From positions 62,001-126,000 of the forward strand of contig JAMLHC010000006.1 of the NCBI GenBank assembly GCA_023957335.1: a stretch of DNA of 64,000 nt, read 5' to 3'. Of this stretch, positions 1 through 64,000 are shown piece by piece. Both the position numbers and the translations under genes were made by a program. Within the stretch, counting starts at the first letter, position 1; every line of letters begins with the position of its first letter. The notes beneath the pieces were generated by a model. That model ran no database searches and was not told the origin of the DNA. It saw nothing but the letters and a program-made list of their open reading frames with translations. This DNA comes from Bacteroidota bacterium. Lineage in GTDB: Bacteria; Bacteroidota; Bacteroidia; NS11-12g; UBA955.

Positions 1-487
1 AGGTATTATCATCAAAGGATATTTGTTTCAAAGCTTCGGCAAAATCAATACAGTGTGTGTGCACCTGCTTATGGTTTATTTGCTGAAAATATTCAGCTCT
101 ATCATCATAAACCGACACATCAAAATCCGCTCTCACAGCTTGATTTGCCAACTCCTGTCCAACATGACCGGCTCCAAAAATTACCAATTTTTTTTGCACT
201 TCCTCAGGTTCTATATACACTTTCACCATACCACCGCAACACATGTGATGTTGTTGGAGAAGCTGATGTTCAAACAATTTTGGACTTCCTATTTTGATTT
301 GTGTAATGGCATCCTCAATAATTTTTTTCTCTAATGCACCACCGCCTATACTACCCTCTATTGTCCCATTTTCAAACACACGCATCTTTGTCCCTGCCTT
401 ACGAGGAGTAGAGCCTCGTGTATCAACAATAATGCAGAGTGCTGATTTAAGCGGTTTATGATTATATGGAATTATAGGTTCAGACAT
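1..487 (-). CDS. xdhC: XdhC/CoxI-family Mo-enzyme maturation protein (C-terminus off the window)
   Basis: The frame opens with ATG and stays open for 162 codons to the left edge, so the gene is truncated by the window. Visible XdhC hallmarks are the N-terminal GSTPRKAG-x-KM stretch, the SIGGGALE motif, the MCCGG segment near residue 94, and then a Rossmann-like segment VIFGAGHVGQELA. XdhC proteins insert sulfurated molybdenum cofactor into xanthine-oxidase-family enzymes. The start overlaps the stop of the upstream mocA-like gene by 8 bp, so the two are translationally coupled at the end of the benzoyl-CoA operon. Inference: the client hydroxylase or reductase is encoded further left, and 4-hydroxybenzoyl-CoA reductase would fit the pathway. 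The family call is confident; the client is unknown. Confidence 0.85.
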   Translation of the reverse strand, partial: MSEPIIPYNHKPLKSALCIIVDTRGSTPRKAGTKMRVFENGTIEGSIGGGALEKKIIEDAITQIKIGSPKLFEHQLLQQHHMCCGGMVKVYIEPEEVQKKLVIFGAGHVGQELANQAVRADFDVSVYDDRAEYFQQINHKQVHTHCIDFAEALKQISFDDNT

Positions 488-1103
488 TGTTAAATTGCAT
501 GTTTAAATTTGGAAAGTGCTTTTTGTATTCCTCAGGTGTATCAATATTGTACAACACAGATTGGTCACGGGTTGCATAATCAATGCGGTTTTGGTTGGCA
601 AGAATGCTTTTCAGACTTCTGTCTGTTCCTGATTCTTTAATCGCTGCAATCTCATTGCCACAAAGCAAAACCGGATGTCCACCCTTGTCGGATACCCGTG
701 GAGAAACATAGCCGTCAATAGGTTTCATTGCAAGCATATCCTGCAAAACACTCGCATTGACAAAAGGATTATCTGCATTTTGTATAAATATCCTGTTCTC
801 GTGTACTGTTTCCAAGCCAAGTTTGATAGAAAATGTTCTGCCAAGCTCAGGATGAGTGTTGGGTACAATCCTTATCCCCTGTAATTGTTCAAAATAATTT
901 TTGTATTGATTCAAAACTGCATCATTCAACACCAACACAATCGAACCTTGCATGACTGTGCTATAAACTTTTACAATCTGTTCAATAAAGGTTTTGCCAC
1001 TATCAAACGGCAATAGCAGTTTAGGAAAGCCCATTCTTTTGGATTCCCCTCCTGCCAATATAATTACAGCCGATTTATTGATATTTGACAAATTCTCTAA
1101 CAT
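480..1103 (-). CDS. mocA: MocA-like molybdenum cofactor cytidylyltransferase
   Basis: A 207-residue NTP_transf_3 protein. The N-terminal signature LAGGESKRMGFPKLLLP has Pro-Lys after the glycine, as in MocA (CTP-using), where MobA has Asp-Lys (GTP-using). Family knowledge: MocA makes molybdopterin cytosine dinucleotide for xanthine-oxidase-family enzymes. Its stop overlaps the xdhC start and its ATG directly follows the ferredoxin stop, so it belongs to the long operon. A separate MobA-like protein near 23.5 kb presumably serves the nitrate reductase. An alternative is a related nucleotidyltransferase of unknown substrate, but the adjacent XdhC gene argues for MocA. Confidence 0.8.
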   Translation of the reverse strand: MLENLSNINKSAVIILAGGESKRMGFPKLLLPFDSGKTFIEQIVKVYSTVMQGSIVLVLNDAVLNQYKNYFEQLQGIRIVPNTHPELGRTFSIKLGLETVHENRIFIQNADNPFVNASVLQDMLAMKPIDGYVSPRVSDKGGHPVLLCGNEIAAIKESGTDRSLKSILANQNRIDYATRDQSVLYNIDTPEEYKKHFPNLNMQFNNV

Positions 1104-1451
1104 CTATTCATGAAGTTTTCTTTGTTTCTCTTCCAATTCTTCTCTTGACTCTTTGTGATTTTCATCCGGCAAACAGCAATCCACGGGACACACAGAAGCA
1201 CATTGTGGTTCATCGTGAAAACCAACGCACTCGGTGCATTTGTCAGTAACGATGTAGTAAAACTCATCAGAAATGGCATTTTGCTCCCTATAAGGGTCAA
1301 TCGTTTCTCCGTTCATCAGTTCGTAATCGGAGGTGATGTTGGTTCCATCAGCCATAGTCCACGGTACGCCATTGGCATAAATCGCTTTGTTAGGACATTC
1401 GGGCTCGCAAGCTCCGCAATTGATACAGTCATCAGTAATTTTAATAGCCAT
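1104..1451 (-). CDS. 2[4Fe-4S] Alvin-type ferredoxin, likely electron donor to benzoyl-CoA reductase
   Basis: 115 residues with two cluster motifs. The first is CINCGACEPECP. The second is the expanded C-x2-C-x8-C-x3-CP, starting at CTEC and ending SVCP, followed by a charged C-terminal tail. The expanded second motif is typical of Allochromatium vinosum-type low-potential ferredoxins, the kind used by Thauera benzoyl-CoA reductase. It sits 15 bp downstream of korB in the same operon, consistent with KorAB reducing it and BcrABCD oxidising it. The ATG start gives a standard N-terminus (MAIKITDDC). The physiological partner is inferred from context. Confidence 0.9.
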   Translation of the reverse strand: MAIKITDDCINCGACEPECPNKAIYANGVPWTMADGTNITSDYELMNGETIDPYREQNAISDEFYYIVTDKCTECVGFHDEPQCASVCPVDCCLPDENHKESREELEEKQRKLHE

Positions 1452-1466
1452 AGTATTTTTTGTATT

Positions 1467-2486
1467 TTAATTTACTTCAAATGTGTTTCCGCTAAAAAAT
1501 AAATCATCCACTGTTTTGTACTTCCCTTCTTTCTTACCTTCTGTGATTTGTCGGTGAAATTCTTCATCATATACCGATGATTCAACATTTCTAATAACAC
1601 CCATTGCAACAGGAAAGTCAGGCAATTTCATCTGAATCAACATATTATGTAACACCGTTGATTTTGAATGTGCATCATGTATCAATATATCTTGTTCAGT
1701 AATCCCATTTTCTCCTATTGTTACCACCTGCAAATCCAAACCATTCAGACGCAAACCCTTATTGTTATTTTCACCAAAGAGCATGGGTTTACCATGTTCT
1801 AAAATGAGTTGTGTATTGGCTTTGTTTTCTTTTGCTGTAATAGAAGCATGGGTGTCATCATTAAAAATCACACAATTTTGAAGAATTTCAACCACCGAAG
1901 TTCCTTTATGCTTTTCTGCTTCAATAAAAACACTTGCCATCAATTTCACATCTGTATCCGGCACTCTGGCATAGAACTGACCTTGTGATCCCAACACCAA
2001 TTCACCCACATTAAACGGATTTTCAATCGTGCCAAAAGGAGCTGATTTGGTATGCACACCTTGCTTAGTTGTAGGCGAGTGTTGTCCTTTGGTCAACCCA
2101 TAAATTTCATTATTAAAAAGCAGCAGATTTACATTGATATTTCTTCTCACCAAATGAATAAAATGGTTACCACCTATGGCAAGTGAATCTCCATCACCGC
2201 TCACAATCCATACACTTAATTCGGGATTGGCAAGCTTTACGCCCGAAGCAATGACGGCCGGTCTGCCGTGAATTGTATGAAATCCAAAAGTATCCATGTA
2301 ATATGGAAATCTGGAAGAACACCCTATACCCGAAATGATTGCAGTATCCTCTTTCTTGAGGTTTAATTCAGAGAATGCCCTTTGTACCGCATTTATAATA
2401 GCATAGTCACCACAACCGGGGCACCATTTTACTTCTTGGTCGCTGGCGTATTCCTTGGGTTTATATAAACATTGTAGAGTTTCCAT
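1467..2486 (-). CDS. korB: 2-oxoacid:ferredoxin oxidoreductase beta subunit (KorB-like)
   Basis: 339 residues from the ATG that lies 1 bp after the korA stop; a longer upstream reading would run into korA and is not needed. Residues 21-27 read WCPGCGD, the hallmark of TPP-binding beta subunits. The TPP/Mg motif GDGDSLAIGGN and the NNEIYGLTKGQ segment follow. With KorA it would oxidise 2-oxoglutarate (or another 2-oxoacid) to the acyl-CoA plus CO2 and reduce ferredoxin. In Thauera aromatica the two-subunit KorAB regenerates reduced ferredoxin for benzoyl-CoA reductase, and the placement beside the ferredoxin gene here supports that role. Substrate specificity cannot be read from sequence. Confidence 0.85.
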   Translation of the reverse strand: METLQCLYKPKEYASDQEVKWCPGCGDYAIINAVQRAFSELNLKKEDTAIISGIGCSSRFPYYMDTFGFHTIHGRPAVIASGVKLANPELSVWIVSGDGDSLAIGGNHFIHLVRRNINVNLLLFNNEIYGLTKGQHSPTTKQGVHTKSAPFGTIENPFNVGELVLGSQGQFYARVPDTDVKLMASVFIEAEKHKGTSVVEILQNCVIFNDDTHASITAKENKANTQLILEHGKPMLFGENNNKGLRLNGLDLQVVTIGENGITEQDILIHDAHSKSTVLHNMLIQMKLPDFPVAMGVIRNVESSVYDEEFHRQITEGKKEGKYKTVDDLFFSGNTFEVN

Positions 2487-2487
2487 A

Positions 2488-4314
2488 TTAAGATTCTGAA
2501 AGTATTTGATTGAATTTGGTTTTGAGTTCCTTGACAGTAAAGGGTAATCCTTGAATTTTGTTATATTGTTTATATTTGAACTGAGGCAAAACTGCTCGCA
2601 GATAGTTGGCAAACTGTCCTGTATTGAGTTCGAATACGATTATGCGTTTAAATTTAGCAAAAATCTCTTCTGTGTTCTTAGGCAAAGGATTGATATAATT
2701 AAAATTGGTAAAGGCAATGTTTTTATTTTCTTCCTGTAATTCCATAACCGCCCCAAGCACAATTCCAAACTGTCCGCCCCAACAAACAACCAGCAAATCA
2801 TTGGCATCCTTACCTTTGTATTTCTGTAAGGGTATATAGTTAGCAATCCTTTGGATTTTCTCTTTGCGAATGTGTACCATCTTCTCATGGTTGAGCGGGT
2901 TGTGCGAAACACATCCGGTACATTCATCTTTTTCCAGCCCTCCGATTCTGTGTTGCATACCGGCAGTTCCCGGCACAACCCAACTTCGGGCGAGTTTATC
3001 CAAGTCTCTGCTATAAGGTTTCCATAAGGAGTCTGCTTGGTTCAAAGTTCTTGGAGTAATTGCAGGCATTTCAGCCAAACGCTTGATTTTCCATGGCTCT
3101 GCGCCATTGCCCAAATAACTTTCTGTGAGCAGGATAACAGGCGTCATGTGCTCAACGGCAATCCTAACCGCTTCATAAGCCCAATCAAAGCAATCAGAAG
3201 GTCTTGAGGCAGACAGCACTACAATCGGGCTTTCTCCATTTCTGCCCCACACCGCTTGCATCAAATCGCTTTGTTCTGTTTTTGTGGGAAGTCCTGTACT
3301 GGGACCTCCTCTTTGCACATCCACAATGACAATAGGCAATTCAGTCATGATGGCAAGTCCGATGGCTTCTGTTTTAAGTGCCATACCTGGACCGGAAGTC
3401 GTGGTAACTGCTATATTACCGGCAAAAGCGGCACCGATAGCGGAACAAATCCCTGCAATCTCATCTTCTGCTTGAAATACCCTTGCCCCCGACCATTTGT
3501 GCTTGGCAAGTTCTTGCATAATATCGGTTGCCGGAGTGATAGGATAAGAACCGAGAAAAAGCGGTTTCGCAGCTTTCTCTGCTGCTGCCATAAATCCCCA
3601 TGCAGCAGATTGGTTTCCTGTCATATTTCGATAGGTGCCGGGCGTATTCTTGGCGGGCAAAACTTGATAAGCAGACTTAATGATTTCGGTAGTCAGTGCA
3701 TAGTTGTATCCTGCATTCAACGCTTTTTTGTTTGCTTCTCCTATGAGGGGCTTCTTTTTGAATTTCTGATCAAAATATTGAATCGTGTATTCAATCGGTT
3801 CATTAAATAGCCAAAGCACCATTCCAAGTGTGAACATATTTTTACATCGGTCAGCAGATTTGTTGTCGAGTCCCAATTCTGACACAGCAGCCTTCGTAAG
3901 TGAAGTGATGGGTGCTGCAACAACCTTGTATCCGCTCAATGAATCATCCTCCAATGGGTTGCTTTCAAATCCAGCCTTATCAATATCACGTTTCCCGAAT
4001 GAATCACTATCAACCAAAATCATACAATTGGCTTTGAGGTTGTGGATATTGGCTTTGAGCGCAGCCGGATTCATTGCTACCAAGACATCAGGAGCATCTC
4101 CAGGGCTGTGAACACCTGAGCTGCCAAAATGAATTTGAAAGCCCGAAACACCTGCAACTGTTCCTTGAGGGGCACGGATTTCGGACGGAAAATCAGGAAA
4201 AGTAGCAATGGCATTCCCCATCAATGCAACATTTTCGGTAAATAATGTTCCCACCAACTGCATTCCATCTCCGGAATCACCTGCAAATTTTATGACTGCG
4301 CTTTCTACTATCAT
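2488..4314 (-). CDS. korA: 2-oxoacid:ferredoxin oxidoreductase gamma-alpha fused subunit (KorA-like)
   Basis: 608 residues. The first ~190 form the gamma domain (KFAGDSGDGMQLVG near the start). From about residue 225 the alpha (pyrimidine-binding) domain follows, with SYPITPATDIMQELAKH and TTTSGPGMALKTEAIGLA. This gamma-alpha order is typical of KorA/OorA-type enzymes in Bacteroidota and of the Thauera KorA. The gene abuts korB (1 bp gap) and follows dch by 13 bp. It supplies ferredoxin electrons in the inferred scheme. The same architecture is common in central metabolism, so a housekeeping 2-oxoglutarate role is possible, but operon membership favours a dedicated role. Confidence 0.87.
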   Translation of the reverse strand: MIVESAVIKFAGDSGDGMQLVGTLFTENVALMGNAIATFPDFPSEIRAPQGTVAGVSGFQIHFGSSGVHSPGDAPDVLVAMNPAALKANIHNLKANCMILVDSDSFGKRDIDKAGFESNPLEDDSLSGYKVVAAPITSLTKAAVSELGLDNKSADRCKNMFTLGMVLWLFNEPIEYTIQYFDQKFKKKPLIGEANKKALNAGYNYALTTEIIKSAYQVLPAKNTPGTYRNMTGNQSAAWGFMAAAEKAAKPLFLGSYPITPATDIMQELAKHKWSGARVFQAEDEIAGICSAIGAAFAGNIAVTTTSGPGMALKTEAIGLAIMTELPIVIVDVQRGGPSTGLPTKTEQSDLMQAVWGRNGESPIVVLSASRPSDCFDWAYEAVRIAVEHMTPVILLTESYLGNGAEPWKIKRLAEMPAITPRTLNQADSLWKPYSRDLDKLARSWVVPGTAGMQHRIGGLEKDECTGCVSHNPLNHEKMVHIRKEKIQRIANYIPLQKYKGKDANDLLVVCWGGQFGIVLGAVMELQEENKNIAFTNFNYINPLPKNTEEIFAKFKRIIVFELNTGQFANYLRAVLPQFKYKQYNKIQGLPFTVKELKTKFNQILSES

Positions 4315-4327
4315 TTTTCAATATCAT

Positions 4328-5101
4328 TTATTCGTTTGTCCAAGCCGGTTGACGTTTTTCTAAAAATGCCTGAATACCCTCATTAGCATCTCCGGTTGCC
4401 ATCAACTGACGTGTATAAAGTTGTTCTAATTGAGGTAAAAAATTATTCAATACATGATTGAATTTCGCCCTTGAAGCTTTTACACCAAACCGTAGCGATG
4501 ATGCACTCTTGGGCACTATGTTCTTCTCTATCCATTCCTCCGTTGAAGCATTAAGAGCTTCTTTGTCATCAAATACTTTGTGTATTAAGCCAATGCGAAA
4601 CCCCTCCTCTGCGTCTATGCTTCTACCGGACAACAACAATTCTTCTGCTCTTGACAGCCCAATTTTTTCGGGAAGGATAATGGATGCCGGGGGTGGAAAT
4701 ACACCTAAGACAATTTCGGGCTGCCCCATCTTGGCTGTTTTGTCTGCAAACAAAAAATTACAAAAAATTGCCAATTCCATTCCTCCACCCAAACATTGTC
4801 CTGAAATCTTTGCCATTGTAGGGATTGACAATTTTGAAAGAGTAAAAAACATTTCGTGAAAAGTCTTCAACATCATTTCTGCAAATTCTCGGGTATGTTC
4901 TTCCACGCTTGCACCAAACGAAAAATGCTTGCCTTCGCCTTGAAAAACAATCAGTTTTAGATTTTTGTTTTGTTCAAATTCTTTGAAACAATCCAATAAT
5001 TCCAACATCATAATATTGTCTAACACATTGCCCTTACCATCATTTAAAACAAGATTAGCAACAGAACCATGATGCGAATAAGTTAGATTTACTTTTTCCA
5101 T
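4328..5101 (-). CDS. dch: Cyclohexa-1,5-diene-1-carbonyl-CoA hydratase (Dch)
   Basis: 257 residues from the ATG 1 bp downstream of the oah stop; this start gives a normal crotonase N-terminus and the length of known Dch (about 258). The crotonase fold shows in GEGKHFSFGASVEEH and in the oxyanion/active-site stretch SGQCLGGGMELAIFCN followed by GQPEIVLGVFPPPAS. Dch adds water to the dienoyl-CoA made by benzoyl-CoA reductase, giving 6-hydroxycyclohex-1-ene-1-carbonyl-CoA. The adjacent oah and had genes make the specific call far stronger than for a lone enoyl-CoA hydratase. Confidence 0.88.
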   Translation of the reverse strand: MEKVNLTYSHHGSVANLVLNDGKGNVLDNIMMLELLDCFKEFEQNKNLKLIVFQGEGKHFSFGASVEEHTREFAEMMLKTFHEMFFTLSKLSIPTMAKISGQCLGGGMELAIFCNFLFADKTAKMGQPEIVLGVFPPPASIILPEKIGLSRAEELLLSGRSIDAEEGFRIGLIHKVFDDKEALNASTEEWIEKNIVPKSASSLRFGVKASRAKFNHVLNNFLPQLEQLYTRQLMATGDANEGIQAFLEKRQPAWTNE

Positions 5102-5102
5102 A

Positions 5103-6221
5103 CTATCTGTTTTCTGTTTTAAATTGAGGTGAAATGACACGGTGGAGGTCTTCATTCCATTCATGACCTTGCGCCAACAACTGACGTAGTTTAATAAAGT
5201 CAACTTCTCTGTTATCTTTAGGTCCGTAATTAAACGCCCTAAATCCGGCTTTGGCTTCAGACATCATATTAAGCGCCAGCCATTCCCGACTGCTTTCCTT
5301 ATTTTTATCCCAATGTTCTAATTTTTTCTTGCGTACCTCCGACAGCGTTTTATGCAAGCAATTTGGGAAAGTATATAAAAGCTTTGCAATCAAACGATTT
5401 ACCAATTCATCTAATTTAGACAAATCCACTTCGCCTTTTGCCATCAATTCTTTTCCTTTGGCAAATGCCTCTCCTGTTTTCATTGCACCAAAAATCACCC
5501 TGCCATACTCATCCGCATATTTTTCAATATTCACCAATGGGTTTGGAATAAACTTACCTTCCACTTTCAATGCGGGGGCAATATCAGTAATCATCCCATA
5601 ATTAAGGGCTTGATGTGCTGTCCAAGGTTCGCACAACGAAAGTGAATACATCGCTCTTTCTACACCCACATAAAGATGCAAAAAGTCAGTAGCCCCACCA
5701 ATAGCAGCACTTCCATGCTTGGGACCTGCCTGACCAAATCGAGCCAAATCGCTGGCTACCGTGAAATCGCAAGCCATTCCAATTTCTTGTCCTCCACCAA
5801 TTCGCATTCCGTTTACCCTAGAAATAACCGGTTTTTCGCACTTCATGATGGCAGAAACCATGTCGTTGAACAAGCGCATATACTGTGAATATTCCTGCGG
5901 ATTTCCGGCATAGTATTCTGCATATTCTTTGGTGTTACCACCCGTACAAAATGCTTTGTCCTCTGCACCGGTAAAAACAACAGCTACAACACTACGGTCG
6001 TTTGAGGCTTCACCAAAAGCTAGGATAATTTCCTTGACTGCTTTGGTTGTATATGAATTATACTGTTTAGGATTATTAATGATAATCCAGGCGTTGTACA
6101 ATCCTTGTACCAGTGAATTGTCCGCATCCAAACAAGGACGTTTTTCGTAAATAATGTCTGTGTAGCTATAGTTTTCTACAATATTATGATTTTTTAATGC
6201 TTCCATTTTGCTTATTTTCAA
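5103..6221 (-). CDS. oah: 6-oxocyclohex-1-ene-1-carbonyl-CoA hydrolase (Oah), ring-opening enzyme
   Basis: 372 residues, close to the ~377 of Thauera Oah and longer than ordinary crotonases. Visible features are EDKAFCTGGNTKEYAEYY, the GMRIGGGQEIGMACDFT oxyanion region and FGQAGPKHGSAAIGG, all typical of the Oah subfamily. The enzyme adds two waters and cleaves the ring to 3-hydroxypimeloyl-CoA. It starts one base from the had stop. A second in-frame ATG five codons in (6206) is also possible; both lie in the same packed junction. Assignment is confident because had and dch flank it. Confidence 0.9.
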   Translation of the reverse strand: MKISKMEALKNHNIVENYSYTDIIYEKRPCLDADNSLVQGLYNAWIIINNPKQYNSYTTKAVKEIILAFGEASNDRSVVAVVFTGAEDKAFCTGGNTKEYAEYYAGNPQEYSQYMRLFNDMVSAIMKCEKPVISRVNGMRIGGGQEIGMACDFTVASDLARFGQAGPKHGSAAIGGATDFLHLYVGVERAMYSLSLCEPWTAHQALNYGMITDIAPALKVEGKFIPNPLVNIEKYADEYGRVIFGAMKTGEAFAKGKELMAKGEVDLSKLDELVNRLIAKLLYTFPNCLHKTLSEVRKKKLEHWDKNKESSREWLALNMMSEAKAGFRAFNYGPKDNREVDFIKLRQLLAQGHEWNEDLHRVISPQFKTENR

Positions 6222-7280
6222 TTAATTAAAATCCGGAATCAATACGGTTCGCTTGGTGTATTTATGAGATAATGTGTTTTGAAAAACTTCGTTGATTTTG
6301 CTCATAGGGAAAATCTGAACAAAGTCTTTGATATCCAATTTTCCACTTGTAATCAGCTCTACTACTTCAGCATATAGTTCCGGTTTGCAACCCCATGTAC
6401 CAATGAGTTTAGCATCAAAAGCCATCAAGTTGCTCAATCGCACTTCTAACTTATTCATGGTAAAGCCCACGATACTCAAAGTGGATGTATAAGTGATGAG
6501 GTTAAAGGCTAAATCCTGACCGGCAGTAGTACCTGAAAATTCAAAAATTTTCCAACCGTATTTGGGCGCACCTAATTCCTGAGCGATTTCCCTAACCTTG
6601 GCTTTTATTTCTTTCATGTCCATACCCTTGGTGTTGAGAGTAGAATGGACACCATTGTTTTTTACTTGTGCTAACTTTTCATCATTAATATCAATCGCAA
6701 GCACTTTAGCACCCATTATCTTAGCAATCAATGCTCCATATACACCCACACCGCCCACACCAATACAAATTGCCAAATCTCCGCTTGTTAATTCCGACTT
6801 TTTCACAACTTGGTAAGGAGTCGAAATTGCATCTGCAATTACGGACAGTTCTTCCAACTTATATTTCTGAAGCACCGCATCAGGCACAGGGCATAGGTAT
6901 TTATACGGTACCACAATATGTGATGCAAAACCACCATGAAAATCATTACCCGGCATTAACTGATTTTGACAAATATTACTTCTGCCTTTGTTGCATAATT
7001 CACAGTCTCCGCATGGCAATACTGCAGGAATAATCACATTTTTTCCTTTTAGATGTACAGGACCTTCCATGACTGTACCGCTGATTTCGTGTCCTAAAGT
7101 CAATGGCATTTCTTTTTTGGTTCTTACGCCATCGTGCCAAAAGCTCAAATCCGTATGACAGACCCCGCAACCGGCTACTTTAACCAATCCTTCATCTTCT
7201 TTTACGGTAGGCATAGGAGATTTTACCAAAATAAAATCAGCTTTAAGTGCTGTCATTTGCCATTGTTTGATTGCTTCCAT
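6222..7280 (-). CDS. had: 6-hydroxycyclohex-1-ene-1-carbonyl-CoA dehydrogenase (Had)
   Basis: 352-residue zinc-dependent medium-chain dehydrogenase. The catalytic zinc site is CGVCHTD (C38, plus H64 and E65 in LGHE). The structural zinc site has four cysteines (C90, C93, C96, C104). The NAD-binding glycine motif GVGGVGVYG lies near residue 175. In the benzoyl-CoA pathway Had oxidises the alcohol made by Dch to the 6-oxo compound attacked by Oah. It lies directly upstream of oah with no gap. As a free-standing gene it could be any alcohol dehydrogenase; the dch-oah-had group decides the call. Confidence 0.9.
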   Translation of the reverse strand: MEAIKQWQMTALKADFILVKSPMPTVKEDEGLVKVAGCGVCHTDLSFWHDGVRTKKEMPLTLGHEISGTVMEGPVHLKGKNVIIPAVLPCGDCELCNKGRSNICQNQLMPGNDFHGGFASHIVVPYKYLCPVPDAVLQKYKLEELSVIADAISTPYQVVKKSELTSGDLAICIGVGGVGVYGALIAKIMGAKVLAIDINDEKLAQVKNNGVHSTLNTKGMDMKEIKAKVREIAQELGAPKYGWKIFEFSGTTAGQDLAFNLITYTSTLSIVGFTMNKLEVRLSNLMAFDAKLIGTWGCKPELYAEVVELITSGKLDIKDFVQIFPMSKINEVFQNTLSHKYTKRTVLIPDFN

Positions 7281-7288
7281 CTGTATAT

Positions 7289-9379
7289 CTAATTATTTAT
7301 CATTTTATCATATTCAAGACCTATTTTCCCTTTGCGGAACAGCTGTCCTGACATAAATTTTGCCGACACCTTTGCCTGAACCTGTAAGGCATCTTCCATA
7401 TTTGCGGAACAAGCAGCAATGATGCAATCTGCAATTTCTTTTTGAGCAGATTGAATCAGGGGATTGTCTGACCAATTAACTTTTTCGATTTCAGAAGCAA
7501 TATGAGGCATTGCTTCTTTCACAACAGAGCGTTTTGTCAATGCTGCATCGCCTTTAGCAAGGATATTCTTTGTCATGACAAGGCATTCTTGGAGCGAACC
7601 TGTATAATCTACCAAAAATCCTTGTGCTTGTTGAGCATTTACTTGCTTCCCATGCATCAGCATATCGAGCATCACGGAATGTTCATCTTTACTTGTTTTG
7701 CGAAACACCCAATGACAGCCTTCCATACCGGGAATAACCGGCAGTGTTACTTCGGGCATTGCAAACTTAACTTGTGTGGGAGCTATCAAGTATTGACAAT
7801 GCATCATCAATTCGAGCATCCCGCCCATGCATCTTTTGCCATTGACAAAACCTATTGAAATTTCAAATTCATGGTATAATCTTCTGGCAGTTTTTGACCA
7901 ATCTGCAGAAATTTTCTCACCGATATTACTATCCGTTACAGCCGGAAAAAATTCTGTTGTATCCGCTCCTACCATTTGAGTTGAAAAATGAAAATCAGAT
8001 GTGAGTACAACTTTGTGGATGCCTTCTTTGTGCAGCCAGTCAATAGCGCGATTGAGTTCCGCATTGACATCATAATTATAACTTTCTCTGCTTATGCAGA
8101 TATAGCCGTTGGTTCCATCATGTTCCGCATTCACATATAACTGCTGCCATTCCGGAGAATTCAAATTTTGCAATGTTTCCGGGTACCATTTTGTTTTTGC
8201 GGCATTGGGTTCAAGAGCATGGTATTTTTTCACATATTCTAATGCTTTCTCAGTTCCAATTCTGCGGATAAAGGCGGGCAATCCATTGGTAAACTGAGCA
8301 CACAACTCGCCTATTGCATTCATAGTAGCCAAATCAGCACGCTTCTCATGCAACATGATTGTAGTCATTTGAATCAACGCACCATACACAATAGATTTCA
8401 ATTCTTCTGACTGCTCTTCATCCATTTGCCAGCCCACAAGAGGACGGAAATGATTGGCGGGATACCAATTGAGCCCACTTTCTTTTCTTTCTGTCAGTTC
8501 TGCAGTTGGTTCAAACAAAGCTCCGTACTCTTTTCCTAAATGATACAAACAAGACCAGGTAAGGAAATTAGAACCCTTTGCACCAATCACGTCATGTGCT
8601 CTGAAGGGATTAGGTCCCATAATTTGGCGTATATATTTATCCGTTTTCCAATAAGGAGTATTGGTCCGATTGCAAAACTGAATACTTGCTTGAAGTAATC
8701 CGCAGAAAAACACATCCAGCACAAATGACCAATCATCGCTGACCTGCATTGGAATTAAGCCCATTGCCCACAAAAGATGCGTATGTGCAGAGGGTTTGGA
8801 TTCTACTATTTCAAAAACTTTGTTGATTTCATGCGGAAAAGCGGGATGTGCAATGCCCACTCCCAGCTCTTTGGACGGGAATCCTGAAGTTACAGACCAT
8901 ATATGAATATTGGGGTATTCATTTTTGAACAAATCATAATGTGCTTTTTTGAGTTCTAACTTTTCAGGAATGGCTTCTAACAGAAACTTAGGATTGTATT
9001 GCTTTAAAGATTCGGGCAGTGTATTGCCGTCATAATTCAACTTTACAATATTCTTCATAATTTGATTTGCGCCTTCTGTCCCAAAAGAGGCTTGCAAACC
9101 CTTGTATTGTCGGGCTATTCCATCGGGCGCACCCGGCAAATCCAGCGCGATGATTGGCACATTCATTTCCATCAATCGCGAAGCAAATTGCATCACTTTG
9201 CCGGCACCCACAATGCCACCTGCACCCGAAATTACCATTGCACCGCGATTATGTTTATCACCAAAAACCTTATCTACAATTTCTTCCAAAGAAACCGGTA
9301 GTTTGCCTGTATTAAAAATATCTGCAACAGTTCCTAAGTCAAGGGCTTCCAGCGTTGATTTTCTCATTAATTTCTTCAT
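7289..9379 (-). CDS. Fused 3-hydroxyacyl-CoA dehydrogenase-like / enoyl-CoA hydratase-like protein, reversed domain order
   Basis: 696 residues with two parts. Residues ~45-300 resemble a 3-hydroxyacyl-CoA dehydrogenase: a glycine-rich nucleotide-binding turn SGAGGIVGAGK, HPAFPHEINKVFEIVES, and a helical C-domain with GPNPFRAHDVIG. Residues ~430-600 are crotonase-like: GFVNGKRCMGGMLELMMHC and FAMPEVTLPVIPGMEG, with both glutamates usually catalytic present. The order is the reverse of FadB (hydratase then dehydrogenase). In context it should oxidise 3-hydroxypimeloyl-CoA for the thiolase encoded just upstream. The dehydrogenase part is divergent, so activity there is less certain. The start is ATG at 9379; a second ATG four codons in is possible. 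Confidence 0.7.
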   Translation of the reverse strand: MKKLMRKSTLEALDLGTVADIFNTGKLPVSLEEIVDKVFGDKHNRGAMVISGAGGIVGAGKVMQFASRLMEMNVPIIALDLPGAPDGIARQYKGLQASFGTEGANQIMKNIVKLNYDGNTLPESLKQYNPKFLLEAIPEKLELKKAHYDLFKNEYPNIHIWSVTSGFPSKELGVGIAHPAFPHEINKVFEIVESKPSAHTHLLWAMGLIPMQVSDDWSFVLDVFFCGLLQASIQFCNRTNTPYWKTDKYIRQIMGPNPFRAHDVIGAKGSNFLTWSCLYHLGKEYGALFEPTAELTERKESGLNWYPANHFRPLVGWQMDEEQSEELKSIVYGALIQMTTIMLHEKRADLATMNAIGELCAQFTNGLPAFIRRIGTEKALEYVKKYHALEPNAAKTKWYPETLQNLNSPEWQQLYVNAEHDGTNGYICISRESYNYDVNAELNRAIDWLHKEGIHKVVLTSDFHFSTQMVGADTTEFFPAVTDSNIGEKISADWSKTARRLYHEFEISIGFVNGKRCMGGMLELMMHCQYLIAPTQVKFAMPEVTLPVIPGMEGCHWVFRKTSKDEHSVMLDMLMHGKQVNAQQAQGFLVDYTGSLQECLVMTKNILAKGDAALTKRSVVKEAMPHIASEIEKVNWSDNPLIQSAQKEIADCIIAACSANMEDALQVQAKVSAKFMSGQLFRKGKIGLEYDKMINN

Positions 9380-9389
9380 ATCTCTCCTA

Positions 9390-10586
9390 TCAGTTTACTT
9401 TAAAAATTGAAGCTATTCCCACATCTCCGGCAGCACAACCAAAAACCAACACATAACCTCCCCCCAAATCCACTGCTTCCTCTAAGGCTTCGATGATTAC
9501 TCTGGTAAGTGTTGGACCTTGGGGATGTCCCCAAACCAAAGGACTGCCGTTATTGTTCATTTTATGCCAATCGTAGTTCATCACTTTCGCAAATACAGCA
9601 TCATTGATTGCAAAGGGATTATGGTCTTTTACCACAACCATATCATCCATGTTCAAACCGGTTTGTGATAACAATTTTTTTACAGCTATTGCAGGAGCTT
9701 CAGGCATGGAAGAAGGCAATACGCGCACTTCGGTTTTTGCAACAAAACTGATATTGATTTCCGGCCTTGTGCTGATTGCTTTTGCTTTTTCGGCAGAAGT
9801 AACTAACAAAGTAGCCATGCCGTCTGCCGCATGTGTTTGAGTTCCGCTTGTAACACAAGTATCAAGGTCTTTCATGGCACGCAGGGTATCCAAAGAAATT
9901 TTCCTGACTCCAAGGTCCTCGCTAATTACCCCCATTGACTTACCTTGAACATTTAACACCTCTAAAGGCATGGTAACTCTATCAAGAAAACCTTTTTCTT
10001 TACCTTGAAAATATTGATGGTAACGGTATGCGGTCAGTTCATCAATTTCTTTTCTATCAATTTTATATTTTCTTGCCACATTGCCGGCAGAAGTAATCAT
10101 GGCTTTTTCAGTAGAAGGGTCAAAGCCAAAATTATCCCATACATCACTGATGACTTCAGTTCTGCGATAGGCTCTTCTTTCGGGGAAAACACTAGCTGGC
10201 GAATCACTTGTTCGGTCGAATGTCAACACTCCCACCACTTCACTTGCACCGGATTGCACCTGCATTGCAGCCAAAACAACTGCTTGCAACCCTGTTGCAC
10301 AAGCCTGCTCCACATGAAAACCCGGTATTCTTCTTCCCATACAATTAGCCACAACAGTTGCATTCCAAAATTTGAAATGCCAAGGAACGGTTGAACCTAT
10401 CATCAGGTAATCTAAATGCGAAGTCGAAACCTTTCTCTTAGATAAGATGCGCGCCATTGCTTCGCCTGCAAACTGTCCTATATTGACCTCTGCCAAAGGT
10501 GAACTCTGCCATGCAGGGAAATAGCTACTGCCCCATGTTCCATAGGGTATTCGTGCTTCTTGTGTTAATTTATTCGCTTGCTTCAT
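9390..10586 (-). CDS. Thiolase-family acetyl-CoA acyltransferase (candidate 3-oxopimeloyl-CoA thiolase)
   Basis: 398 residues, normal thiolase length. The nucleophilic cysteine is in QACATGLQA (usual form CASG). The later motifs are recognisable but atypical: DHNPFA for NEAFA, WGHPQGPTLTR for GHPxGxSGxR, and FGCAAGDVG for the CxGGGxG segment that carries the second cysteine. All catalytic positions (two Cys, Asn, His) appear present. It lies 10 bp upstream of the dehydrogenase/hydratase fusion and would cleave 3-oxopimeloyl-CoA to glutaryl-CoA and acetyl-CoA. The substrate is inferred from position only. Confidence 0.78.
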   Translation of the reverse strand: MKQANKLTQEARIPYGTWGSSYFPAWQSSPLAEVNIGQFAGEAMARILSKRKVSTSHLDYLMIGSTVPWHFKFWNATVVANCMGRRIPGFHVEQACATGLQAVVLAAMQVQSGASEVVGVLTFDRTSDSPASVFPERRAYRRTEVISDVWDNFGFDPSTEKAMITSAGNVARKYKIDRKEIDELTAYRYHQYFQGKEKGFLDRVTMPLEVLNVQGKSMGVISEDLGVRKISLDTLRAMKDLDTCVTSGTQTHAADGMATLLVTSAEKAKAISTRPEINISFVAKTEVRVLPSSMPEAPAIAVKKLLSQTGLNMDDMVVVKDHNPFAINDAVFAKVMNYDWHKMNNNGSPLVWGHPQGPTLTRVIIEALEEAVDLGGGYVLVFGCAAGDVGIASIFKVN

Positions 10587-10603
10587 TTACTTCTTTATAT
10601 ACA

Positions 10604-12448
10604 TTAATTCTCTGCTTCAGCCGGTTCGGGTTCATTTTTTCCCTTTTTGGCAAACGTCTTTGCTGCAATTACTGCCGCACCATAGGAAACCACAAATTGA
10701 GGAGCTTCAATAATATTTATTTTCAAATCAAACTTTTCGCTCAAAATCTGCTTCAGATAAGGATGATGCGCTATCACTCCGCCAATCATATAAGTTGGAA
10801 TACCGGGATCGATACGCATTTTGGCAATCTTGTTGGCAATAGAATTATAGACACCTCGCGATATATCCTCGAGTGACATTCCGTCAAAAATCCAATTCAT
10901 GATTTCTGTCTTTGCAAACACAGTACAGAAGCTATTCAGTTCTTTTTCATAGTTGGAAAGAGAAGCCAGCGTACTCATTTCAGCAATATTGATAGAAGCT
11001 CGTTCTGCAATTTCTGAAAGGAAAGCTCCAGTTCCTGCAGCACACTTATCATTCATATAAAAGTTCTGTACATTGTCGTCCTTATCACAACGAATAATTT
11101 TGATGTCTTCCCCGCCAATATCAATGATGTTTTTCTCTCCCGGACAAGCCAAAGAAACACCGGCTGCTGCGCAATTAATCTCTGTTTTGACAATATCAGA
11201 CATTGTAAAATGTTTGCGCCCATAGCCTGTTGCACAACTCATGACGATATTAAAATTTGTACTAATAGACTGCATTACATTTTTGAATGCCTGTTTATCA
11301 TTGTTTAATGTGGGCAGGAAATATCTGAATAATGCTTGTCCTTTGTCATCAATAACCGTAAACTTAGTGTAGGCTGAACCCAAGTCAATACCCAAGAAGC
11401 AATCTGATTTTTTGTATTGATTCAGCGATTCGGGATTAATAGTCAAACCTTTGTTCAAAATTTTGCGGCTTATGTCGGTTGTAATTCCGGGCATGCGCGA
11501 AATGATATTTTTGTTTGTCATGGCATTTACCATATTGGTAAAAGACAAGTTTAATGAAGCACGCACGTAGTGTTTGCGTCCATATTCTACAATCTTTCCA
11601 TTAAAAAACTCAATTTCAGTTTCCTTTCCATTAATTAAATCAAGCGCTAAAGAAGGGAAGTGATCTCCCCCTTTTTTGAGATAGCGCATACATTCCCTTA
11701 TAAAATTATCGTCAAAACGGATTTTTTCAGTTTCGGCAACTCCTACTGCTTCGCTGATAGTTTGCTCAATCAATTCAACCGTATCGGGGTCTGACATTGC
11801 TTCCGCCATAGTCAGCCTGCCCACACCACAAAGGGCGCTGAGCGAAGAATTGAGAATGGTTTTGTGCCATACTTTTTTCACTAAATCAAAAGCTGAAACA
11901 GCTTCGGTTGTTACATTCACAGATGTGAGAATTTGAGCCAATTCATCTGCTTGTGCCCTTCTATTGTCATTGATAGAACCTAAATAGTTGGGCGGTGTAA
12001 AGAAACTGACCTTAATTGTATTGGGATTTATTTGGTTCCCGGCAAAGTTTACAACCATTCGCAAAACCTTTCCATCACCAAAAGTGGAAGTATAAAGATG
12101 TTCAGTGTCTATTCCGTTCTGTGCAGCAACAACAGTCAGTTTTTCGGTAATTAAAGCAGACGTTGATTTGAGCAAATCCGGCACATGATAAGTCTTGACA
12201 GCAAAAATTAAATAGTCCAAATCGAGGTTTACAAAATCATCAACATTCTCAAAAACATGGTTAAAGCGTGCCTTATCTTGAAACACATTTTCGAGAATTA
12301 TACCCTCATTAATAATTTTATTCCGTTTTACTTCATTTCTAATGCACAGAGCCACTTCGCAACCGGCCTGTTGAAGTTTCACGGCAAGAATCCCCCCCAC
12401 CGGGCCCAACCCAATAATGCCCACTTTTATTTGCTTGTTATTGCTCAT
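10604..12448 (-). CDS. PanE-like reductase fused to BcrA/BcrD/HgdC-type ATPase (activase)
   Basis: 614 residues in two complete-looking domains. Residues ~6-320 are a ketopantoate reductase (PanE/ApbA)-like module: nucleotide motif GLGPVGG, a VKKVWHKTILN segment with the expected catalytic Lys (K196) and Asn (N200), and TEIEFFNGKIVEYG. Residues ~350-600 are a BadF/BadG/BcrA/BcrD-type ATPase: phosphate loop GIDLGSAYTK, DIGGED, and the two Fe-S cysteines in NDKCAAGTG (C469) and FCTVFAKTE (C508). The frame is intact, with a four-base ATGA overlap to the HgdB-like gene upstream. Such ATPases inject electrons into dehydratases and benzoyl-CoA reductases. Neither the fusion nor its reaction is known to me. 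PanE-family proteins can also be 2-hydroxyacid dehydrogenases. Confidence 0.82.
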   Translation of the reverse strand: MSNNKQIKVGIIGLGPVGGILAVKLQQAGCEVALCIRNEVKRNKIINEGIILENVFQDKARFNHVFENVDDFVNLDLDYLIFAVKTYHVPDLLKSTSALITEKLTVVAAQNGIDTEHLYTSTFGDGKVLRMVVNFAGNQINPNTIKVSFFTPPNYLGSINDNRRAQADELAQILTSVNVTTEAVSAFDLVKKVWHKTILNSSLSALCGVGRLTMAEAMSDPDTVELIEQTISEAVGVAETEKIRFDDNFIRECMRYLKKGGDHFPSLALDLINGKETEIEFFNGKIVEYGRKHYVRASLNLSFTNMVNAMTNKNIISRMPGITTDISRKILNKGLTINPESLNQYKKSDCFLGIDLGSAYTKFTVIDDKGQALFRYFLPTLNNDKQAFKNVMQSISTNFNIVMSCATGYGRKHFTMSDIVKTEINCAAAGVSLACPGEKNIIDIGGEDIKIIRCDKDDNVQNFYMNDKCAAGTGAFLSEIAERASINIAEMSTLASLSNYEKELNSFCTVFAKTEIMNWIFDGMSLEDISRGVYNSIANKIAKMRIDPGIPTYMIGGVIAHHPYLKQILSEKFDLKINIIEAPQFVVSYGAAVIAAKTFAKKGKNEPEPAEAEN

Positions 12449-13662
12449 TTTAACACAATATTTTCTTCTAATTGTTCTAAAAAGGTTTCAATTTTGGTAA
12501 TGCTCTGTCCTTCACTAAAAAACCTCAAATCACACAAATCTCCTTCTATTACCAGAGCAGGTACTCCGGTTATATCTTTTAACCTCTGCGGCATACCAAA
12601 CTTGGCGTTTGAATTATTAAAGCAAGTTTTAGAATCGTGATAAATAATTCCATCAATGCGATATTCCTTAAACCAGTCACTCAACATTCTCATTTTGGCT
12701 TTTTCACCACGATTAATAAAAATTTCGGTGTAAGCTCTTGCGGTTGAATTCCAAGGATCATTTTCGTCAAACTTGTCAAAAACCCAACTGCTGCAATACG
12801 TTGAAGCAACAACAGCTGCACCATTTGACGTGAACAAATCACTCAACATTCGCAACTTGCCCCAAATAGGCATTCCTTCCCAAAAAATTCTTGTTCTTGC
12901 TTTAGGTAGAAATCCCTCATTATTCTTAACGTTTTCTTCCAACTCTGCCAACAGTTCAGTATAATAGTCTTTGGCAATCTGTGTACCTCGCAGTACAACA
13001 ATAGGTCCCATATGGATAGTACCATCAAAAAAGCTGATTGGAGCATTCATGGCAGTTGAGGTTTTGAGCACTTTTTGCCACAACAAAGTAGCCTCTTTGC
13101 TCAAACGCACCGTTTCTTTGAACTTTGCTTCATCAAATTTTTGTCCGCTCACTTGCTCGCAAATAGGAATCATGGATTTGAATTGCTCAACTACCAAATC
13201 CACTTCCTTTTGAGTAACTTCTTCCAAATAGCGAGGGGGTGTAATCCCTACAACCGGACAATTAAATTCTTTGGCAAAAAAATAGAACCAATCCTGTACT
13301 TCTCTACATTGATTGGTGTTGAAAGCAATAAGGTCCGGTTTGGGATGACCTTTCATACCATAGTGCTTTTTCAGGGGTGTATCATTTCTCAAATACGAAC
13401 CAATATCGGCAGTAGTGTAAGAGCAGACATGACCTGAATATCCCATTTTAACGGCTTCCGGAATTACATCCATAGCCGTGCGGGTTGCGCCCAATAAGGC
13501 TCCGTGATTTTCAGGAAAATACACTTCAAATCCAAAAGAACGTAAAAGTTCGGCTGGTCCCACACTGGTGCACCAAGCAACCTTCTTCTCGCCATTTTCA
13601 AGCGAGCGGAAATAGTTGCCCATGATAGCCTTCATTTTCTCTGTTGATTTGATTATGTACAT
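12445..13662 (-). CDS. BcrB/HgdB-like 2-hydroxyacyl-CoA dehydratase/reductase subunit (single, paralogous to BcrB)
   Basis: 405 residues of the HgdB/BcrB/BcrC family. The C-terminal part (residues ~345-400) aligns by eye with BcrB of this operon: DSKTCFNNSNA against IKSCNSFSAG, and EGDLCDLRFFSEG against ESDLVDPRYFSYS. Candidate Fe-S cysteines are C31, C80 (HVCSYTTADIGSYL) and C119. Only one such subunit accompanies the fused ATPase, whereas BCR and HgdAB enzymes use two different ones, so a homodimer or sharing of BcrC is possible. It overlaps the ligase stop by 10 bp and the fused gene by 4 bp. The substrate is unknown: a second aromatic reductase or a 2-hydroxyacyl-CoA dehydratase are both open. 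Confidence 0.8.
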   Translation of the reverse strand: MYIIKSTEKMKAIMGNYFRSLENGEKKVAWCTSVGPAELLRSFGFEVYFPENHGALLGATRTAMDVIPEAVKMGYSGHVCSYTTADIGSYLRNDTPLKKHYGMKGHPKPDLIAFNTNQCREVQDWFYFFAKEFNCPVVGITPPRYLEEVTQKEVDLVVEQFKSMIPICEQVSGQKFDEAKFKETVRLSKEATLLWQKVLKTSTAMNAPISFFDGTIHMGPIVVLRGTQIAKDYYTELLAELEENVKNNEGFLPKARTRIFWEGMPIWGKLRMLSDLFTSNGAAVVASTYCSSWVFDKFDENDPWNSTARAYTEIFINRGEKAKMRMLSDWFKEYRIDGIIYHDSKTCFNNSNAKFGMPQRLKDITGVPALVIEGDLCDLRFFSEGQSITKIETFLEQLEENIVLK

Positions 13663-15401
13663 CGCTTAAAGTTATTGTTGGAATCTAATTCTATGATATA
13701 CACCTCTTCGTCTGTAGGAACATTGTCTCCATAAAGATTATACAGATGTGTTTTGTATTTCTCAAGCACATTTTTGGGAGCCACTTTCATAGAAGGTGTG
13801 AGCATGTTGTTGTCTAATGAAAGCTCATCGTTAATAATGGCTGCGGACTTGATTTTAGCAAATTTTTGCCCGATAGATTGATTTGCTAACTGCAAACAAC
13901 CTGTCAAACAATGCCCCATTTCGTTGATATTTCTGGGACAAAAGCAGCCCTGCTCAGGTGTAATGGCATAGTCGGGCTGATTGAGTAATTTTTTATTGGG
14001 AAAAATCAATGCAACAGGAAACTCCTCTCCACTACCTGCTACCACTGCATATTGCACATAATGACACTTTAGCTCTATGGCTTTTTCTAAATCAGTTGGT
14101 ATGACTTTTTCACCATTGGAGAGTTTAAAAATTCTGTCCTTGCGTGAAATCAATTGAAGTCCATTGTCGGACACTTTGCCTACATCTCCCGTCCGATACC
14201 ATCCATCTTCTGTAAATGCACCGAAATTGGCTTCGTCATTTTTGTAATAACCCTGCATAACATTGGGACCCTGCACTTGAATTTCATCATCTTTCCCTAT
14301 TCTAATGTGAACTCCCTGTATAGGCATTCCAACCACTCCTGTCTCGCGTTTCAAGTGTGGGTTTGTCAAGGTACAACAAGGTGAAGTTTCTGTAAGACCA
14401 TAGCCTTCAATCACATTGATACCGCGTTTCTCAAATTCATCTGATAATCTTTGAGGCAAAGCAGCGGCTGCGGTAAAAATAAATTTAAGCCCTGAATTAA
14501 AGAATGCTTCTTCTGCGTCCTTGCTGGATTTGGCTAGTTCAAACAGCGCTTGGTAAACCTTTGGAACACTGAAGAATACAGTAGGTTTTACCTTAGTCCA
14601 ATTCTCAAAAATAATTTTAGCATCCTTCCCAAAACTGCTCTCCAAATAATAGGTTGCACCATTGTACAAGGCACTGAAAAGTTCAAAAATACCTCCAAAG
14701 CTATGATGCCAAGGTAAGTATGACAAAAACCTATCACCGGATTCTACCTTGAGTACTTCATGAATAGAGGCTTGTTGCGAAAGAATATTTTGATGGGTTA
14801 GTTGTACGCATTTTGGCACCCCCATTGTACCGGATGTGTACATGTTCAAACAGATGTCGGTGGTTTGTGCATCTGTATTGAGTGTGAAGTCTGCATCTTC
14901 TCTTTTTGTAAGTAGTTGTGCAAAATTTCTGACTTGATAAGTAGTATCGTTACTGACTTCATCAAAAGTCCAGATAGTTTTTATTTTAGGTAATTTAGAA
15001 CTTAGTTCATTAAATTGAAAATGACCTGCAAGAATGATAAACTCAGCATCCGAATGGTTGATGAGCAGTTCAGATGTATTTTTTTTGAAATATGCAAAAA
15101 TCGGAACTGCAATAGCACCCATAGTCATGACAGCCATTTCTGCTCTTAGCATTTGCAGTGAATTGGGGCAATACAAAATTACTTTAGTACCCTTTGCCAC
15201 TCCTGCCTTTTGTAGATTCCATGCTATATTGAGTATATCTTCATAAAAAGACTTCCAGCTAATCCCTTGATATTCATTATCCTTATCTTTTTGGCAAAAG
15301 ATATGTTTATCAGCAAATCTGCGGCTATTCTGTTCAAACATTATAGCCAAATTTTGCATTACCTCATTGGCAACAGGTCTGAATGGTAAAGTCTTGGTCA
15401 T
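13653..15401 (-). CDS. AMP-forming acyl-CoA ligase (long-chain-type ANL family)
   Basis: 582 residues. The ANL family shows in the P-loop YTSGTMGVPKCVQLTH, the GYGLTETSP motif, YRTGDVG, and SRKDRIFKLSNGEKVIP. The C-terminus (LTPSMKVAPK) is like long-chain acyl-CoA synthetases rather than classical benzoate-CoA ligases, and the ~580-residue length also fits that group. It lies 19 bp after bcrD within the operon. It may activate benzoate, another aromatic acid, or the acid processed by the adjacent PanE-activase/HgdB-like pair. The sequence does not settle the substrate. Confidence 0.82.
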   Translation of the reverse strand: MTKTLPFRPVANEVMQNLAIMFEQNSRRFADKHIFCQKDKDNEYQGISWKSFYEDILNIAWNLQKAGVAKGTKVILYCPNSLQMLRAEMAVMTMGAIAVPIFAYFKKNTSELLINHSDAEFIILAGHFQFNELSSKLPKIKTIWTFDEVSNDTTYQVRNFAQLLTKREDADFTLNTDAQTTDICLNMYTSGTMGVPKCVQLTHQNILSQQASIHEVLKVESGDRFLSYLPWHHSFGGIFELFSALYNGATYYLESSFGKDAKIIFENWTKVKPTVFFSVPKVYQALFELAKSSKDAEEAFFNSGLKFIFTAAAALPQRLSDEFEKRGINVIEGYGLTETSPCCTLTNPHLKRETGVVGMPIQGVHIRIGKDDEIQVQGPNVMQGYYKNDEANFGAFTEDGWYRTGDVGKVSDNGLQLISRKDRIFKLSNGEKVIPTDLEKAIELKCHYVQYAVVAGSGEEFPVALIFPNKKLLNQPDYAITPEQGCFCPRNINEMGHCLTGCLQLANQSIGQKFAKIKSAAIINDELSLDNNMLTPSMKVAPKNVLEKYKTHLYNLYGDNVPTDEEVYIIELDSNNNFKRCT

Positions 15402-15420
15402 AGAGATTCAATTAAGTTTT

Positions 15421-16284
15421 TTAAGACGCTACTAACTCTTGTCCACTTTTTTCCTTCAAGACATGATATCTGTATCCACCCCAAAGTGCAGCACCAATGG
15501 CTCCTGAAAAAATAGCATCAGGGTGAGATTGAAATTTAATGTCACTCTTTTTGTTTTCAGAAGCCACTTCTTCGATTGCCTGAATCATTCCTTTGTTCAT
15601 GCCCATTCCACCCATCAGAGAAATAGGTGATTCTGCTTTAAGAGAACTCAGCAATTTGACAACTCTTTGTGCTATAGAAATATTAATTCCCTTAATAATA
15701 TTGGGAGTTGAAGCACCTTTTGACACCATATTGATTACATCCGTTTCTGCCAAGACTGCACAAATACCTGAAGGCACTTCAGGATTATCTGCCTGCATAG
15801 AAATATCTCCAACTTCTTCTACAGCTAAGCCGAGATAGCGAGATATATTTTCAATAAATTGCCCTGAACCTGAAGCACATTGCCCCGTCATTTTATAGTC
15901 AAGCACTTTGCCACGCTCGTCAATTTTGATTGCTCTTACATACAAACCACCCATATCCACAACGGTTCTGGCACCGGGAGTCAAAAAAATACCGCCTCTG
16001 GCGTGGGTAGTCATACTGTAAAAGTGTCCTGTTTTTTTATCAACCATTTCTCCTTCTCCGGTTGAAGCCAGGTAGGCAATATCTTTTTCATAATTTAGGT
16101 TGTTTCTCTCCAAAATCATGTCAATCGAATCGTGCGCCACATCCTTAGGATCCCTTTTTCTGATTTTTTCGGTTTGTTTGTCAATCAGACGATGTTGTCC
16201 GCTCTCTTTGTCATAAGACATCAGTACGGTTTTGACATAACTGCCACCAACATCAATCCCCATAGTGTAAATAGTATTTCCCAT
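15421..16284 (-). CDS. bcrD: Benzoyl-CoA reductase subunit D (ATPase/activase)
   Basis: 287 residues, matching Thauera BcrD (~282). An ASKHA ATPase: phosphate motif GIDVGGSYVKTV, DMGGLYVRAI, and the Fe-S ligand segments GQCASGSGQF and GICAVLAETD, which hold the two cysteines that bridge a [4Fe-4S] cluster with BcrA. It completes the C-B-A-D gene order of the class I (Bcr) reductase. BcrA and BcrD hydrolyse two ATP per electron to drive electrons into BcrBC. The sequence just before its ATG is seven AAT units, an odd spacer that may influence translation. Confidence 0.92.
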   Translation of the reverse strand: MGNTIYTMGIDVGGSYVKTVLMSYDKESGQHRLIDKQTEKIRKRDPKDVAHDSIDMILERNNLNYEKDIAYLASTGEGEMVDKKTGHFYSMTTHARGGIFLTPGARTVVDMGGLYVRAIKIDERGKVLDYKMTGQCASGSGQFIENISRYLGLAVEEVGDISMQADNPEVPSGICAVLAETDVINMVSKGASTPNIIKGINISIAQRVVKLLSSLKAESPISLMGGMGMNKGMIQAIEEVASENKKSDIKFQSHPDAIFSGAIGAALWGGYRYHVLKEKSGQELVAS

Positions 16285-16305
16285 AATAATAATAATAATA
16301 ATAAT
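16285..16305. repeat. (AAT)7 microsatellite between bcrA stop and bcrD start
   Basis: Seven perfect AAT units on the plus strand (ATT on the coding strand) fill the 24-bp gap between the bcrA stop and the bcrD ATG, ending directly at the start codon. It occupies the position where a ribosome-binding site would be expected. Slippage would change the distance from upstream sequence to the bcrD start without altering either protein. Confidence 0.95.
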
Positions 16306-16308
16306 TGA

Positions 16309-17736
16309 TTAGCTTACTTCGCCTCCTGTTTCCCTAACCATAGTGCCTTGAGGCAAGTCCGCACTAATATTTCTGCGGGCAAACATAGCCCCGCCTAAAG
16401 CTCCCATAAAAATAGAATCCGTATGTATATTCATGGTTACTTCGCCATAAGAGTCAATGACCATTTGTTTGACATACTTTAATACGGCTTCATTTCTTGC
16501 TACTCCACCCGTAAAAGTGAATTCATTCTTCACACCACCGGAGCGGGCAATAAGCGACATTGCGCGTTGCACAATTGATTTGTGTAAGCCGGCAAGAATA
16601 TCAGGCTTTTGTTCTCCATTATGTAGCAATTCCTTAATCTCCGCACCGGCAAACACAGTGCAAGTTGAACAAATTGTTGTTTCTTTTTTGGCTTTATTGG
16701 CTTCGGGTCCAAGTTCATTCAGCGACAAACCGAATTCATCTGCTATATACCCCAAATATCTACCACATCCTGCTGCACAACGGTCGTTCATGTGAAAACT
16801 TGTAACCAAACCGTACTTATCTACTTGAATTGCTTTCGTATCCTGTCCGCCAATGTCCAGAACTGTTCGGGTGTTAGGAAAAACAGCATGCGCACCAAAG
16901 GCATGACATAGAATCTCTGACTTGATACAATCTTCGGGAAAGGGCAACAAAGCTCTACCATAGCCGGTTCCCACCATTTTAGCTATATAAATCTCTTCAT
17001 CTGCAATTTCTTCAATATGCGAATGCAGGGTGTGCCCAATTTTCTTATATTGATTTTTCATTGCATTCATTTCTGAATAGTACCAATCCTCTTTGCTTCC
17101 ATCCTCTTGCATATCCGCCAATCCTTTGTATTTTTCTTCCAAAATATCCATGGCTTCTAACACCAAATCTTTAAAGTTATACTCCACCATTTCATTTTCA
17201 ATAGGTGTGATACTTTTATCGAAAGCAAGCATTAAGGGTTCATAAAATTTAGGTTCCATTTTGCCTACTTCTGAATTGTATTTTTCGCTCACAATGTCTC
17301 TGAAAAATTGATTTTTACTTCCCAAGCCTTCGTGAATAAATTCATGTCGCATCTGCGGACGGATAACTGCAATGATTGCTCTTAATCTTTCAACGATAGT
17401 ATCTTTTTCGGGGTGTGTTGATTCCGATGCAGTTTTAATCAGCATATCAGCCAAGCTGTCCATTCTTCTTCTGAACTGACAATACTGGAAAACACTTCGC
17501 AGGTCTTTCATGTATGTTTTGAATTCAGGCATGTCAGCAATGCTTTCTTTCATTTTCTTTTCAATCAGATTGAAGCGTGCGTCATAAATTGCTTGCTCAC
17601 GGGCAATATCAGCCGCGACTTTGTAATTGGCTCTGGTGTTTGTAATCCCTCTACCCACAATTTCGTCTGTTTCGTTTACGATAACAGCCTTAGAGGTAGT
17701 AGAGCCAAGGTCAATTCCTAAATAGTATTTTTTCAT
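16309..17736 (-). CDS. bcrA: Benzoyl-CoA reductase subunit A (ATPase)
   Basis: 475 residues. The N-terminal phosphate loop is GIDLGSTTSKAVIV. A long helical insertion (residues ~30-250) typical of BcrA separates it from the second half of the fold. DIGGQDTKAIQ, DRCAAGCGRYLG and STCTVFAGAEI follow, with the Fe-S cysteines in the last two. The insertion distinguishes BcrA from the short activase BcrD and from HgdC. It is somewhat longer than Thauera BcrA (~437). It lies 20 bp downstream of bcrB. Together with BcrD it forms the ATP-hydrolysing electron-activating module of class I benzoyl-CoA reductase in the cytoplasm. Confidence 0.92.
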   Translation of the reverse strand: MKKYYLGIDLGSTTSKAVIVNETDEIVGRGITNTRANYKVAADIAREQAIYDARFNLIEKKMKESIADMPEFKTYMKDLRSVFQYCQFRRRMDSLADMLIKTASESTHPEKDTIVERLRAIIAVIRPQMRHEFIHEGLGSKNQFFRDIVSEKYNSEVGKMEPKFYEPLMLAFDKSITPIENEMVEYNFKDLVLEAMDILEEKYKGLADMQEDGSKEDWYYSEMNAMKNQYKKIGHTLHSHIEEIADEEIYIAKMVGTGYGRALLPFPEDCIKSEILCHAFGAHAVFPNTRTVLDIGGQDTKAIQVDKYGLVTSFHMNDRCAAGCGRYLGYIADEFGLSLNELGPEANKAKKETTICSTCTVFAGAEIKELLHNGEQKPDILAGLHKSIVQRAMSLIARSGGVKNEFTFTGGVARNEAVLKYVKQMVIDSYGEVTMNIHTDSIFMGALGGAMFARRNISADLPQGTMVRETGGEVS

Positions 17737-17756
17737 TTTCTCAAGTTTTTTAAAAG

Positions 17757-19049
17757 TTAATGTGCTTCTTCCGCTTCCATCATTTTACGTTGTGAAAGCA
17801 TTTGGAAATAGGATTCTAAACGATTTTTGATATTTGAATACGAGAAATAGCGCGGGTCAACAAGGTCTGATTCAATAAAACCAACCGGTATTTCCAATTT
17901 ATCTTCTATCTCTCTCATCATTGCCAACTGACCGGCTGAGAAAGAATTGCAACTCTTGATAGAGTTTGTTACATAGCCATCTGCTTGATATTCTTCAATA
18001 CATTTGGTGAGCAAATCAATACGTTGAGGAATATTGAGATTTGTGTAGCAATTCATACAATATTCCGCTAGTGATTGCAAAGGTTTTTCAGGGTCGTGTC
18101 GCCAGCCTAAATCATATACACCGCCAACTTTAGTGTAAGATGAGGCTACAATCACCGCTCCCATGTCATAGAATATTTTCCAGAACTCACGAAAACTTGT
18201 CCAATTAGGCGGTCCCTCCACTACAAGACGGAATTTTTCTTCTTTCATCTCCCCTTCGGGCGTAACAGGTCCCAATCCTAAGCGAATTCTTTCTTGAATT
18301 TCACTGTAAAGTTCTTTGTAATATTCAACCGCTTCGGGTGTCCCTCTGAAACCGATATTGATTGGTCCTATATAATATACACCGGCAAAGTAGGCATCAA
18401 TGGGCGAAGGTTTGTGCTTGGGAGTTTCAAAAATCTTAGTAATCCAATCTTCGGCTTCTTTGGAAAATTCAAGGATTTTCTTTAGCTTATTTTCATCATA
18501 TTTCACTCCTGATACCCTTTCCATTTTAGGAATAACCTCTTCGTGCATTTGCTTAACCATATAGTTTATCATCTCAGGGGTCATTTTTCCACCCTCTTGA
18601 TATGGAGTGTGAATCATCACAACCTCCGCATTTGGGTATTCTCTTTTTAGGGTTTCAAACCATTTCATAAATGTGAAACAACCTGTGTAACTGAGCAAGA
18701 GAATATCGGGTGGAGGCAGTTTTTGTCCTGTTGGACCTATATTTCCTTTCATTAACATCCCAACATCGCATTTCACATAAGTACAAACATCTTCAGAGTG
18801 GGCATGTCTTTCGGCTTCTTTAATATAAGCGGCTGATTTTTTGCGCATAGCACTTTGCAGTGCATTTATTTCAGGATAAACCGGCAGCATATCAAAGGTT
18901 CTGATTAGCTCAGAAAGGTTGCCGGGCACAAAAGTGTAACAGACTTTTTTGCCTGTTTCATGTGCTTTTTCTAAGTCGTTAAATAATCCTTCAATCATTT
19001 CTTTTTGAAGAATCATACTCCTTTCCTTGATTACGTCTTGAGGTGCCAT
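17757..19049 (-). CDS. bcrB: Benzoyl-CoA reductase subunit B
   Basis: 430 residues, near the Thauera BcrB length (~438). HgdB/BcrB fold with conserved cysteines: C89 and C94 in DVCTYVKCDVG, C124 in YTGCFTF, and later ones in YCMNCYTNL and IKSCNSFSAG. The segment ESDLVDPRYFS close to the C-terminus is typical of this family. With BcrC it forms the substrate-binding module where benzoyl-CoA is reduced to cyclohexa-1,5-diene-1-carbonyl-CoA. It lies 30 bp downstream of bcrC, the largest gap in the operon. Confidence 0.92.
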   Translation of the reverse strand: MAPQDVIKERSMILQKEMIEGLFNDLEKAHETGKKVCYTFVPGNLSELIRTFDMLPVYPEINALQSAMRKKSAAYIKEAERHAHSEDVCTYVKCDVGMLMKGNIGPTGQKLPPPDILLLSYTGCFTFMKWFETLKREYPNAEVVMIHTPYQEGGKMTPEMINYMVKQMHEEVIPKMERVSGVKYDENKLKKILEFSKEAEDWITKIFETPKHKPSPIDAYFAGVYYIGPINIGFRGTPEAVEYYKELYSEIQERIRLGLGPVTPEGEMKEEKFRLVVEGPPNWTSFREFWKIFYDMGAVIVASSYTKVGGVYDLGWRHDPEKPLQSLAEYCMNCYTNLNIPQRIDLLTKCIEEYQADGYVTNSIKSCNSFSAGQLAMMREIEDKLEIPVGFIESDLVDPRYFSYSNIKNRLESYFQMLSQRKMMEAEEAH

Positions 19050-19079
19050 ATTTGTGTTTTTTATTTAATTAATATTTTG

Positions 19080-20267
19080 TTATGACTCAACGGGCATGGG
19101 TTCGTCCTCCCATAGTTTGATAGAGTCAGAGAAAGCTCCAACTTGTTCTTTAATCACTTTAAATTGGTTAATATTTTCGCTGAACTGGAATGCTATATAT
19201 CGAATACCCATTCTGTCAAAAGCGTTCTGAAAAATTGGGGCATCTAACAAACTCGGGTCACAGAAACTTGCAGAAGCAAAAATGACTCCATCAGCATTGC
19301 GTTCTTCCACAATCTTCGCTAAACGATATTCTTTAGGGTTCTCGACATCATAAATAGAAGAAGAATAACGGCTTTGATAAATATACGCATGTGCAATTGC
19401 AGCAAGAGGTTCATTTGTATTTGCATCAATATCACCAATAATCATACGAGAGCCCAACTGCAAATCGTCATCAACGATATAACAACCTGCCTCTTCTACC
19501 GATCTAATTAATCCTACTGAGGGTTGTTCACAAAAAGCCCCCGACAATACCACCTTCACTTTATCCTGCCTTTGTCCAACATTGTCTTTAACATACTGAG
19601 CCACTTGTTCTAAAATTTCATTGTGCTCTTCTACCGGGATGACTGTGCCCGCACGCAGGATATGATACCAATCTTTCATGGATAATCTCCAAGGGTATTT
19701 CTCGCGTATATCATAAATAAACTCAATCAAGCTGCGGTTTTTGTTGTACAATGCTATGGAGTGGTTTAGTCTCTCGGGGGTAACTTCCAAGCCATTAATT
19801 TCTTTAATATAATGCAACACATGGCGCATTTCATCTTGATAGAACACACCTCCCACTTCGGGTAAGAAGTTTTGAGGAAAGTCCATGTATTTCACAAACT
19901 TACCAAAGCCTTTTGTCCTAAAAATTCCAGAAAGATTTCTCAACACATCACAGATAGAAGGGAATAAAAAACCATCAAATCCGTCAAAATGTTTATCCAA
20001 AGCCATGTCAATAATGCTTCTTGGAATATGACATATATAGGATTGATAGTAAGCATCTCCTTTTATAATCTGCTTACGGTCGCCTCCGCCAAATATGGCT
20101 ACAGGCAAACCACCGGCTGCATGGATAATCTCTCGTGGAAAATAAATAGGCATATAACCAACGATCACACGGGATGCGTCTGCTTTTTTCCACTCTTTTG
20201 CATGTGTAAAATTTAAGTCGAAAGCAAGTTCTTCACAACGACTGATTAATGTATTAATGTCTCCCAT
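19080..20267 (-). CDS. bcrC: Benzoyl-CoA reductase subunit C, first gene of the operon
   Basis: 395 residues (Thauera BcrC ~385). Recognisable are YMPIYFPREIIHAAG near residue 38, SYICHIPRS (C79), FPSICDVLRNLSG (C106), GAFCEQP (C246) and SASFCDPSLLD (C336). Together they provide the cysteine ligands of the BcrC subunit of the reductase. It is the promoter-proximal gene of the long minus-strand operon. A CRP/FNR-type inverted repeat is centred about 64 bp upstream of its ATG. The divergent gene on the other side is an FNR-like regulator. Confidence 0.92.
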   Translation of the reverse strand: MGDINTLISRCEELAFDLNFTHAKEWKKADASRVIVGYMPIYFPREIIHAAGGLPVAIFGGGDRKQIIKGDAYYQSYICHIPRSIIDMALDKHFDGFDGFLFPSICDVLRNLSGIFRTKGFGKFVKYMDFPQNFLPEVGGVFYQDEMRHVLHYIKEINGLEVTPERLNHSIALYNKNRSLIEFIYDIREKYPWRLSMKDWYHILRAGTVIPVEEHNEILEQVAQYVKDNVGQRQDKVKVVLSGAFCEQPSVGLIRSVEEAGCYIVDDDLQLGSRMIIGDIDANTNEPLAAIAHAYIYQSRYSSSIYDVENPKEYRLAKIVEERNADGVIFASASFCDPSLLDAPIFQNAFDRMGIRYIAFQFSENINQFKVIKEQVGAFSDSIKLWEDEPMPVES

Positions 20268-20294
20268 TATCTTAGCTTTTTGAAATTACTAAGG

Positions 20295-20302
20295 CAATCT
20301 TA
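20295..20302 (-). promoter_or_regulatory. -7-like element for bcrC (TAAGATTG)
   Basis: On the minus strand TAAGATTG matches the Bacteroidota -7 consensus TAnnTTTG with one mismatch. Its centre is 33 bp from the centre of the FNR-type box upstream, which would put that box near -41.5 from a start site around 20290. Imperfect -7 elements fit activator-dependent promoters. Inferred from spacing; no TSS data. Confidence 0.5.
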
Positions 20303-20324
20303 AAAGAGGCAAATCCCAAAATAC

Positions 20325-20338
20325 ATGACTTTTGTCAT
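20325..20338. promoter_or_regulatory. CRP/FNR-type operator upstream of bcrC (ATGAC-TTTT-GTCAT)
   Basis: A perfect 5-bp-arm inverted repeat with a 4-bp centre. The core TGA-N6-TCA has the same half-site spacing as the E. coli FNR site TTGAT-N4-ATCAA. Related boxes occur at 26748 and three times at 41281-41338. The divergent gene encodes an FNR-family regulator, the obvious candidate to bind here. Confidence 0.65.
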
Positions 20339-20490
20339 ATTTAAAGTTTCAAAGACTATTTAAAAAATAACTTATGTATAATGCTGATATATAGAATATT
20401 GACGAGTTAATTTAGAATTAATCTGAACTCAAATTGAACATTTATAGTCCAGATTTCAAGTTATGCACAAAATAATTACTCGATAAATAT

Positions 20491-20502
20491 TAACACGTGT
20501 TA
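20491..20502. promoter_or_regulatory. Perfect palindrome TAACACGTGTTA, possible operator
   Basis: A 12-bp perfect palindrome with no spacer lies in the middle of the divergent region, about 225 bp from bcrC and 170 bp from the regulator start. Its unusual CACGTG core stands out in AT-rich DNA. No second copy was noticed and no cognate regulator is evident. Confidence 0.3.
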
Positions 20503-20636
20503 GTTAAATATGAACTAAAAGACAAAACCCATAAAAAAAGGCAAATTCAAATCATCAAAAAAAATATTGCAGGCATTTCAAAATTAAAGAAAACATAGTC
20601 CTGATTGTACAAAGAGTGTACTTATATCTATTTAGC

Positions 20637-20644
20637 TAATTTTG
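20637..20644 (+). promoter_or_regulatory. -7 element TAATTTTG for the FNR-like regulator gene
   Basis: An exact match to TAnnTTTG, 24 bp before the TTG start codon. No convincing -33 TTTG lies at the usual distance. Confidence 0.5.
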
Positions 20645-20667
20645 TAACGAATTAAACATCAAACATC

Positions 20668-21414
20668 TTGGCTCTAAAAACCATAAGCGACCAAAGCACA
20701 CTCAAGAAGAAATTAAGCTGCAATAACTGCGAAGATTCCAATTGTTTTATTAAAAAGCACATCGCTAAGGAATGGCATGCTTTAATAGATAAAAAGAAAT
20801 TTCAGACTACGTATAATCGCGGACAGAACATTATCAATGCCGGTGCACCTGTATTGGGTTTGTATTTCATCATAAAAGGAAAAGTGAAAGTTATTTCGAT
20901 CGGCTTTACCGGCAAGCCTCAGATAGTTCGATTTTCCAAAGATGGACACGTATTGGGACATCGCGGCTTAGGTAGTGATACATATTCAATCAGCGCAATT
21001 GCTATGGATGATACTCAGGTTTGTTTTATTGACAATGCCACCTTGCACAATATCTTTATGAACAACCCTGAATTTACTTATGCTATGCTTCTCTATTACT
21101 CGGATGAACTGAGAAAAGTAGAAGAAAGGTTAAAAATCATTGCTCAAATGACTATCAGAGAAAAAATTGCTTATTCCTTAGTTTTGTTATACAATAACTT
21201 TGGTGTCAACTATTTGAATATGCTGGACGTGCATTTTACACGTGAAGACTTAGCCTCTGTTGCAGGTACTTCCAACGAACAGGTAGTGCGACAACTCACC
21301 GAATTCGAGGAAGAAGGACTAATTCATAAACACGGAAGAAAAATTATTATTGACAACATTAATAAACTCAAGAATATTATCTCTCCTCTTAACCCCAACT
21401 CTATCCTTGAATAA
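20668..21414 (+). CDS. CRP/FNR-family transcription regulator with FNR-like cysteines
   Basis: 248 residues. An N-terminal cluster C18-x2-C21-x4-C26 plus a single C119 resembles the four ligands of the oxygen-sensing [4Fe-4S] cluster of E. coli FNR (C-x2-C-x5-C plus C122). A cyclic-nucleotide-like beta barrel follows (RGQNIINAGAPVLGLYFIIKGKVK), then a dimer helix, then a winged helix whose recognition helix TSNEQVVRQLTEFEEEG keeps the E..x..R pattern. The start is TTG: an in-frame stop lies five codons upstream and the next ATG would remove most of the sensor domain. It is divergent from the bcr operon and convergent with the Mo-cofactor operon. Likely role: anaerobic activator. NO sensing (DNR-like) is an alternative. 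Confidence 0.85.
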   Translation: MALKTISDQSTLKKKLSCNNCEDSNCFIKKHIAKEWHALIDKKKFQTTYNRGQNIINAGAPVLGLYFIIKGKVKVISIGFTGKPQIVRFSKDGHVLGHRGLGSDTYSISAIAMDDTQVCFIDNATLHNIFMNNPEFTYAMLLYYSDELRKVEERLKIIAQMTIREKIAYSLVLLYNNFGVNYLNMLDVHFTREDLASVAGTSNEQVVRQLTEFEEEGLIHKHGRKIIIDNINKLKNIISPLNPNSILE

Positions 21415-21435
21415 AACAGCAAAGGGCGTGCTCTC

Positions 21436-21879
21436 TTAGCTTCCACTATTGTCTTTCCACACACTATGCTGATTGTTTAATATTTCTCTACCCCAAACCG
21501 GCAAATCCTTTTTAACCCTTTCAACCACTTCCTCACAGGCTACAATGGCTGCTTTTCTGTGTTTGGAGGAAACAAATACAAAGAGTGATATCTCCCCTGA
21601 TTTTACTTCACCAAGGCTATGATAAATGTGCATACAAGTCAATTCATATTTTGCAAAAACCGACTCTCTTATTTCATGTGCTTTTGCAATTGCCATGTCT
21701 TCGTAAGCCGTATAATCAATGGCTACAACCACACCCATTTCTTTAATATCTGCACGAACTTGTCCTAAAAAGATACTATGTGCACCTATATCTATTTTAG
21801 TGCTGTGATGCGAAATGCTTTCAGCAATTTTCTGTGGCGATATTGCACCTTGTACAAAAATATTCTTAGGCTTATGCAT
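21436..21879 (-). CDS. moaE: Molybdopterin synthase catalytic subunit MoaE
   Basis: 147 residues. MoaE signatures: GAHSIFLGQVR, IDYTAYEDMA, IYHSLGEVKSGE, and the C-terminal active-site stretch SSKHRKAAIVAC...KKDLPVWGRE. It pairs with the small sulfur carrier MoaD to convert cPMP to molybdopterin. It is the last gene of the cofactor operon and overlaps the moeB-like stop by 8 bp. It serves the nitrate reductase and probably the enzyme predicted beyond the left edge. Confidence 0.92.
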   Translation of the reverse strand: MHKPKNIFVQGAISPQKIAESISHHSTKIDIGAHSIFLGQVRADIKEMGVVVAIDYTAYEDMAIAKAHEIRESVFAKYELTCMHIYHSLGEVKSGEISLFVFVSSKHRKAAIVACEEVVERVKKDLPVWGREILNNQHSVWKDNSGS

Positions 21880-22984
21880 GGTAAAAAGTTTTGTTAACAG
21901 GTGAGCAAGAATCCATCACCCCGCCATTAATGGAAAAAATCTCTTTTTCAGGAAATTGCTTTTTTAACAAATTGACAGCTCTGACACTTCTGATTCCGTG
22001 TTGACAAAAGACCAGCAGACGAGTATATCCACTGGTATCAAAATCTGCATTGTCAAAATCCGATAATGGAATTCGAATACATTTTACTTGTCCTATTTTA
22101 GGCTCTTCGTCAGATTCTCGTATGTCAACAAAAAGGGTTTGATTAGGTTGAACCATATAAAATTCATAGGCTCTTTCCCAATCAATACAAGGAACCGCAG
22201 AACAAGAGAGCGCATAGTCAAATTCTCGGAACTCAGCTCCTGATTGTGGTCTGTAAGAGATTTTTTCAGGCAATGCTGTAATATCTAATTCATAAAAATG
22301 CTGTTGCTCCATATTGTAGTATAACACCCTGCCAGCCAACGTCCTCCCGATTCCAGTCAGATATTTAATGGCTTCTGCAGCCTGCATTGCACCAATAATA
22401 CCAGGCAACACTCCAATCACTCCGGTTTCGGCACAATTTGGAATTGCTGCAACATCGGGAGGAATGGGAAATAAATCACGGTAATTAAAAACTTGTCCGG
22501 TTTCATTTGCTGCATTAAACAAGCTTACTTGTCCTTCATACTCATAAATAGCCCCATACACCAAAGGTTTGTTGAGCAAAATACAAGCATCATTTGCCAT
22601 ATATCGGACTGTAAAATTATCAGTACAATCTAAAACAATATCATAAGAAGAGATGATGCCCAAAGCGTTATTAGTGTTGAGATAAGACGTAATGATTTCA
22701 ATCTTGACATCGCTATATTTTTCCAACAATACATTACCCGCTACAATCGCTTTTTTCTTGCCTACATCAGACTCACCGTATAATACTTGACGATTCAGAT
22801 TGGACATACTGATTGTATCTCCGTCCATTACTCCAATTCTGCCAACTCCGGCAGCCGCAAGATACTGCAATGCAGGGCAACCCAAGCCGCCTGCCCCAAT
22901 AACCAAAGCAGATGCGTGTTGAAGTTTAGCCAACTCTTTCAAACCAAAACCTCTTAAATGTATTTGTCGGTCAAACCTATTCAT
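21872..22984 (-). CDS. moeB: MoeB/ThiF-family adenylyltransferase with C-terminal rhodanese domain
   Basis: 370 residues from ATG at 22984. A longer reading would overlap moaD and lacks homology, so it was not used. The E1-like domain has VIGAGGLGCPALQYLAAAGVG and DCTDNF. The C-terminal ~100 residues form a rhodanese with the reactive loop VFCQHGIRSVRA. The usual zinc CxxC of MoeB (in the CYRCLFP segment) reads NYRDLFP here, so that pair of ligands is missing; NCAETG is kept. It adenylates the MoaD C-terminus, and the rhodanese could deliver the sulfur. The gene lies 4 bp after moaD. A ThiS-activating role is an alternative. Confidence 0.88.
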   Translation of the reverse strand: MNRFDRQIHLRGFGLKELAKLQHASALVIGAGGLGCPALQYLAAAGVGRIGVMDGDTISMSNLNRQVLYGESDVGKKKAIVAGNVLLEKYSDVKIEIITSYLNTNNALGIISSYDIVLDCTDNFTVRYMANDACILLNKPLVYGAIYEYEGQVSLFNAANETGQVFNYRDLFPIPPDVAAIPNCAETGVIGVLPGIIGAMQAAEAIKYLTGIGRTLAGRVLYYNMEQQHFYELDITALPEKISYRPQSGAEFREFDYALSCSAVPCIDWERAYEFYMVQPNQTLFVDIRESDEEPKIGQVKCIRIPLSDFDNADFDTSGYTRLLVFCQHGIRSVRAVNLLKKQFPEKEIFSINGGVMDSCSPVNKTFYHA

Positions 22985-22988
22985 TTCA

Positions 22989-23231
22989 TTATCCTCCGGA
23001 AAAAGGGGGGAGCAAAGCCACCTCGGCACCATTGGGTATAGCGGTATTTGCCTGCACAATTTTATGATTTATAGCAATTGAATATTTCAAATCTTTCAAC
23101 TGAGGATATTGAGTTACAATCCAAGCCTTCAGGCTGTCGGAATTGTCAATATAATCAATCTCTATTTTTGATTGATTGATTTTTTCGGCAACCATTCCAA
23201 AAGCCAGAAGTTTTATTTTATGTTGAGTCAT
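22989..23231 (-). CDS. moaD: Molybdopterin synthase sulfur carrier subunit MoaD
   Basis: 80 residues, ubiquitin-like fold, ending in the required Gly-Gly (PPFSGG). The ATG at 23231 overlaps the mobA TGA in an ATGA junction, which decides the start over a longer upstream option. The C-terminal Gly is adenylated by the next gene product and then carries the thiocarboxylate used by MoaE. Confidence 0.92.
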   Translation of the reverse strand: MTQHKIKLLAFGMVAEKINQSKIEIDYIDNSDSLKAWIVTQYPQLKDLKYSIAINHKIVQANTAIPNGAEVALLPPFSGG

Positions 23232-23806
23232 ATTAGCACACATTGTTTCAAATCTTGAGGTTCGTTCATATTAATAAATCCATTGGGAAATTGAACTGCT
23301 ATATCATCTATGTTAATCAATTGATATTCTGATTGCAGAATCATGTCTTGCATTTTTAATTTATTATGCTCAATACATGATTTCACTTTTTCTTTTAGCG
23401 TGATGGCATAACTACAATGTAGCGGGTTGATTTCGCTATGATTTTGTATTACAGTCACTTGATTTTTACCGGTATTCTCAATCAATCGTTTTAAAGCAGG
23501 ATACGGGAAAAAAGGAGTGTCGCAACCCAGCAACAGTACATATTGTTTATTTGTATGGCAAAATGCGGTGTACAGCGCACCCATAGGACCTTTTTCTTTT
23601 ACAACATCTTTGATAACACGATATCCCAGATGCAAATATTCATCTGCATTTGCAATAACAGTAAAACCCAAACCGGCTTCTTGTAACATATCGGCAATAT
23701 AGACAATCATAGGTTTGTTGTTGATTTTCAACAATCCCTTATCCTGCCCCATTCGGCTACTTTTGCCTCCTGCTGCAATATAGATATCAATGTTGTTTAT
23801 CATCAT
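23228..23806 (-). CDS. mobA: Molybdenum cofactor guanylyltransferase MobA
   Basis: 192 residues. The N-terminal signature AAGGKSSRMGQDKGLL carries Asp-Lys, typical of GTP-using MobA. LGCDTPFFPYPAL provides the metal-binding Asp. It makes the guanine dinucleotide form (bis-MGD) required by NarG. This contrasts with the Pro-Lys MocA-like protein at the left end of the window. It overlaps the TSUP gene by one base and moaD by four. Confidence 0.9.
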   Translation of the reverse strand: MMINNIDIYIAAGGKSSRMGQDKGLLKINNKPMIVYIADMLQEAGLGFTVIANADEYLHLGYRVIKDVVKEKGPMGALYTAFCHTNKQYVLLLGCDTPFFPYPALKRLIENTGKNQVTVIQNHSEINPLHCSYAITLKEKVKSCIEHNKLKMQDMILQSEYQLINIDDIAVQFPNGFINMNEPQDLKQCVLI

Positions 23807-24540
23807 TATAACAAAAACTTAATAGAAGCCACAGTCAGAACAAAAGCCAAGGCGTATTTCATAGCAGGGGGGCTATATTTATTAGCACCCACATATCCAC
23901 CTAATATTCCACCGATAAGTGTGAGAGGGATAATCAGTTCAAAATGAGGCAACCATGAAAAGTCTGTAACACCCGCACCCAACAAGCCGGCAATTGAATT
24001 CATAAAAATAAACAAAGCGCTCACGGCAGCTGTCTGTTTCAAATCTGCCCAACCAAAAAGAATAAGGATGGGCGAAAGCAAAATACCTCCCCCAATGCCC
24101 ACAATTCCCGAAACAAAACCTATGAGGAAAGCTAATGAAGCCATGATTGCAAAATTTTGAGCAATGGGCTTCCCTTCTCTTACTTTAAAAATTCCAAACA
24201 ATCTTGAAATAGGCAATAAGAGTAAGACCCCAAGCACTTTTTGATAAACTTTTATGTCCAAAGTAAAAGTACCTCCCCAGTATGCAGCCGGCATAGAGAA
24301 TAGAATCAAGGTCAAAAACAATTTGAATGGAAAATCGCATTTTCTGTAAAAAGTATAAAATGAAATTGCTGAAACCCCAATATTCAATACCAATGCAGCC
24401 GGACGTACTTCGACAGGTGCAAAACCAAACAAAGTCAGCAACACAATATAACTGCTAGCCCCTCCGTGTCCTACAGAGGAATAGAGAAATGCTGCCAATG
24501 GCATTAACAACAATAGAAATATGGAATAATGCTCTGCCAT
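23806..24540 (-). CDS. TSUP (TauE/SafE) family membrane transporter
   Basis: 244 residues with about eight hydrophobic segments and two related halves. The family motifs are SSVGHGGASSYIVL near the N-terminus and GIVGIGGGILLSPILI in the middle. TSUP proteins export or import sulfite, sulfoacetate or other sulfur-containing anions. It is embedded in the molybdenum cofactor operon with 1-2 bp junctions. The substrate cannot be inferred; an anion linked to cofactor synthesis or sulfur balance is possible. Confidence 0.82.
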   Translation of the reverse strand: MAEHYSIFLLLLMPLAAFLYSSVGHGGASSYIVLLTLFGFAPVEVRPAALVLNIGVSAISFYTFYRKCDFPFKLFLTLILFSMPAAYWGGTFTLDIKVYQKVLGVLLLLPISRLFGIFKVREGKPIAQNFAIMASLAFLIGFVSGIVGIGGGILLSPILILFGWADLKQTAAVSALFIFMNSIAGLLGAGVTDFSWLPHFELIIPLTLIGGILGGYVGANKYSPPAMKYALAFVLTVASIKFLL

Positions 24541-24542
24541 TT

Positions 24543-25724
24543 CTACAAATAATACACCTCTACTAAGTCTCCCTTTTGTTTTGCCATCTCGTTTTCATAC
24601 ACCATAATCAACGCATTAGCCTCTCCAAATGCTTGCAGATCAAAAGAATCTTGACCTTTCAAAATTTCCACTTTATTATCTGACACCTTAGCCTTCAGAA
24701 AGGTTGTTAAATTTGTGTTTTTAGTCCAATCAAGCGCAAGCGGCAACAAACATGATGGAGCGAAAGCATCCACCCCCCCCATCATCATTTTTAAGCTTGG
24801 TTTGACGTATTGGTTAAAGCATGAAATCACGGCTGCCGGATTCCCTGGCAACGCAAAGATTAGGGTATTTCCCTTTTTCCCAACATACAAAGGCTTGCCT
24901 GGCTTTTGCTTTACTTTATATAGCAGTGTTTCAACTTTATTTGCAGACAAAGCATTATACGTAAAATCAAAGTCTCCCACCGAAATACCGCCTGTAAGAA
25001 TAAGCACGTCATACTCCTGTATAGCATTTCTTACAATCAAAGTTAATTCTTGGCTATCATCCTTGACTGTATTTGAGACATAGCAAGGTATTCCCATAGA
25101 TTGAAGAAAAGCAAACACAGCACCCTCATTAGAATTATAAACCTGACCCGACTTGAGAGGATTACCGGGTTGAACTAATTCATTCCCTGTTACAACAAGT
25201 CCTACTCTCGGTTTACGTACAACATTTATTTCAGTTATACCCACAGAACTCAACAATGCAATCACCCCTGCATTCACGAAAGTGCCAGATTTTACAATGA
25301 CTTGCCCCGCCTTACACTGCGTTCCTTGATAACGAATGTGACTGCCTTGTTGCAACAAGTTCAAATCCACAGAGATTGTCCCATTTTGCAATGAAACTAA
25401 CTCTTGTTGCACCACGGTATCTGCGCCTTTGGGAATAGGTGCTCCCGTAAAAATGCGCATTGCTTTCCCCGGTTGCAAAACATGAGTTGCTGTATCTCCT
25501 GCGGCAACCGAACGGGTAGATTCCAAATAATATTGACTATTATTTTCTACAAAACTGATTGCATATCCATCCATTGCTGAGTTATCAAAAGACGGAACAT
25601 TCATAGGAGAAATAATGTCTTCGGCAATATACTTCCCTAATGCCTTAGGGACAATTACCTTCTCGTTAGGCAATGTGCTTAAGTTACTTTTCAATATTTC
25701 TATTGCCTCTTTAACCTCTATCAT
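24543..25724 (-). CDS. moeA: Molybdopterin molybdenumtransferase MoeA
   Basis: 393 residues, full-length for MoeA. Visible are NVPSFDNSAMDGYAI near residue 38, IFTGAPIPKGADTVVQQE, TGNELVQPG, LTGGISVGDFDF and the C-terminal ALPGNPAAVISCF. It inserts molybdate into adenylylated molybdopterin. The coding strand contains a run of eight G within codons for MMGGVD, a possible slippage point, but the frame is intact here. It sits between moaA and the TSUP gene with junctions of one or two bases. Confidence 0.93.
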   Translation of the reverse strand: MIEVKEAIEILKSNLSTLPNEKVIVPKALGKYIAEDIISPMNVPSFDNSAMDGYAISFVENNSQYYLESTRSVAAGDTATHVLQPGKAMRIFTGAPIPKGADTVVQQELVSLQNGTISVDLNLLQQGSHIRYQGTQCKAGQVIVKSGTFVNAGVIALLSSVGITEINVVRKPRVGLVVTGNELVQPGNPLKSGQVYNSNEGAVFAFLQSMGIPCYVSNTVKDDSQELTLIVRNAIQEYDVLILTGGISVGDFDFTYNALSANKVETLLYKVKQKPGKPLYVGKKGNTLIFALPGNPAAVISCFNQYVKPSLKMMMGGVDAFAPSCLLPLALDWTKNTNLTTFLKAKVSDNKVEILKGQDSFDLQAFGEANALIMVYENEMAKQKGDLVEVYYL

Positions 25725-25725
25725 A

Positions 25726-26712
25726 TCAACCTCCTATTCCAACCATACTTCTGTTATCAATATTGTCAGCACAGGTTTTAAGATAACCTTCCTTGTCAAA
25801 CTGACCGCCCATCACAGCATGTTTACTTTGAACTGATTGTAAAATCAACTCCTTTATATCTTTATTATTTCGATAACCGGACAACAAGTCAATTTCTTCT
25901 TTTCCAAACAAGCAATTCTTTATTTTACCATCCGCTGTCAATCGGAGTCTGTTGCAATCACCGCAAAATGGATTACTCATAGTTGTGATTACACCAAAAG
26001 TTCCTTTTGCGCCTTTGACTTTGAAATCTTTGGATGTGCTGTGTTGCGGTATTTTCAATGGCTCGAAGTCATATTTGCCTTTTGCCAGCGCAATAATTTC
26101 TTCGAAGGTTATAACTTTATCTTTGTGCCAACCATTGTCCATAAAAGGCATATATTCTATGAAACGAATGTGCAGAGGATAGTTCTGCGTAAGCCTTATA
26201 AAATCAACAATCTCATCATCATTCATTCCTTTCATGGCAACTGTATTAACCTTGACATTAAAATTTCGTTCTAACAAAAGGAGGATATTCGTCCAAACTC
26301 TTTGATGAAAATCTCTTTTTGTTAAAGATAAAAATGTTGCTTGCTTGAGTGAATCAAGGCTGACATTTACCGAATTGATACCGGCATTCTCAATATCATC
26401 AACGAATTCATCTATTAACACTCCATTGGTAGAGAGTACAAGTTCAACAGGCAAACCTGATAAAAGACTTATTATCTTCCTAAACTCTTTTCTGACCAAT
26501 GGCTCTCCACCGGTAATTCTGATTTTTTTAATTCCAAGTCCGACAAAAACCTTTACAATGGCAAAAATTTCGTCAGCATTCAATCGAATTGAGTTGGCAT
26601 AAAATCCATTAGGCAAATCATAAGGCATACAGTATGCACAACGTAGATTGCATTTATCTGTAAGCGACAATCTTAGATAGTCATGTACTCTGCCGAATGA
26701 ATCAACCAACAT
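25726..26712 (-). CDS. moaA: GTP 3',8-cyclase MoaA
   Basis: 328 residues from the ATG at 26712; the further upstream reading starts with TTG and lies inside the control region. Radical SAM motif CNLRCAYC near residue 22 (SLTDKCNLRCAYC), RITGGEPLVRKE, and a C-terminal cluster motif FCGDCNRLRLTADG with a later Cys (KNCLFG). The usual C-terminal GG tail is seen as VGIGG. First gene of the cofactor operon, with an FNR-type box centred 42.5 bp upstream of its ATG. Its usual partner moaC is not in the window. Confidence 0.93.
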   Translation of the reverse strand: MLVDSFGRVHDYLRLSLTDKCNLRCAYCMPYDLPNGFYANSIRLNADEIFAIVKVFVGLGIKKIRITGGEPLVRKEFRKIISLLSGLPVELVLSTNGVLIDEFVDDIENAGINSVNVSLDSLKQATFLSLTKRDFHQRVWTNILLLLERNFNVKVNTVAMKGMNDDEIVDFIRLTQNYPLHIRFIEYMPFMDNGWHKDKVITFEEIIALAKGKYDFEPLKIPQHSTSKDFKVKGAKGTFGVITTMSNPFCGDCNRLRLTADGKIKNCLFGKEEIDLLSGYRNNKDIKELILQSVQSKHAVMGGQFDKEGYLKTCADNIDNRSMVGIGG

Positions 26713-26717
26713 ACAAA

Positions 26718-26725
26718 CAAAGAAA
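26718..26725 (-). promoter_or_regulatory. -7-like element TTTCTTTG for moaA
   Basis: On the minus strand this matches TAnnTTTG with one mismatch. It lies exactly 33 bp (centre to centre) from the FNR-type box at 26748-26761, as at bcrC. The implied start site falls at or next to the moaA ATG, so the transcript would be nearly leaderless. Confidence 0.4.
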
Positions 26726-26747
26726 GGATAAAGAAGATTATTCAAAT

Positions 26748-26761
26748 ATGATTTTTGTCAT
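26748..26761. promoter_or_regulatory. CRP/FNR-type operator upstream of moaA (ATGAT-TTTT-GTCAT)
   Basis: It has the TGA-N6-TCA core and is nearly identical to the bcrC box (ATGAC-TTTT-GTCAT). It lies between moaA and the divergent sulfatase gene. Spacing to the -7-like element points to moaA as the target. Confidence 0.6.
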
Positions 26762-26794
26762 AAATTGATAAAATAAAGCGTCATGCTTCTGTTA

Positions 26795-26802
26795 TACATT
26801 TG
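26795..26802 (+). promoter_or_regulatory. -7 element TACATTTG for the sulfatase gene
   Basis: An exact TAnnTTTG match 20 bp before the ATG at 26822. It lies downstream of an in-frame ATG at 26783, which argues that the later ATG is the true start. Confidence 0.6.
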
Positions 26803-26821
26803 CATTTCTCAAACTATCAGG

Positions 26822-28750
26822 ATGAACGCAAAAACTCCACGTCTTTCAATGCAGCATTTACGATTCATTTTTCTAGTGGGAGTGCTAACTTTTGTACTGT
26901 TTAACATAGCCCGCCTCTCATTAATTGGTTTGACGGGTGTTCTCGATTCAGATAGTATTAGAATTATTTTGTTTTCGATTATCAAAAACGGACTTCCTTT
27001 TGATTTTTTTGTTATTGCATTTTATAGTGCCATTCCTGTGTTGCTGTTTCTGATTTCGCTATGGACTGCAAAAGGAGGAATTCAAAAAACTCTATTTAAA
27101 GCTACGATTTGGTATTACATCTTCAGCTTGCCCGTTATCATCATTTTGACGATTGCGGACATTCCATATTTTTTATTTTTCAAGAATAAACTAACTGAGT
27201 CTGCATTTCAATGGATGGACAATCCGCGCATAGTGTCTGAAATGTTACTTGAGAACAACTTCCATTTGGCATTATTTGCAGTTGCATTAGCTATTTGTGC
27301 GTTTACAATTTGGTTGTTACACAGAAAAGGCTTCGGAGACATACGCAACTGTCAAAATTTCACTACTCACAAATCTCTAATACCCAAAGTATTTGTTAGT
27401 ATAGGGTTGATAACGCTTACTTTCCTGGGGATGCGCGGGCGTATTGACCATCCTCTAAAAGAAGGGGATGCTTTTTTTTCAGACAATGTCATTATTAATC
27501 AGCTTGCACTTAACCCTATTTTCACTTTGATTAAAAGCTATGAGGCAAAAGCTGATTTGATGGATGACCAAGAAGCCATTACGCTCACAAAAACATATTT
27601 GAACATTCAATCCGCTATCGATAGTATTTCTCCAATCACACGATATAAGAACTATCAAGCAACCGGCTTCACACCCAACGTAGTGCTGGTGATTATGGAA
27701 AGCATGAGTGCTGCTTATATGGAATTTGGAGGGGACACTTCGGGACTAACTCCCCACCTTAATAGTTTGAGCAAAGCCGGAATCATGCACAACAAAATGT
27801 ATAGTGCCGGAATTCACACTAATAATGGTGTTTTTTCTACCCTTTATGGTTTTCCTGCAATCAAGAGAACTCGCCCTATGGGCACTGTCCCACTGAGGAG
27901 ATATAGCGGAATCCCATTCATTTTAAAACAGAACGGCTATTCAACCTATTTTTTCACCACACATGACAAGAGTTTCGACAATCTGGGTTCATTCTTGCCT
28001 TTTAACTCATTTGACAAAATATACAGCCAAAACGACTATGATCGCAATGCACTTGTGGGACCGTTTGGAGTAGCAGATGACTACCTGTTTAAGTATGCAG
28101 TCAAAACCCTGACCGCTCAATCCTCTCCTTTTTTTACTACCATTTTAACCAGTTCTAACCACGACCCTTATATTATTCCAAAATCATTTCCACTCAAATA
28201 CCATGAAAAAAGTTTAGATGCTGTTCATTATGCAGATTGGTCAATAGGACAATTTATGAATGAATGCAGCCGGCAACCGTGGTATGCAAACACTATATTT
28301 ATGTTTATAGCCGATCACGGGCTGAATATAGGGACTCAGATTTCGGGTTTTGCACTCAACTATCATCACATTCCTTTCATTATTTATCAACCCGGCAAAA
28401 TAGAATCCAAGCAAGTAAATTCATACCTGCAACAATCCGATGTTTTTCCATATCTGATGTCGCTTTTAAAACTTTCCTACCTCAATAACACATTGGGTGC
28501 AGCACCCGATCAGGTGGAAAGAGATATGATTTATTTTTCGTCTGATGACAAACTAAGTGCGCTAAATGACGAATGGCTCTACATTTATTATTATTCAGGC
28601 AGTGAGTATTTATACAAAAGGTCAGAAGCTAACAGTAAAAATTATATCCGAGAACAGTCTGAAATTGCAACAAAGTTGAGAAAATATGCATTTTCACAAA
28701 CACAGACCGCTGATTGGCTATTCAGGATGAACAAAACTCATGTGGAATGA
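26822..28750 (+). CDS. LtaS/MdoB-type membrane-anchored sulfatase-family protein
   Basis: 642 residues from ATG 26822 (an ATG 13 codons earlier lies upstream of the promoter element). The N-terminal ~200 residues hold about five transmembrane segments. A periplasmic alkaline phosphatase/sulfatase-fold domain follows, with VVLVIMESMSAAYME and a candidate nucleophile Thr in GIHTNNGVFSTLYGFP, HDKSFDN, and FIADHGLN near the C-terminus. The family transfers phosphoglycerol or phosphoethanolamine groups to cell-surface glycans or lipids. No partner genes are adjacent, and the acceptor is unknown. Confidence 0.82.
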   Translation: MNAKTPRLSMQHLRFIFLVGVLTFVLFNIARLSLIGLTGVLDSDSIRIILFSIIKNGLPFDFFVIAFYSAIPVLLFLISLWTAKGGIQKTLFKATIWYYIFSLPVIIILTIADIPYFLFFKNKLTESAFQWMDNPRIVSEMLLENNFHLALFAVALAICAFTIWLLHRKGFGDIRNCQNFTTHKSLIPKVFVSIGLITLTFLGMRGRIDHPLKEGDAFFSDNVIINQLALNPIFTLIKSYEAKADLMDDQEAITLTKTYLNIQSAIDSISPITRYKNYQATGFTPNVVLVIMESMSAAYMEFGGDTSGLTPHLNSLSKAGIMHNKMYSAGIHTNNGVFSTLYGFPAIKRTRPMGTVPLRRYSGIPFILKQNGYSTYFFTTHDKSFDNLGSFLPFNSFDKIYSQNDYDRNALVGPFGVADDYLFKYAVKTLTAQSSPFFTTILTSSNHDPYIIPKSFPLKYHEKSLDAVHYADWSIGQFMNECSRQPWYANTIFMFIADHGLNIGTQISGFALNYHHIPFIIYQPGKIESKQVNSYLQQSDVFPYLMSLLKLSYLNNTLGAAPDQVERDMIYFSSDDKLSALNDEWLYIYYYSGSEYLYKRSEANSKNYIREQSEIATKLRKYAFSQTQTADWLFRMNKTHVE

Positions 28751-28799
28751 TAATGGCAGTTGCTCACTACGCACCAGCCGTTTATTATTCAAAGTGCTA

Positions 28800-29939
28800 C
28801 TACTTCTTCTCCCATTGAAATCTATGGGAAAAATTGAATTCTAATACTTCTGCTAACATAAAATTAATGGCTCTAATGTTAATGCCTACAGAATAGTTTT
28901 TATATACATCAAAACGAACTCCCAATCTTTGATACAACTGTTTAAAACTACCATAATCCTTATGATGTGCATACACTCCAACACCTCCGACCAAGGTTAG
29001 TTTGCTAATCATAAACTCAGGTTGGATTATGAGTCCGACTGTAATATTGTCAAAGGAATATCCGGCATAAGTCCCATCAGGATTTGCATTAAGCCCCCAC
29101 CAATAATTCAAATCAGTACCACCCCCTAAGCGGAAGGCATTTGTTAGTTGATTTAAATAAATTAAAGAAATCCCGGCAAATGCAAAATAGTTCGTATCTA
29201 ATTCATGTTTTACTAATTGATAATCACCATACCCAAGCATAATCAACAAGTTATGCGATTTTTTCAATTTGTTAGCCTTCGGCACAACTCTGTAGTCCGG
29301 TCTTGCAGCAAATCGATATTTTAATTCTAAATTGGGTGAGTATATATTAAAACCTCTGTTAGGTCTTTCAAAACCTCCATTTGAGAAATGTATAAAACTG
29401 CATCCGGCACCAAGATCAAAATGACGGTCAATATTATATATTAATTTAAACCCTACATCCAAATGTACCGTATGTCCACCGCCAATAACAATATTCTTAG
29501 GGTTGGAGATTGAATCATAGTATTTCCAATTGCCGGTCATACCAAACTGAAACTCTGAAAAGACTTCAATTTTTCGCCATCTCTTAATTGGCACACCTAA
29601 AATCCCATATAAAGAGAGCGGGTAACCTACTTCTTTTGAATTAAAAAAATCGCCAAGGGATAAACCAACTCCATAATAAGGGCTTCTATATTCTCTTTGC
29701 CAATGTGTGTATCCGGGGTTTTGCCATAAAGCTTTTACTGATAAGTATTGGTACTTATCAATAGGCTTTCCATTAAGGTTATCTCCCATAACAAAAGGAG
29801 ATGTAGGTATCACATTTCCAATTCCGTAAGCAGAAGATAAAGAAAAAAATTGTTGCTTTTTTATTGAAGTAGCATCTTGAGCAACACATGAAAAGAATAC
29901 AAACAAATTCACGATTGAAATACAAGCCTTTTTTATCAT
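28800..29939 (-). CDS. Outer-membrane lipid A deacylase-like protein (PagL/acyloxyacyl hydrolase family)
   Basis: 379 residues with an N-terminal signal peptide ending near FFSCVAQ. The rest alternates short aromatic-rich strands consistent with a beta barrel. The segment SFIHFSNGGFERPNRGFN carries the His-x-Ser pair of PagL-type esterases followed by LELKYRF. Family role: removal of a 3-O-linked acyl chain from lipid A at the outer membrane. It is much longer than Pseudomonas PagL (~170), as is usual in Bacteroidota. It sits between the sulfatase and the nitrate cluster, with its own short upstream region. Confidence 0.65.
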   Translation of the reverse strand: MIKKACISIVNLFVFFSCVAQDATSIKKQQFFSLSSAYGIGNVIPTSPFVMGDNLNGKPIDKYQYLSVKALWQNPGYTHWQREYRSPYYGVGLSLGDFFNSKEVGYPLSLYGILGVPIKRWRKIEVFSEFQFGMTGNWKYYDSISNPKNIVIGGGHTVHLDVGFKLIYNIDRHFDLGAGCSFIHFSNGGFERPNRGFNIYSPNLELKYRFAARPDYRVVPKANKLKKSHNLLIMLGYGDYQLVKHELDTNYFAFAGISLIYLNQLTNAFRLGGGTDLNYWWGLNANPDGTYAGYSFDNITVGLIIQPEFMISKLTLVGGVGVYAHHKDYGSFKQLYQRLGVRFDVYKNYSVGINIRAINFMLAEVLEFNFSHRFQWEKK

Positions 29940-29974
29940 GGGTTTTTCTGTTGCATCATACAGTTAACAACTAC

Positions 29975-31012
29975 CTAAATACTTAAACGTATAATTTTGA
30001 TTATATTACTTACAAAGCCATAAAATGTGGCTGCCCAAGCAATCAGTGCAATAAAAATAAAATATTTGGGAATGGGGAGCAAAAACTCGAGATTCATAGC
30101 TTTAGCCATTTCATAAGTACAAACGGTGTACATTCCCAGAGGGAATACCGCGCCCCAATACAAGGGGTCATAAGTCAAAGGAAATCGTTTATATACATGA
30201 CGCCAGAATGCCAAGATAAACAACATCGGAATCCACCATGTTCCGGTAGCCCAATAGAATATGGTAAACCCTTTCAGGAAAGCTAATGTTGACAATAGAA
30301 AAGGGGCATTGGGTGTATTGATAATCAACAGAGAACCGGCAAAAGTTGAAATTGCCATTGCTCCCATGTTTATCCAATAAGGCGGTGTCAAATCACTGGG
30401 TGAGAATTTGAAAAAAGCATATCGATAAAAAATAAGAGAAATCATCCAGATATAAAGCATTCCGCCCCATAACCACATAGAAAAAGCAAAAAAATTCAAT
30501 ACAAGTTTATAATCCGGATAGTGCATAGACAGTTTTGAACTTAATACAGCAAGACTTTGTGTTGAAACCACCGCCAATAACCATGCTCCGTTTATCCCTT
30601 CAGCAAAAGAAGGTTTCTCTTTTTTAATAGTCAGGTTGGTAAAGACAGTATAAGTAACAACAAGCCAAGCAATCAAAGCAATCACCCATAATACAGAAGC
30701 AAATTGATAATTCACTGACAATAATACAAATTGAGTTCCTAGCACTGACGTGGCAGCTACAAAAGTAAAAAAGCCCATTCCTTTCAGATGATCAAATAAA
30801 TCATTCATCACCTCTGCTTTATACCACACAATACGTAATAAAGCGACAATACATAAGGCACAATATAAAAAAATATTTAAACCAAAAAGTGTTAAGGCAA
30901 TCATTGAATAACCCAAAAAAAATGCAGCTGAAGACACAATACCGGTTGCCATTACCATAGCAAAATAAGAAGGAGATAGCGTCTTTATAGAGTCCAGCAA
31001 TAGTTTTTTCAT
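29975..31012 (-). CDS. TDT/SLAC1-family membrane channel or transporter
   Basis: 345 residues with about ten transmembrane helices, resembling TehA/SLAC1 (voltage-dependent anion channel family): SPSYFAMVMATGIVSSA at the N-terminus and FYWATGTWWIPMLF in helix 8. Its ATG overlaps the narK stop by four bases (ATGA), so it is the last gene of the nitrate operon. Members move small anions (chloride, nitrate, malate) or confer tellurite tolerance. Coupling to narK suggests nitrate or nitrite passage, which is inference only. Confidence 0.78.
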   Translation of the reverse strand: MKKLLLDSIKTLSPSYFAMVMATGIVSSAAFFLGYSMIALTLFGLNIFLYCALCIVALLRIVWYKAEVMNDLFDHLKGMGFFTFVAATSVLGTQFVLLSVNYQFASVLWVIALIAWLVVTYTVFTNLTIKKEKPSFAEGINGAWLLAVVSTQSLAVLSSKLSMHYPDYKLVLNFFAFSMWLWGGMLYIWMISLIFYRYAFFKFSPSDLTPPYWINMGAMAISTFAGSLLIINTPNAPFLLSTLAFLKGFTIFYWATGTWWIPMLFILAFWRHVYKRFPLTYDPLYWGAVFPLGMYTVCTYEMAKAMNLEFLLPIPKYFIFIALIAWAATFYGFVSNIIKIIRLSI

Positions 31013-32517
31013 TGTTTCATTGCTTCCTTTGGTACGGCAAAGTTATGCGAAACAACTACGTGTTTGATTGCAAGTCGCATTAAAACTATGCATATAAGTG
31101 CAATCACCAATAAAAACACCCAAGAAGAAGTCCATACTCCTGTCATTTTTAATAAATACCCAAAAATAATAGGGTCAACAAATCCGCCTAAGCCCCCAAG
31201 CACCCCAACAATTCCACCCACAGTTCCCACATCATTGGGATAATAGTTTGAAATATGTTTAAAAACGGCAGCTCCGCCAATTCCCATCATGATACCGATG
31301 ATGAATACAAGAGTTGTAAATATCCATTTATTAGCTTGAAAATATATCATGGTAACCCCTTTGGCAAGCAATTGTCCTTTGTTAATATGTTCTCCGGCTT
31401 TGACTTGAGGTTCATGCCAAACAAGAGTTGAAGGTAAGGGTAAAAAACCTTCCTTATCATGATGAATACCAAAGCGAATGGCAATGTGATCTTCCTTTGA
31501 GCGCAAAGGATAAGCCATTTTATCAACCTTGTTCAGTTCATCAACAATAACAATTTCAGAACCCGAAACCGAATCCACCAACCCTGCTTTTGCAGCCATA
31601 ATTCCTTGACCCGGTGTCTGAATTTCTACCCTTGGCGGAAAAAGAAAAATCAAACAGACAATACATACCCCAAACACCCAATACAAAACCACCCTTGCTC
31701 CTACTTTGTCAGACAAAACTCCTCCTACAATTCGTATCAAACCGGCAGGCAAGTTAAAAGCCGTTGTCATTAAGCCTGCAGCTACAATGGTCAAAGCATA
31801 TACATTAACAAAATAGGGAATTAACCACTGCGACAATGCCACAAAACTTCCAAAAACAAAGAAATAATACAACCCAAACCGCCAAACTCTTAGCTCTTTT
31901 AGTGGAGCAAAACGTTGAGCAAAAGTTTTGACAATTTCAGGTTTCTTATTGATAGTAAAAATGAAAAAAATCAAGGCAATCACAATTAACAAACCGGCAT
32001 AAAACTGAGGCAAAGTACGCCAAGCATCAAGGTTTGTATTGTTTTGTGTAAGCCGATTCAACAACCCCGGAGCAAACATAGTAGTAACAGCGGCTCCCAC
32101 GTTACCTGCACCAAAGATTCCCAATGCTGTACCTTGCTTCTCTTTTGGGTACCACAAGGATACATAAGCTACACCTACTGCAAAAGAGCTACCTGCAAGT
32201 CCAAAACAGAAACTAAGCAACAAGAACATCCCGTAGCTGTCGGCAAAAGATAATAAATACATTGGGACAGCACTCAAAATCAGGATTATTGTCATCATCC
32301 AGCGTCCGCCAAATTTATCCGTCAACATACCTACAGGCAACCTTAGAACGGAACCTACTAAAACGGGCACACCCAACAACCAGCCAATTTGCTCTGTACT
32401 CCATTTAAAAATACCATTGTTAGTAAGATACGTAACAAGTACGCCATTAATCATCCATGCTGCAAAACAAACTGTGAATGCAAGAAAATTCAGAAATAAA
32501 ATGCGATGTGGCTTCAT
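31009..32517 (-). CDS. narK: NarK-type nitrate/nitrite MFS transporter with a ~100-residue insertion
   Basis: 502 residues from ATG 32517 (a TTG two codons earlier was not chosen). Twelve predicted helices of the nitrate/nitrite porter family, with the NNP signature GIFGAGNVGAAVTTMFAP in helix 5, a second glycine-rich motif GGIVGVLGGLGGFVDP, and the substrate arginines in VLRLPVG and LIRIVGG. Residues ~297-398 form a hydrophilic insertion between two helices of the second half; it includes EPQVKAGEHINKGQLLAKG, which resembles half of a biotinyl/lipoyl-like barrel. It lies 86 bp downstream of the hemerythrin gene. Confidence 0.88.
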   Translation of the reverse strand: MKPHRILFLNFLAFTVCFAAWMINGVLVTYLTNNGIFKWSTEQIGWLLGVPVLVGSVLRLPVGMLTDKFGGRWMMTIILILSAVPMYLLSFADSYGMFLLLSFCFGLAGSSFAVGVAYVSLWYPKEKQGTALGIFGAGNVGAAVTTMFAPGLLNRLTQNNTNLDAWRTLPQFYAGLLIVIALIFFIFTINKKPEIVKTFAQRFAPLKELRVWRFGLYYFFVFGSFVALSQWLIPYFVNVYALTIVAAGLMTTAFNLPAGLIRIVGGVLSDKVGARVVLYWVFGVCIVCLIFLFPPRVEIQTPGQGIMAAKAGLVDSVSGSEIVIVDELNKVDKMAYPLRSKEDHIAIRFGIHHDKEGFLPLPSTLVWHEPQVKAGEHINKGQLLAKGVTMIYFQANKWIFTTLVFIIGIMMGIGGAAVFKHISNYYPNDVGTVGGIVGVLGGLGGFVDPIIFGYLLKMTGVWTSSWVFLLVIALICIVLMRLAIKHVVVSHNFAVPKEAMKQ

Positions 32518-32603
32518 AAGCAAGGGTTATTTATTTGTTATATGCAATTGAGAATTCATAATTTGATAAAATTATTTGCCCCTTGGCGCCATAAGCATTA
32601 CCC

Positions 32604-33296
32604 CTAAGCCATCTTACACATAGACTTTTCTATATTGTCCAATTCCGCTGATGTCAGATGCTTATTTGCCAATGGGAACAAAGTATAATCTTCGCGGTAA
32701 ATGTGTAATTTCAGCATTTCTACCAATTCGCGACCATTTTCATAAGCAGTATCAAAAACAAAGTTCCTTGAATCTATATCATTCAATCGAGTGGCAACAC
32801 CTAACAGATTAAAGGTCAACGCTCCGAGCTGAATAAACTTAATATGGTCATCTTCCATTACATCAATTGCAGTTTTGGGGTTGGCACCTATACTATGTTC
32901 GCCCACCTCTATTAATCTTTGATGCAAAAACGGGAATAAAGCTTTTTCCTCTTTTTGGTTGTGAGGCAAGAGTTTATCATCAAAGAAATTAAAAAATTCT
33001 TTAAAAGTGTCATTGATAAATGTGTCAAGTTTATAGCCATTCTTCTTGAATTGTACCAAGGCTTGTTCAAAACGAGTTATCTTTTCCAAAGCCATTTGAT
33101 GCTCATTCATCAAGATTTGAAGTGCCATTGCAAATTCTTTGAAATTAAGATTGTCAGACACCGGTAATTCGTATGCTGAAGGAGGCTCCATTGGTGTAAG
33201 TTCCTCTTGTCCCAACTCCTTTTCCACATTGCGTTTGAGCGGATCTAATTCGTTGAGTGCTTGTAAATCCAGTCCGTTAGTCTTATGTTGTGTCAT
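32604..33296 (-). CDS. Hemerythrin-domain protein
   Basis: 230 residues. The first ~50 are hydrophilic. Then comes a four-helix bundle with the expected iron ligands: NEHQMALEKI, LLPHNQKEEKALFPFLHQR, MEDDHIKFIQ and KLHIYREDYTLFPLANKH. Related proteins bind a di-iron centre and handle oxygen or nitric oxide. Located in the nitrate operon between narI and narK, it may scavenge NO made during nitrate respiration. This role is inferred from position. Confidence 0.85.
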   Translation of the reverse strand: MTQHKTNGLDLQALNELDPLKRNVEKELGQEELTPMEPPSAYELPVSDNLNFKEFAMALQILMNEHQMALEKITRFEQALVQFKKNGYKLDTFINDTFKEFFNFFDDKLLPHNQKEEKALFPFLHQRLIEVGEHSIGANPKTAIDVMEDDHIKFIQLGALTFNLLGVATRLNDIDSRNFVFDTAYENGRELVEMLKLHIYREDYTLFPLANKHLTSAELDNIEKSMCKMA

Positions 33297-33316
33297 CTTT
33301 TGTTAAATGATTTTTT

Positions 33317-33628
33317 TCAAGCGGTATATGTCAATGCAAAATATATCCCTATCAACACAATGAGGAAGAAGAGAAAGCTGACTATTGTTCGATTCTTATG
33401 CAAACACTTGGGAATAGCTCCAAACCAATCAGGTTCTTGTCCAAACCCTCTCATCACCTGCACTGATTGATTGATGACAAAAATTCCATAAACAATAAAA
33501 ATCAACCCTAATCCAATACCTATGTATATTAAAGTCGATTCCATTTTGCTGATTGCTTGAGAGGTTTGAGCAAACGCAATCCCTGTATTCACAAGCAAAC
33601 ATAGAATCAAAGCATAGAGGGCTTTCAT
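33317..33628 (-). CDS. Small membrane protein of unknown function in the nar operon
   Basis: 103 residues from ATG 33628, which places a clean signal peptide (MKALYALILCLL...GIAFAQ) at the N-terminus; another ATG at 33667 would add a hydrophilic leader. After the signal peptide there are two hydrophobic helices (residues ~33-53 and ~80-100) separated by a loop GFGQEPDWFGAIPKCLHKN. I do not recognise a family. It sits between narI and the hemerythrin gene with short gaps. It may be an accessory subunit of the nitrate respiratory complex or a partner of the hemerythrin. Confidence 0.6.
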   Translation of the reverse strand: MKALYALILCLLVNTGIAFAQTSQAISKMESTLIYIGIGLGLIFIVYGIFVINQSVQVMRGFGQEPDWFGAIPKCLHKNRTIVSFLFFLIVLIGIYFALTYTA

Positions 33629-33688
33629 TCTTGTTACTGCTTTTAATTCAAAGTTTAGTATTTTCATTTGGTTCAAAGTTTAGTGACA

Positions 33689-34414
33689 TCAATTGTTATT
33701 AGATTTCTTGCCGAAAGAGTGTGCCCGCGAAGTGCGAATTGCTTTTCTGTTCCAATTCCAAATTACTTGCTGATAGTTTCTCCAGAGGTAATCCAGAGGA
33801 TATACCAAGAAGTGCATAAATCTAGTGAATGGAATAAAGGCAATCAGCGAGAAAGCTGACACAACGTGAATTTTGAGAGACCATGAGTTCACACTTGCAA
33901 TGGCATCAATCTGAGGATCAAATACAAAAACAGAGCGCAAATAAGGAGTAAGAAAAGCAGCAAACCATGAGGAACCCCATCGGTTGTGATAGGCTACCAA
34001 CAATCCTGAAATGATTTGAACAAGCAGAATGACAAACACTATTACATCCATTTTGCTGGTTACTATTTGGATTCTACGGTTAGTAAGACGTCTTTGTACC
34101 AACAAAATCACACCCACAAAGGCGCTCAAACCGAAAGAGAATGCGGTTATTTCAAGTATCAACAATCGGACGGGCTCTCCATTCCATGCCAAAACTGCTC
34201 TTGGAAACAAAAAAGCAATCAAGTGCCCGAAAAATAAAATGAAAAGTCCCCAGTGAAACGGTTGACTTCCCCAAAACAGCCTTTTGCCTTCCAGAAACTG
34301 AGATGAAATGGAAGAAACTGAAAACCCTCTGCTTTTATAACGGTATATAGAACCGATGATAAATATCGCAAGCGATACATAAGGCAGAACAGCAAATAAT
34401 AGATAGTTTATCAT
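33689..34414 (-). CDS. narI: Respiratory nitrate reductase gamma subunit (cytochrome b, NarI)
   Basis: 241 residues, five transmembrane helices. Heme b ligands are visible as His in SQPFHWG and FFGHLIAF in the second helix region, and KIHVVSAF and FTRFMHFLVYP in the last helix. It takes electrons from quinol and passes them through NarH to NarG. It lies 2 bp downstream of narJ. Length and topology match E. coli NarI (225). Confidence 0.92.
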   Translation of the reverse strand: MINYLLFAVLPYVSLAIFIIGSIYRYKSRGFSVSSISSQFLEGKRLFWGSQPFHWGLFILFFGHLIAFLFPRAVLAWNGEPVRLLILEITAFSFGLSAFVGVILLVQRRLTNRRIQIVTSKMDVIVFVILLVQIISGLLVAYHNRWGSSWFAAFLTPYLRSVFVFDPQIDAIASVNSWSLKIHVVSAFSLIAFIPFTRFMHFLVYPLDYLWRNYQQVIWNWNRKAIRTSRAHSFGKKSNNN

Positions 34415-34416
34415 AG

Positions 34417-35139
34417 CTAATCTTGTTTATAGTGATTATTACTTTTATTTATTTCAAAAACTTGATTGACACCCATATTCACACTGCTTTTATTAAAAAA
34501 AGATTTGTGATGTTGTTCATCAATAACAGGGTCGAGGGCGGGTGCAAAACTTATATTTTCAAAATCTTTCTCTAAGATTTGCAACAAAGCAGACAGCGCA
34601 TGTTTATATACATTTCCCGCATATAACTCTTCTTGAATGATTGCATAATGACGGTTTTTGAGAATTTTCAGTTTAATATCCATACGTGTCGGCTCAAACT
34701 CTTCCAACATCTTGCGCACACCCGGTATCAATATTTTTATTGCTAATTCATCAATAATTTTAGACTCAAGTGCTTTATCAAAAAATGTCAGCATATTGCT
34801 CAGATTGTCCGGCAAATCAGTGCCGCAGTCATTTCCGATTTTGTCTTGCTCCTGCTTCATATTTACCAAAAAGACACCTCTTTTGTAGTCTTCGCCAAAA
34901 ATCACATAGCCCAAGTCTAAATAACACACAGCTTGTACATCAAAAGTCTTGGTGTATAATTCTCGGAATGTATCTGCATTGTGAGAGTTGATATAATCAA
35001 CAAAAATCTGCATTTCTTTGGCAGCTTCCGGATAAGACTCTATCATCAGTTGGCTGCATTGATTGACAACCAATGGGAATTTCGCATCGGGATATCTGAA
35101 CAAATCAGCCAAAACTTTATAATGAGCAAATTTTCTCAT
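34417..35139 (-). CDS. narJ: Nitrate reductase assembly chaperone NarJ
   Basis: 240 residues from ATG 35139, placed 1 bp after the narH stop; a longer frame would overlap narH. All-helical TorD/NarJ fold with YKVLADLFRYPD at the start, FRELYTKTFDVQAVCYLDLGYVIFG and FFDKALESKI, the usual NarJ landmarks. NarJ loads the Mo cofactor into NarG before membrane docking. Confidence 0.88.
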   Translation of the reverse strand: MRKFAHYKVLADLFRYPDAKFPLVVNQCSQLMIESYPEAAKEMQIFVDYINSHNADTFRELYTKTFDVQAVCYLDLGYVIFGEDYKRGVFLVNMKQEQDKIGNDCGTDLPDNLSNMLTFFDKALESKIIDELAIKILIPGVRKMLEEFEPTRMDIKLKILKNRHYAIIQEELYAGNVYKHALSALLQILEKDFENISFAPALDPVIDEQHHKSFFNKSSVNMGVNQVFEINKSNNHYKQD

Positions 35140-35140
35140 A

Positions 35141-36631
35141 TTACAATCCTCTAACAGGTTTTTCCTTAAATCCAAATCCGGTATTACCTTTCACATCCGC
35201 TGTATTTTCGAGCATTTCAATAGACTCTTCACGATGAGCAGGCGGAATAACAAAACGCTCATCAAATGTAGCCAAAGCCGTAAGCCTAAATATAGCGTCT
35301 GCCATGTCAGCATCTACTTGTGCTTCATTCATAGCAACAGAAATTTCTTCTTTTGCAAGATCGCCTGTTGTTACTCCTCGTCTGTGCAATCTCACAGCCA
35401 TCAGACGTTTCATAACTTCCACAATCTTATCGGTATTGCCGGCAGAAAACAAAGAAGCAAGATACTTCATGGGCAAACGGTTTTTCTCAACTCCATTCCA
35501 AAGCGATTTACTTGTTGAATCGTATTTTCCATCTTGTACAGTTGCCATTGTAGGTAACAAAGCAGGCACATAAAACAAGTTAGGAAGAGTTCTAAACTCA
35601 GGGTGCAACGGTAAAGCGAGTTTCCATACTTTCACAAATTTATAAACCGGAGATTTTTGGGCAGCATCAATTGTAGAATCAGCAATTCCATTCAACTTAG
35701 CTTGTTTAATAACTTCCGGGTCAAATGGGTCTAAATAGATATCCAAATGATTGTCAACAAGCTTATCATCAGCAGAAGCTGCTACATTTTCAATTTTGTC
35801 AGCATCATAGAGCATCACACCTAAATAACGGATTCTGCCAACGCAAGAGTGAAAACATGCCGGTGCTTGTCCGGACTCAAGTCTGGGATAACACAAAACA
35901 CATTTTTCAGATTTACCGGTGTTCCAATTATAATAGCTCTTTTTGTAAGGGCAAGCGGTAACACACATTCTCCAAGCGCGACAACGCTCTTGATTGATAA
36001 GTACAACTCCATCCTCTCCTCTTTTATAGATTGCGCCTGAGGGACAAGCAGCAACACACGCAGGATTCAGACAGTGGTTACAAATTCTGGGTAAATAATG
36101 GAAAGTCATACGCTCTAACTGGAACATGGCTTCTTGTTCAGCAGGTGTTAATTTATCCAGATTGACATCTTGTCGTGCATAATCCGGAGAACCACCCATA
36201 TCATCATCCCAATTTGGACCGGCTTTTACATCAATGTGTTCACCTGTAACCAGAGAAACAGGGCGAGCAGTAGGCTGGTCATCACCTTCGGGAGCAGTAA
36301 ACAAATCTTGATACTTGTATGTCCATGGTTCATAATAATCATCAAGCACGGGTAAATGTGGGTTATGAAAAATATTTTTCAATCCTTTGAACTTCCCTGC
36401 GCCTTTTAGTGAAACCGTATCTCCGTTTTTCTCCCAACCGCCTTTGTATATATCCTGATCTTCCCACTTAGTAGGGTAACCCGTACCCGGTTTTGTTTCC
36501 ACATTATTCCACCACATATACTCTGCACCCTTGCGATCAGTCCAGATATTTTTGCAAGCTATTGAACATGTATGACATCCGATACATTTATCGAGATGAA
36601 AAACCATAGAAACCTGAGATCTAATATCCAT
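35141..36631 (-). CDS. narH: Respiratory nitrate reductase beta subunit (NarH), four Fe-S clusters
   Basis: 496 residues. Four cluster motifs: CIGCHTCSIACKN, ICNHCLNPACVAACPSG, CRAWRMCVTACPYKK (Trp replaces one Cys, so a [3Fe-4S] centre as in E. coli NarH) and KCVLCYPRLESGQAPACFHSCVG. It wires NarI hemes to the NarG active site on the cytoplasmic side. It lies 24 bp downstream of narG. Confidence 0.95.
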   Translation of the reverse strand: MDIRSQVSMVFHLDKCIGCHTCSIACKNIWTDRKGAEYMWWNNVETKPGTGYPTKWEDQDIYKGGWEKNGDTVSLKGAGKFKGLKNIFHNPHLPVLDDYYEPWTYKYQDLFTAPEGDDQPTARPVSLVTGEHIDVKAGPNWDDDMGGSPDYARQDVNLDKLTPAEQEAMFQLERMTFHYLPRICNHCLNPACVAACPSGAIYKRGEDGVVLINQERCRAWRMCVTACPYKKSYYNWNTGKSEKCVLCYPRLESGQAPACFHSCVGRIRYLGVMLYDADKIENVAASADDKLVDNHLDIYLDPFDPEVIKQAKLNGIADSTIDAAQKSPVYKFVKVWKLALPLHPEFRTLPNLFYVPALLPTMATVQDGKYDSTSKSLWNGVEKNRLPMKYLASLFSAGNTDKIVEVMKRLMAVRLHRRGVTTGDLAKEEISVAMNEAQVDADMADAIFRLTALATFDERFVIPPAHREESIEMLENTADVKGNTGFGFKEKPVRGL

Positions 36632-36655
36632 AATTTAGTTTTTTATGTTTAATAA

Positions 36656-39600
36656 TTAAAATTCTACTCTTTCCATTTTCCTAACCAATACGTGTGTATC
36701 TCTGTTAGCTCCCACGGGTCCCCAATAATTGAAGTGAAATGAAAACTGCCCGTACCCCCCCGTCATCAAGTTGGGTTTTAAGTGAACTCTGGTAAAGCTA
36801 TTGTGCCCCCCTGCCCTTCTTCCGCCTCGCTCCTGAGATTTAGGTACAGAATAAGTTCTTTCGGGTGAGTGGTACACAATACAAACACCTTTTGGAATCC
36901 TTGCACTCACACACGCTCTCGTACAATAAACCCCGTGGTCATTATATACCTCAACCCAATCATTGTCTTTAATACCAAGTTCTGCTGCATCTGCTTCACT
37001 AATCCAGCAAGGTTCGATACCGCGAGAAAGTGTCAACATCCTCAATGTATCACCATAGGTGGAATGAATATGCCATTTACCATGAGGAGTAAGCACATTC
37101 AGCATTTTTGCTTTGCCGTCATTGACAGTTTTACGCAAATCTCCATATACTTGAGGAGTTGGCGAAGGTTTATAGGTTGCCAAGTTCTCACCAAATTCGA
37201 GATATCCGTCATGGTCTAAATAAAAATGCTGACGACCGGACAAAGTCCTCCAAGGTACAAGCCTGTCCACGTTATAAGTGTAAGCACAATATGCTCTGCC
37301 GTTATTCATCAAGCCTGACCAAAGAGGTGAATTATTGTAACGCCTGGGCTGAGCTTGTAAATCTTTGTAATCAATCTTTACATCTTTGCTTCCTTCGCCC
37401 AAATCAACCAAATCCAAACCGGTTTTCTTCTCCATGTTTTCATAGGCTCTTACGGTAAGTTTACCATTGGTGAGAGTTGACAATGTAAGTACTGCATTAA
37501 CGGCTTCTACATCTTCTTTGATAGATGGATATTCCACTCCGTTTACTTTCTGAACATGGCGTTTATCCAAAATCATTTCATTGTAAACGTCTTCTGCCAT
37601 ATAGGACACCCCATGCGCTCCCAACGGTTTGGAATGCATATTAGGTCCGAGCGAAATATATTTATTATAAATCTGAGTGTAATCTCGGTCAATAAACACA
37701 AGCTTATGCATTGATTTACCGGGCTCGGGCTCACATTCTCCTTTAGCCCAATCCAACATACGCGGTTGCGTAATTTCATCTGCTGAGTCATGTGACAAAG
37801 GGGCATTTACAACGTCTTTAACAGGCTCGGGCAAATGCGTGCAAGCAAGTTCACTCACTTTCTTTGCTAAAGCTTGAAAAATCTGCCAGTCTGATTTAGA
37901 TTCCCAAACGGGTGCCACAGCAGCGGAAAGCGGGTGTATGAAAGAGTGTAAGTCGGTGGAATTAATATCTGCTTTTTCATACCAAGAAGCGGTTGCCAGC
38001 ACAATATCAGAATACAAAGCAGATGTATCCATACGAAAGTTTATATCCACTATCAAATCCATTTTGCCTTTGGGAGCTTCACGCCATATTAGTTCATGCA
38101 CGTGTGGTTGAGCCACTTCATCAGCAATTTTGTTATTGTGTGTACCTAAATAGTGGTCGAGCATGTATTCATGCCCTTTGGCACTAGACATCAGCGCGTT
38201 TCCACGCCAAATAAACCAATTTCTCGGGAAATTGATTTCATCATCAGGGTCTGCCACTGAGTGCATTAATTCTTTTGATTTAAGTTTATCTACAATATGC
38301 CTCCTGATGCCATCTTCGTCTTTTGCACCGGCAGCTATAGCGTCATTTATAACATCCTGATTGTTCTTGTTATATTGTGGGAAAAAAGGCATCCAACCGT
38401 TTCGCACCGACATGACAGTCCAGTCCGCAGAGTGCATCTTGCCATATTTACTATCTTTTGGGACTTTATTGTATTCAACTTGATTATTATCATACCTCCA
38501 TTGGTCAGAATTGATATAGTGCCAAATGGGAGCCTGCTGTAACCTGTTTGCAGGAATCCAATCCTTTGCTGACATAATGGTTCCCCAAGAATCTACAGGC
38601 GCCAATTTTTCCTGACCTACATAGTGGTTCATTCCTCCTCCGTTTACACCATTACATCCGGTAAGCATCTGAGCCATAATTGCTGCACGATACATCAAAT
38701 TTCCATGAAACCAATGGTTGATAGCTGCACCCACAATTACCATACATTTTCCATTGGTAATTTCAGCTGTATCAGCCCATTCGTGAGCAAACTTAATAAC
38801 GGTGTCTCTACCAACTCCTGTGAATATTTCCTGCCAAGCGGGTGTGTATGCTTGTTTGTCATCGTTGTAGTCAGTCGGATATTCGCCTTGCAATCCTCTG
38901 CCAACACCATATTGCCCCATGGTAAGGTCATAGACTGTGGTTACGGGCACTTTTGTACCATCGATTGTTTCAATTAATTTAACCGGCACACCACGCACAG
39001 CCGTTTTGTCAAGACCAAACTCCAAAAATTCAACATTATAAACTTCATCGTTTTTGTTGAGCAATGTCAGCATGGGTTCATAAGGTTTGTTATCCAAGAA
39101 ATCTTCATATTTAAGATTCCAATTTCCTTTTTTCTCTTCCGCCCAGCGGCTTCCCATGGATCCTTTAGGACAAACAAGATTGCCGGACTTCTCATCAATA
39201 TTGAGAAATTGCCAATCACCATTCTCGACATCCTTATATTTCTTTACTCTGTTCGCTCTCAGCATTCTGCCGGGCTTATAGCAATCACCTGATTTATCAA
39301 GTTCTACCAAAAAAGGACAGTCGGTATAACGTTTTGCATAATCAATAAAATAAGGTACTTGTCTGTCCGCATGGTATTCTTTCAGGATTACATGTGTTAC
39401 TCCCATCCAAAATGCACCGTCAGAGCCTGCATGGCACGGTATCCATTGGTCTGCATGTTTTGCCACCATACTGAAATCGGGCGACATCACTACCGTCTTA
39501 GTCCCATTGTGTTTGGACTCGGAGAAGAAGTGAATATCCGGAGTTCTTGTCATACCTAAATTGGCACCCATGGATACGCAGAATTTGGAGTTGTACCAGT

Positions 39601-40279
39601 CAGCACTTTCGCAAACGTCTGTTTGCTCTCCCCAAACTTCCGGAAATGCAGGAGGCAAATCACAATACCAATCATAGAAACTGAGATTTACACCTCCCAT
39701 TAATTGAAGATACCGTGCACCTGAAGCATAGCTAAGCATGGACATAGCCGGTATTGGCGAAAAACCAATAATTCTGTCCGGTCCATATTTTTTAATGGTA
39801 TAAATATTTGCAGCCGCAATGAGTTCGAGCACTTCATCCCATTTGGCACGTCTGAAACCGCCTTTGCCTCTTGCACGCTGATATCTTTTTCTTTTCTCAG
39901 GGCTATTTTGCAAGTTTGCCCAAGCTTTAACTGGGTCTCCATTAGCATTTTTCTTTTCTTCATTAAACAAATCCATTAAAGCACCGCGCATCAAAGGGTA
40001 TTTTACTCTGATTGGGCTATACAGATACCATGAATAAGAGATTCCTCGCTGACATCCACGCGGTTCGTATGGTGGCAAAGAGTTTTCAAGCAAGGGATAA
40101 TCAAGTGCTTGGGTCTCCCAAACCACAATCCCGTCCTTTACGTGAATATTCCATGAACATCCACCTGTACAGTTCACTCCATGAGTGCTTCGCACCACCT
40201 TATCGTATTGCCAGCGGTTACGATAAAACTCCTCCCATTTTCTGGTTTGTGGAGATATAATGTCTTCTATCCAGCTCAT
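36656..40279 (-). CDS. narG: Respiratory nitrate reductase alpha subunit (NarG), Mo-bisMGD enzyme
   Basis: 1207 residues. The FS0 cluster ligands follow H33-x3-C37-x3-C41-x34-C76, exactly the NarG spacing. [14 protein letters not shown] contains the Asp that ligates molybdenum in NarG. No twin-arginine signal is present, so the site faces the cytoplasm, as in classical NarGHI and unlike periplasmic nitrite oxidoreductases. C-terminal cofactor-binding features include YHSPERTY and the [14 protein letters not shown] stretch. It requires bis-MGD from the moa/mob operon to the left. A cytochrome c gene lies 19 bp upstream. Confidence 0.95.
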
Positions 40280-40298
40280 AGTTTTTGTTTTTTATTGA

Positions 40299-41195
40299 TT
40301 AAATTGATTCGATTTGTCTGTTAAAAATTTCTCTTTTGACGGTGTATTTTTTCCTACCATACCATAAAATCCAATAAATAAGAAGCAGTCCGATTATGCC
40401 ACCGCTACCTCCGTACAATAAAGGATTGAAAGAAGATGCAACCTGATTTGCTTTGTCTTTATCAACTTTGTTTAAAAATGCCACTATATTTCCGATTTCT
40501 TCATCTGTCATCGGATGGTCTTTATAAGATTCTGTCATGGCAGGGAATGGAGGCGCACCCAGAATTCCTTTCAAACCGGCATCTCCTCCCATTCTGCTAA
40601 ACACATCGGTCAAATCTTTTGCTAACAGACCACCTTCAAGCACACCTTTATAATTAATATTATGACATGAAATACATGCAGGTCCGTGGTTTGACAACCT
40701 TTGAATTCCTTCAAAAATAAATTTGCCTTTTTGTATATCCGCCTCGGTTGCGTTATCGGATTCATTTGAAGCTACACTCGCAATTTGAGCATCAGCACCG
40801 GTGTATCCGCCTTTACTTGCTATGAAAGTAAAAATAGCTTTGATATCATTATCTGATAATGCTTGATCCGGCATAATCAAACCGCCAAATTCATCTGAAA
40901 TTGCTTTTGCATCCGGATCGCCACTTTTGATTAGTGTTTGAGAAGATTTGGTCCATTTCAGCAACCAATCTGCTGAACGCAAAGCGGTTACTCCTAATAG
41001 GTCTGGACCTACAAGACGTCCCCCTCCTATTTTATGACACGAAGCACAATTTTTAGTAAATATTTCTTCCCCATTTTGTCCAAAACTCACAGTTGAAATG
41101 CTGAGCATCAGGAATGTCAAAACTAACATTATTAATATTTTATGAGACTCAAAAAGGTTCTTTTGTATGGATTGCAAACCGGTTTTCATAAGCAT
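40299..41195 (-). CDS. Membrane-anchored diheme cytochrome c, first gene of nar operon (NarC-like)
   Basis: 298 residues. Signal peptide (SHKILIMLVLTFLMLSIS...FGQ), a first heme motif CASCHK near residue 51 and a second CISCHN near 174, each in a cytochrome c domain, then a C-terminal transmembrane helix (GIIGLLLIYWILWYG) and a basic tail. Thermus and some other lineages place a diheme cytochrome c (NarC) directly ahead of narG, and this has the same position. It may link the nitrate reductase or other periplasmic reductases to the quinol pool. The start is ATG 41195, with a second ATG two codons later. Confidence 0.82.
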   Translation of the reverse strand: MLMKTGLQSIQKNLFESHKILIMLVLTFLMLSISTVSFGQNGEEIFTKNCASCHKIGGGRLVGPDLLGVTALRSADWLLKWTKSSQTLIKSGDPDAKAISDEFGGLIMPDQALSDNDIKAIFTFIASKGGYTGADAQIASVASNESDNATEADIQKGKFIFEGIQRLSNHGPACISCHNINYKGVLEGGLLAKDLTDVFSRMGGDAGLKGILGAPPFPAMTESYKDHPMTDEEIGNIVAFLNKVDKDKANQVASSFNPLLYGGSGGIIGLLLIYWILWYGRKKYTVKREIFNRQIESI

Positions 41196-41250
41196 TTATT
41201 TTAGTTAGATAAATATTGAATTGTATTTGGTTCTTCTGCATTTGACAAAA

Positions 41251-41258
41251 CAAACCAA
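41251..41258 (-). promoter_or_regulatory. -7-like element TTGGTTTG for the nar operon
   Basis: One mismatch from TAnnTTTG on the minus strand. It is 33 bp, centre to centre, from the promoter-proximal FNR-type box at 41281-41294, the same spacing as at bcrC and moaA. The predicted leader is about 50 nt. Confidence 0.4.
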
Positions 41259-41280
41259 GCCTGCATAAAAAATATATGAT

Positions 41281-41294
41281 ATGATTTTTCTCAA
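41281..41294. promoter_or_regulatory. FNR-type box 1 of nar promoter (degenerate, ATGATTTTTCTCAA)
   Basis: It matches ATGA-N6-TCAT except for the last base. Its centre is 22 bp from the next box. Confidence 0.45.
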
Positions 41295-41302
41295 TATTCT
41301 AC

Positions 41303-41316
41303 ATGAGATATATCAT
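41303..41316. promoter_or_regulatory. FNR-type box 2 of nar promoter (ATGAG-ATAT-ATCAT)
   Basis: A full ATGA-N6-TCAT match, extended by one paired base each side (C...G). It is centred 22 bp from boxes 1 and 3, two helical turns apart, so all three sit on one DNA face. Confidence 0.55.
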
Positions 41317-41324
41317 GTTTAATT

Positions 41325-41338
41325 ATGACTATTATCAT
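41325..41338. promoter_or_regulatory. FNR-type box 3 of nar promoter (ATGAC-TATT-ATCAT)
   Basis: A full ATGA-N6-TCAT match, the most upstream of three phased boxes. The rest of the 279-bp gap between the SCO1 and cytochrome c genes shows nothing else I can name. Confidence 0.55.
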
Positions 41339-41474
41339 GTTTTAGTTAAATTAGAATTCTGATTCAACATTTAAACAACGTATGATTTAACTAAAATATA
41401 GGTGATGTATTCTTTTAGATAAGAAACAATTACAGCACTGTCAACAATGGTTCTAAATAAGAAGAATCAGGCTT

Positions 41475-42227
41475 TTATTTTCTGAGCTGTCTTTTTTGAC
41501 TTGAAATAACAACAAGCAAAATAATTGTTCCGAGTGCAGGAATTAAGAGCAAAAACAAACCGAATTTTAATTTTTTCTTCCCTGTAATCGGGTCATAAGA
41601 GAAACAAGATAAAACCGAATTATTATGAGGCAGTGGATAAGAAATAACAAATTCATTATGAATGGATTTGAGCATAACTTCTAATGCTCTGACATCCCTA
41701 ATCCCGATAAGTTTTTTAATAATATAACCGTTGCCATTGATTCCCACCAACAAAGCATCATGTTCATACTGTCTTGTAACACTGTCCCATTGTGAGTGAA
41801 AACCAACCGATTCAATTAACTCATTAATCTGATAAGTCGTACCAAAGACCCATCTTTCATCATCGTTCAGTCCCAAGAGTTGGGCGTAATTGTTCAAATC
41901 AACTTTAGTATCTGCGGTATCAAAGCTGACAACCAAAACTTTGAACTTTAGCTTAGGATTAAGTCTGGTAATATTCTCTTTTAAATTACTCAATAAAGGA
42001 GAGCACACTCCGGTACAGCGTGTAAAAACCAAAGCAAGGATTAGAGGCTCTCTGTTATAGAGATTCGACAGTTTAAGCTCCTCTCCTTGCGTTGTCTGTA
42101 TTTGAATATTTTCTACCTTTGTATAAAGCCTATCTTCTTCCGACAAATTATACTCAGATGTCTGAGCAAATGAGATTCCTAAGTTAAATAGAACTAATGC
42201 GAAGAGGGCGAAAATACTTTTATGCAT
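41475..42227 (-). CDS. SCO1/SenC-family copper chaperone
   Basis: 250 residues from ATG 42227, chosen because it starts a clear signal peptide (MHKSIFALFALVLFNLG...FAQ). It overlaps the end of the subunit I gene by 34 bp; an upstream alternative would lie wholly inside that gene. Thioredoxin-like domain with the copper motif CTGVC (in FTRCTGVCSP) and the downstream His in YEHDALLVG. A C-terminal transmembrane helix (FGLFLLLIPALGTIILLVV) follows. SCO proteins metallate the CuA site of subunit II, and the partner here has a complete CuA motif. Confidence 0.88.
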   Translation of the reverse strand: MHKSIFALFALVLFNLGISFAQTSEYNLSEEDRLYTKVENIQIQTTQGEELKLSNLYNREPLILALVFTRCTGVCSPLLSNLKENITRLNPKLKFKVLVVSFDTADTKVDLNNYAQLLGLNDDERWVFGTTYQINELIESVGFHSQWDSVTRQYEHDALLVGINGNGYIIKKLIGIRDVRALEVMLKSIHNEFVISYPLPHNNSVLSCFSYDPITGKKKLKFGLFLLLIPALGTIILLVVISSQKRQLRK

Positions 42228-43639
42228 TTTTTGAAAATATCTACAAAGATAAGTATCATCCCCAATAGATATATGATTGCAAACCAGGCTGCTGCAGTGG
42301 CGAACAAAGCGGCTCTGGTAAATTCTGCAGGATAAACTGAATATCTTCTGGGAATTGATTCTGCTCCACCACAATAAAACATCAGGACAAAACCAAAGCC
42401 ACCTACAATTAACAAAGTCAATTTGAGTTTTCTCATTGGGTCTGTATGACTACCTGAAAATTCGTTGGCTACCCATGTAAAGAACCCCAAAATAAGCAAC
42501 ACATTACCTAATGCATTATACGTATGGAAGTGAGCAGGCACCCATAGTGTGTTGTGCAAGAAAATATTATTAGAAATAGTTGAGTCAATCAATGCGCCTA
42601 CTCCCCCAATAATCCATCCGGTAATACCAATGAAAAATAGAAGATTTGTAATTGTCCATTTGATTTTGTGCCCATATAACAACACTATTACACTTATGAT
42701 GGTTACAACTGCAGAAGGAATACTTGCAAAATAAGATGCAAACTGCCCAAACATTTGAAGTCCAAGCGGTTGCACAAAATCCATATATAAGTGATGGAAG
42801 TATGCTGTTAACACAAACAACAAAGTAAAATTCCAACCCAAAGAAACATACCAAGTGGTTTTGAACTTAGGACGTCCGCTTATTTCAGGTAACAACTCAT
42901 ACACAATTGCCAACCCAAGATAAAGAGACTCATTGGCAATAGTATGACCGAAGAAATAAATTAAGTTTTTCATTAATAATGGGTCGCTTTTAAATGCACC
43001 ATCAGAATACCATTCTGCGAAAGATAAAATTAGGATTACAACTGCGGTCAACAAACAAAGAACAACGCCTACAAGCGAAATTGCTGAAATCAATACCAAA
43101 GGAGGTGTTTGAACTTCGGGAGTTTGTTTAGAAAGATGTTGCCACGCAAATGTTTCTCTAAGAGAATATTTCTTAAAAATAGCAACTAATAAGCCTATTG
43201 ACCAAACTAACCATCCTACACCCAATACAGTCAAACTCCAAAAAAACAATGGTGTAGCCCAAGACTCCCATTCACCAATGTTCAGAAATGGCAATGGATA
43301 TAAGAAAGTCCATCCGGCATGAAAATGACCGATGAAGGTTGAAATGTAAAACATTATAACTCCAATGATAGTCAAAACAAAAGCAAACTTGCTTAAACCA
43401 GCCCCCACATTTACATAGCGATTAAGCAAATAATGAACTCCGACCATTCCGGCAACAGCCCAAATAGCAATCATAGTCATTCCATGAGTTGTCATTAATC
43501 CATAAAACTTGCCATCATCCATACTGATAACATTTCCCTGATTAAAGCGCATGGTAATACCCAGAATAATAGCGGTAAAGAATAAAAGCAGGATTGTGAT
43601 AATCCAAGTAGATGTGATTCTTTTCAATGATATATTCAT
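42194..43639 (-). CDS. Heme-copper enzyme subunit I lacking the catalytic Tyr: probable nitric oxide reductase of a non-canonical family
   Basis: 481 residues, about 12 helices. Heme and CuB ligands are all present: H52 (THGMTM), H232 (FFGHTIANES), H282/H283 (AYFHHLYMD), H370 and H372 (PAHFHTYN). In oxygen-reducing oxidases the residue four after the first CuB His is the crosslinked Tyr (HPEVY or HPIVY); here it is Asn236, followed by Glu237. Canonical cNOR/qNOR have Glu at that place (HLWVEG), so this matches neither group. It resembles the alternative NOR families with a CuA subunit. Downstream is SCO1; upstream are the CuA subunit and an NsrR-like regulator. NO reduction is inferred; oxygen reduction cannot be excluded. 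Confidence 0.75.
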   Translation of the reverse strand: MNISLKRITSTWIITILLLFFTAIILGITMRFNQGNVISMDDGKFYGLMTTHGMTMIAIWAVAGMVGVHYLLNRYVNVGAGLSKFAFVLTIIGVIMFYISTFIGHFHAGWTFLYPLPFLNIGEWESWATPLFFWSLTVLGVGWLVWSIGLLVAIFKKYSLRETFAWQHLSKQTPEVQTPPLVLISAISLVGVVLCLLTAVVILILSFAEWYSDGAFKSDPLLMKNLIYFFGHTIANESLYLGLAIVYELLPEISGRPKFKTTWYVSLGWNFTLLFVLTAYFHHLYMDFVQPLGLQMFGQFASYFASIPSAVVTIISVIVLLYGHKIKWTITNLLFFIGITGWIIGGVGALIDSTISNNIFLHNTLWVPAHFHTYNALGNVLLILGFFTWVANEFSGSHTDPMRKLKLTLLIVGGFGFVLMFYCGGAESIPRRYSVYPAEFTRAALFATAAAWFAIIYLLGMILIFVDIFKKCIKVFSPSSH

Positions 43640-43655
43640 AAGTCTGTTATTTTAA

Positions 43656-44192
43656 TTATTTTACGATAAATTCTCCTCTCATTATCTGATGCCCTACTCC
43701 ACAAAACTCAGTACATAATACACTATAGGTACCAGGTTCATTGAACACCCAACGCAAACGATTCACATATCCCGGCATCGCTTGTGATTGAGTGATTAAC
43801 TTTGCTTTATCATTATAGATAGCAAAACCGTGCGTAACATCAATACTGGTTACTCTGAATTCCACCATTTTACCTGCCGGAATCTCAACTGAATAGTTGT
43901 CATTCTCATCACTTATACCAAAAGCAAACTTGCCGGATGACACATTGACCACCATTGCGGGAGAATCATTTTTGTATAAAAAATAAGGTGATCTGGGGAT
44001 TGTGATTGACATCAAAATCAGCAGTACACCACCCCAAAGTAATAAGAAGTAAAACCTCATTCTTAAGGGATTCTTAATTCCTTCGCCTTCCTCATCACCT
44101 TTCATTGTGCTCCGATATATCATATAAGAAATCAATGAAATAGCCACGGCACAGATAAGAAATAACGCTAAAACGAACTCTTGTCCTTTCAT
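43656..44192 (-). CDS. CuA-containing subunit II of the heme-copper enzyme
   Basis: 178 residues. Two N-terminal transmembrane helices, then a cupredoxin domain with the complete CuA ligand set: H121 (DVTHGFAIYN), then C160, C164, H168 and M171 in CTEFCGVGHQIM. Electrons would therefore come from a soluble or anchored cytochrome c or cupredoxin, not from quinol. It lies 16 bp upstream of subunit I and is the first gene of the three-gene operon, which has its own promoter and operator. Confidence 0.85.
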   Translation of the reverse strand: MKGQEFVLALFLICAVAISLISYMIYRSTMKGDEEGEGIKNPLRMRFYFLLLWGGVLLILMSITIPRSPYFLYKNDSPAMVVNVSSGKFAFGISDENDNYSVEIPAGKMVEFRVTSIDVTHGFAIYNDKAKLITQSQAMPGYVNRLRWVFNEPGTYSVLCTEFCGVGHQIMRGEFIVK

Positions 44193-44263
44193 ATTTGTAA
44201 TTGTTAAGTTTATTGTTTGTTAAATAGTAATAATAATAACACCTTGTTTTTTAATATGCACGG

Positions 44264-44271
44264 CAAACGTA
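44264..44271 (-). promoter_or_regulatory. -7 element TACGTTTG for the heme-copper (NOR-like) operon
   Basis: An exact TAnnTTTG match on the minus strand, about 72 bp before the subunit II ATG and two bases downstream of the 26-bp inverted repeat. A perfect -7 element next to an operator fits control by repression. Confidence 0.6.
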
Positions 44272-44273
44272 AC

Positions 44274-44299
44274 AATAAAGGACAAGGTTGTCCTTTATT
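44274..44299. promoter_or_regulatory. 26-bp perfect inverted repeat, probable Rrf2/NsrR-like operator
   Basis: Two perfect 12-bp arms (AATAAAGGACAA / TTGTCCTTTATT) separated by GG. It overlaps the -7 to -33 zone of the NOR-like promoter and is 75 bp from the 3' end of the Rrf2-type regulator gene. A degenerate copy of the same length precedes the regulator's own operon at 49275-49300. Confidence 0.75.
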
Positions 44300-44374
44300 A
44301 AAATATTCGAATTACGCACAAATTATTAACATCAAGATTAAAGTTAATTAATTAAAATTCAATCGATCACAGAT

Positions 44375-44806
44375 TCACCCTTTGAGAAATGCCTTTCCAA
44401 CGTTCAAATCCCTATATAAATCACCAATCGTTTTTAACTTACAAAAACGCTTAAACGACTCTCTCACAGGCTTAAAATCTTTATGAATAGGGCAAGGATG
44501 CTGATCACTGCATGTACTAAGACCCAAACCACATCTCTCAAAATAATCATCCCCTTCTACTGCTTTAACAATAAGGATTAGAGGTGCACTTTCTTGAGCT
44601 TTGGTTATAAAAAATCCACCGTTAGGACCTTTGATACTGCTAATGATAGCAAGCTTAGTTAACTTTTGTAAAACCTTTCCAATGGTGTGCTCGCTTTCAT
44701 TGATTTGAGCTGCAATCTCTTTAATCCCGGACTTTTTTTTATCCGGAAATTTGGAAGCGATATAAGTTACCGCTTTTATAGCGGTTTGGCAAGTGATACT
44801 CAACAT
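44375..44806 (-). CDS. Rrf2-family regulator, NsrR/IscR-like with three cysteines
   Basis: 143 residues. The winged helix (IKEIAAQINESEHTIGKVLQKLTK and GPNGGFFI) is typical of Rrf2. The cluster loop is CGLGLSTCSDQHPCPIH, i.e. C-x6-C-x5-C, close to the C-x5-C-x5-C of NsrR and IscR. NsrR senses NO with its Fe-S cluster and represses NO-detoxification genes. It is the last gene of the RIC/DUF2249 operon and lies next to the NOR-like operon. NO sensing is inferred from neighbours; an IscR role is possible but no isc genes are near. Confidence 0.85.
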   Translation of the reverse strand: MLSITCQTAIKAVTYIASKFPDKKKSGIKEIAAQINESEHTIGKVLQKLTKLAIISSIKGPNGGFFITKAQESAPLILIVKAVEGDDYFERCGLGLSTCSDQHPCPIHKDFKPVRESFKRFCKLKTIGDLYRDLNVGKAFLKG

Positions 44807-44809
44807 AGG

Positions 44810-45133
44810 TTACATTCCCAAATATTGCTTCCCTTGTTCCGATACAGCGTCATAACTCCAAGGCGGATCAAAAGTTAACTTAACTTCTATTTGATAGCCC
44901 GGAAAAGACGCTTCCAACGAAGAAGTTGTATCGCCCACAATAGCATCGCCCATGGGGCAGAACTCGGTTGTCAGAGTCATTGTACACAAGACTTTTTTCT
45001 TTTCTTCGTCAAAATAAAGGTCATAGACAAGCCCAAGATCTACAATATTTAATCCTATTTCAGGATCTATCACATATTGAAGACCTGCCAAAGCGATAGT
45101 ACTCTTTATTTCGTTGTTATTAGATACATTCAT
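44810..45133 (-). CDS. MIP18/SufT-like (DUF59) protein
   Basis: 107 residues. DUF59 signature VIDPEIGLNIVDLGLVYDL, then TLTTEFCPMGDAI with the conserved Cys, and a C-terminal FDPPWSYDAVSEQGK. Members assist Fe-S cluster loading (SufT, MIP18) or belong to PaaD-like assembly. It lies between the NnrS-like gene (4-bp overlap) and the Rrf2 gene (3-bp gap). In an NO-response operon, Fe-S repair is a sensible role. Confidence 0.85.
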   Translation of the reverse strand: MNVSNNNEIKSTIALAGLQYVIDPEIGLNIVDLGLVYDLYFDEEKKKVLCTMTLTTEFCPMGDAIVGDTTSSLEASFPGYQIEVKLTFDPPWSYDAVSEQGKQYLGM

Positions 45134-46425
45134 AATTGAATTGGTTTGTGATTGATTACTTTAAAAACATTGATATTATACAATATTGCTGTTATCAGCA
45201 ACAAAAATGACCCAAATTTGATTAAAATCAATAGCCCTGACAAGATTCCGGATGCAAATACGAACAAGCCTGTCAGATAGCACACCCCCATCACATTAAA
45301 CACCTTGTCATTAAACAAGTCTTTGGGGTTTGGCGTTTTGCCTAATGCAGAACGTTTGCGGTATGCTTTATTCCACGCAATGAATGGCAATGTTTTGAAT
45401 GTCATCCCCAAAATAATGGCTGTCATCCAACCAAAGAATATCATAAAGCCGTATGTCATCACAACATTCAGGGGTATTTCAGAAGAAGTGGCGGAACTCA
45501 GCAACACAATGACCAAAAGGACGATTGGAATCAAAAACATGATTGCCGCTAATATTGCCAACTGTGTCTGATAATCCACTCTTTTTCTCAACCGTCCTTT
45601 GTATGCTTTGATACAAAAATAAATGAACATAGAACACCCCATTAACACCAATATAAATGGCAGAAATAACAGCCATTTTTGTTCATAAAAGAAAAGGAAT
45701 AAAACTGTGTAAAGCAATATTCCCAAATTCACCAAAAAATTGATAATTCTCAAGAGTTTTTTGTTGGTGTATTTAGAAATCATAAACATAGGTATCAAAC
45801 GAGAGCCCACGCCCATTACCAATAACAAGAACCAACCCACGATACCCAGGTGGGCATGCAAAGGGAGATAGTGTGTTGCGTCAAAGGGTAAAAAATCAAG
45901 ACTGAAATCAAAAACCAATGTTACACCTAATCCTACGGTAATCAACAACCATACAATTGAAGAAAAGATAAAAAGTGTATGAACATTTTTTTTCTTGGAA
46001 TTAAGAATACTCTTAAGAACATTTACAAAATATGCCATTAAGCCCAAAAGTATTAAGCTTCCTCCCACTTCTGCCGTCAAACCGAATTCATGCATATAGA
46101 AACTATATACAAGAATCGGAATGCCTATACCGGCAAAAACAAAAGAGGTATTTGCGAGTTTATTACTATAAAGTTCTCCTTCTATAAGCACCGGCACCAA
46201 CTGATGACTAGCACCCAGAATAATCATGGTTCCCCAACCTAATGCCATAGAATGGGTAATAGCTAATATATTAAACTGAAAATAGTGTCCGAAAAAGTAA
46301 TTTCCCGACAACAACAGCAATACAGTAGCAATTAAAAACCACACGGCTGCATAAGCATAAAAAGGAATAACAACCTTATAGGAAGTAGTTTTTACAAGAT
46401 TTGTATCAAAAGGAGAAGCGAACAT
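45130..46425 (-). CDS. Twelve-helix NnrS-like / heme-copper-oxidase-I-like membrane protein
   Basis: 431 residues, about twelve transmembrane helices. Histidine-bearing helices ITHSMALGWGTMIILGASHQLVPV and LHAHLGIVGWFLLLVMGVGSRLIPMF look like the H-rich helices of NnrS and of oxidase subunit I remnants. The CuB HH pair and the C-terminal HxH of true oxidases are not visible. NnrS proteins accompany NO metabolism and relieve NO stress. It overlaps the DUF59 gene and abuts the DUF1858 gene. Family placement is by pattern only. Confidence 0.6.
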   Translation of the reverse strand: MFASPFDTNLVKTTSYKVVIPFYAYAAVWFLIATVLLLLSGNYFFGHYFQFNILAITHSMALGWGTMIILGASHQLVPVLIEGELYSNKLANTSFVFAGIGIPILVYSFYMHEFGLTAEVGGSLILLGLMAYFVNVLKSILNSKKKNVHTLFIFSSIVWLLITVGLGVTLVFDFSLDFLPFDATHYLPLHAHLGIVGWFLLLVMGVGSRLIPMFMISKYTNKKLLRIINFLVNLGILLYTVLFLFFYEQKWLLFLPFILVLMGCSMFIYFCIKAYKGRLRKRVDYQTQLAILAAIMFLIPIVLLVIVLLSSATSSEIPLNVVMTYGFMIFFGWMTAIILGMTFKTLPFIAWNKAYRKRSALGKTPNPKDLFNDKVFNVMGVCYLTGLFVFASGILSGLLILIKFGSFLLLITAILYNINVFKVINHKPIQL

Positions 46426-46427
46426 CC

Positions 46428-47234
46428 TTACTTCTTAAATATTAAAATTCGCACATCACCATCGGTAATTTCATTAATTCTATAGTCCAACCCTCTATCT
46501 TGCAACTCAGGAAGCAGAAACACCGGAATTCGTTTGTGATACACATAAACCGCTCTGTCAGATTGGAGTTTGTCGCATGCTTCGAGCACCATCATCATAG
46601 GTAAAGGGGGTTCCATTTTTTCGACTCTGACTTCATCCAATTTGCCTTCGAACTTAGCTAACATTTCCTGCCAACCTGCTGCATCATTTTTGATTTCGGC
46701 TTTAATTTCACCAGCACCGGAAGTGTTGTAAAGATAGGTGTGTACAAGATTTGAATTAACAATTTCAGTATAAGCAACGAATCCTCTTTTTTCAAGAATC
46801 ATAATTACCGGTGTAGGTTCAAATGTATTGATGATTTTGAGTGCTTGTTGGGCATTCAGCTTGTTTACATTCATCATAATAGTATTAAGCGGGTCGCCAC
46901 CGGAGTCAAGGATAGGTCTAACATCTAATTCCACTACATTTTCAGGTTTCAGATTCTTAACAAATTCCGGCATTGGGCTGGTACTGCCTTCGTGCTCTTC
47001 TTTATAGTTGCTGTCAATCTCAAAACCCAATGGTTTCAATTTTGCAAAAAAATCATCTACTTTCACTCCCCCTACTTTGCTTGCCATACTGATGGAAGTC
47101 CTTGCAGCCATGAGCTTTCTCAAAAGCGGGTTTCGGAGTTTTGTAAATTTGGGTGAAATACTAATAATAGCTTCCAAAGCATCGGGATGAGCTTTGAGGA
47201 TTTGCGAAATCTTAGTGCCTGAATTTATTAACAT
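46428..47234 (-). CDS. DUF1858-DUF2249 protein of the NO-response operon
   Basis: 268 residues. The first ~75 resemble DUF1858 (KISQILKAHPDALEAIISISPKF and PLLRKLMAARTSISMASKVGG). A TusA/SirA-like DUF2249 domain follows (VVELDVRPILDSGGDPLNTIM...EPTPVIMILEKRGF), and then a second, weaker domain ending in ITDGDVRILIFKK. Such proteins often accompany RIC-type repair proteins and NOR genes. Biochemical function is unknown. The gene overlaps the upstream RIC gene by 7 bp and is 2 bp from the NnrS-like gene. Confidence 0.75.
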   Translation of the reverse strand: MLINSGTKISQILKAHPDALEAIISISPKFTKLRNPLLRKLMAARTSISMASKVGGVKVDDFFAKLKPLGFEIDSNYKEEHEGSTSPMPEFVKNLKPENVVELDVRPILDSGGDPLNTIMMNVNKLNAQQALKIINTFEPTPVIMILEKRGFVAYTEIVNSNLVHTYLYNTSGAGEIKAEIKNDAAGWQEMLAKFEGKLDEVRVEKMEPPLPMMMVLEACDKLQSDRAVYVYHKRIPVFLLPELQDRGLDYRINEITDGDVRILIFKK

Positions 47235-49228
47235 GATGAATGATGGTTAGCACCTTCTAATTCTATTGCCTTAGGGAACAAGATATTGTTTTCCAAATGT
47301 GCGTGAACAAACATATCTGCTTCCAAATCCTGCAAGAGTTTATAAACAAGTTCGTAGCTCGCACACGAATCATTAGGCAAGGTGTAGTTATTAGTCAACT
47401 TGCGCAAATTTAGCATATAATCTTTGTATGTATCATGTTCCATTTCGAGCATATTAATTGGCTCGGCAATGGATTTGAACGCAGGGTTTTCAACGGTTTT
47501 AGCTTGTGCTTTTGCACTTACTATTTGTTTGACAAAAGGAAACAGAATAGTTTCTTCTTTTTGCAAATGAGCCAAAAGTGCATTGGTAAATTTATCAATA
47601 TTGGCATATATCTCTTCCAATTCGGGGTGCGCCTTCACATGTTGGTTCAACACATTTTTGGAGGCTGTGCGCAAGTCGGGCACAATTTGCCTTATAAAAG
47701 AATGATGAGTATTTACAACATAATCAGACAGAAAATCTAAGTTCCAATCATTATAGGGCAAGGGGCGGGGTTGATTGCCTTGACCTTTTTCTATTTGTTG
47801 GAGTTCCTGCTCTACAAGAGTTACATCAACTCCAAGGGAATCACATGCTTCTTTGATAGTTTTCTTACCTGAGAAGCCATAGTCGAGTTTGTACTTGGCA
47901 AATACAGCCGTTTTTCTAAAATCCTTAGCCGCAATTTCACCCAGAGTTTCATCTTTTTCACCTGAATTGCGTTTGGTAATTTTTACTCTCCACCACTTTG
48001 GACCTTGCTCCAAGTATTCCCAAGAAAAAATATTTCCACGTTCTGCCATCAACTGATAATACAAGGGTTTGGGATCGTGGTCATTGTACAAGGTGAGCCA
48101 TCTTCCTCCTTCAAGTGCATCAAATTGCTTAAAAATAGTTGGGTGTTTGTGGGCAGGTGGTAACTGGGTAACATCTAATTTATTTTCATCATCTTCACTT
48201 TGAGGCGTTGATGCTGAGGCTTGTTGCTTGGCATTTCTACCAATCTTCACTCTCCACCATTGCGGACCTTTTTCCAAATATTCCCATGAAAATTCATCCC
48301 CTCGTGTTTGTTCTAATTGATAATACAAAGGCACGGGGTCATGGTCATTTTTCAGAATAAAAAACTCACCGACAGCCAGACTGTCAATCTTTTCAAAGAT
48401 TTTAGCATGTTTCACCGGAGGAGGTAGTTGCGTAGCGTCCAAAACTCCTTCTTCTTCGCTATGAGCAGATTCTCCGCCATGAAGCATTTTTTTTGCAATT
48501 CTGATAATCCACCAATCGGGTCCTGATTGCAAATAATCCCAAGTAAAAATATCGCCTCTGTTCTGATGTAATTGATGATACAAGGGCTTTGGGTCATGGT
48601 CATTTTTCAGAATGAAACTCTCCCCTTCTCGATGGTCGTCAAAGAAAGCGAAAATACTTGCGTGCTTGTATTGCGGGTCTATCAAGGTTGCGTTCAAAAT
48701 ATATTCACCATTGGCGGCTTTGCTCAATGCAGGATGCCCTTGCTTTGGAGCTTCTTTGGTAATCCTGATTCTCCACCATTGCGGACCTTGCTCAAGGTAT
48801 TCCCAAGAAAACACATTTCCTCGTGTTTGTTGCAATTGATAATGTAGGGGTTTGGGGTCATGGTCGTTTTGTAGGATAAAGCTCTCACCTTCTCTCAAAT
48901 TATCAAATTGCGCAAAAATGGTGGCATGCTTGTATTGTGGTTCAATCAAAGTTGCATTGAGCACCACCTCATCAGCAGCTGCTTGTTTGGTCTTGTGTTT
49001 GCCAATTCTGATTTTCCATACTGCCGGACCTTCTTCCAAGTATTCCCATGTGAAGGTTTCACCATTATCCGCTTTTAACTGATAATAAAGTGGTTTGGGG
49101 TCATGATCATTTTGAAGGATAAAACTTTCCCCTTCTTTTAAATCATTAAAGTATTGAAACACTGTGGAGTGTTTTAGTCTTGGCTCAAGTTCAGACACCA
49201 CCAATATTTTGTTTGCAGAATTTTCCAT
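47228..49228 (-). CDS. RIC/YtfE-type di-iron repair protein with five N-terminal DUF2249 domains
   Basis: 666 residues. Five tandem ~85-residue DUF2249 units occupy residues ~10-420, each with the core NDHDPxPLxxQL and a WEYLExGPxWWRIRI-like strand. Residues ~435-480 are the ScdA_N/DUF542 domain, but the Cys-Cys of YtfE (DFCCGGK) reads DYGFSGK here. Residues ~497-660 are a hemerythrin-like di-iron domain with THHSF, LLAHLQKEETILFPF, EMEHDTYKDY and VHAHLENNILFP. YtfE/RIC repairs Fe-S proteins damaged by NO. This is first in an operon ending with the Rrf2 regulator. The repeat number and lost cysteines are unusual. Confidence 0.88.
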   Translation of the reverse strand: MENSANKILVVSELEPRLKHSTVFQYFNDLKEGESFILQNDHDPKPLYYQLKADNGETFTWEYLEEGPAVWKIRIGKHKTKQAAADEVVLNATLIEPQYKHATIFAQFDNLREGESFILQNDHDPKPLHYQLQQTRGNVFSWEYLEQGPQWWRIRITKEAPKQGHPALSKAANGEYILNATLIDPQYKHASIFAFFDDHREGESFILKNDHDPKPLYHQLHQNRGDIFTWDYLQSGPDWWIIRIAKKMLHGGESAHSEEEGVLDATQLPPPVKHAKIFEKIDSLAVGEFFILKNDHDPVPLYYQLEQTRGDEFSWEYLEKGPQWWRVKIGRNAKQQASASTPQSEDDENKLDVTQLPPAHKHPTIFKQFDALEGGRWLTLYNDHDPKPLYYQLMAERGNIFSWEYLEQGPKWWRVKITKRNSGEKDETLGEIAAKDFRKTAVFAKYKLDYGFSGKKTIKEACDSLGVDVTLVEQELQQIEKGQGNQPRPLPYNDWNLDFLSDYVVNTHHSFIRQIVPDLRTASKNVLNQHVKAHPELEEIYANIDKFTNALLAHLQKEETILFPFVKQIVSAKAQAKTVENPAFKSIAEPINMLEMEHDTYKDYMLNLRKLTNNYTLPNDSCASYELVYKLLQDLEADMFVHAHLENNILFPKAIELEGANHHSSC
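47969..49207 (-). repeat. Five tandem DUF2249-coding repeats inside the RIC-like gene
   Basis: Each unit is about 250-265 bp. The core NDHDP lies near residues 40, 121, 209, 294 and 382. Units 2 and 3 are most alike around EPQYKHA/DPQYKHA, and units 4 and 5 share QLPP linkers, suggesting stepwise duplication. Linkers of 10-30 charged, Ala/Ser-rich residues separate units. Confidence 0.9.
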
Positions 49229-49274
49229 GTCTTTCTACCTTTGTGAGGGCACGAAATTAATAAGAATTATTCTA

Positions 49275-49300
49275 AATAAAGGTAATTAATTGCTTTTATT
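49275..49300. promoter_or_regulatory. Second copy of the 26-bp Rrf2-type operator (degenerate) ahead of the RIC-like gene
   Basis: Arms AATAAAGG and CTTTTATT (one mismatch to a perfect inverted repeat) with a 10-bp centre have the same total length and outer arms as the perfect repeat at 44274-44299. It lies 47-72 bp upstream of the ATG; a possible -7 element TAATTTCG (one mismatch) is at 49252-49259 on the minus strand. Confidence 0.5.
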
Positions 49301-49369
49301 TTAAGCCATGCTGTTAACTATCATTTTGTCAGAGAAAATAACACAATATTAAGGTTACATATCATTCAT

Positions 49370-49388
49370 TATGTGCTTGTTGCACATA
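49370..49388. other. Inverted repeat (7-bp arms, 5-nt loop) after the TonB receptor gene
   Basis: TATGTGC-N5-GCACATA begins one base past the receptor stop codon. It could act as a transcript-end hairpin, but no U-tract follows on the minus strand. Confidence 0.4.
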
Positions 49389-49389
49389 G

Positions 49390-51867
49390 TTAAAACTTCA
49401 TATTTACCCCAATCAAATAATTGATACCCGCTTGGGGATAGAGCATTTTATCGGTATATAGAACATCCTTACTACCCAAATAATATTTATAGGTATAGCC
49501 GTTGCTGGAATACATTTGGTTGGCAATATTATTGACTAACAACACAATCTCTGTATGAGCAAGTTTGTTAGGGATACTATAAGACATCCTCAAATCAATC
49601 ACTGTATAAGCATTGAGCAAACTTTCTTTGCTACCAGAGTTGTCCAAGTATTGTTTACCAACATACTTGCCTGTTACATTGACAGTCAAGTTTTTTAAAG
49701 GTTTGACCTCTGTAAAGGCGGCTGCAATTACAGATGGCGAAAACGAAATAGGTGTATTTTTATACTCAAAAGCCTGCTCATCTACTACACCATACCAATC
49801 CATAACTACTTCTTTATAATCCTTGATACGGTTGATACTCAGGTTGAGATTAGCACCCAAACTTATTCGTTTATTAATCACATAGGTTCCTTGCAACTCA
49901 ATGCCCTCTCTGAAACTTCTGCCGGCATTTTTCCTAATCAAACCACCCACAGAATTCATTTCGCCCGTCAATACCAACTGATTGCGATAGTCCATATAAT
50001 ATAGATTCACATCCAATAAATATTTGCTAGTTCTCTTTTGATACCCCAATTCATAATCTATCAGATTTTCAAATTTTGGAATATTGGGCGCAGATTCAAT
50101 AAAATCCATACGCACCGGTTCGCGTTTGGCATTTGCGACAGAGAAATAAACCCTGGATGATTGACTGATAGCATAATTAATTCCCCCTTTTGGATTGAAG
50201 AATACATAGTTTTGATTGAAAGCAAAAGGCACTCTGTTATCATCCAAACCATCTGCACGATAATGTATCATTCTGAGTTGCAAGTCACCATACAGACTTA
50301 GTTTTGAGTTAAGTTCATGGGTTATTTTGACAAAATTATTGAAGTCATTTTTTGTGGAAAAACTGCTTGCGAAACGATAATCCTTAGGCATATTGCCGGA
50401 AAACTGTGCCCAAGTAACATCATCATAATGATCTCCCAAATAGCGATTTACACTTCCACCCAACTGCACGATGGTTTTTTGATTCTGATAACGCAATCCG
50501 TAAACAGCACCAAAAGAATGATTATCAAGCCAAAGTTGACGTACCATATCAGTTTGAGAAATGGTGTCTGCTCCTGCAACATACGGCAGCACTCCGTAGT
50601 CAGAGAATGATTGTCCCGGCATAGATTGTTCAAAATACCCGAGTCCTCTTACATAAAAACCACTCACAGACAACTTCAACTTGTTGCTAATCCGATAGTT
50701 CGCATGCAACTGATAATGTGATTGCTTATAATTATCTGTTTCGTTTTTGTATTCGTAATAATTATATGTTCTTCCCGAATTGAGCAGATTTTGTCTTTGT
50801 TCTGGCGTCAAAAAATTGCGATCTGCATACGCATTCATCTCTGCCACATCGCCAATAACGCGACTCTCGGGCGTTCCCCACCATGACTGATAAGTTCTTT
50901 CACTTCCTGAAAAGTGAATTGCATCCAACATAAATTTCTTATTGAGCGATTGATAAGTTGCATCCAGATAATAGCTTTTTAAATTTGACGAAGCCCGGTC
51001 AATATAGCCTTGAGAAGAAATTTGCGACAAACGTCCATTCATTTTCCAGCGATTATTGATTAAACCGGTACTAAAAACTGCTGTGTTTTTATAGGTTTCA
51101 AAAGAACCGAATGAATTATTGAGTTCAAAATACGGATGAGTGCTTCTGTCAAAGGTTTCCAAATTTATATTTGCACCAAATGCACCTGCACCATTGGTTG
51201 AAGCCCCTACTCCTCTTTGAATGTCAATCCTTGTGGCAGAAGAAGCAAAGTCGGGCATATTAACAAAAAACACCCCTTGCGCTTCAGCATCATTGAGTGG
51301 AATACCATTGACCGTGATATTAATCCGCGTTTGGTCTGAACCTCGGATTCTTAATGCTGAATAGCCAATGCCTGCACCGGCATCCGTGGTATAAACAAGA
51401 GATGGCATATTGTTGAGGATTACCGGAATATCTTGTCCTAAATTTTTACTTTCAATATCGGCTTTATTAAGCGTTTGATTGACAATAGGAGCATCCACTT
51501 CAGCTATGACGGAACTTGTAATATTGACCGCATCGAGGTCTCGTGTTGCAATATGCATGAAATAGGTTTTATGTTGAGTAAAATCAGCATTTGTTAAGGT
51601 GTCATACACTGTCAAAAATCCCAGATACGACAGCCGGATGTAAACTTGGTTTTGGTTTTCAACCAAGATAGGGATGGCAAAATCCCCATTTTTATAAGTC
51701 TGACCTCCGGCAGAATTACCATTCGGCAGTGAAACAAAGACCGAAACCCCTTCCATAGGTTTGAGTTCGGATGACAGGACTTTACCGCTGATTTGAATTT
51801 TGTCCTTGCTTTGCGTGTGCGCAAAGAGCGGTAACAGGACTACAAGTGTTAATAATAACTTTTTCAT
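49390..51867 (-). CDS. TonB-dependent outer-membrane receptor, likely for thiamin or a thiamin precursor
   Basis: 825 residues from ATG 51867; a TTG two codons earlier was rejected. Signal peptide MKKLLLTLVVLLPLFAHTQ, an N-terminal carboxypeptidase-regulatory-like domain (ISGKVLSSELKPMEGVSVFV), a plug domain (NMPSLVYTTDAGAGIGYSALRIRG and RIDIQRGVGASTNGAGAFGANINL), then a beta barrel ending in the aromatic terminus GVNMKF. A TPP riboswitch lies in its leader, so the ligand is very probably thiamin-related. Similar riboswitch-controlled receptors are known in Bacteroidota. No other thiamin gene is in the window. Confidence 0.88.
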   Translation of the reverse strand: MKKLLLTLVVLLPLFAHTQSKDKIQISGKVLSSELKPMEGVSVFVSLPNGNSAGGQTYKNGDFAIPILVENQNQVYIRLSYLGFLTVYDTLTNADFTQHKTYFMHIATRDLDAVNITSSVIAEVDAPIVNQTLNKADIESKNLGQDIPVILNNMPSLVYTTDAGAGIGYSALRIRGSDQTRINITVNGIPLNDAEAQGVFFVNMPDFASSATRIDIQRGVGASTNGAGAFGANINLETFDRSTHPYFELNNSFGSFETYKNTAVFSTGLINNRWKMNGRLSQISSQGYIDRASSNLKSYYLDATYQSLNKKFMLDAIHFSGSERTYQSWWGTPESRVIGDVAEMNAYADRNFLTPEQRQNLLNSGRTYNYYEYKNETDNYKQSHYQLHANYRISNKLKLSVSGFYVRGLGYFEQSMPGQSFSDYGVLPYVAGADTISQTDMVRQLWLDNHSFGAVYGLRYQNQKTIVQLGGSVNRYLGDHYDDVTWAQFSGNMPKDYRFASSFSTKNDFNNFVKITHELNSKLSLYGDLQLRMIHYRADGLDDNRVPFAFNQNYVFFNPKGGINYAISQSSRVYFSVANAKREPVRMDFIESAPNIPKFENLIDYELGYQKRTSKYLLDVNLYYMDYRNQLVLTGEMNSVGGLIRKNAGRSFREGIELQGTYVINKRISLGANLNLSINRIKDYKEVVMDWYGVVDEQAFEYKNTPISFSPSVIAAAFTEVKPLKNLTVNVTGKYVGKQYLDNSGSKESLLNAYTVIDLRMSYSIPNKLAHTEIVLLVNNIANQMYSSNGYTYKYYLGSKDVLYTDKMLYPQAGINYLIGVNMKF

Positions 51868-51924
51868 TTTCAATTAAATTAATAAATGAAAAAGCATGAA
51901 GTGTGTCAGAAAAGAAGTTTGCCA

Positions 51925-52010
51925 CATAAGCTTTCCCTGCCGCATGAATGACCATGATCCAGGTGATGTGGGTATAATCTCAGTTCTCAATTAAGAGAGC
52001 ACCCCAAAAC
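51925..52010 (-). ncRNA. TPP riboswitch (THI element) in the leader of the TonB receptor
   Basis: Read on the minus strand, the conserved pieces appear in order: GGGGTGC, a short hairpin (CTCTCTTAATTGAGA), CTGAGATTATACCC, then CACCTGGATCATG and GCGGCAGGGAA. These match the TPP aptamer consensus except in the P4/P5 part, where the usual ACCTGATCTGGATAATGCC is shorter. An upstream CCCC run (52020-52023) could pair with the GGGG as an alternative hairpin. It ends about 58 nt before the receptor ATG. Likely control is at translation or termination. Confidence 0.82.
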
Positions 52011-52172
52011 TTTTTCGTTGGGGCAAAATTAGGATTAACTATTAAGAAAAACTAGCAGTTTGAAATTAATTAGAAAGAAAGTCCCCCTACAAAAGAAATT
52101 ATCTATCCATCATTGGAACAACGCTTTTCCGGACAAGCATTATTTGCTCAATAATTCAAACAAAATATATTA

Positions 52173-52748
52173 TCACCAAGATTTGATCCAAGTACCAAGC
52201 AATATAATCAAGAAGAGCAAGGTCCATCCTACCATCCACCCCCCCAATGTTACAACGGGAAATGCTGCATTTACAAAAAGCCAGAAAAGATAAAGAAAAA
52301 GATAAAATATGATTATGATGAGCGCAACTAGAAAAATATAACCAATAACTTCCCAAAAACTCGTACTTGCACGTGATTTATTTTTAAAAGAGTTTTTGAT
52401 TGCTTTATATTCGTTTTTTATCTGTTTAATAGAAGGTTTGAAACCTAATAAAGAAGTAACACCCAACTTGGATTTAATATCCTTGATCAATTTTTGTTTT
52501 GACACTTTTTTATCAGAAACTACATTTGATTCGACTGAGAAATTGTTTTCATTGAAAGGTGTGCGCATTTCCGGTTGACTCATGTTCCCTTTCTGATTCG
52601 AATAATTTCTGTCTGAAGGTGTAATATAATCATAGTCAGATTGAGGTGTGTTTTTATTATATGCAAACTGCCCTACTTGCGTAGATTTACATGAAATCAG
52701 TGCGAGCATCATCGCGATTAAAACGGTATTTATTCTTCTCATAATCAT
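52173..52748 (-). CDS. Small lipoprotein with C-terminal membrane helices, unknown function
   Basis: 191 residues. An N-terminal lipobox (IAMMLALISCKST) predicts lipidation at Cys20. A low-complexity, Asn/Ser/Lys-rich middle part follows. About 60 C-terminal residues then form two hydrophobic segments (FWEVIGYIFLVALIIIIFYLF and VVTLGGWMVGWTLLFLIIL). I do not recognise a family, though similar small proteins are common in Bacteroidota. It is monocistronic between the TonB receptor and rmlD. Confidence 0.65.
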   Translation of the reverse strand: MIMRRINTVLIAMMLALISCKSTQVGQFAYNKNTPQSDYDYITPSDRNYSNQKGNMSQPEMRTPFNENNFSVESNVVSDKKVSKQKLIKDIKSKLGVTSLLGFKPSIKQIKNEYKAIKNSFKNKSRASTSFWEVIGYIFLVALIIIIFYLFLYLFWLFVNAAFPVVTLGGWMVGWTLLFLIILLGTWIKSW

Positions 52749-52816
52749 TTTATTATATTAAAGGTTGTAAAAATAGTAAATAAAATAAAAAGTACAAGTT
52801 GCTTATTTTTAATTAA

Positions 52817-52824
52817 TAACTTTG
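52817..52824 (+). promoter_or_regulatory. -7 element TAACTTTG for rmlD
   Basis: An exact TAnnTTTG match 12 bp before the ATG at 52837, with a TTG at 52799-52801 as a possible -33 element. The leader would be very short. The element overlaps a TTG codon that would otherwise extend the gene. Confidence 0.6.
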
Positions 52825-52836
52825 CATTCCAACAAG

Positions 52837-53748
52837 ATGAAAACAATCTTCGTAACAGGCAGCAACGGCTTATTAGGTCAAAAACTTACTGATTTATACA
52901 CCACTATATCTGACAGGAAACTGATTGCAAGCGGGCGCGGCACAAACAGAAACCCTCAGAAAGGAGGTTATGAATATGTAGAACTAGACATTTCAGATTT
53001 TGAAAAAACAAAACAGATTCTTTATGCTACAAAGCCGGATGTATTAATCAATGCAGCAGCAATGACCCAAGTTGACGACTGTGAACATGACAAAGAAAGC
53101 TGCACACTTTATAATGTCAGGGCGGTAGAGAACCTATCCAAGATTTGCACTGAATTAGGGATTCATCTGATTCACATTTCAACCGATTTTATTTTTGACG
53201 GAACCAAAGGCAACTACAAAGAAGACGACACACCCAATCCATTGAGTTTCTACGGCAACAGCAAGTGGGAAGGCGAAAAACGTGTGCAGCAATATGCAAC
53301 TCGATATGCAATTTTGAGAACTGTATTGGTGTATGGAGTAGTAGCAGATATGAGCAGAAGCAATATTGTATTATGGGCAAAAGGTGCATTAGAAAAAGGA
53401 AAACCAATGACTGTTGTCAATGACCAATGGCGGACACCAACGCTTGCAGAAGACCTTGCCTTAGGTTGTTATCTGGCAGAAAAGCATAATGCTCAGGGTA
53501 TTTTTAATATTTCGGGCAAAGATTTGTACCGCATTGATGAGCTGGTAAGAGAAGTAGGCAAATTTTGGAATTTAGACATCAGTCAGATTACAGAGGTCAG
53601 CAGTTTGACACTTAACCAAGCAGCAAAACGACCACCTAAAACAGGTTTTGACCTCAGCAAATCAAGGAAGGAGTTGGGTTATGAACCACACAGTTTTACT
53701 GAAGGCCTTGCTATTGTCAGAGAACAATTAGCAAAGAACAAAAAATAA
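52837..53748 (+). CDS. dTDP-4-dehydrorhamnose reductase (RmlD) family protein
   Basis: 303 residues from ATG 52837. An extended short-chain reductase with FVTGSNGLLGQ at the N-terminus, the downstream IHISTDFIFDG (Thr-Asp of the active site region) and YGNSKWEGE (the Tyr-x3-Lys catalytic pair). C-terminal PKTGFDLSKSRKELGY is typical of RmlD. It would complete dTDP-rhamnose synthesis, but rmlA, rmlB and rmlC are not adjacent, so another NDP-sugar reductase or methionine adenosyltransferase-beta-like role is possible. Confidence 0.78.
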   Translation: MKTIFVTGSNGLLGQKLTDLYTTISDRKLIASGRGTNRNPQKGGYEYVELDISDFEKTKQILYATKPDVLINAAAMTQVDDCEHDKESCTLYNVRAVENLSKICTELGIHLIHISTDFIFDGTKGNYKEDDTPNPLSFYGNSKWEGEKRVQQYATRYAILRTVLVYGVVADMSRSNIVLWAKGALEKGKPMTVVNDQWRTPTLAEDLALGCYLAEKHNAQGIFNISGKDLYRIDELVREVGKFWNLDISQITEVSSLTLNQAAKRPPKTGFDLSKSRKELGYEPHSFTEGLAIVREQLAKNKK

Positions 53749-53776
53749 GAAGTCGATTAATTTTACTTTGAGAAAT

Positions 53777-54706
53777 TCACTTTGGATTTTGCACAAGTTT
53801 GATGGAATGTGATAATTTCTCAAAACCTGCTCTTTTCACCGCAGATTTTTTAAATATTTCTCTATATATGTCTTCTGTCAAGTCAATCCAGTCTTGTTTT
53901 TGCAATCCAAATAACTTTTCGTGAGGCATAAAATCAGGTTCCTTGTGTGGAGCTGAAAATCTATTCCATGGACAGACATCTTGGCAAATATCACAGCCAA
54001 AAACCCAATCTTCCATTTTAGTTCTGAATTCGCTTGGAATTTCTTCCTTTAGCTCAATGGTCAAATAAGAAATACATCTTTGCGCATTGAGGGTTTTATC
54101 GGGCAGAATAGCCTCGGTAGGGCAAGCATCAACACATGCGGTGCAAGTCCCACAGTAATCCTTGGCGTAAGGAGTGTCATACTCAAACTCCAAATCACAA
54201 ATAATTTCGGCAAGTAAAAAGAAAGAACCGTGTTTTTTGTTAATCAGAATTGTGTTTTTTCCAACCCACCCCAGCCCTGCCCTGCCTGCCCAAGATGATT
54301 CTAATACAGGTGCTGAATCTGTAAAAACTCTAAACATAAAATTGCCAAACTCTGCCTGCATTTTACGGGTGATTTCAGCCATTCTATTTTTAATAACATA
54401 GTGATAATCTTTACCATAAGCATATTTTGCAATTTTCACTCCATCTGCCGGTAGAGACTCCTCGGGGAAATAGTTATAGGCAAGACAAATTACAGACTTT
54501 GCACCGGGCACTAATTTGCGCGGGTCAATCCGCATATCAAAATAGTTCTCAATCCATTGCATTTTGCCATGATATCCTTGATTTAGCCATTTTTCAAGTG
54601 TATAAGCTTCTTGGGTTAATTGCTCAGCTCTGACTATACCACAAAGCATAAATCCGGCTTCTGCCGACCATTGTTTTACTAATGCTGACGCTTTGTCGGC
54701 TAACAT
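53777..54706 (-). CDS. queG: Epoxyqueuosine reductase QueG
   Basis: 309 residues. N-terminal cobalamin-binding region, then two [4Fe-4S] motifs: CGTCTACVDACPTEAI and CDICQDVCPWNRF. The segment SWAGRAGLGWVGKNTILIN is characteristic. QueG reduces epoxyqueuosine to queuosine in tRNA wobble position 34 using cobalamin. Its ATG shares one base with the stop of the upstream PorE-like gene (TAATG). Confidence 0.92.
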   Translation of the reverse strand: MLADKASALVKQWSAEAGFMLCGIVRAEQLTQEAYTLEKWLNQGYHGKMQWIENYFDMRIDPRKLVPGAKSVICLAYNYFPEESLPADGVKIAKYAYGKDYHYVIKNRMAEITRKMQAEFGNFMFRVFTDSAPVLESSWAGRAGLGWVGKNTILINKKHGSFFLLAEIICDLEFEYDTPYAKDYCGTCTACVDACPTEAILPDKTLNAQRCISYLTIELKEEIPSEFRTKMEDWVFGCDICQDVCPWNRFSAPHKEPDFMPHEKLFGLQKQDWIDLTEDIYREIFKKSAVKRAGFEKLSHSIKLVQNPK

Positions 54707-56613
54707 TACTTGTTGGAAATAATCTTTATCTCAGTTCTGCGGTTTTTTGACTTGCCATCATCCGTGTCATTGGAAGCAACTGGAATTTCATCTGCGTATC
54801 CTTTGGCAGTCAGTCGGTAGCGTTTGACACCCATTTCGACCAAATAGTCCACTACTGCTTTTGCCCTATTTTCAGATAGTTTTTTATTGTGCTCTTTATT
54901 TCCGACATTGTCTGTATGCCCTCCTATCTCAATTGTCATATCGGGGAAACGGATTAATAAATCATAGAGTTTCTTCAACTCGGCTTTGGATTCAGGTTTG
55001 AGGGTAAATTTATCTGTATCAAAAAAGATATTATGCAAAACAATAATATTGCCTGAATCAGGCTTAATTAAAGGCGCCTCCACCAAGAAAGGCTTGTCAA
55101 GTGTTCCTTCAGTAAGTCTGAAATTATCGGAATAAAACAAATAATCTTTTCTATCAATATTGAACATATAGTCTTGATTTTTGGAAAGTACAATCAAAAA
55201 TTCGCCCATCACAGAATCAGTAGTAACGGTTTTAATGGGATTGCCGGTCTTCAAGTCAATTAATTCAACGGTTGCAGCCAAAGGTTTACGCGTAAGTTTA
55301 TCAAACACGCGCCCTTTCACAAAGCTCACAGGTTCGGGTTTAATTGTTTTTGGAAGTTCAAAACGATATAAATCTCTGCCTCCTAATCCTCCTTTTCGGT
55401 CAGAACTCACATAAGCATATTTTCCCATTCTGTCCACTATCATACCGAACTCCTCACCTGCTGTATTGATGGGATACCCCAAATTTTCAGGAGTTGACCA
55501 TTTTTGACCGTCAAAACGAGTAACATACAAATCAGGTCCTCCCATCGTTTGCTCTCTGCCGTTAGATGAAAAATAGAGTGTCTTTCCGTCAGGGTGAATA
55601 AAAGGGGCTTGGTCATCACCTTCGGTATTAATCTCCGGACCCAAATTAACCGGATTGGTAAAATTAGAGCCTTTCCATTCTGCTCGCCATATATCAATCC
55701 CTCCAAAACCGCCTTCTCTATTACTGGCGAAGTAAATCACAGTGCCATCAGGCGAAATACTCGGCTGAGATTCCCATGCACTTGAGTTCAAAGGGGGTCT
55801 GATAATTCTGGGTTTGCTGAAAGTGCCGTCAGCACTCATGATTGACAAATATATGTCGCAGCCTCCATACCCGTCCGGTCTGTTGCATGCCGTATAAAAA
55901 ATATATTTTCCGTCAGCTGTAATGGACACATTGCCTTCATTATTAGGCGTGTTTACGTCACCCGGCAACAAAAACGCTTTCCCCCACTCTTCGCCTTTTT
56001 TTCTGCTCATGAAAATATCTTCGCCATAACTGTCTTGACGGGTGAAAATAAATACTGATTCGTCTATGGTAAAACCCGGCCAATATTCATGATACTTTGA
56101 ATTAATGTTTTTTCCAAGGTTCTCAAATTGAATATCTAATGGATGTGCCATTGCATTGATAGCAAAATCAACGGACTTCATCATGATATTAGCTTGTTTA
56201 ATATAATCTGGGCGCAAGTCTTTGCCTTTCAAAAAGGTATCTAAACTGAGCTTTGCTTCCTTGTATTTCATGATATTATATTGAGAGCGAGCAAGAAAAT
56301 AATATCCGTTTGCATACTCGGGATGATACTCTGTAAGTTGTTTCAGATAAATAATGGCATTCTCATGGTCATTGAGTTCTTGATAAACCGCTCCCAGCAT
56401 GTTAAGCAAACTTTTGTCACCCGGCTCACTTCTAAGTCCGGCTTTAAAATGATCAAGGGCTTTGTCATATTCGCCCATTTGATAATATTTCAAGCCTTCG
56501 GTTTCGTGTTTACTTGGTCTTTCACCTGAACCTTTTTTTTGGGCACTGCAAGCAGTAATAGTAAGGAAAAAAAGAAAAAATAATGGAATTCTCATATATT
56601 GCTTCATAGTCAT
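54706..56613 (-). CDS. OmpA-family lipoprotein with TPR, WD40-like propeller and CRD (PorE-like)
   Basis: 635 residues. Lipobox LFFLTITACSAQ (Cys ~22), TPR repeats (~36-140: GLKYYQMGEYDKALDHFKAGL and so on), PD40 propeller blades (~190-400, including SPDGTVIYFASNREGGFGG and HPDGKTLYFSSNG), a carboxypeptidase-regulatory domain (VKGRVFDKLTRKPLAATVEL), and a C-terminal OmpA peptidoglycan-binding domain (IEIGGHTDNVGNKEHN). This order is that of PorE of the type IX secretion system. No other por genes are in the window, so a general anchoring role remains possible. A second ATG lies two codons downstream of the first. Confidence 0.82.
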   Translation of the reverse strand: MTMKQYMRIPLFFLFFLTITACSAQKKGSGERPSKHETEGLKYYQMGEYDKALDHFKAGLRSEPGDKSLLNMLGAVYQELNDHENAIIYLKQLTEYHPEYANGYYFLARSQYNIMKYKEAKLSLDTFLKGKDLRPDYIKQANIMMKSVDFAINAMAHPLDIQFENLGKNINSKYHEYWPGFTIDESVFIFTRQDSYGEDIFMSRKKGEEWGKAFLLPGDVNTPNNEGNVSITADGKYIFYTACNRPDGYGGCDIYLSIMSADGTFSKPRIIRPPLNSSAWESQPSISPDGTVIYFASNREGGFGGIDIWRAEWKGSNFTNPVNLGPEINTEGDDQAPFIHPDGKTLYFSSNGREQTMGGPDLYVTRFDGQKWSTPENLGYPINTAGEEFGMIVDRMGKYAYVSSDRKGGLGGRDLYRFELPKTIKPEPVSFVKGRVFDKLTRKPLAATVELIDLKTGNPIKTVTTDSVMGEFLIVLSKNQDYMFNIDRKDYLFYSDNFRLTEGTLDKPFLVEAPLIKPDSGNIIVLHNIFFDTDKFTLKPESKAELKKLYDLLIRFPDMTIEIGGHTDNVGNKEHNKKLSENRAKAVVDYLVEMGVKRYRLTAKGYADEIPVASNDTDDGKSKNRRTEIKIISNK

Positions 56614-56629
56614 CTTGTGTTTAACCGTT

Positions 56630-56637
56630 CAAAAGTA
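56630..56637 (-). promoter_or_regulatory. -7 element TACTTTTG for the PorE-like/queG pair
   Basis: An exact TAnnTTTG match on the minus strand, 17 bp before the ATG at 56613. Confidence 0.5.
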
Positions 56638-56687
56638 GAAATTATTTTAAGCCAAACATGAAATATGCCGAAAAATCAACGAGCACA

Positions 56688-58682
56688 TTATTTGTAAAAC
56701 TTCCATTGTATTCCAAAAACGAGTCTGCGTGGCGCAAGCGAATAACCGGGTGTGGAATAATATAGGTTTGGAAAAGATTGATCCCACAACTCAAAATTAC
56801 TATGCTCCATCATTACAAACATCCTAAATGTCTTAACTTCTGCTGCTGCAAAAGCATTGAGCATAGGGTAATTGCCTTGCATTCTGCGATTTTGCAGGTA
56901 AAACATACGTGTAACAGGGTCATAAGCGTTTGCATAAAACTGACTATACCAACGAAAATCAAGACCTATTTGTAATAAGAGTGCATTTTTGAAAAGATTT
57001 CCTTGATAAAACAAACTGTTATAGGTTGATACTGCGGGTGTAGGCATTATCTCTTGCTGTACTTGATTGCCCGATGCTTGCAATATAATGCGGTTATTTA
57101 GATGAAAATGCCCTAACTTGATATTGTCTTCAATCCACAACTCTGTTTGATTGACAATCGTGTGAAGTTGTTCAGGGTTTGCTCCAAAGCCCATAAACAA
57201 AGGGTTAGCAATGGTTGTATTGACAAATTTCAAAGACCAGTTTCCCGTTTTTAAATGACCTGAAAATCCTCCCTCAAATTGCAACACACGCTCCTTGTCA
57301 AATTGATTATCCCATTTTACATTGTTAGATGCATAATGCATCATGATATAGTCAGGTGCATGGTTTTGCAACATCAGCCTTGCAAATATGTATTCAAGTG
57401 GGAGTTTTTTTCCCTTTTGTGTATGTCGCGCTTGCAATAACGAATAGGAAAGCGCTCCTTTCAAAGCAAAATCTCCTGCATTATAACCTGCAAAATAGGT
57501 TTTACCATTCGCTTGCAAAGTCAAACCCGGCAGCAACTTCCACCTGAAACTTGCGTCAGAAAAAATGTTGTTACCCGGATAGAACTTCCCAAAATTCAAA
57601 TACTGCACCTTTAAGATTTCTGCACCAATACCCGCGTAAAAATGAAATCGACTTGTGTCTGTTATATAGCTTGTAATGCCCAGACTATGAGTTTGTTTGG
57701 CAAATGCAGATGAATCATGCGTTTGTGTCGAATCCAGATAAATAGCAGGAAATAGAGTCAAATCTGTGCCTTGTGATTCAAACACATTAAATGTTTTCTC
57801 AAATACAGATTGGTGTTTTATTCCCAACAAAGGCTTAAAATACCTTGTGGTGTCAGAGGTTTTGATGTATTTACCCGAAAACCAATAAACCTGTTCAAAA
57901 GCATATTCACGGTTTCCAAAATAATTGGAAGAATTATTTAACCTCACTTCCGCACTCTTATTCACTCCTCGCAGCGTGTCAAAATTTCTTTCGTCTATCC
58001 AACCTCCATTTTCCTGCATGCGCATTCGATTATAGCTCAAGCTTACTTGTGCATAATAGCGATTGCTTAAGTCCATGTAACGACTTGAGAAACCAAATTG
58101 TCTGAGTGAGTTTTTCTGATTTGGATAAAAACCCAGATTATTAATGGTTTGGAAGCGTAACGCCATATTCCACCCCGGTGTGATATTCTGTGTCAGCAAT
58201 CCGTTGAGGTGTATATATTCTTTTTTAGTCTGAACATATTGCAGTCGCGTAAAAGGGGTAAAAGCCCTCAAATAAGGTGCGTTTTCTTGCTTGTACAAAT
58301 ATCCATCATACAAATGCCAGCCGGAAGCAAAACCTGAAGGTTGCACTCTATTAATCAAATAAGGGATTGCCGGCAAACCTGCATCTCCCAATGATTGTAC
58401 ATTAAAATACTCTTTGAACAGGGGATTATAATTTTGCATACCTTCTATATCCCACACAAGACTATCGTAATTTAAACCGGCACCTTCAACACCTTTATAG
58501 GATGCAAAAAAAGGATCGATTTTGGGTGATTCCGAAAACGGCTTTTTCTTCTTCTGTGCCGAGTCTTGACCGGTTTGTGAGTTTGAACCAATACGAACCT
58601 GCCCCAAAGCAGAATGAGCAATAAACAAATAATTCAGACTGAGCAAATAAACTAAAACCCGATTTCTTGTCACAGTCTGCAA
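56688..58682 (-). CDS. Putative outer-membrane beta-barrel porin (Porin_10-like)
   Basis: About 664 residues. A signal peptide (VLVYLLSLNYLFIAHSALGQ) is followed by a large domain of aromatic-rich amphipathic strands ending RRLVFGIQWKFYK, typical of barrels. The overall style matches the Bacteroidota Porin_10 group. No ATG exists near the N-terminus: candidate starts are TTG at 58682 or GTG at 58673. The -7-like TACTTTTG at 58680-58687 overlaps the TTG, which favours GTG if that promoter is used. The substrate is unknown. Confidence 0.7.
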   Translation of the reverse strand: MQTVTRNRVLVYLLSLNYLFIAHSALGQVRIGSNSQTGQDSAQKKKKPFSESPKIDPFFASYKGVEGAGLNYDSLVWDIEGMQNYNPLFKEYFNVQSLGDAGLPAIPYLINRVQPSGFASGWHLYDGYLYKQENAPYLRAFTPFTRLQYVQTKKEYIHLNGLLTQNITPGWNMALRFQTINNLGFYPNQKNSLRQFGFSSRYMDLSNRYYAQVSLSYNRMRMQENGGWIDERNFDTLRGVNKSAEVRLNNSSNYFGNREYAFEQVYWFSGKYIKTSDTTRYFKPLLGIKHQSVFEKTFNVFESQGTDLTLFPAIYLDSTQTHDSSAFAKQTHSLGITSYITDTSRFHFYAGIGAEILKVQYLNFGKFYPGNNIFSDASFRWKLLPGLTLQANGKTYFAGYNAGDFALKGALSYSLLQARHTQKGKKLPLEYIFARLMLQNHAPDYIMMHYASNNVKWDNQFDKERVLQFEGGFSGHLKTGNWSLKFVNTTIANPLFMGFGANPEQLHTIVNQTELWIEDNIKLGHFHLNNRIILQASGNQVQQEIMPTPAVSTYNSLFYQGNLFKNALLLQIGLDFRWYSQFYANAYDPVTRMFYLQNRRMQGNYPMLNAFAAAEVKTFRMFVMMEHSNFELWDQSFPNLYYSTPGYSLAPRRLVFGIQWKFYK

Positions 58683-58687
58683 AAGTA
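58680..58687 (-). promoter_or_regulatory. -7 element TACTTTTG for the porin gene
   Basis: An exact TAnnTTTG match on the minus strand. It overlaps the TTG codon that is the first possible start of the porin frame. Confidence 0.4.
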
Positions 58688-58790
58688 ATGATTGATTTAT
58701 GATTGAAAGATAGAAGCTTAGATTGTTTTCTTTTATCCGGTAAACTTAATCGGAGCAAACTGTCGTTCATAAAAAATATCCAAATTAAGT

Positions 58791-58821
58791 ATTGTAATAC
58801 TTCTAATAATGAGTACGTTTG
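58791..58821 (+). promoter_or_regulatory. Promoter ATTG-N19-TACGTTTG for the thioredoxin-like gene
   Basis: An exact -7 element (58814-58821) with a TTG-containing -33 element at 58791-58794 and a 19-bp spacer. This is the best full Bacteroidota promoter in the window. The ATG is 24 bp downstream of the -7 element. Confidence 0.7.
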
Positions 58822-58845
58822 CACAAGGATTTTTAACATAATATC

Positions 58846-59337
58846 ATGAAAACATTAGGATTTATAATACTTGCAGCAGCATTGACCGGTTTAGCCTTTG
58901 TAGCAATACCTCATAAAAATAAAGTTGAGACCAATATTCAAAACAATAATCTCAAAGAAACTTCCAAAACACAAGGGGTAATATTTCAAAACATCACTTT
59001 TAATGAAGCACTCAAAAAAGCTAAAGATGAAAATAAATTAATTTTCATGAATGTATATGCTGTATGGTGTGGGCCATGCAAAATGCTCAAGAACACCACG
59101 TTCAAATCTGCTCAGGTGGCGGATCTGCTCAACAAAAACTTCATCAATTTGGATATCGATGCTGAAAAGGGTGAGGGAATAGAGCTTGCAGAAAGATACA
59201 ATGTTGAAGCACACCCATTGATGTTGTTAATTGACGCCAATGGGAAAGTCGTTAAAAGTATTTTAGGATATAGAAAAGACGCTCAACTGCTAAGTGAAGT
59301 AAAAGATTTTGTGAAAAAGTTACAAGTAAATGAATAG
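58846..59337 (+). CDS. Exported thioredoxin-fold protein
   Basis: 163 residues. An N-terminal hydrophobic helix (LGFIILAAALTGLAFVAIP) acts as signal or anchor. A thioredoxin domain with active site WCGPCKM follows, with the cis-Pro segment VEAHPLMLLID. The protein probably acts in the periplasm in disulfide reduction or cytochrome c maturation; no partner is encoded nearby. It lies upstream of the tRNA gene. Confidence 0.88.
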   Translation: MKTLGFIILAAALTGLAFVAIPHKNKVETNIQNNNLKETSKTQGVIFQNITFNEALKKAKDENKLIFMNVYAVWCGPCKMLKNTTFKSAQVADLLNKNFINLDIDAEKGEGIELAERYNVEAHPLMLLIDANGKVVKSILGYRKDAQLLSEVKDFVKKLQVNE

Positions 59338-59403
59338 ATTTTCAAGGAGCGCCCCCCCCTTTTTAATTTCAAATACTCACTATTATTTTGTTGTTGCACT
59401 TAA

Positions 59404-59476
59404 GCCATTATAGCTCAGCTGGTAGAGCAGCTATCTCGTAAGTAGCAGGTCATCGGTTCAAGTCCGATTAATGGCT
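59404..59476 (+). tRNA. tRNA-Thr (anticodon CGT)
   Basis: The cloverleaf folds by eye: acceptor GCCATTA/TAATGGC, D stem GCTC/GAGC, anticodon stem GCTAT/GTAGC with one G-U pair, loop CTCGTAA giving anticodon CGT, T stem ATCGG/CCGAT with loop TTCAAGT, and discriminator T. CCA is not encoded. It decodes ACG threonine codons. It stands alone between the thioredoxin and aminotransferase genes. Confidence 0.95.
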
Positions 59477-59554
59477 CTCACAAAAAACATACACAATTTT
59501 TTACAAAAACATCTTAATCATACTGATATTAATCCGAATTTCGAATACGAATAG

Positions 59555-59562
59555 TACATTTG
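59555..59562 (+). promoter_or_regulatory. -7 element TACATTTG for the class V aminotransferase gene
   Basis: An exact TAnnTTTG match, 22 bp before the TTG start codon. Its presence separates this gene from the tRNA transcript. Confidence 0.6.
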
Positions 59563-59584
59563 CAAAAATTTTGATACTCCACCC

Positions 59585-60979
59585 TTGAACCAAGAACCCA
59601 ATATTAAATTAGAGAATATCAACAGTGAAAGCCTTGCGCACAATGACTTTTTTGAGTATCTCAGAAAAACTGAATACGCACGTTTGGATGAACACAATCA
59701 TGCCTATTTAGATTATACAGGTGGTGGTGTTTATGCAAAATCACAGATTGAGTCCCATTTTAAATTACTGACTCAAAATATATTAGGCAATCCCCATTCT
59801 ACCAATCCATCTTCCTTGCTTGCCACGCATTTGGTCGCAGAAGCAAGACAGAAAATATTGGATTACTTTAATGCTAAAGACTATTACTGCATTTTCACCC
59901 AAAATGCTTCTAACGCGCTTAAAATCATTGGAGAATGTTATCCTTTCAATACAAAATCTCATTTCATGCTTTTGACCGACAATCATAACTCGGTAAATGG
60001 AATCAGAGAGTTTTGTTTATCAAAGGGCGGCAAGGTTACTTACGCACCGATTTATTTTGAAAATCTGCGCATGGATGAAAATTTCGTCCAAAACGAACTT
60101 GCAAACAATTCAGGTTTTGAGGACAAACTCTTTGCTTTTCCTGCACAATCAAATGTTTCCGGTGTCAAGCATGATTTGAAATGGATAAAAATTGCACAAG
60201 ACTTAGGCTGGGACGTTTTACTCGATGCAGCTGCTTTTGTGCCTTCCAACCGCTTAGATTTAACACGTTACCAACCTGACTATGCTTGTGTTTCTTTTTA
60301 TAAGATTTTTGGATATCCCACAGGCTTAGGATGCTTATTGGTAAGAAAAGATAAATTCGAGAAACTACACAAGCCCTGGTTTGCAGGTGGAACTGTTAGC
60401 TTTGTATCTGTAAATGCGCTACACTATTCTCTAATTGGCAATCACGAACGTTTTGAAGACGGAACATTAAACTATCTTGATATACCCGCCATCAAAACCG
60501 GCTTAGACTATATTGAAAGCATTGGAATTGACAAGATAAACGAGCGCGTATCCTCTCTACGTGAGTATTTACGTAAACACCTCAGCGAGTTAAAACACAG
60601 TAATGGTAAAGAACTCATCCGTATTTCAGAACCTGCCGACCACCTGAATATGGGTGGCACCATGATTCTGAGTTTCTATAATTCAAATGGAGAACGCTAT
60701 GACTTTGAGGATATTGAAATGCTGGCTAACAAAATCAATATCTCATCACGCTCCGGATGTTTCTGCAACCCCGGTGTTGACGAAACCAATAGCTGTTTGA
60801 CCGGAGAAGAAATTTCCAAATATTATACTAGCAACAGCACAGGCACATACGATTACAAGGATATGGAACGCTTTTTCGGCAGAATGAGAGGTGCAACGCG
60901 CATTTCAGTAGGAATTGCTACTGTCCAAAAAGATTTAGATACATTTATTGCTTTTGCACAAAGCTTGATTGACAAATAA
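59585..60979 (+). CDS. Class V aminotransferase / cysteine desulfurase-like protein resembling the MOCOS N-terminal domain
   Basis: 464 residues beginning with TTG; no in-frame ATG exists near the N-terminus, and the promoter element just upstream fits this start. PLP fold with YLDYTGGGVYAKSQIESH, the Schiff-base Lys in SFYKIFGYPTGLG, and SRSGCFCNPG near the C-terminus with a possible reactive Cys. These features resemble the desulfurase domain of eukaryotic molybdenum cofactor sulfurase. It could sulfurate Mo cofactor for a xanthine-oxidase-family enzyme, but a role in another sulfur transfer or an aminotransferase activity cannot be excluded. The next gene follows closely. Confidence 0.72.
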   Translation: MNQEPNIKLENINSESLAHNDFFEYLRKTEYARLDEHNHAYLDYTGGGVYAKSQIESHFKLLTQNILGNPHSTNPSSLLATHLVAEARQKILDYFNAKDYYCIFTQNASNALKIIGECYPFNTKSHFMLLTDNHNSVNGIREFCLSKGGKVTYAPIYFENLRMDENFVQNELANNSGFEDKLFAFPAQSNVSGVKHDLKWIKIAQDLGWDVLLDAAAFVPSNRLDLTRYQPDYACVSFYKIFGYPTGLGCLLVRKDKFEKLHKPWFAGGTVSFVSVNALHYSLIGNHERFEDGTLNYLDIPAIKTGLDYIESIGIDKINERVSSLREYLRKHLSELKHSNGKELIRISEPADHLNMGGTMILSFYNSNGERYDFEDIEMLANKINISSRSGCFCNPGVDETNSCLTGEEISKYYTSNSTGTYDYKDMERFFGRMRGATRISVGIATVQKDLDTFIAFAQSLIDK

Positions 60980-61019
60980 GCTTGTACTCAGAACGTTTTG
61001 TGCCGAAAGAGAATAATCC

Positions 61020-61027
61020 TACTTTTG
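61020..61027 (+). promoter_or_regulatory. -7-like element TACTTTTG before the FAD oxidoreductase gene
   Basis: An exact TAnnTTTG match only 9 bp before the ATG at 61036. If real, the transcript would be almost leaderless. Confidence 0.4.
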
Positions 61028-61035
61028 CACCAAAC

Positions 61036-62400
61036 ATGACACAACAGGCAGAATTGACGATTATAGGAGGAGGAATCACAGGATTAGCAACTGCCTACAT
61101 TGCTGCCAAACAAGGGGTTAAAGTAAAGGTTATCGAAGCAAGCAAAGACTTTGGCGGCTTGCTTAACACTTTTGAAATCGGAGTAAATAGGCTCGAATAT
61201 TTTTATCACCATTTTTTTACTCATGATGCAGAAATTCATTGGCTTGTAAAAGAACTTGGTATTGAAAGCAAGTTAATTTACAAAAAAACAACCATGGGCA
61301 CTTTTCGCAACAATCACCTCTACCCTTTTAACGGAGCGATGGATTTGCTCAAATTTAAACCTATAAAGTTTATTGGCAAAATACGTTGGGGGCTTACCAG
61401 CTTGTATTTGGGGAAAATTGCCAAATGGCAAAATTATGAAAACGTAACTGCACTTGAATGGTTTTATGAAAATGCGGGAGAATCAGCTACGAACAGTATT
61501 TGGAAGCCCATGCTCGACATTAAGTTTGGACCCTATGCAGATAAAATTCCTCTCTCATGGATGATTGGCAGACTCAGACAAAGACTCAATTCAAGAAAAT
61601 CAGGAGATGAACGACTCGGCTATCTTCAAGGAGGGCTGGACACCTTGCTACAAGCACTCTTAGCAAAGCTCAACACATTGGGAGTAGAACTCATCAATGA
61701 GGCACCGGCTACCGCAATCAACATGAATCCTGATGACAGTATTCGCTCGGTTGTTACAAACAAAGGCACTTTTGAAGGTGGAAAATTTCTATTTACGATT
61801 CCCGGCAGTATTGTTGGCAAACTCCTGCCTCCGTTTAGCGCAACCAAAGATAAACTCGATGCAGTCAACTATTTTGGTGCAGTATGCGTGATTTTAGAAA
61901 CGCCCGAAAAAATCAGTAACACTTATTGGATAAATGTTGCTGACCCCGGTTTTGATTTTGGAGGAATTATTGAACATACAAACTTCATAGAACCGGAGCA
62001 CTATCAAGGCAAACACATTACATATCTGTCAAGATATTTTGATTTAAATGATTCGCTTTTTCATGCTACCGATGAACAGATTAGCGGAAAAATGATACCT
62101 CAACTCAAACTTATATTTCCAAAATTTGACTTGGACTCCATTCAACAAGTGCGTGTTTTCAGAACCTCATTTGCAGCAACAGTTTGTGATTTAAATTTTT
62201 CACAAAAAATCATAGACTGCGAAACGGAATTTGCCAATTTATATATTGCCAATATGGCACATATCTACCCCGATGAAAGGAGCGTAAACAATAGCATCCG
62301 CGTGGCTGCTGAAGCTTGCAGAGTAATGGGCTACAACTCTGTTAAAGTACCCGAAGGTTCCTCTCTTTCAGGCAAAATCGGTTTTGGCGAAAATCAATAA
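61036..62400 (+). CDS. FAD-dependent oxidoreductase (amine oxidase/protoporphyrinogen oxidase-like)
   Basis: 454 residues from ATG 61036; a TTG 18 codons earlier was not used. N-terminal dinucleotide motif LTIIGGGITGLATAYIAA, then KVIEASKDFGGLL with the acidic end of the second strand, a GGxLNTFE-like segment and a C-terminal FAD loop (YIANMAHIYPDERSVNN). The fold is that of UDP-galactopyranose mutase and protoporphyrinogen oxidase relatives. A glycosyltransferase gene follows, so a role in surface sugar or lipid modification is plausible. The substrate is unknown. Confidence 0.72.
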   Translation: MTQQAELTIIGGGITGLATAYIAAKQGVKVKVIEASKDFGGLLNTFEIGVNRLEYFYHHFFTHDAEIHWLVKELGIESKLIYKKTTMGTFRNNHLYPFNGAMDLLKFKPIKFIGKIRWGLTSLYLGKIAKWQNYENVTALEWFYENAGESATNSIWKPMLDIKFGPYADKIPLSWMIGRLRQRLNSRKSGDERLGYLQGGLDTLLQALLAKLNTLGVELINEAPATAINMNPDDSIRSVVTNKGTFEGGKFLFTIPGSIVGKLLPPFSATKDKLDAVNYFGAVCVILETPEKISNTYWINVADPGFDFGGIIEHTNFIEPEHYQGKHITYLSRYFDLNDSLFHATDEQISGKMIPQLKLIFPKFDLDSIQQVRVFRTSFAATVCDLNFSQKIIDCETEFANLYIANMAHIYPDERSVNNSIRVAAEACRVMGYNSVKVPEGSSLSGKIGFGENQ

Positions 62401-62511
62401 TAAGGACACACTTCCAAAACTGTTATGACACTTATTTCATTTCAATTATGCTCTGATTTTCTCTGTTAATTTATCTGTTTATCACCATTTTACTTTTAAT
62501 TCGCACTCGCC

Positions 62512-63471
62512 ATGATATCCATTGTAATTCCGATTTTCAACGAAGAACAAATTCTTCAACAGCTCTATGACCGCCTTGTTGGCGCAGCTCCATTATGGAA
62601 AGAGGATTATGAAATTATTTTAGTAGATGATGGTTCGCGAGATAATTCAATAGAAATAATGCGCGGGTTTGTTGCCCAAAACTCACATTTCAAGGTATTA
62701 AAACTAAGTCGAAACTTTGGACATCAACCTGCAATTACAGCAGGTATCAAGAAAGCCAAAGGAGATGCTGTGATAGTTATGGATGGCGATTTGCAAGACC
62801 CTCCGGAAGAGCTTCCTCGATTTTTGGATAAATGGAGAGAAGGCTATCATGTTGTGTATGCCATTAGAACTAAGCGCAAAGAAGGATTGTTTAAACGAAT
62901 TGCTTACAAAACCTTTTACAGACTGCTTGCCAGAATCAGTGATATAGATATTCCAATCGACTCAGGTGATTTTAGTGTGATGGACAGAAAAGTTGTCAAT
63001 GCATTAAACATCGAAATGCCGGAGAATATTCGATACGTGCGTGGTCTGAGAGCCTATGCGGGGTTCAAACAAATCGGAGTAGCTTATGAACGAGCTGAAA
63101 GAGCCGGTGGCGAGGTCAAATTCACTTTCAGAAAACTTGTCAAACTTGCTATTGACGGAATCTTTGACTTTTCAACTTTCCCGTTGAGATTGGCTACTTA
63201 CTTCGGACTTATCATTTCTATACCTTCTTTTCTGCTTGGTGTTTTCTTTATTGTTCATCGTATGCTCAATTTCAAAATATTTGGCTATTCACCACAAGAC
63301 ACACCCGGTATGGCAACGCTTGCAGTAGCAATGTTCTTTTTGGGGGGTGTGCTATTAGTCATTTTGGGCGTTATTGGAGAATATATCGGTAGGATTTACA
63401 TTGAGGTCAAAAAACGACCTTTTTACCTGATAGAAGAAGAAATTGTGAATGAAGGGAAAAAACAGGTTTAA
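62512..63471 (+). CDS. Family 2 glycosyltransferase with two C-terminal membrane helices (GtrB/polyprenyl-phosphate type)
   Basis: 319 residues. GT-A fold: SIVIPIFNEEQIL, ILVDDGSRDNS, the DxD-type motif VMDGDLQDPPEELP, and SGDFSVMDRKVV. Two C-terminal transmembrane helices (ATYFGLIISIPSFLLGVFFIV and MATLAVAMFFLGGVLLVILGVIG) and a basic tail match polyprenyl-phosphate glucosyl/mannosyltransferases. It would charge an undecaprenyl carrier with a sugar at the inner membrane. It is separated from the FAD oxidoreductase gene by 111 bp. Confidence 0.88.
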   Translation: MISIVIPIFNEEQILQQLYDRLVGAAPLWKEDYEIILVDDGSRDNSIEIMRGFVAQNSHFKVLKLSRNFGHQPAITAGIKKAKGDAVIVMDGDLQDPPEELPRFLDKWREGYHVVYAIRTKRKEGLFKRIAYKTFYRLLARISDIDIPIDSGDFSVMDRKVVNALNIEMPENIRYVRGLRAYAGFKQIGVAYERAERAGGEVKFTFRKLVKLAIDGIFDFSTFPLRLATYFGLIISIPSFLLGVFFIVHRMLNFKIFGYSPQDTPGMATLAVAMFFLGGVLLVILGVIGEYIGRIYIEVKKRPFYLIEEEIVNEGKKQV

Positions 63472-63580
63472 ATTTAATCACGACTCCCCTACTTCCGCAC
63501 TCATCCCTCAAGGTACAGAAGCTCTTTTTTTATCCCAAATATTTACCGAATTTTGGAAACTCAATTTTCAACTAAACTTA

Positions 63581-64000
63581 ATGCGATTTTATTTACATGT
63601 TGCCCTTGTCTTGGGTATTTTATTAACAGCCTCCAATCGTTTGGAAGCCCAAAAGAAAAAAGATATTATTTATGAAAATGCTACTATCGGATTATCCATA
63701 GTGCCTTCACTTCATGGTGGTTTCCTTGCGATGAAAGGAACTTCTAAAGAACTGAAAGATTCATTGCGTAAAGCAGACCAACTTAAAAGTGTTCTTGATT
63801 TTGGGGCACAGTTTAGATTTAATACAGGAAAGGACTGGATTGTAACCACCGGTATTTACTACAGCAACAAAGGATTGAGAAGAGTTAAAGAACCAATCAA
63901 TCTCTTGGATGTCATTCACGACAACATGCCTCCGGACAAAGTAAAGATTAGTGATGATATGCAAGGTTTTACAAGACAGATTTATTACAATATCAATTAC
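63581..64000 (+). CDS. Outer-membrane beta-barrel protein, C-terminus off the window
   Basis: The frame opens at ATG 63581 and is still open at the right edge (140 codons). A signal peptide (MRFYLHVALVLGILLTAS...LEA) is followed by strand-like segments such as ENATIGLSIVPSLHGGF and DWIVTTGIYYSNKGL, which suggest a PorT-like or OMP_b-brl barrel. The C-terminal part and function cannot be judged. Confidence 0.65.
   Translation, partial: MRFYLHVALVLGILLTASNRLEAQKKKDIIYENATIGLSIVPSLHGGFLAMKGTSKELKDSLRKADQLKSVLDFGAQFRFNTGKDWIVTTGIYYSNKGLRRVKEPINLLDVIHDNMPPDKVKISDDMQGFTRQIYYNINY

What the first reader, a model, noticed from the sequence alone, without database searches (positions are those of the whole stretch)
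41475..44192. CuA-type heme-copper enzyme with Asn at the catalytic tyrosine position: probable non-canonical NO reductase
All metal ligands are present, but the residue four after the first CuB histidine is Asn236 (then Glu237) instead of the Tyr of oxidases or the Glu of cNOR/qNOR. The neighbours are an NsrR-like regulator, an NnrS-like protein and a RIC-type repair protein. Alternative NOR families with CuA subunits exist, and this may be one of them or a further variant.
Basis: partly seen in the sequence, partly recalled or inferred. Interest (0 to 1): 0.75.

Follow-up and report, generated by a model that had tools for sequence, protein, structure and literature searches.

The report
An sNOR-type nitric oxide reductase operon
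This bacterium carries an alternative nitric oxide reductase of an already described kind (sNOR, genes norSY-senC), the likeliest enzyme, together with one other candidate, for the NO-removal step of an otherwise complete denitrification pathway that lacks the textbook enzyme.

Summary
At 41475-44192 (- strand) lie a CuA subunit II, a heme-copper subunit I with all six metal-binding histidines and Asn236 where oxidases have the cross-linked Tyr, and an SCO/SenC copper chaperone. The reading as a non-canonical NO reductase is supported, but it is not a further variant. Asn at that position, a two-helix CuA subunit, a 12-helix subunit I and a linked senC are the published marks of sNOR (NorSY-SenC). 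On trees it forms, with about 80 homologues from at least ten phyla, the sister clade of ammonia-oxidiser and Ruegeria sNOR. Asn236 is invariant in 85 of 85 sequences; Glu237 occurs in only 15. The same genome has narGHI, nirK and clade II nosZ but no canonical norB, so NO reduction falls to this enzyme and/or a second, Gln-type (eNOR-like) enzyme. New here are the lineage, the two alternative NORs in one denitrifier, and a genus-conserved 26-bp palindrome before the operon. Activity is inferred, not shown; a high-affinity oxidase role remains a live rival because one transcriptomic study proposed it for sNOR. Whether this clade is labelled sNOR or nNOR in the 2024 classification could not be tested.

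The parts
43656..44192 (-). subunit II (CoxB-like), 178 aa, two N-terminal TM helices and CuA cupredoxin domain
   Evidence: PF00116 37.7 bits; CuA ligands H..CxExCxxxHxxM and 2 TM segments; homologue directly upstream of subunit I in 77 of 79 family loci, the other two being cut contigs
42194..43639 (-). subunit I (heme-copper NO reductase catalytic subunit of sNOR type), 481 aa; six His ligands, Asn236 at the catalytic Tyr position
   Evidence: PF00115 175 bits; N236 85/85; tree with sNOR; fold
41475..42227 (-). SCO1/SenC copper chaperone, 250 aa, overlaps the end of subunit I by 34 bases
   Evidence: PF02630 30.2 bits; start; SCO detected next to 56 of 79 family loci
44274..44299 (.). 26-bp perfect palindrome AATAAAGGACAA-GG-TTGTCCTTTATT between the Rrf2 gene and subunit II: probable operator
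   Evidence: chance expectation 0.14 sites per window at 3 mismatches, one exact site found; the only exact site in the genome; conserved in the congener
44375..44806 (-). Rrf2-family regulator with three Cys (C-x6-C-x5-C), NsrR/IscR-like
   Evidence: PF02082 72.3 bits; below all specific NCBIfam cut-offs
44810..45133 (-). SufT/DUF59-type Fe-S assembly protein
   Evidence: PF01883 40 bits; TIGR03406 81.7 bits, cut-off 202.6
45130..46425 (-). membrane protein, weakly NnrS-like
   Evidence: PF05940 E=1.3 only; orthologues (E under 1e-120) sit beside two other family loci, L060 and L067
46428..47234 (-). DUF1858 + DUF2249 protein
47228..49228 (-). RIC-type di-iron Fe-S repair protein: five DUF2249 repeats + ScdA_N + hemerythrin
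   Evidence: TIGR03652 185 bits, cut-off 204.7
40299..41195 (-). membrane-anchored cytochrome c with two CxxCH motifs, directly upstream of narG; candidate electron donor
   Evidence: PF00034 65.7 bits; CASCH and CISCH in the sequence
33689..40279 (-). narGHJI respiratory nitrate reductase (narG 36656-40279, narH 35141-36631, probable narJ 34417-35139, narI 33689-34414)
   Evidence: Pfam hits for G, H and I; the J reading is by position only

Best explanation
It is an sNOR-type (NorSY-SenC) nitric oxide reductase. Electrons from a periplasmic or membrane cytochrome c enter CuA in subunit II, pass to the low-spin heme in subunit I and on to the binuclear high-spin heme/CuB site, where 2 NO + 2 e- + 2 H+ give N2O + H2O. 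With Asn236 in place of the cross-linked Tyr, the site lacks the redox-active Tyr used to split O2 and is suited to the two-electron NO chemistry. SCO loads CuA. An Rrf2-family Fe-S regulator next door, through a palindromic site before subunit II, probably switches the operon on when NO appears. Together with NarGHI, NirK and NosZ it would complete denitrification to N2. Shown: gene content, ligands, ancestry, gene order, absence of canonical norB. Inferred: substrate, electron donor, regulation.
For: Joint clade with ammonia-oxidiser and Ruegeria sNOR at 100/99 support, apart from aa3, ba3, cbb3 and Gln-type enzymes; same result without the longest rows. Two of the sNOR reference genomes carry amoA. 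Asn at +4 in all 85 aligned and in all eight Burkholderiales sNOR. Published hallmark: sNOR = Asn (PMC8756737); linked senC in Nitrosococcus and Nitrosomonas (PMC3772326, PMC4940428); short 12-helix suI plus two-helix suII plus SenC in Bacillus 'type II qCuANOR' (PMC3475470). Ruegeria locus shows Rrf2, suII, suI, SCO side by side. RIC near 13 and Rrf2 near 10 of 79 loci. Genome: nirK 332 bits (cut-off 296), nosZ 933 bits (cut-off 625), no nirS, five heme-copper genes and none a canonical norB. In 21 loci subunit II shares one reading frame with a cytochrome c domain, which supports cytochrome c as donor.
Against: The papers read here report no purified sNOR of this type; NO reduction by it rests on indirect evidence, and one transcriptomic study argues for an oxidase role (PMC6967387). 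The genome has a second candidate NOR (L003, Gln-type), so the 'missing step' argument does not single this enzyme out. The window clade is sister to, not nested in, the named sNOR sequences. The Rrf2 protein is not specifically NsrR.
Confidence: 0.82

Rival explanations
1. It is mainly a high-affinity terminal oxidase that works without the cross-linked Tyr and tolerates NO, as proposed for N. europaea sNOR.
For: sNOR transcripts rise under O2 limitation in N. europaea and the authors propose an oxidase role (PMC6967387); complete CuA and CuB ligand sets; invariant Tyr240, Tyr247 and Tyr280 in the clade might stand in.
Against: No Tyr at the A/B-family position, nor at the helix-VII position used by cbb3 (Leu277/Val276). 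Tyr280 is Phe in one ammonia-oxidiser sNOR (L125). The genome already has aa3 and cbb3 oxidases. Neighbours are NO-response and nitrate respiration genes.
Confidence: 0.1
2. It belongs to a separately named sister family (nNOR of Murali et al. 2024) or to an unnamed one, with the same NO reductase function.
For: The clade is a supported sister (97/92) of the named sNOR sequences with 32-36% identity between them; an nNOR family is listed beside sNOR in papers that use that classification.
Against: All residue and gene-linkage marks match sNOR. The nNOR reference sequences and defining residues could not be obtained (the PNAS paper is not held).
Confidence: 0.35
3. It serves NO detoxification rather than respiratory denitrification.
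For: The immediate neighbours are repair and stress-type genes: RIC, Rrf2, DUF2249.
Against: It lies just upstream of narGHJI, and the genome has nirK and nosZ.
Confidence: 0.25

Closest known systems
sNOR (NorSY-SenC) of ammonia-oxidising bacteria and Ruegeria/Silicibacter pomeroyi
   Same: Asn at the Tyr position, CuA subunit II, adjacent SCO/SenC, order suII-suI-SCO and adjacent Rrf2 gene as in Ruegeria, common clade
   Different: 32-36% identity; sister clade; the orf1 gene of the ammonia oxidisers was not seen after senC here; +5 residue is Glu rather than mostly Ala
type II qCuANOR (sNOR) of Bacillus azotoformans and Geobacillus
   Same: Asn, 12-helix subunit I of about 490 aa, two-helix CuA subunit II, SenC downstream (PMC3475470)
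   Different: no sequence of it could be fetched for the tree; no 4-5-helix third-subunit gene seen here
bNOR (CuANOR, type I qCuANOR) of Bacillus azotoformans
   Same: CuA subunit, Asn at the Tyr position, SenC linked
   Different: bNOR has a 13-helix ba3-like subunit I and a one-helix subunit II (PMC3475470); here 12 and 2
ba3 oxidase of Thermus thermophilus (closest solved enzyme by sequence profile)
   Same: fold, six His, CuA
   Different: cross-linking Tyr replaced by Asn236; the Tyr seven residues further on (K-channel, from own knowledge) is Leu243

Membership tests
sNOR (NorSY-SenC) | heme-copper subunit I with six His ligands | tested here: met
sNOR (NorSY-SenC) | Asn in place of the cross-linked Tyr | tested here: met
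   N236, 85/85; opposite the cross-linking Tyr of ba3; hallmark from PMC8756737
sNOR (NorSY-SenC) | CuA cupredoxin subunit II encoded next to it | tested here: met
sNOR (NorSY-SenC) | linked SenC/SCO gene | tested here: met
sNOR (NorSY-SenC) | common ancestry with ammonia-oxidiser and Ruegeria sNOR to the exclusion of oxidases | tested here: met
sNOR (NorSY-SenC) | inside the sNOR boundary of the 2024 classification (not nNOR) | not testable with these tools
   reference set not held
sNOR (NorSY-SenC) | NO reductase activity | not testable with these tools
   needs expression or a knockout
nNOR | grouping with the nNOR reference sequences of the 2024 classification | not testable with these tools
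   paper and reference alignment not held; papers that use the classes give no definition
bNOR (CuANOR) | ba3-like 13-helix subunit I and one-helix subunit II | tested here: not met
   12 and 2 predicted helices
eNOR | Gln at the Tyr position | tested here: not met
   Asn; the Gln-type enzyme is another gene, L003
cNOR/qNOR | Glu at the Tyr position | tested here: not met
   Asn, with a CuA subunit; apart from qNOR-like rows on the tree
A- or B-family O2 reductase | cross-linked Tyr at +4 of the first CuB His | tested here: not met
   Asn236
NsrR (the Rrf2 neighbour) | score over the NCBIfam NsrR equivalog cut-off | tested here: not met
   30.3 bits, cut-off 182; membership of the Rrf2 superfamily is met by Pfam

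The most novel reading that the evidence does not exclude
The window's subclade, with Glu237 next to Asn236, is a functionally distinct NO reductase in which the acidic residue supplies protons to, or helps ligate, the non-heme metal, converging on the active-site Glu of cNOR, and perhaps binds Fe rather than Cu.
Probability: 0.06. Interest if true: 0.5.

Novelty: new member of a known kind. Interest (0 to 1): 0.3.

Why it matters
Database models score this enzyme as a cytochrome c oxidase subunit (closest NCBIfam model: CtaD/CoxA; Ruegeria's copy is annotated 'cbb3-type'), so norB-based surveys would score this complete denitrifier as lacking NO reduction. The clade is spread over Bacteroidota, Acidobacteriota, Kapabacteria, Pseudomonadota and others, so N2O budgets drawn from genomes could miss it. 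The problem has already been described for Bacillota and in broad surveys (PMC11388526, PMC12569097), so this adds a lineage rather than a concept.

Tried and rejected
1. Cross-linked Tyr on another helix: helix-VII positions used by cbb3 are Leu277/Val276 here, and the nearby Tyr280 is not conserved in all sNOR (L125 has Phe). 2. Glu237 as a hallmark: only 15 of 85. 3. The palindrome as a family-wide operator: found only in the genus pair, not before other family operons, and no second good site in the genome. 4. Murali et al. 2024 (PNAS) could not be read, and four papers that use its classes give no definition of nNOR. 6. More named sNOR on plasmids: only Ruegeria, Parasedimentitalea and Thermomicrobium. 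7. The Foldseek and VIA lists show the general heme-copper fold; A-family chains lead, cbb3 and a NOR (4xyd) also appear, so fold comparison does not sort the subfamily.

Full report
What is there. On the minus strand the window holds a three-gene operon: CuA subunit II (43656-44192), heme-copper subunit I (42194-43639, 16 bases further on) and an SCO/SenC chaperone (41475-42227, overlapping subunit I by 34 bases). Subunit I has all six histidines and, four residues after the first CuB histidine, Asn236 where oxidases carry the cross-linked Tyr; the ba3 profile alignment puts N236 opposite that Tyr without a gap. A predicted model (pLDDT 86) has the heme-copper oxidase fold.

Relatives. Among 57 genomes searched (the window's own and others of its genus, family and order) only the one congener also has the gene (91% identical), which suggests acquisition by transfer (inference). 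A scan of GTDB genomes gave 80 loci, 39-51% identical apart from the congener's copy at 91%, in Bacteroidota, Acidobacteriota, Kapabacteria/Kryptonia, Calditrichota, Planctomycetota, Spirochaetota, Myxococcota, Bdellovibrionota, Pseudomonadota, Verrucomicrobiota, Actinomycetota and Methylomirabilota. With these and three plasmid-borne copies, Asn236 is invariant in 85 of 85, as are Tyr240, Tyr247, Tyr280 and Asp287; Glu237 is found in 15, all of them close relatives. The CuA subunit is directly upstream in 77 of 79 loci, the other two being cut contigs; SCO is near in 56, RIC in 13, Rrf2 in 10, narG or narH in a few. In 21 loci the CuA subunit shares a reading frame with a cytochrome c domain. 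The CuA ligand pattern holds in all but one of 80 subunit II sequences once His-Asp and His-Asn are allowed; the exception, L086, looks frame-shifted.

Filing. Named sNOR sequences were brought in from Ruegeria pomeroyi (Silicibacter is listed as an sNOR organism in PMC8756737) and from Burkholderiales genomes, two of which carry amoA and so are ammonia oxidisers. In a tree with aa3, ba3, cbb3, qNOR-like and Gln-type enzymes, the window clade (97/92) and the sNOR clade (100/100) are sisters on a long branch at 100/99; leaving out the long rows gives the same answer. Published traits of sNOR - Asn, CuA subunit, senC, and for the Geobacillus/Bacillus type II enzyme a 12-helix subunit I and two-helix subunit II - are all met. 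I therefore file it as sNOR-type and leave open only whether the 2024 classification calls this clade sNOR or nNOR.

Physiology. The genome (2.77 Mb, seven contigs) has five PF00115 genes: aa3, cbb3, this one, a Gln-type enzyme (L003) and a degenerate C-family-like protein (L005); none is a canonical norB. NirK and clade II NosZ pass their cut-offs and NirS is absent. narG, narH and narI lie just downstream of the operon. The pathway nitrate to N2 is thus complete only if this enzyme and/or the Gln-type enzyme reduces NO.

Regulation. Between the Rrf2 gene and subunit II is a perfect 26-bp palindrome, kept in the congener (its two central bases apart) while most of the surrounding intergenic sequence has changed, and unique in the genome. 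It is the likely operator, probably for the neighbouring three-Cys Rrf2 protein; this is inference.

Limits. No activity data; literature on sNOR function is itself divided (PMC6967387).

Noticed in passing
G000:C1:198609-200300 (L003, L144, L148): A second alternative-NOR candidate in the same genome: CuA + cytochrome c subunit, subunit I with Gln at the Tyr position (GHSSQQ, the eNOR mark), SCO, and a cytochrome b/ferredoxin protein, next to a Crp/FNR-like gene. Its low-spin heme His is Lys (GHFK) here and in the congener, while Burkholderiales relatives keep GHFH.
   Followed up: partly
G000:C6:32619-33818 (L005, L146): A 440-aa C-family-like heme-copper protein without the first CuB His (WKSYGS) and without the low-spin His after the high-spin one (GHTM). 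Homologues about 50% identical lie upstream of the sNOR cluster in two Bacteroidota genomes (L015, L017). Function unclear.
   Followed up: partly
window 47228-49228: RIC-type repair protein fused to five DUF2249 repeats.
   Followed up: no
window 44274-44299: 26-bp perfect palindrome, conserved in the congener and not found before other family operons.
   Followed up: yes
L018 (Candidatus Methylomirabilis), L014 (Acidobacteria): The nearest copies outside the congener on the tree come from other phyla, 49-50% identical: horizontal spread of this NOR, including into a genome with many heme-copper genes.
   Followed up: no
window 32604-33296: Single-domain hemerythrin protein between narI and an MFS transporter (probable NarK).
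   Followed up: no

Follow-up and report, generated by a model that had tools for sequence, protein, structure and literature searches.

A five-copy DUF2249 array fused to a RIC protein without the Cys-Cys pair in a drp-like operon of a Bacteroidota bacterium

The array gene and its neighbourhood

The analysed stretch of DNA (hereafter the window; 64,000 nucleotides of a Bacteroidota genome) carries an operon of five near-contiguous genes on one strand, encoding a protein with a DUF2249 array (P0001), a DrpB-like protein (P0002), an NnrS-like membrane protein, a DUF59 protein and an Rrf2-family regulator. The genes for P0001 and P0002 overlap by 7 nt, and the operon adjoins NOR-like oxidase genes and narGHJI. 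The features are as follows.

47228..49228, minus strand: DUF2249x5 - ScdA_N - hemerythrin protein P0001, ATG start, 666 aa (ORF and Pfam)
48998..49201, minus: DUF2249 copy 1, residues 10-77 (Pfam)
48755..48961, minus: DUF2249 copy 2, residues 90-158 (Pfam)
48491..48697, minus: DUF2249 copy 3, residues 178-246 (Pfam)
48236..48442, minus: DUF2249 copy 4, residues 263-331 (Pfam)
47972..48178, minus: DUF2249 copy 5, residues 351-419 (sequence comparison)
47792..47953, minus: ScdA_N, residues 426-479 (Pfam, E 1.6e-12)
47873-47878, minus: Gly-Phe in place of Cys-Cys, residues 451-452 (alignment to relatives)
47267..47716, minus: hemerythrin-like RIC domain, residues 505-654 (Pfam, E 2.4e-17)
46428..47234, minus: DrpB-like protein P0002, 268 aa, DUF1858 + 2x DUF2249 (Pfam; 35% identity to Thermus DrpB)
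45130..46425, minus: NnrS-like / heme-copper-oxidase-like membrane protein, 431 aa (family search; Thermus drp-region homologue)
44810..45133, minus: DUF59 (FeS_assembly_P) iron-sulfur assembly protein, 107 aa (Pfam)
44375..44806, minus: Rrf2-family regulator, 143 aa (family search)
43656..44192, minus: COX2-like subunit with CuA motif CTEFCGVGHQIM (family search and motif)
42194..43639, minus: COX1-family subunit, NOR-like, HTIAN (family search and motif)
41475..42374, minus: SCO1/SenC-like protein (family search)
33689..40279, minus: narG, narH, narJ, narI, respiratory nitrate reductase operon

A sequence-only reading of this gene had described five tandem DUF2249 domains with an NDHDP core, fused to ScdA_N and hemerythrin modules, and the 666-aa ORF and its Pfam matches bear this out. 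PF10006 (DUF2249) matches P0001 in five stretches (Pfam E 1.6e-121), each copy scoring 71-94 bits against a gathering cut-off of 29.5, and the ScdA_N and hemerythrin domains that follow also exceed their Pfam cut-offs. The NDHDP motif and a conserved histidine occur in all five copies. The length of ~85 residues given for the copies holds for the repeat period (81-88 aa) but not for the domain proper, which spans ~70 aa. In the DNA, the array appears as five 171-nt copies with 62-73% identity to the reference copy, spaced by 264, 255, 264 and 243 nt. The array occupies the N-terminal 424 aa. The only cysteines of P0001 are 462, 622 and 666, which leaves residues 1-461 Cys-free, and inspection of the sequence by eye revealed no obvious signal peptide.

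The absence of Cys-Cys from ScdA_N was likewise confirmed: P0001 reads DYGFSGKK, with Gly451-Phe452, where all 84 CC-bearing relatives read F-C-C. Six residues invariant in the same 84 sequences (H509, H554, E558, H598, H642 and E646) are all kept in P0001; they correspond to the di-iron ligands of YtfE. The RIC part matches the YtfE fold across both domains (Z 26.8, rmsd 2.0 A, 215 residues, 31% identity). P0001 thus has ScdA_N and hemerythrin domains in common with YtfE, ScdA and DnrN of the RIC family (TIGR03652), but differs from them in lacking Cys-Cys and in carrying the N-terminal array; its score on TIGR03652 is 185 bits, under the NCBIfam equivalog cut-off of 204.7. P0001 also departs from its relatives at K525, V529, G531, E550 and G602, positions at which these are 92-100% conserved. 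The window's genome holds a second RIC, of the Cys-Cys type, and a separate Cys-Cys RIC was present in all five Cys-less genomes tested.

Among the neighbouring genes, the COX1-family subunit carries HTIAN in place of the HPEVY found in oxidase L319 of the same genome, and has Asn at the active-site Tyr position, as in sNOR, the CuA-type NO reductase; the residue code of sNOR subunit I at this position is given in Table A4 of PMC8756737. The 431-aa membrane protein has no NnrS family match, and "NnrS-like" is used here as a descriptive label. The narJ gene scores by NCBIfam, but below the cut-off, and PF02613 (Nitrate_red_del) has no match in the window's genome.

Relatives in Thermus and across Bacteroidota

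By sequence comparison, the array operon corresponds to the drpAB portion of the nar cluster in Thermus thermophilus, which in strain SG0.5JP17-16 has the order narGHJI - MFS - drpA - drpB - hypothetical - protoglobin - NnrS-like - DUF59. In Thermus and here, the drp genes adjoin narGHJI together with NnrS-like and DUF59 genes, and the linkage of a DrpA-type domain to drpB and nar is found at the array locus. Thermus DrpA is a single DUF2249 domain with 60% identity to P0001 copy 5, and Thermus DrpB has the same DUF1858 + 2x DUF2249 architecture as P0002 (35% identity). The 383-aa NnrS-like protein of the Thermus region aligns with the 431-aa protein of the window at 27% identity (E 9e-24), and the DUF59 proteins share 41%. 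However, Thermus DrpA is a separate 72-aa, single-copy protein reported as periplasmic, whereas here the domain is present five-fold and fused to a RIC. According to Chahlafi et al. 2018 (PMC6282519), fractionation placed DrpA in the periplasm, and the drpAB double mutant still produces NarG while its activity drops to roughly a tenth (90 vs 900 U), maturation being one level at which the authors suppose drpAB could act. In haloarchaea, a nar-operon protein with DUF2249 has been described as a P-loop iron-sulfur carrier (PMC11218638).

The architecture search proposed by the sequence-only reading was run, and the matches listed include RIC proteins with 1-5 DUF2249 copies across Bacteroidota, which rules out a unique architecture. 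Judged from these matches, multi-DUF2249 RIC proteins are already widespread in the phylum, multi-copy forms being common, and P0001 is a variant with five copies and without Cys-Cys. Within 8 kb of 63 DUF2249-RIC genes, DrpB was found for 54, the NnrS-like protein for 54, DUF59 for 53 and Rrf2 for 44; the wider locus scan kept the best 80 loci and is not a census. Nar, NOR or NosZ genes occur in 12/97 loci, most of which span only ~6-8 kb on each side. The single-copy DUF2249-RICs of Bacteroidota (e.g. L083, L094, L095) share with P0001 the operon and the last DUF2249 copy; copy 5 of P0001 is the closest to their single copy. Five-copy proteins with ScdA_N, hemerythrin and drp-type neighbours, like P0001, are encoded by Candidatus Parvibacillus calidus (L203) and Chitinophagales ACE_NR_BACT5 (L221), but these keep Cys-Cys. 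Their arrays and that of P0001 probably arose separately, since they lie elsewhere in the RIC tree. For four-copy DUF2249 proteins of haloarchaea (10) and Chloroflexi (4), the flanking ORFs gave no clear context.

Copy number and Cys-Cys state were tabulated for 102 of 108 RIC proteins, after removal of 6 near-identical ones. Of these, 97 carry one or more DUF2249 copies and five carry none, three of the five with Cys-Cys and two without it. A protein was scored as "no Cys-Cys" when the stretch linking its last repeat to hemerythrin contains no CC string. Most DUF2249-RICs retain the pair, and its loss recurs on the RIC tree. Unlike P0001, single-copy proteins nearly always have it (57 of 59 non-redundant proteins; absent from 2); among the 38 multi-copy proteins it is present in 25 and absent from 13. 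A long array does not entail loss of the pair, which 7 of the 10 four- or five-copy proteins retain. Absence differs between proteins with at least two copies and those with one at Fisher p 6e-5 when descent is ignored. The tree offers 2-3 supported independent contrasts, too few for a claim of array-linked loss. At least seven changes between single and multiple copies were counted on this tree.

A second genome of the genus (L027/L079) carries a five-copy gene with the identical Gly-Phe, and each P0001 copy best matches the same-numbered copy there. The repeats therefore do not stem from an assembly error, a doubt raised by the sequence-only reading; the DNA of the copies is moreover only 62-73% alike. 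Copies 1-3 share 96-99% identity between the two species, against 79% for hemerythrin, and by this measure are the most constrained part of P0001. For copies 1 and 2, dS is saturated and dN/dS is ~0.01; the RIC part, with a dN/dS of 0.065, is under purifying selection.

Conservation and predicted fold of the repeats

The sequence-only reading depended on a His/Asp pocket conserved across homologs, and the motif residues are conserved: N382, H384, D385, P386, P388, W403, G409 and P410 are invariant in 176/176 DUF2249 repeats, and H362 is kept in 174/176. TusA/SirA-like sulfur carriers rank nearest to the predicted fold of one repeat, though by a narrow margin, at Z 7.6-8.2 against 7.5 for Alba-like chains; the best Foldseek E-value was 0.019, and the repeat alignment, used as query in a sequence profile search of the PDB, gave no meaningful match. 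Direct hhalign comparison of DrpA-type DUF2249 with TusA yielded no sequence link (Prob 2.5). The DrpB-type domains form partial links, with Prob 51-55 to TusA and 77-95 to the DrpA type. The Pfam TusA model matches DrpB-type DUF2249 in G181 (39.1 bits; cut-off 28.6) and falls below the cut-off on Thermus DrpB (23.9 bits). TusA carriers have an active-site cysteine, whereas the first cysteine of P0001 is residue 462; a persulfide carrier is thus ruled out for the array. The idea of a histidine substituting for the TusA cysteine was dropped, as the DrpB-type profile alignment sets that cysteine at a Pro. No canonical TusA was found in the window's genome.

Possible roles of the fusion

The locus encodes five constrained DrpA-type DUF2249 domains joined to a RIC that keeps the di-iron ligand positions and lacks Cys-Cys, within a drp-like operon. 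Our tentative reading, to which we give a rough probability of 0.45, is that an amplified DrpA module is coupled to a RIC di-iron protein so that respiratory iron centres can be matured or repaired in response to N-oxides, within a nitrate/NO respiration island. The DUF2249 domains would be docking or ligand modules acting with DrpB, and the two would tether the RIC to the Nar/NOR apparatus or to DUF59 under nitrate, nitrite or NO. The tethered RIC domain would then handle iron or NO in the course of maturing or repairing Nar/NOR iron centres, and five copies may raise avidity or hold more clients. In YtfE, the Cys-Cys pair delivers electrons (PMC9052748). Without it, the di-iron site could not be re-reduced via vicinal thiols, so in P0001 a different donor would probably reduce the site, or the site would be consumed stoichiometrically, while thiol-driven activity may be left to the separate Cys-Cys RIC. 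ScdA without Cys is at least equally active with an artificial donor (PMC12412097), so loss of the pair need not cripple the enzyme. As part of one polypeptide with no recognisable signal peptide, the DrpA domains of this lineage would have a cytoplasmic role.

Four observations were counted against the maturation reading: the retention of Cys-Cys in 25/38 multi-copy proteins, the presence of Nar/NOR/NosZ in only 12/97 loci, the activity of Cys-free ScdA (PMC12412097), and the periplasmic Thermus DrpA (PMC6282519), a misfit with a cytoplasmic RIC fusion.

Alternatively, along the lines of the sequence-only reading, each DUF2249 pocket could bind NO, nitrite or a metal ion, the array being a store that loads the di-iron site. 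The N-x-H-D-P-x-P motif with His and Trp, invariant in essentially all repeats, the high conservation of copies 1-3 and the Cys-free residues 1-461 are consistent with such a store; lacking cysteine, any metal or NO site in the array would have to be His/Asp based. We nevertheless consider it unlikely: the open-access literature records no ligand for any DUF2249, the inter-copy linkers are of low confidence in the predicted full-length model (pTM 0.53), and DUF2249 also occurs in proteins that have no di-iron part, whether singly, as triples or in DrpB. Also doubtful is a sensor role, in which a multivalent array would respond to N-oxides and titrate DrpB, and thereby Rrf2 or other regulators, with the RIC as an NO-reporting regulatory head rather than an enzyme. 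The conserved DrpB adjacency, the frequent proximity of Rrf2, and the loss of the electron-relay cysteines with retention of the di-iron ligand positions suit a sensor, and PMC6282519 states that nitrate-dependent nar expression in Thermus requires DrpA and DrpB. The same paper, however, reports no DNA-binding motif for DrpB and does not demonstrate nitrate binding by DrpA, and purifying selection on the RIC part (dN/dS 0.065) fits either role.

A further speculation, which we hold to be distinctly improbable, is that the repeats are TusA-like with the cysteine swapped for an invariant His and Asn-Asp-His-Asp, and act as cytoplasmic, reversible binders of an N-oxide or of iron-nitrosyl or iron species, five ligands or clients being delivered to one di-iron centre. 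If true, DrpA-RIC would represent a novel kind of machine for the N-oxide-gated maturation of iron centres, and would overturn the model in which DrpA senses nitrate in the periplasm.

Decay of the RIC part, with the Cys-Cys RIC elsewhere doing the work and the array alone mattering, could account for the stem branch of the genus, which is long in the tree built on hemerythrin (0.82 changes per column), the substitutions at Cys-Cys and at K525, V529, G531, E550 and G602, the second RIC in the genome and the shortened ScdA_N of the L080 protein; it is very unlikely given that the invariant His/Glu positions are all kept, that comparison of the two species gives a dN/dS of 0.065 and that the YtfE fold match spans 215 residues. 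Neutral drift in the copy number of a domain prone to duplication, without any gain of function, which would fit the range of 1 to 5 copies in related proteins and the at least seven changes on the tree, is scarcely credible, since orthology holds copy by copy across the genus and dN/dS is very low for the additional copies.

In the open-access literature, we found no paper on tandem or fusion forms of YtfE in Bacteroidetes denitrification, and no binding, expression or activity data on any DUF2249-RIC. DUF2249 (DrpA) recurs beside nitrate/NO respiration genes in bacteria and archaea. The DUF2249-RIC fusions, with 1-5 copies and with or without the Cys-Cys relay, constitute a natural comparative series that makes several questions testable: the ligand of DUF2249, the cytoplasmic versus periplasmic action of DrpA, and the need of RIC for vicinal cysteines in vivo. 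The Thermus nar regulators are now linked to a widespread Bacteroidota operon, and the fusion joins two poorly understood families, DUF2249 and RIC, in one testable machine.

Architecture and conservation of the array protein

The protein under study, array-RIC, belongs to the RIC (YtfE/ScdA) family and is encoded as follows.

47228-49228, minus strand: array-RIC gene, 666 aa
Residues 426-479 of array-RIC: ScdA_N domain (Pfam)
Residues 505-654 of array-RIC: hemerythrin domain (Pfam)

The sequence-only reading described five DUF2249 domains fused to ScdA_N and hemerythrin and lacking the vicinal cysteine pair (Cys-Cys) of YtfE-type ScdA_N domains. This architecture is borne out by Pfam, which detects five DUF2249 stretches and both RIC domains, and by the loop DYGFSGKK at the expected Cys-Cys site. 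At the DNA level the five repeats share 62-73% identity with the reference copy and recur every 243-264 nt. Against the NCBIfam RIC equivalog the protein scores 185 bits, below the cut-off of 204.7.

In a survey of 108 genomes of the order, 15 of them with ScdA_N, the sole other matching genome of the genus (G064) has the identical five-copy layout and Gly-Phe; with the array complete in this second genome, the suspicion of an assembly artefact can be set aside. A tree of 89 repeats pairs every window copy with its same-numbered counterpart in G064, and the array was therefore complete before the two species split; copy 5 is next-closest to single copies of other RICs and is thus probably the ancestral one. 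Identity between the species is 95.6-98.6% for copies 1-3, 85-87% for copies 4-5, 79% for hemerythrin, 76% for ScdA_N and 44-83% for the linkers; dN/dS comes to ~0.01 in each of copies 1 and 2 and to 0.065 in hemerythrin, at (nearly) saturated synonymous sites.

Conserved positions were defined by at least 90% agreement among 84 Cys-Cys relatives; of these, the genus has lost F450-C451-C452, G447, K525, V529, G531, E550 and G602 and carries Asp at E634; the invariant His and Glu residues (H508, H509, H530, H554, E558, E559, H598, H642 and E646) are all retained. The RIC fold is predicted to be intact, since the full model matches YtfE (Z 26.8, rmsd 2.0, 215 residues). Both the window's genome and G064 also have a separate Cys-Cys RIC gene, as do G388, G530 and G738, the other three Cys-less genomes tested.

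Copy number and the cysteine pair in relatives

DUF2249 occurs in 58 of 395 genomes sampled in the phylum and 61 of 395 in the class, the two samples overlapping. In 69 regions (the window and 68 fetched) picked for DUF2249 or RIC genes, 63 of the 66 hemerythrin ORFs carry DUF2249, in five (two proteins), four (one), three (seven), two (one) or one copy (52). A scan of named genomes (best 80 loci among the matches listed) yielded many further DUF2249-RIC proteins, including five-copy examples that keep Cys-Cys, from Candidatus Parvibacillus calidus and from a Chitinophagales MAG. After removal of near-duplicates, Cys-Cys is kept in 57/59 single-copy, 4/11 two-copy, 14/17 three-copy, 5/6 four-copy and 2/4 five-copy proteins. 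A 97-row tree built on the hemerythrin part, in which only 20 of the 94 inner branches are well supported, requires at least seven multi-copy changes and at least five Cys-Cys losses; an association between them could not be shown.

DUF2249 arrays also stand alone: several phyla have triples, and proteins with four copies come from haloarchaea and from a Chloroflexi record (loci L222, L226, L232, L234, L238; no RIC, first copy low-scoring). A second DUF2249 protein of the window's genome (L009, 7375-8130, G000:C4) is such a triple, its middle copy without NDHDP; this type recurs in several phyla. At five loci (L136-L139, L083) one or two DUF2249 genes of ~80-127 aa immediately precede a single-copy DUF2249-RIC gene, which amounts to the same array in the form of separate genes. 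Actinomycete proteins of ~400-440 aa (L239-L241, L243, L246, L247, L249, L250, L252) bear two C-terminal copies; in L239 the N-terminal part resembles a hemerythrin, as judged by eye. A two-copy DUF2249-RIC (L231, 6037-7335) has Phe for the usual His in both copies and, in ScdA_N, FAWKG in place of FCC. A RIC relative without Cys-Cys (L024, G037:C14) has an in-frame TAG within ScdA_N and is probably a broken gene.

The DUF2249 fold and its nitrate/NO respiration neighbourhood

Eight residues (N382, H384, D385, P386, P388, W403, G409 and P410) are invariant in all 176 repeats (numbering of array-RIC), and H362 and P358 are held in 174, the His being absent from the two copies of L231. A single repeat is predicted with pLDDT 96.8 as beta-alpha-beta-alpha-beta-beta, the first strand short, and the structures nearest to it are TusA/SirA-like (best Foldseek E 0.019; TsuB at Z 8.2 and TusA at 7.9, with rmsd 2.2-2.3 across 67-68 residues). 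Because Alba-like proteins reach 7.5, the TusA relation leans also on Pfam TusA matches to some DrpB-type DUF2249 domains.

Array-RIC opens a one-strand run of five almost contiguous genes, in which it is followed by DrpB-like, NnrS-like (a heme-copper-oxidase-like membrane protein), DUF59 and Rrf2 genes. Next come a CuA subunit, a COX1-family subunit, SCO, cytochrome c and narGHJI, and beyond these an MFS protein, a hemerythrin protein and molybdenum-cofactor genes.

21872-41195: nitrate-respiration island (ThiF, MoeA, MoaA-type genes, TauE, MFS, SLAC1, hemerythrin protein, narIJHG, cytochrome c)
32604-33296: stand-alone hemerythrin protein of the island

In the COX1-family subunit HTIAN replaces HPEVY, a residue code that fits sNOR or CuA-NOR in a table of PMC8756737. 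Near the 63 DUF2249-RIC genes lie DrpB (54), NnrS-like (54), DUF59 (53) and Rrf2 (44) genes; NOR-like COX1 is near three. A perfect palindrome, TAAAGGACAAGGTTGTCCTTTA (44276-44297), separates the Rrf2 gene from the NOR-like genes; it is kept in G064 save for the spacer, has no further exact copy in either genome and is a candidate Rrf2 operator or terminator. The Rrf2 protein (44375-44806) has three clustered cysteines, RCGLGLSTCSDQHPCP, their spacing judged by eye, as would be expected of an iron-sulfur sensing NsrR/IscR-type regulator.

We take COG4309 to be DUF2249. An excerpt of PMC1274295 notes COG4309 beside norB and within NsrR/NnrR regulons. In a Thermus thermophilus plasmid region the order is narGHJI, MFS, drpA (one DUF2249), drpB (DUF1858 and two DUF2249), two other genes, an NnrS-like homologue and DUF59; comparison with the window operon verified all four common genes.

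Proposed role of array-RIC

A role of DUF2249 as sulfur carrier is ruled out here because the array contains no cysteine. The array may, as the sequence-only reading proposed, act as a scaffold that binds NO, a metal or another ligand and feeds the di-iron site. We tentatively favour, at roughly 45%, a role in which array-RIC would serve docking and the maturation or repair of iron centres in nitrate and NO respiration. The gene fusion, the DUF59 neighbour, a haloarchaeal DUF2249 protein that PMC11218638 (in excerpt) describes as an iron-sulfur carrier and the low Nar activity with normal NarG of the Thermus drpAB double mutant (PMC6282519, in excerpt) point to such maturation or repair. The same paper, which mentions DUF2249 with hemerythrin domains in passing, models DrpA as a periplasmic nitrate sensor; the RIC fusion, lacking an obvious export signal, argues instead for cytoplasmic DrpA-type domains.

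No description of an amplified-DrpA, Cys-less RIC was found in the open-access literature searched. Array-RIC, which joins an amplified DrpA module to a RIC without Cys-Cys, is a real and conserved variant within known families and not a new kind of protein.
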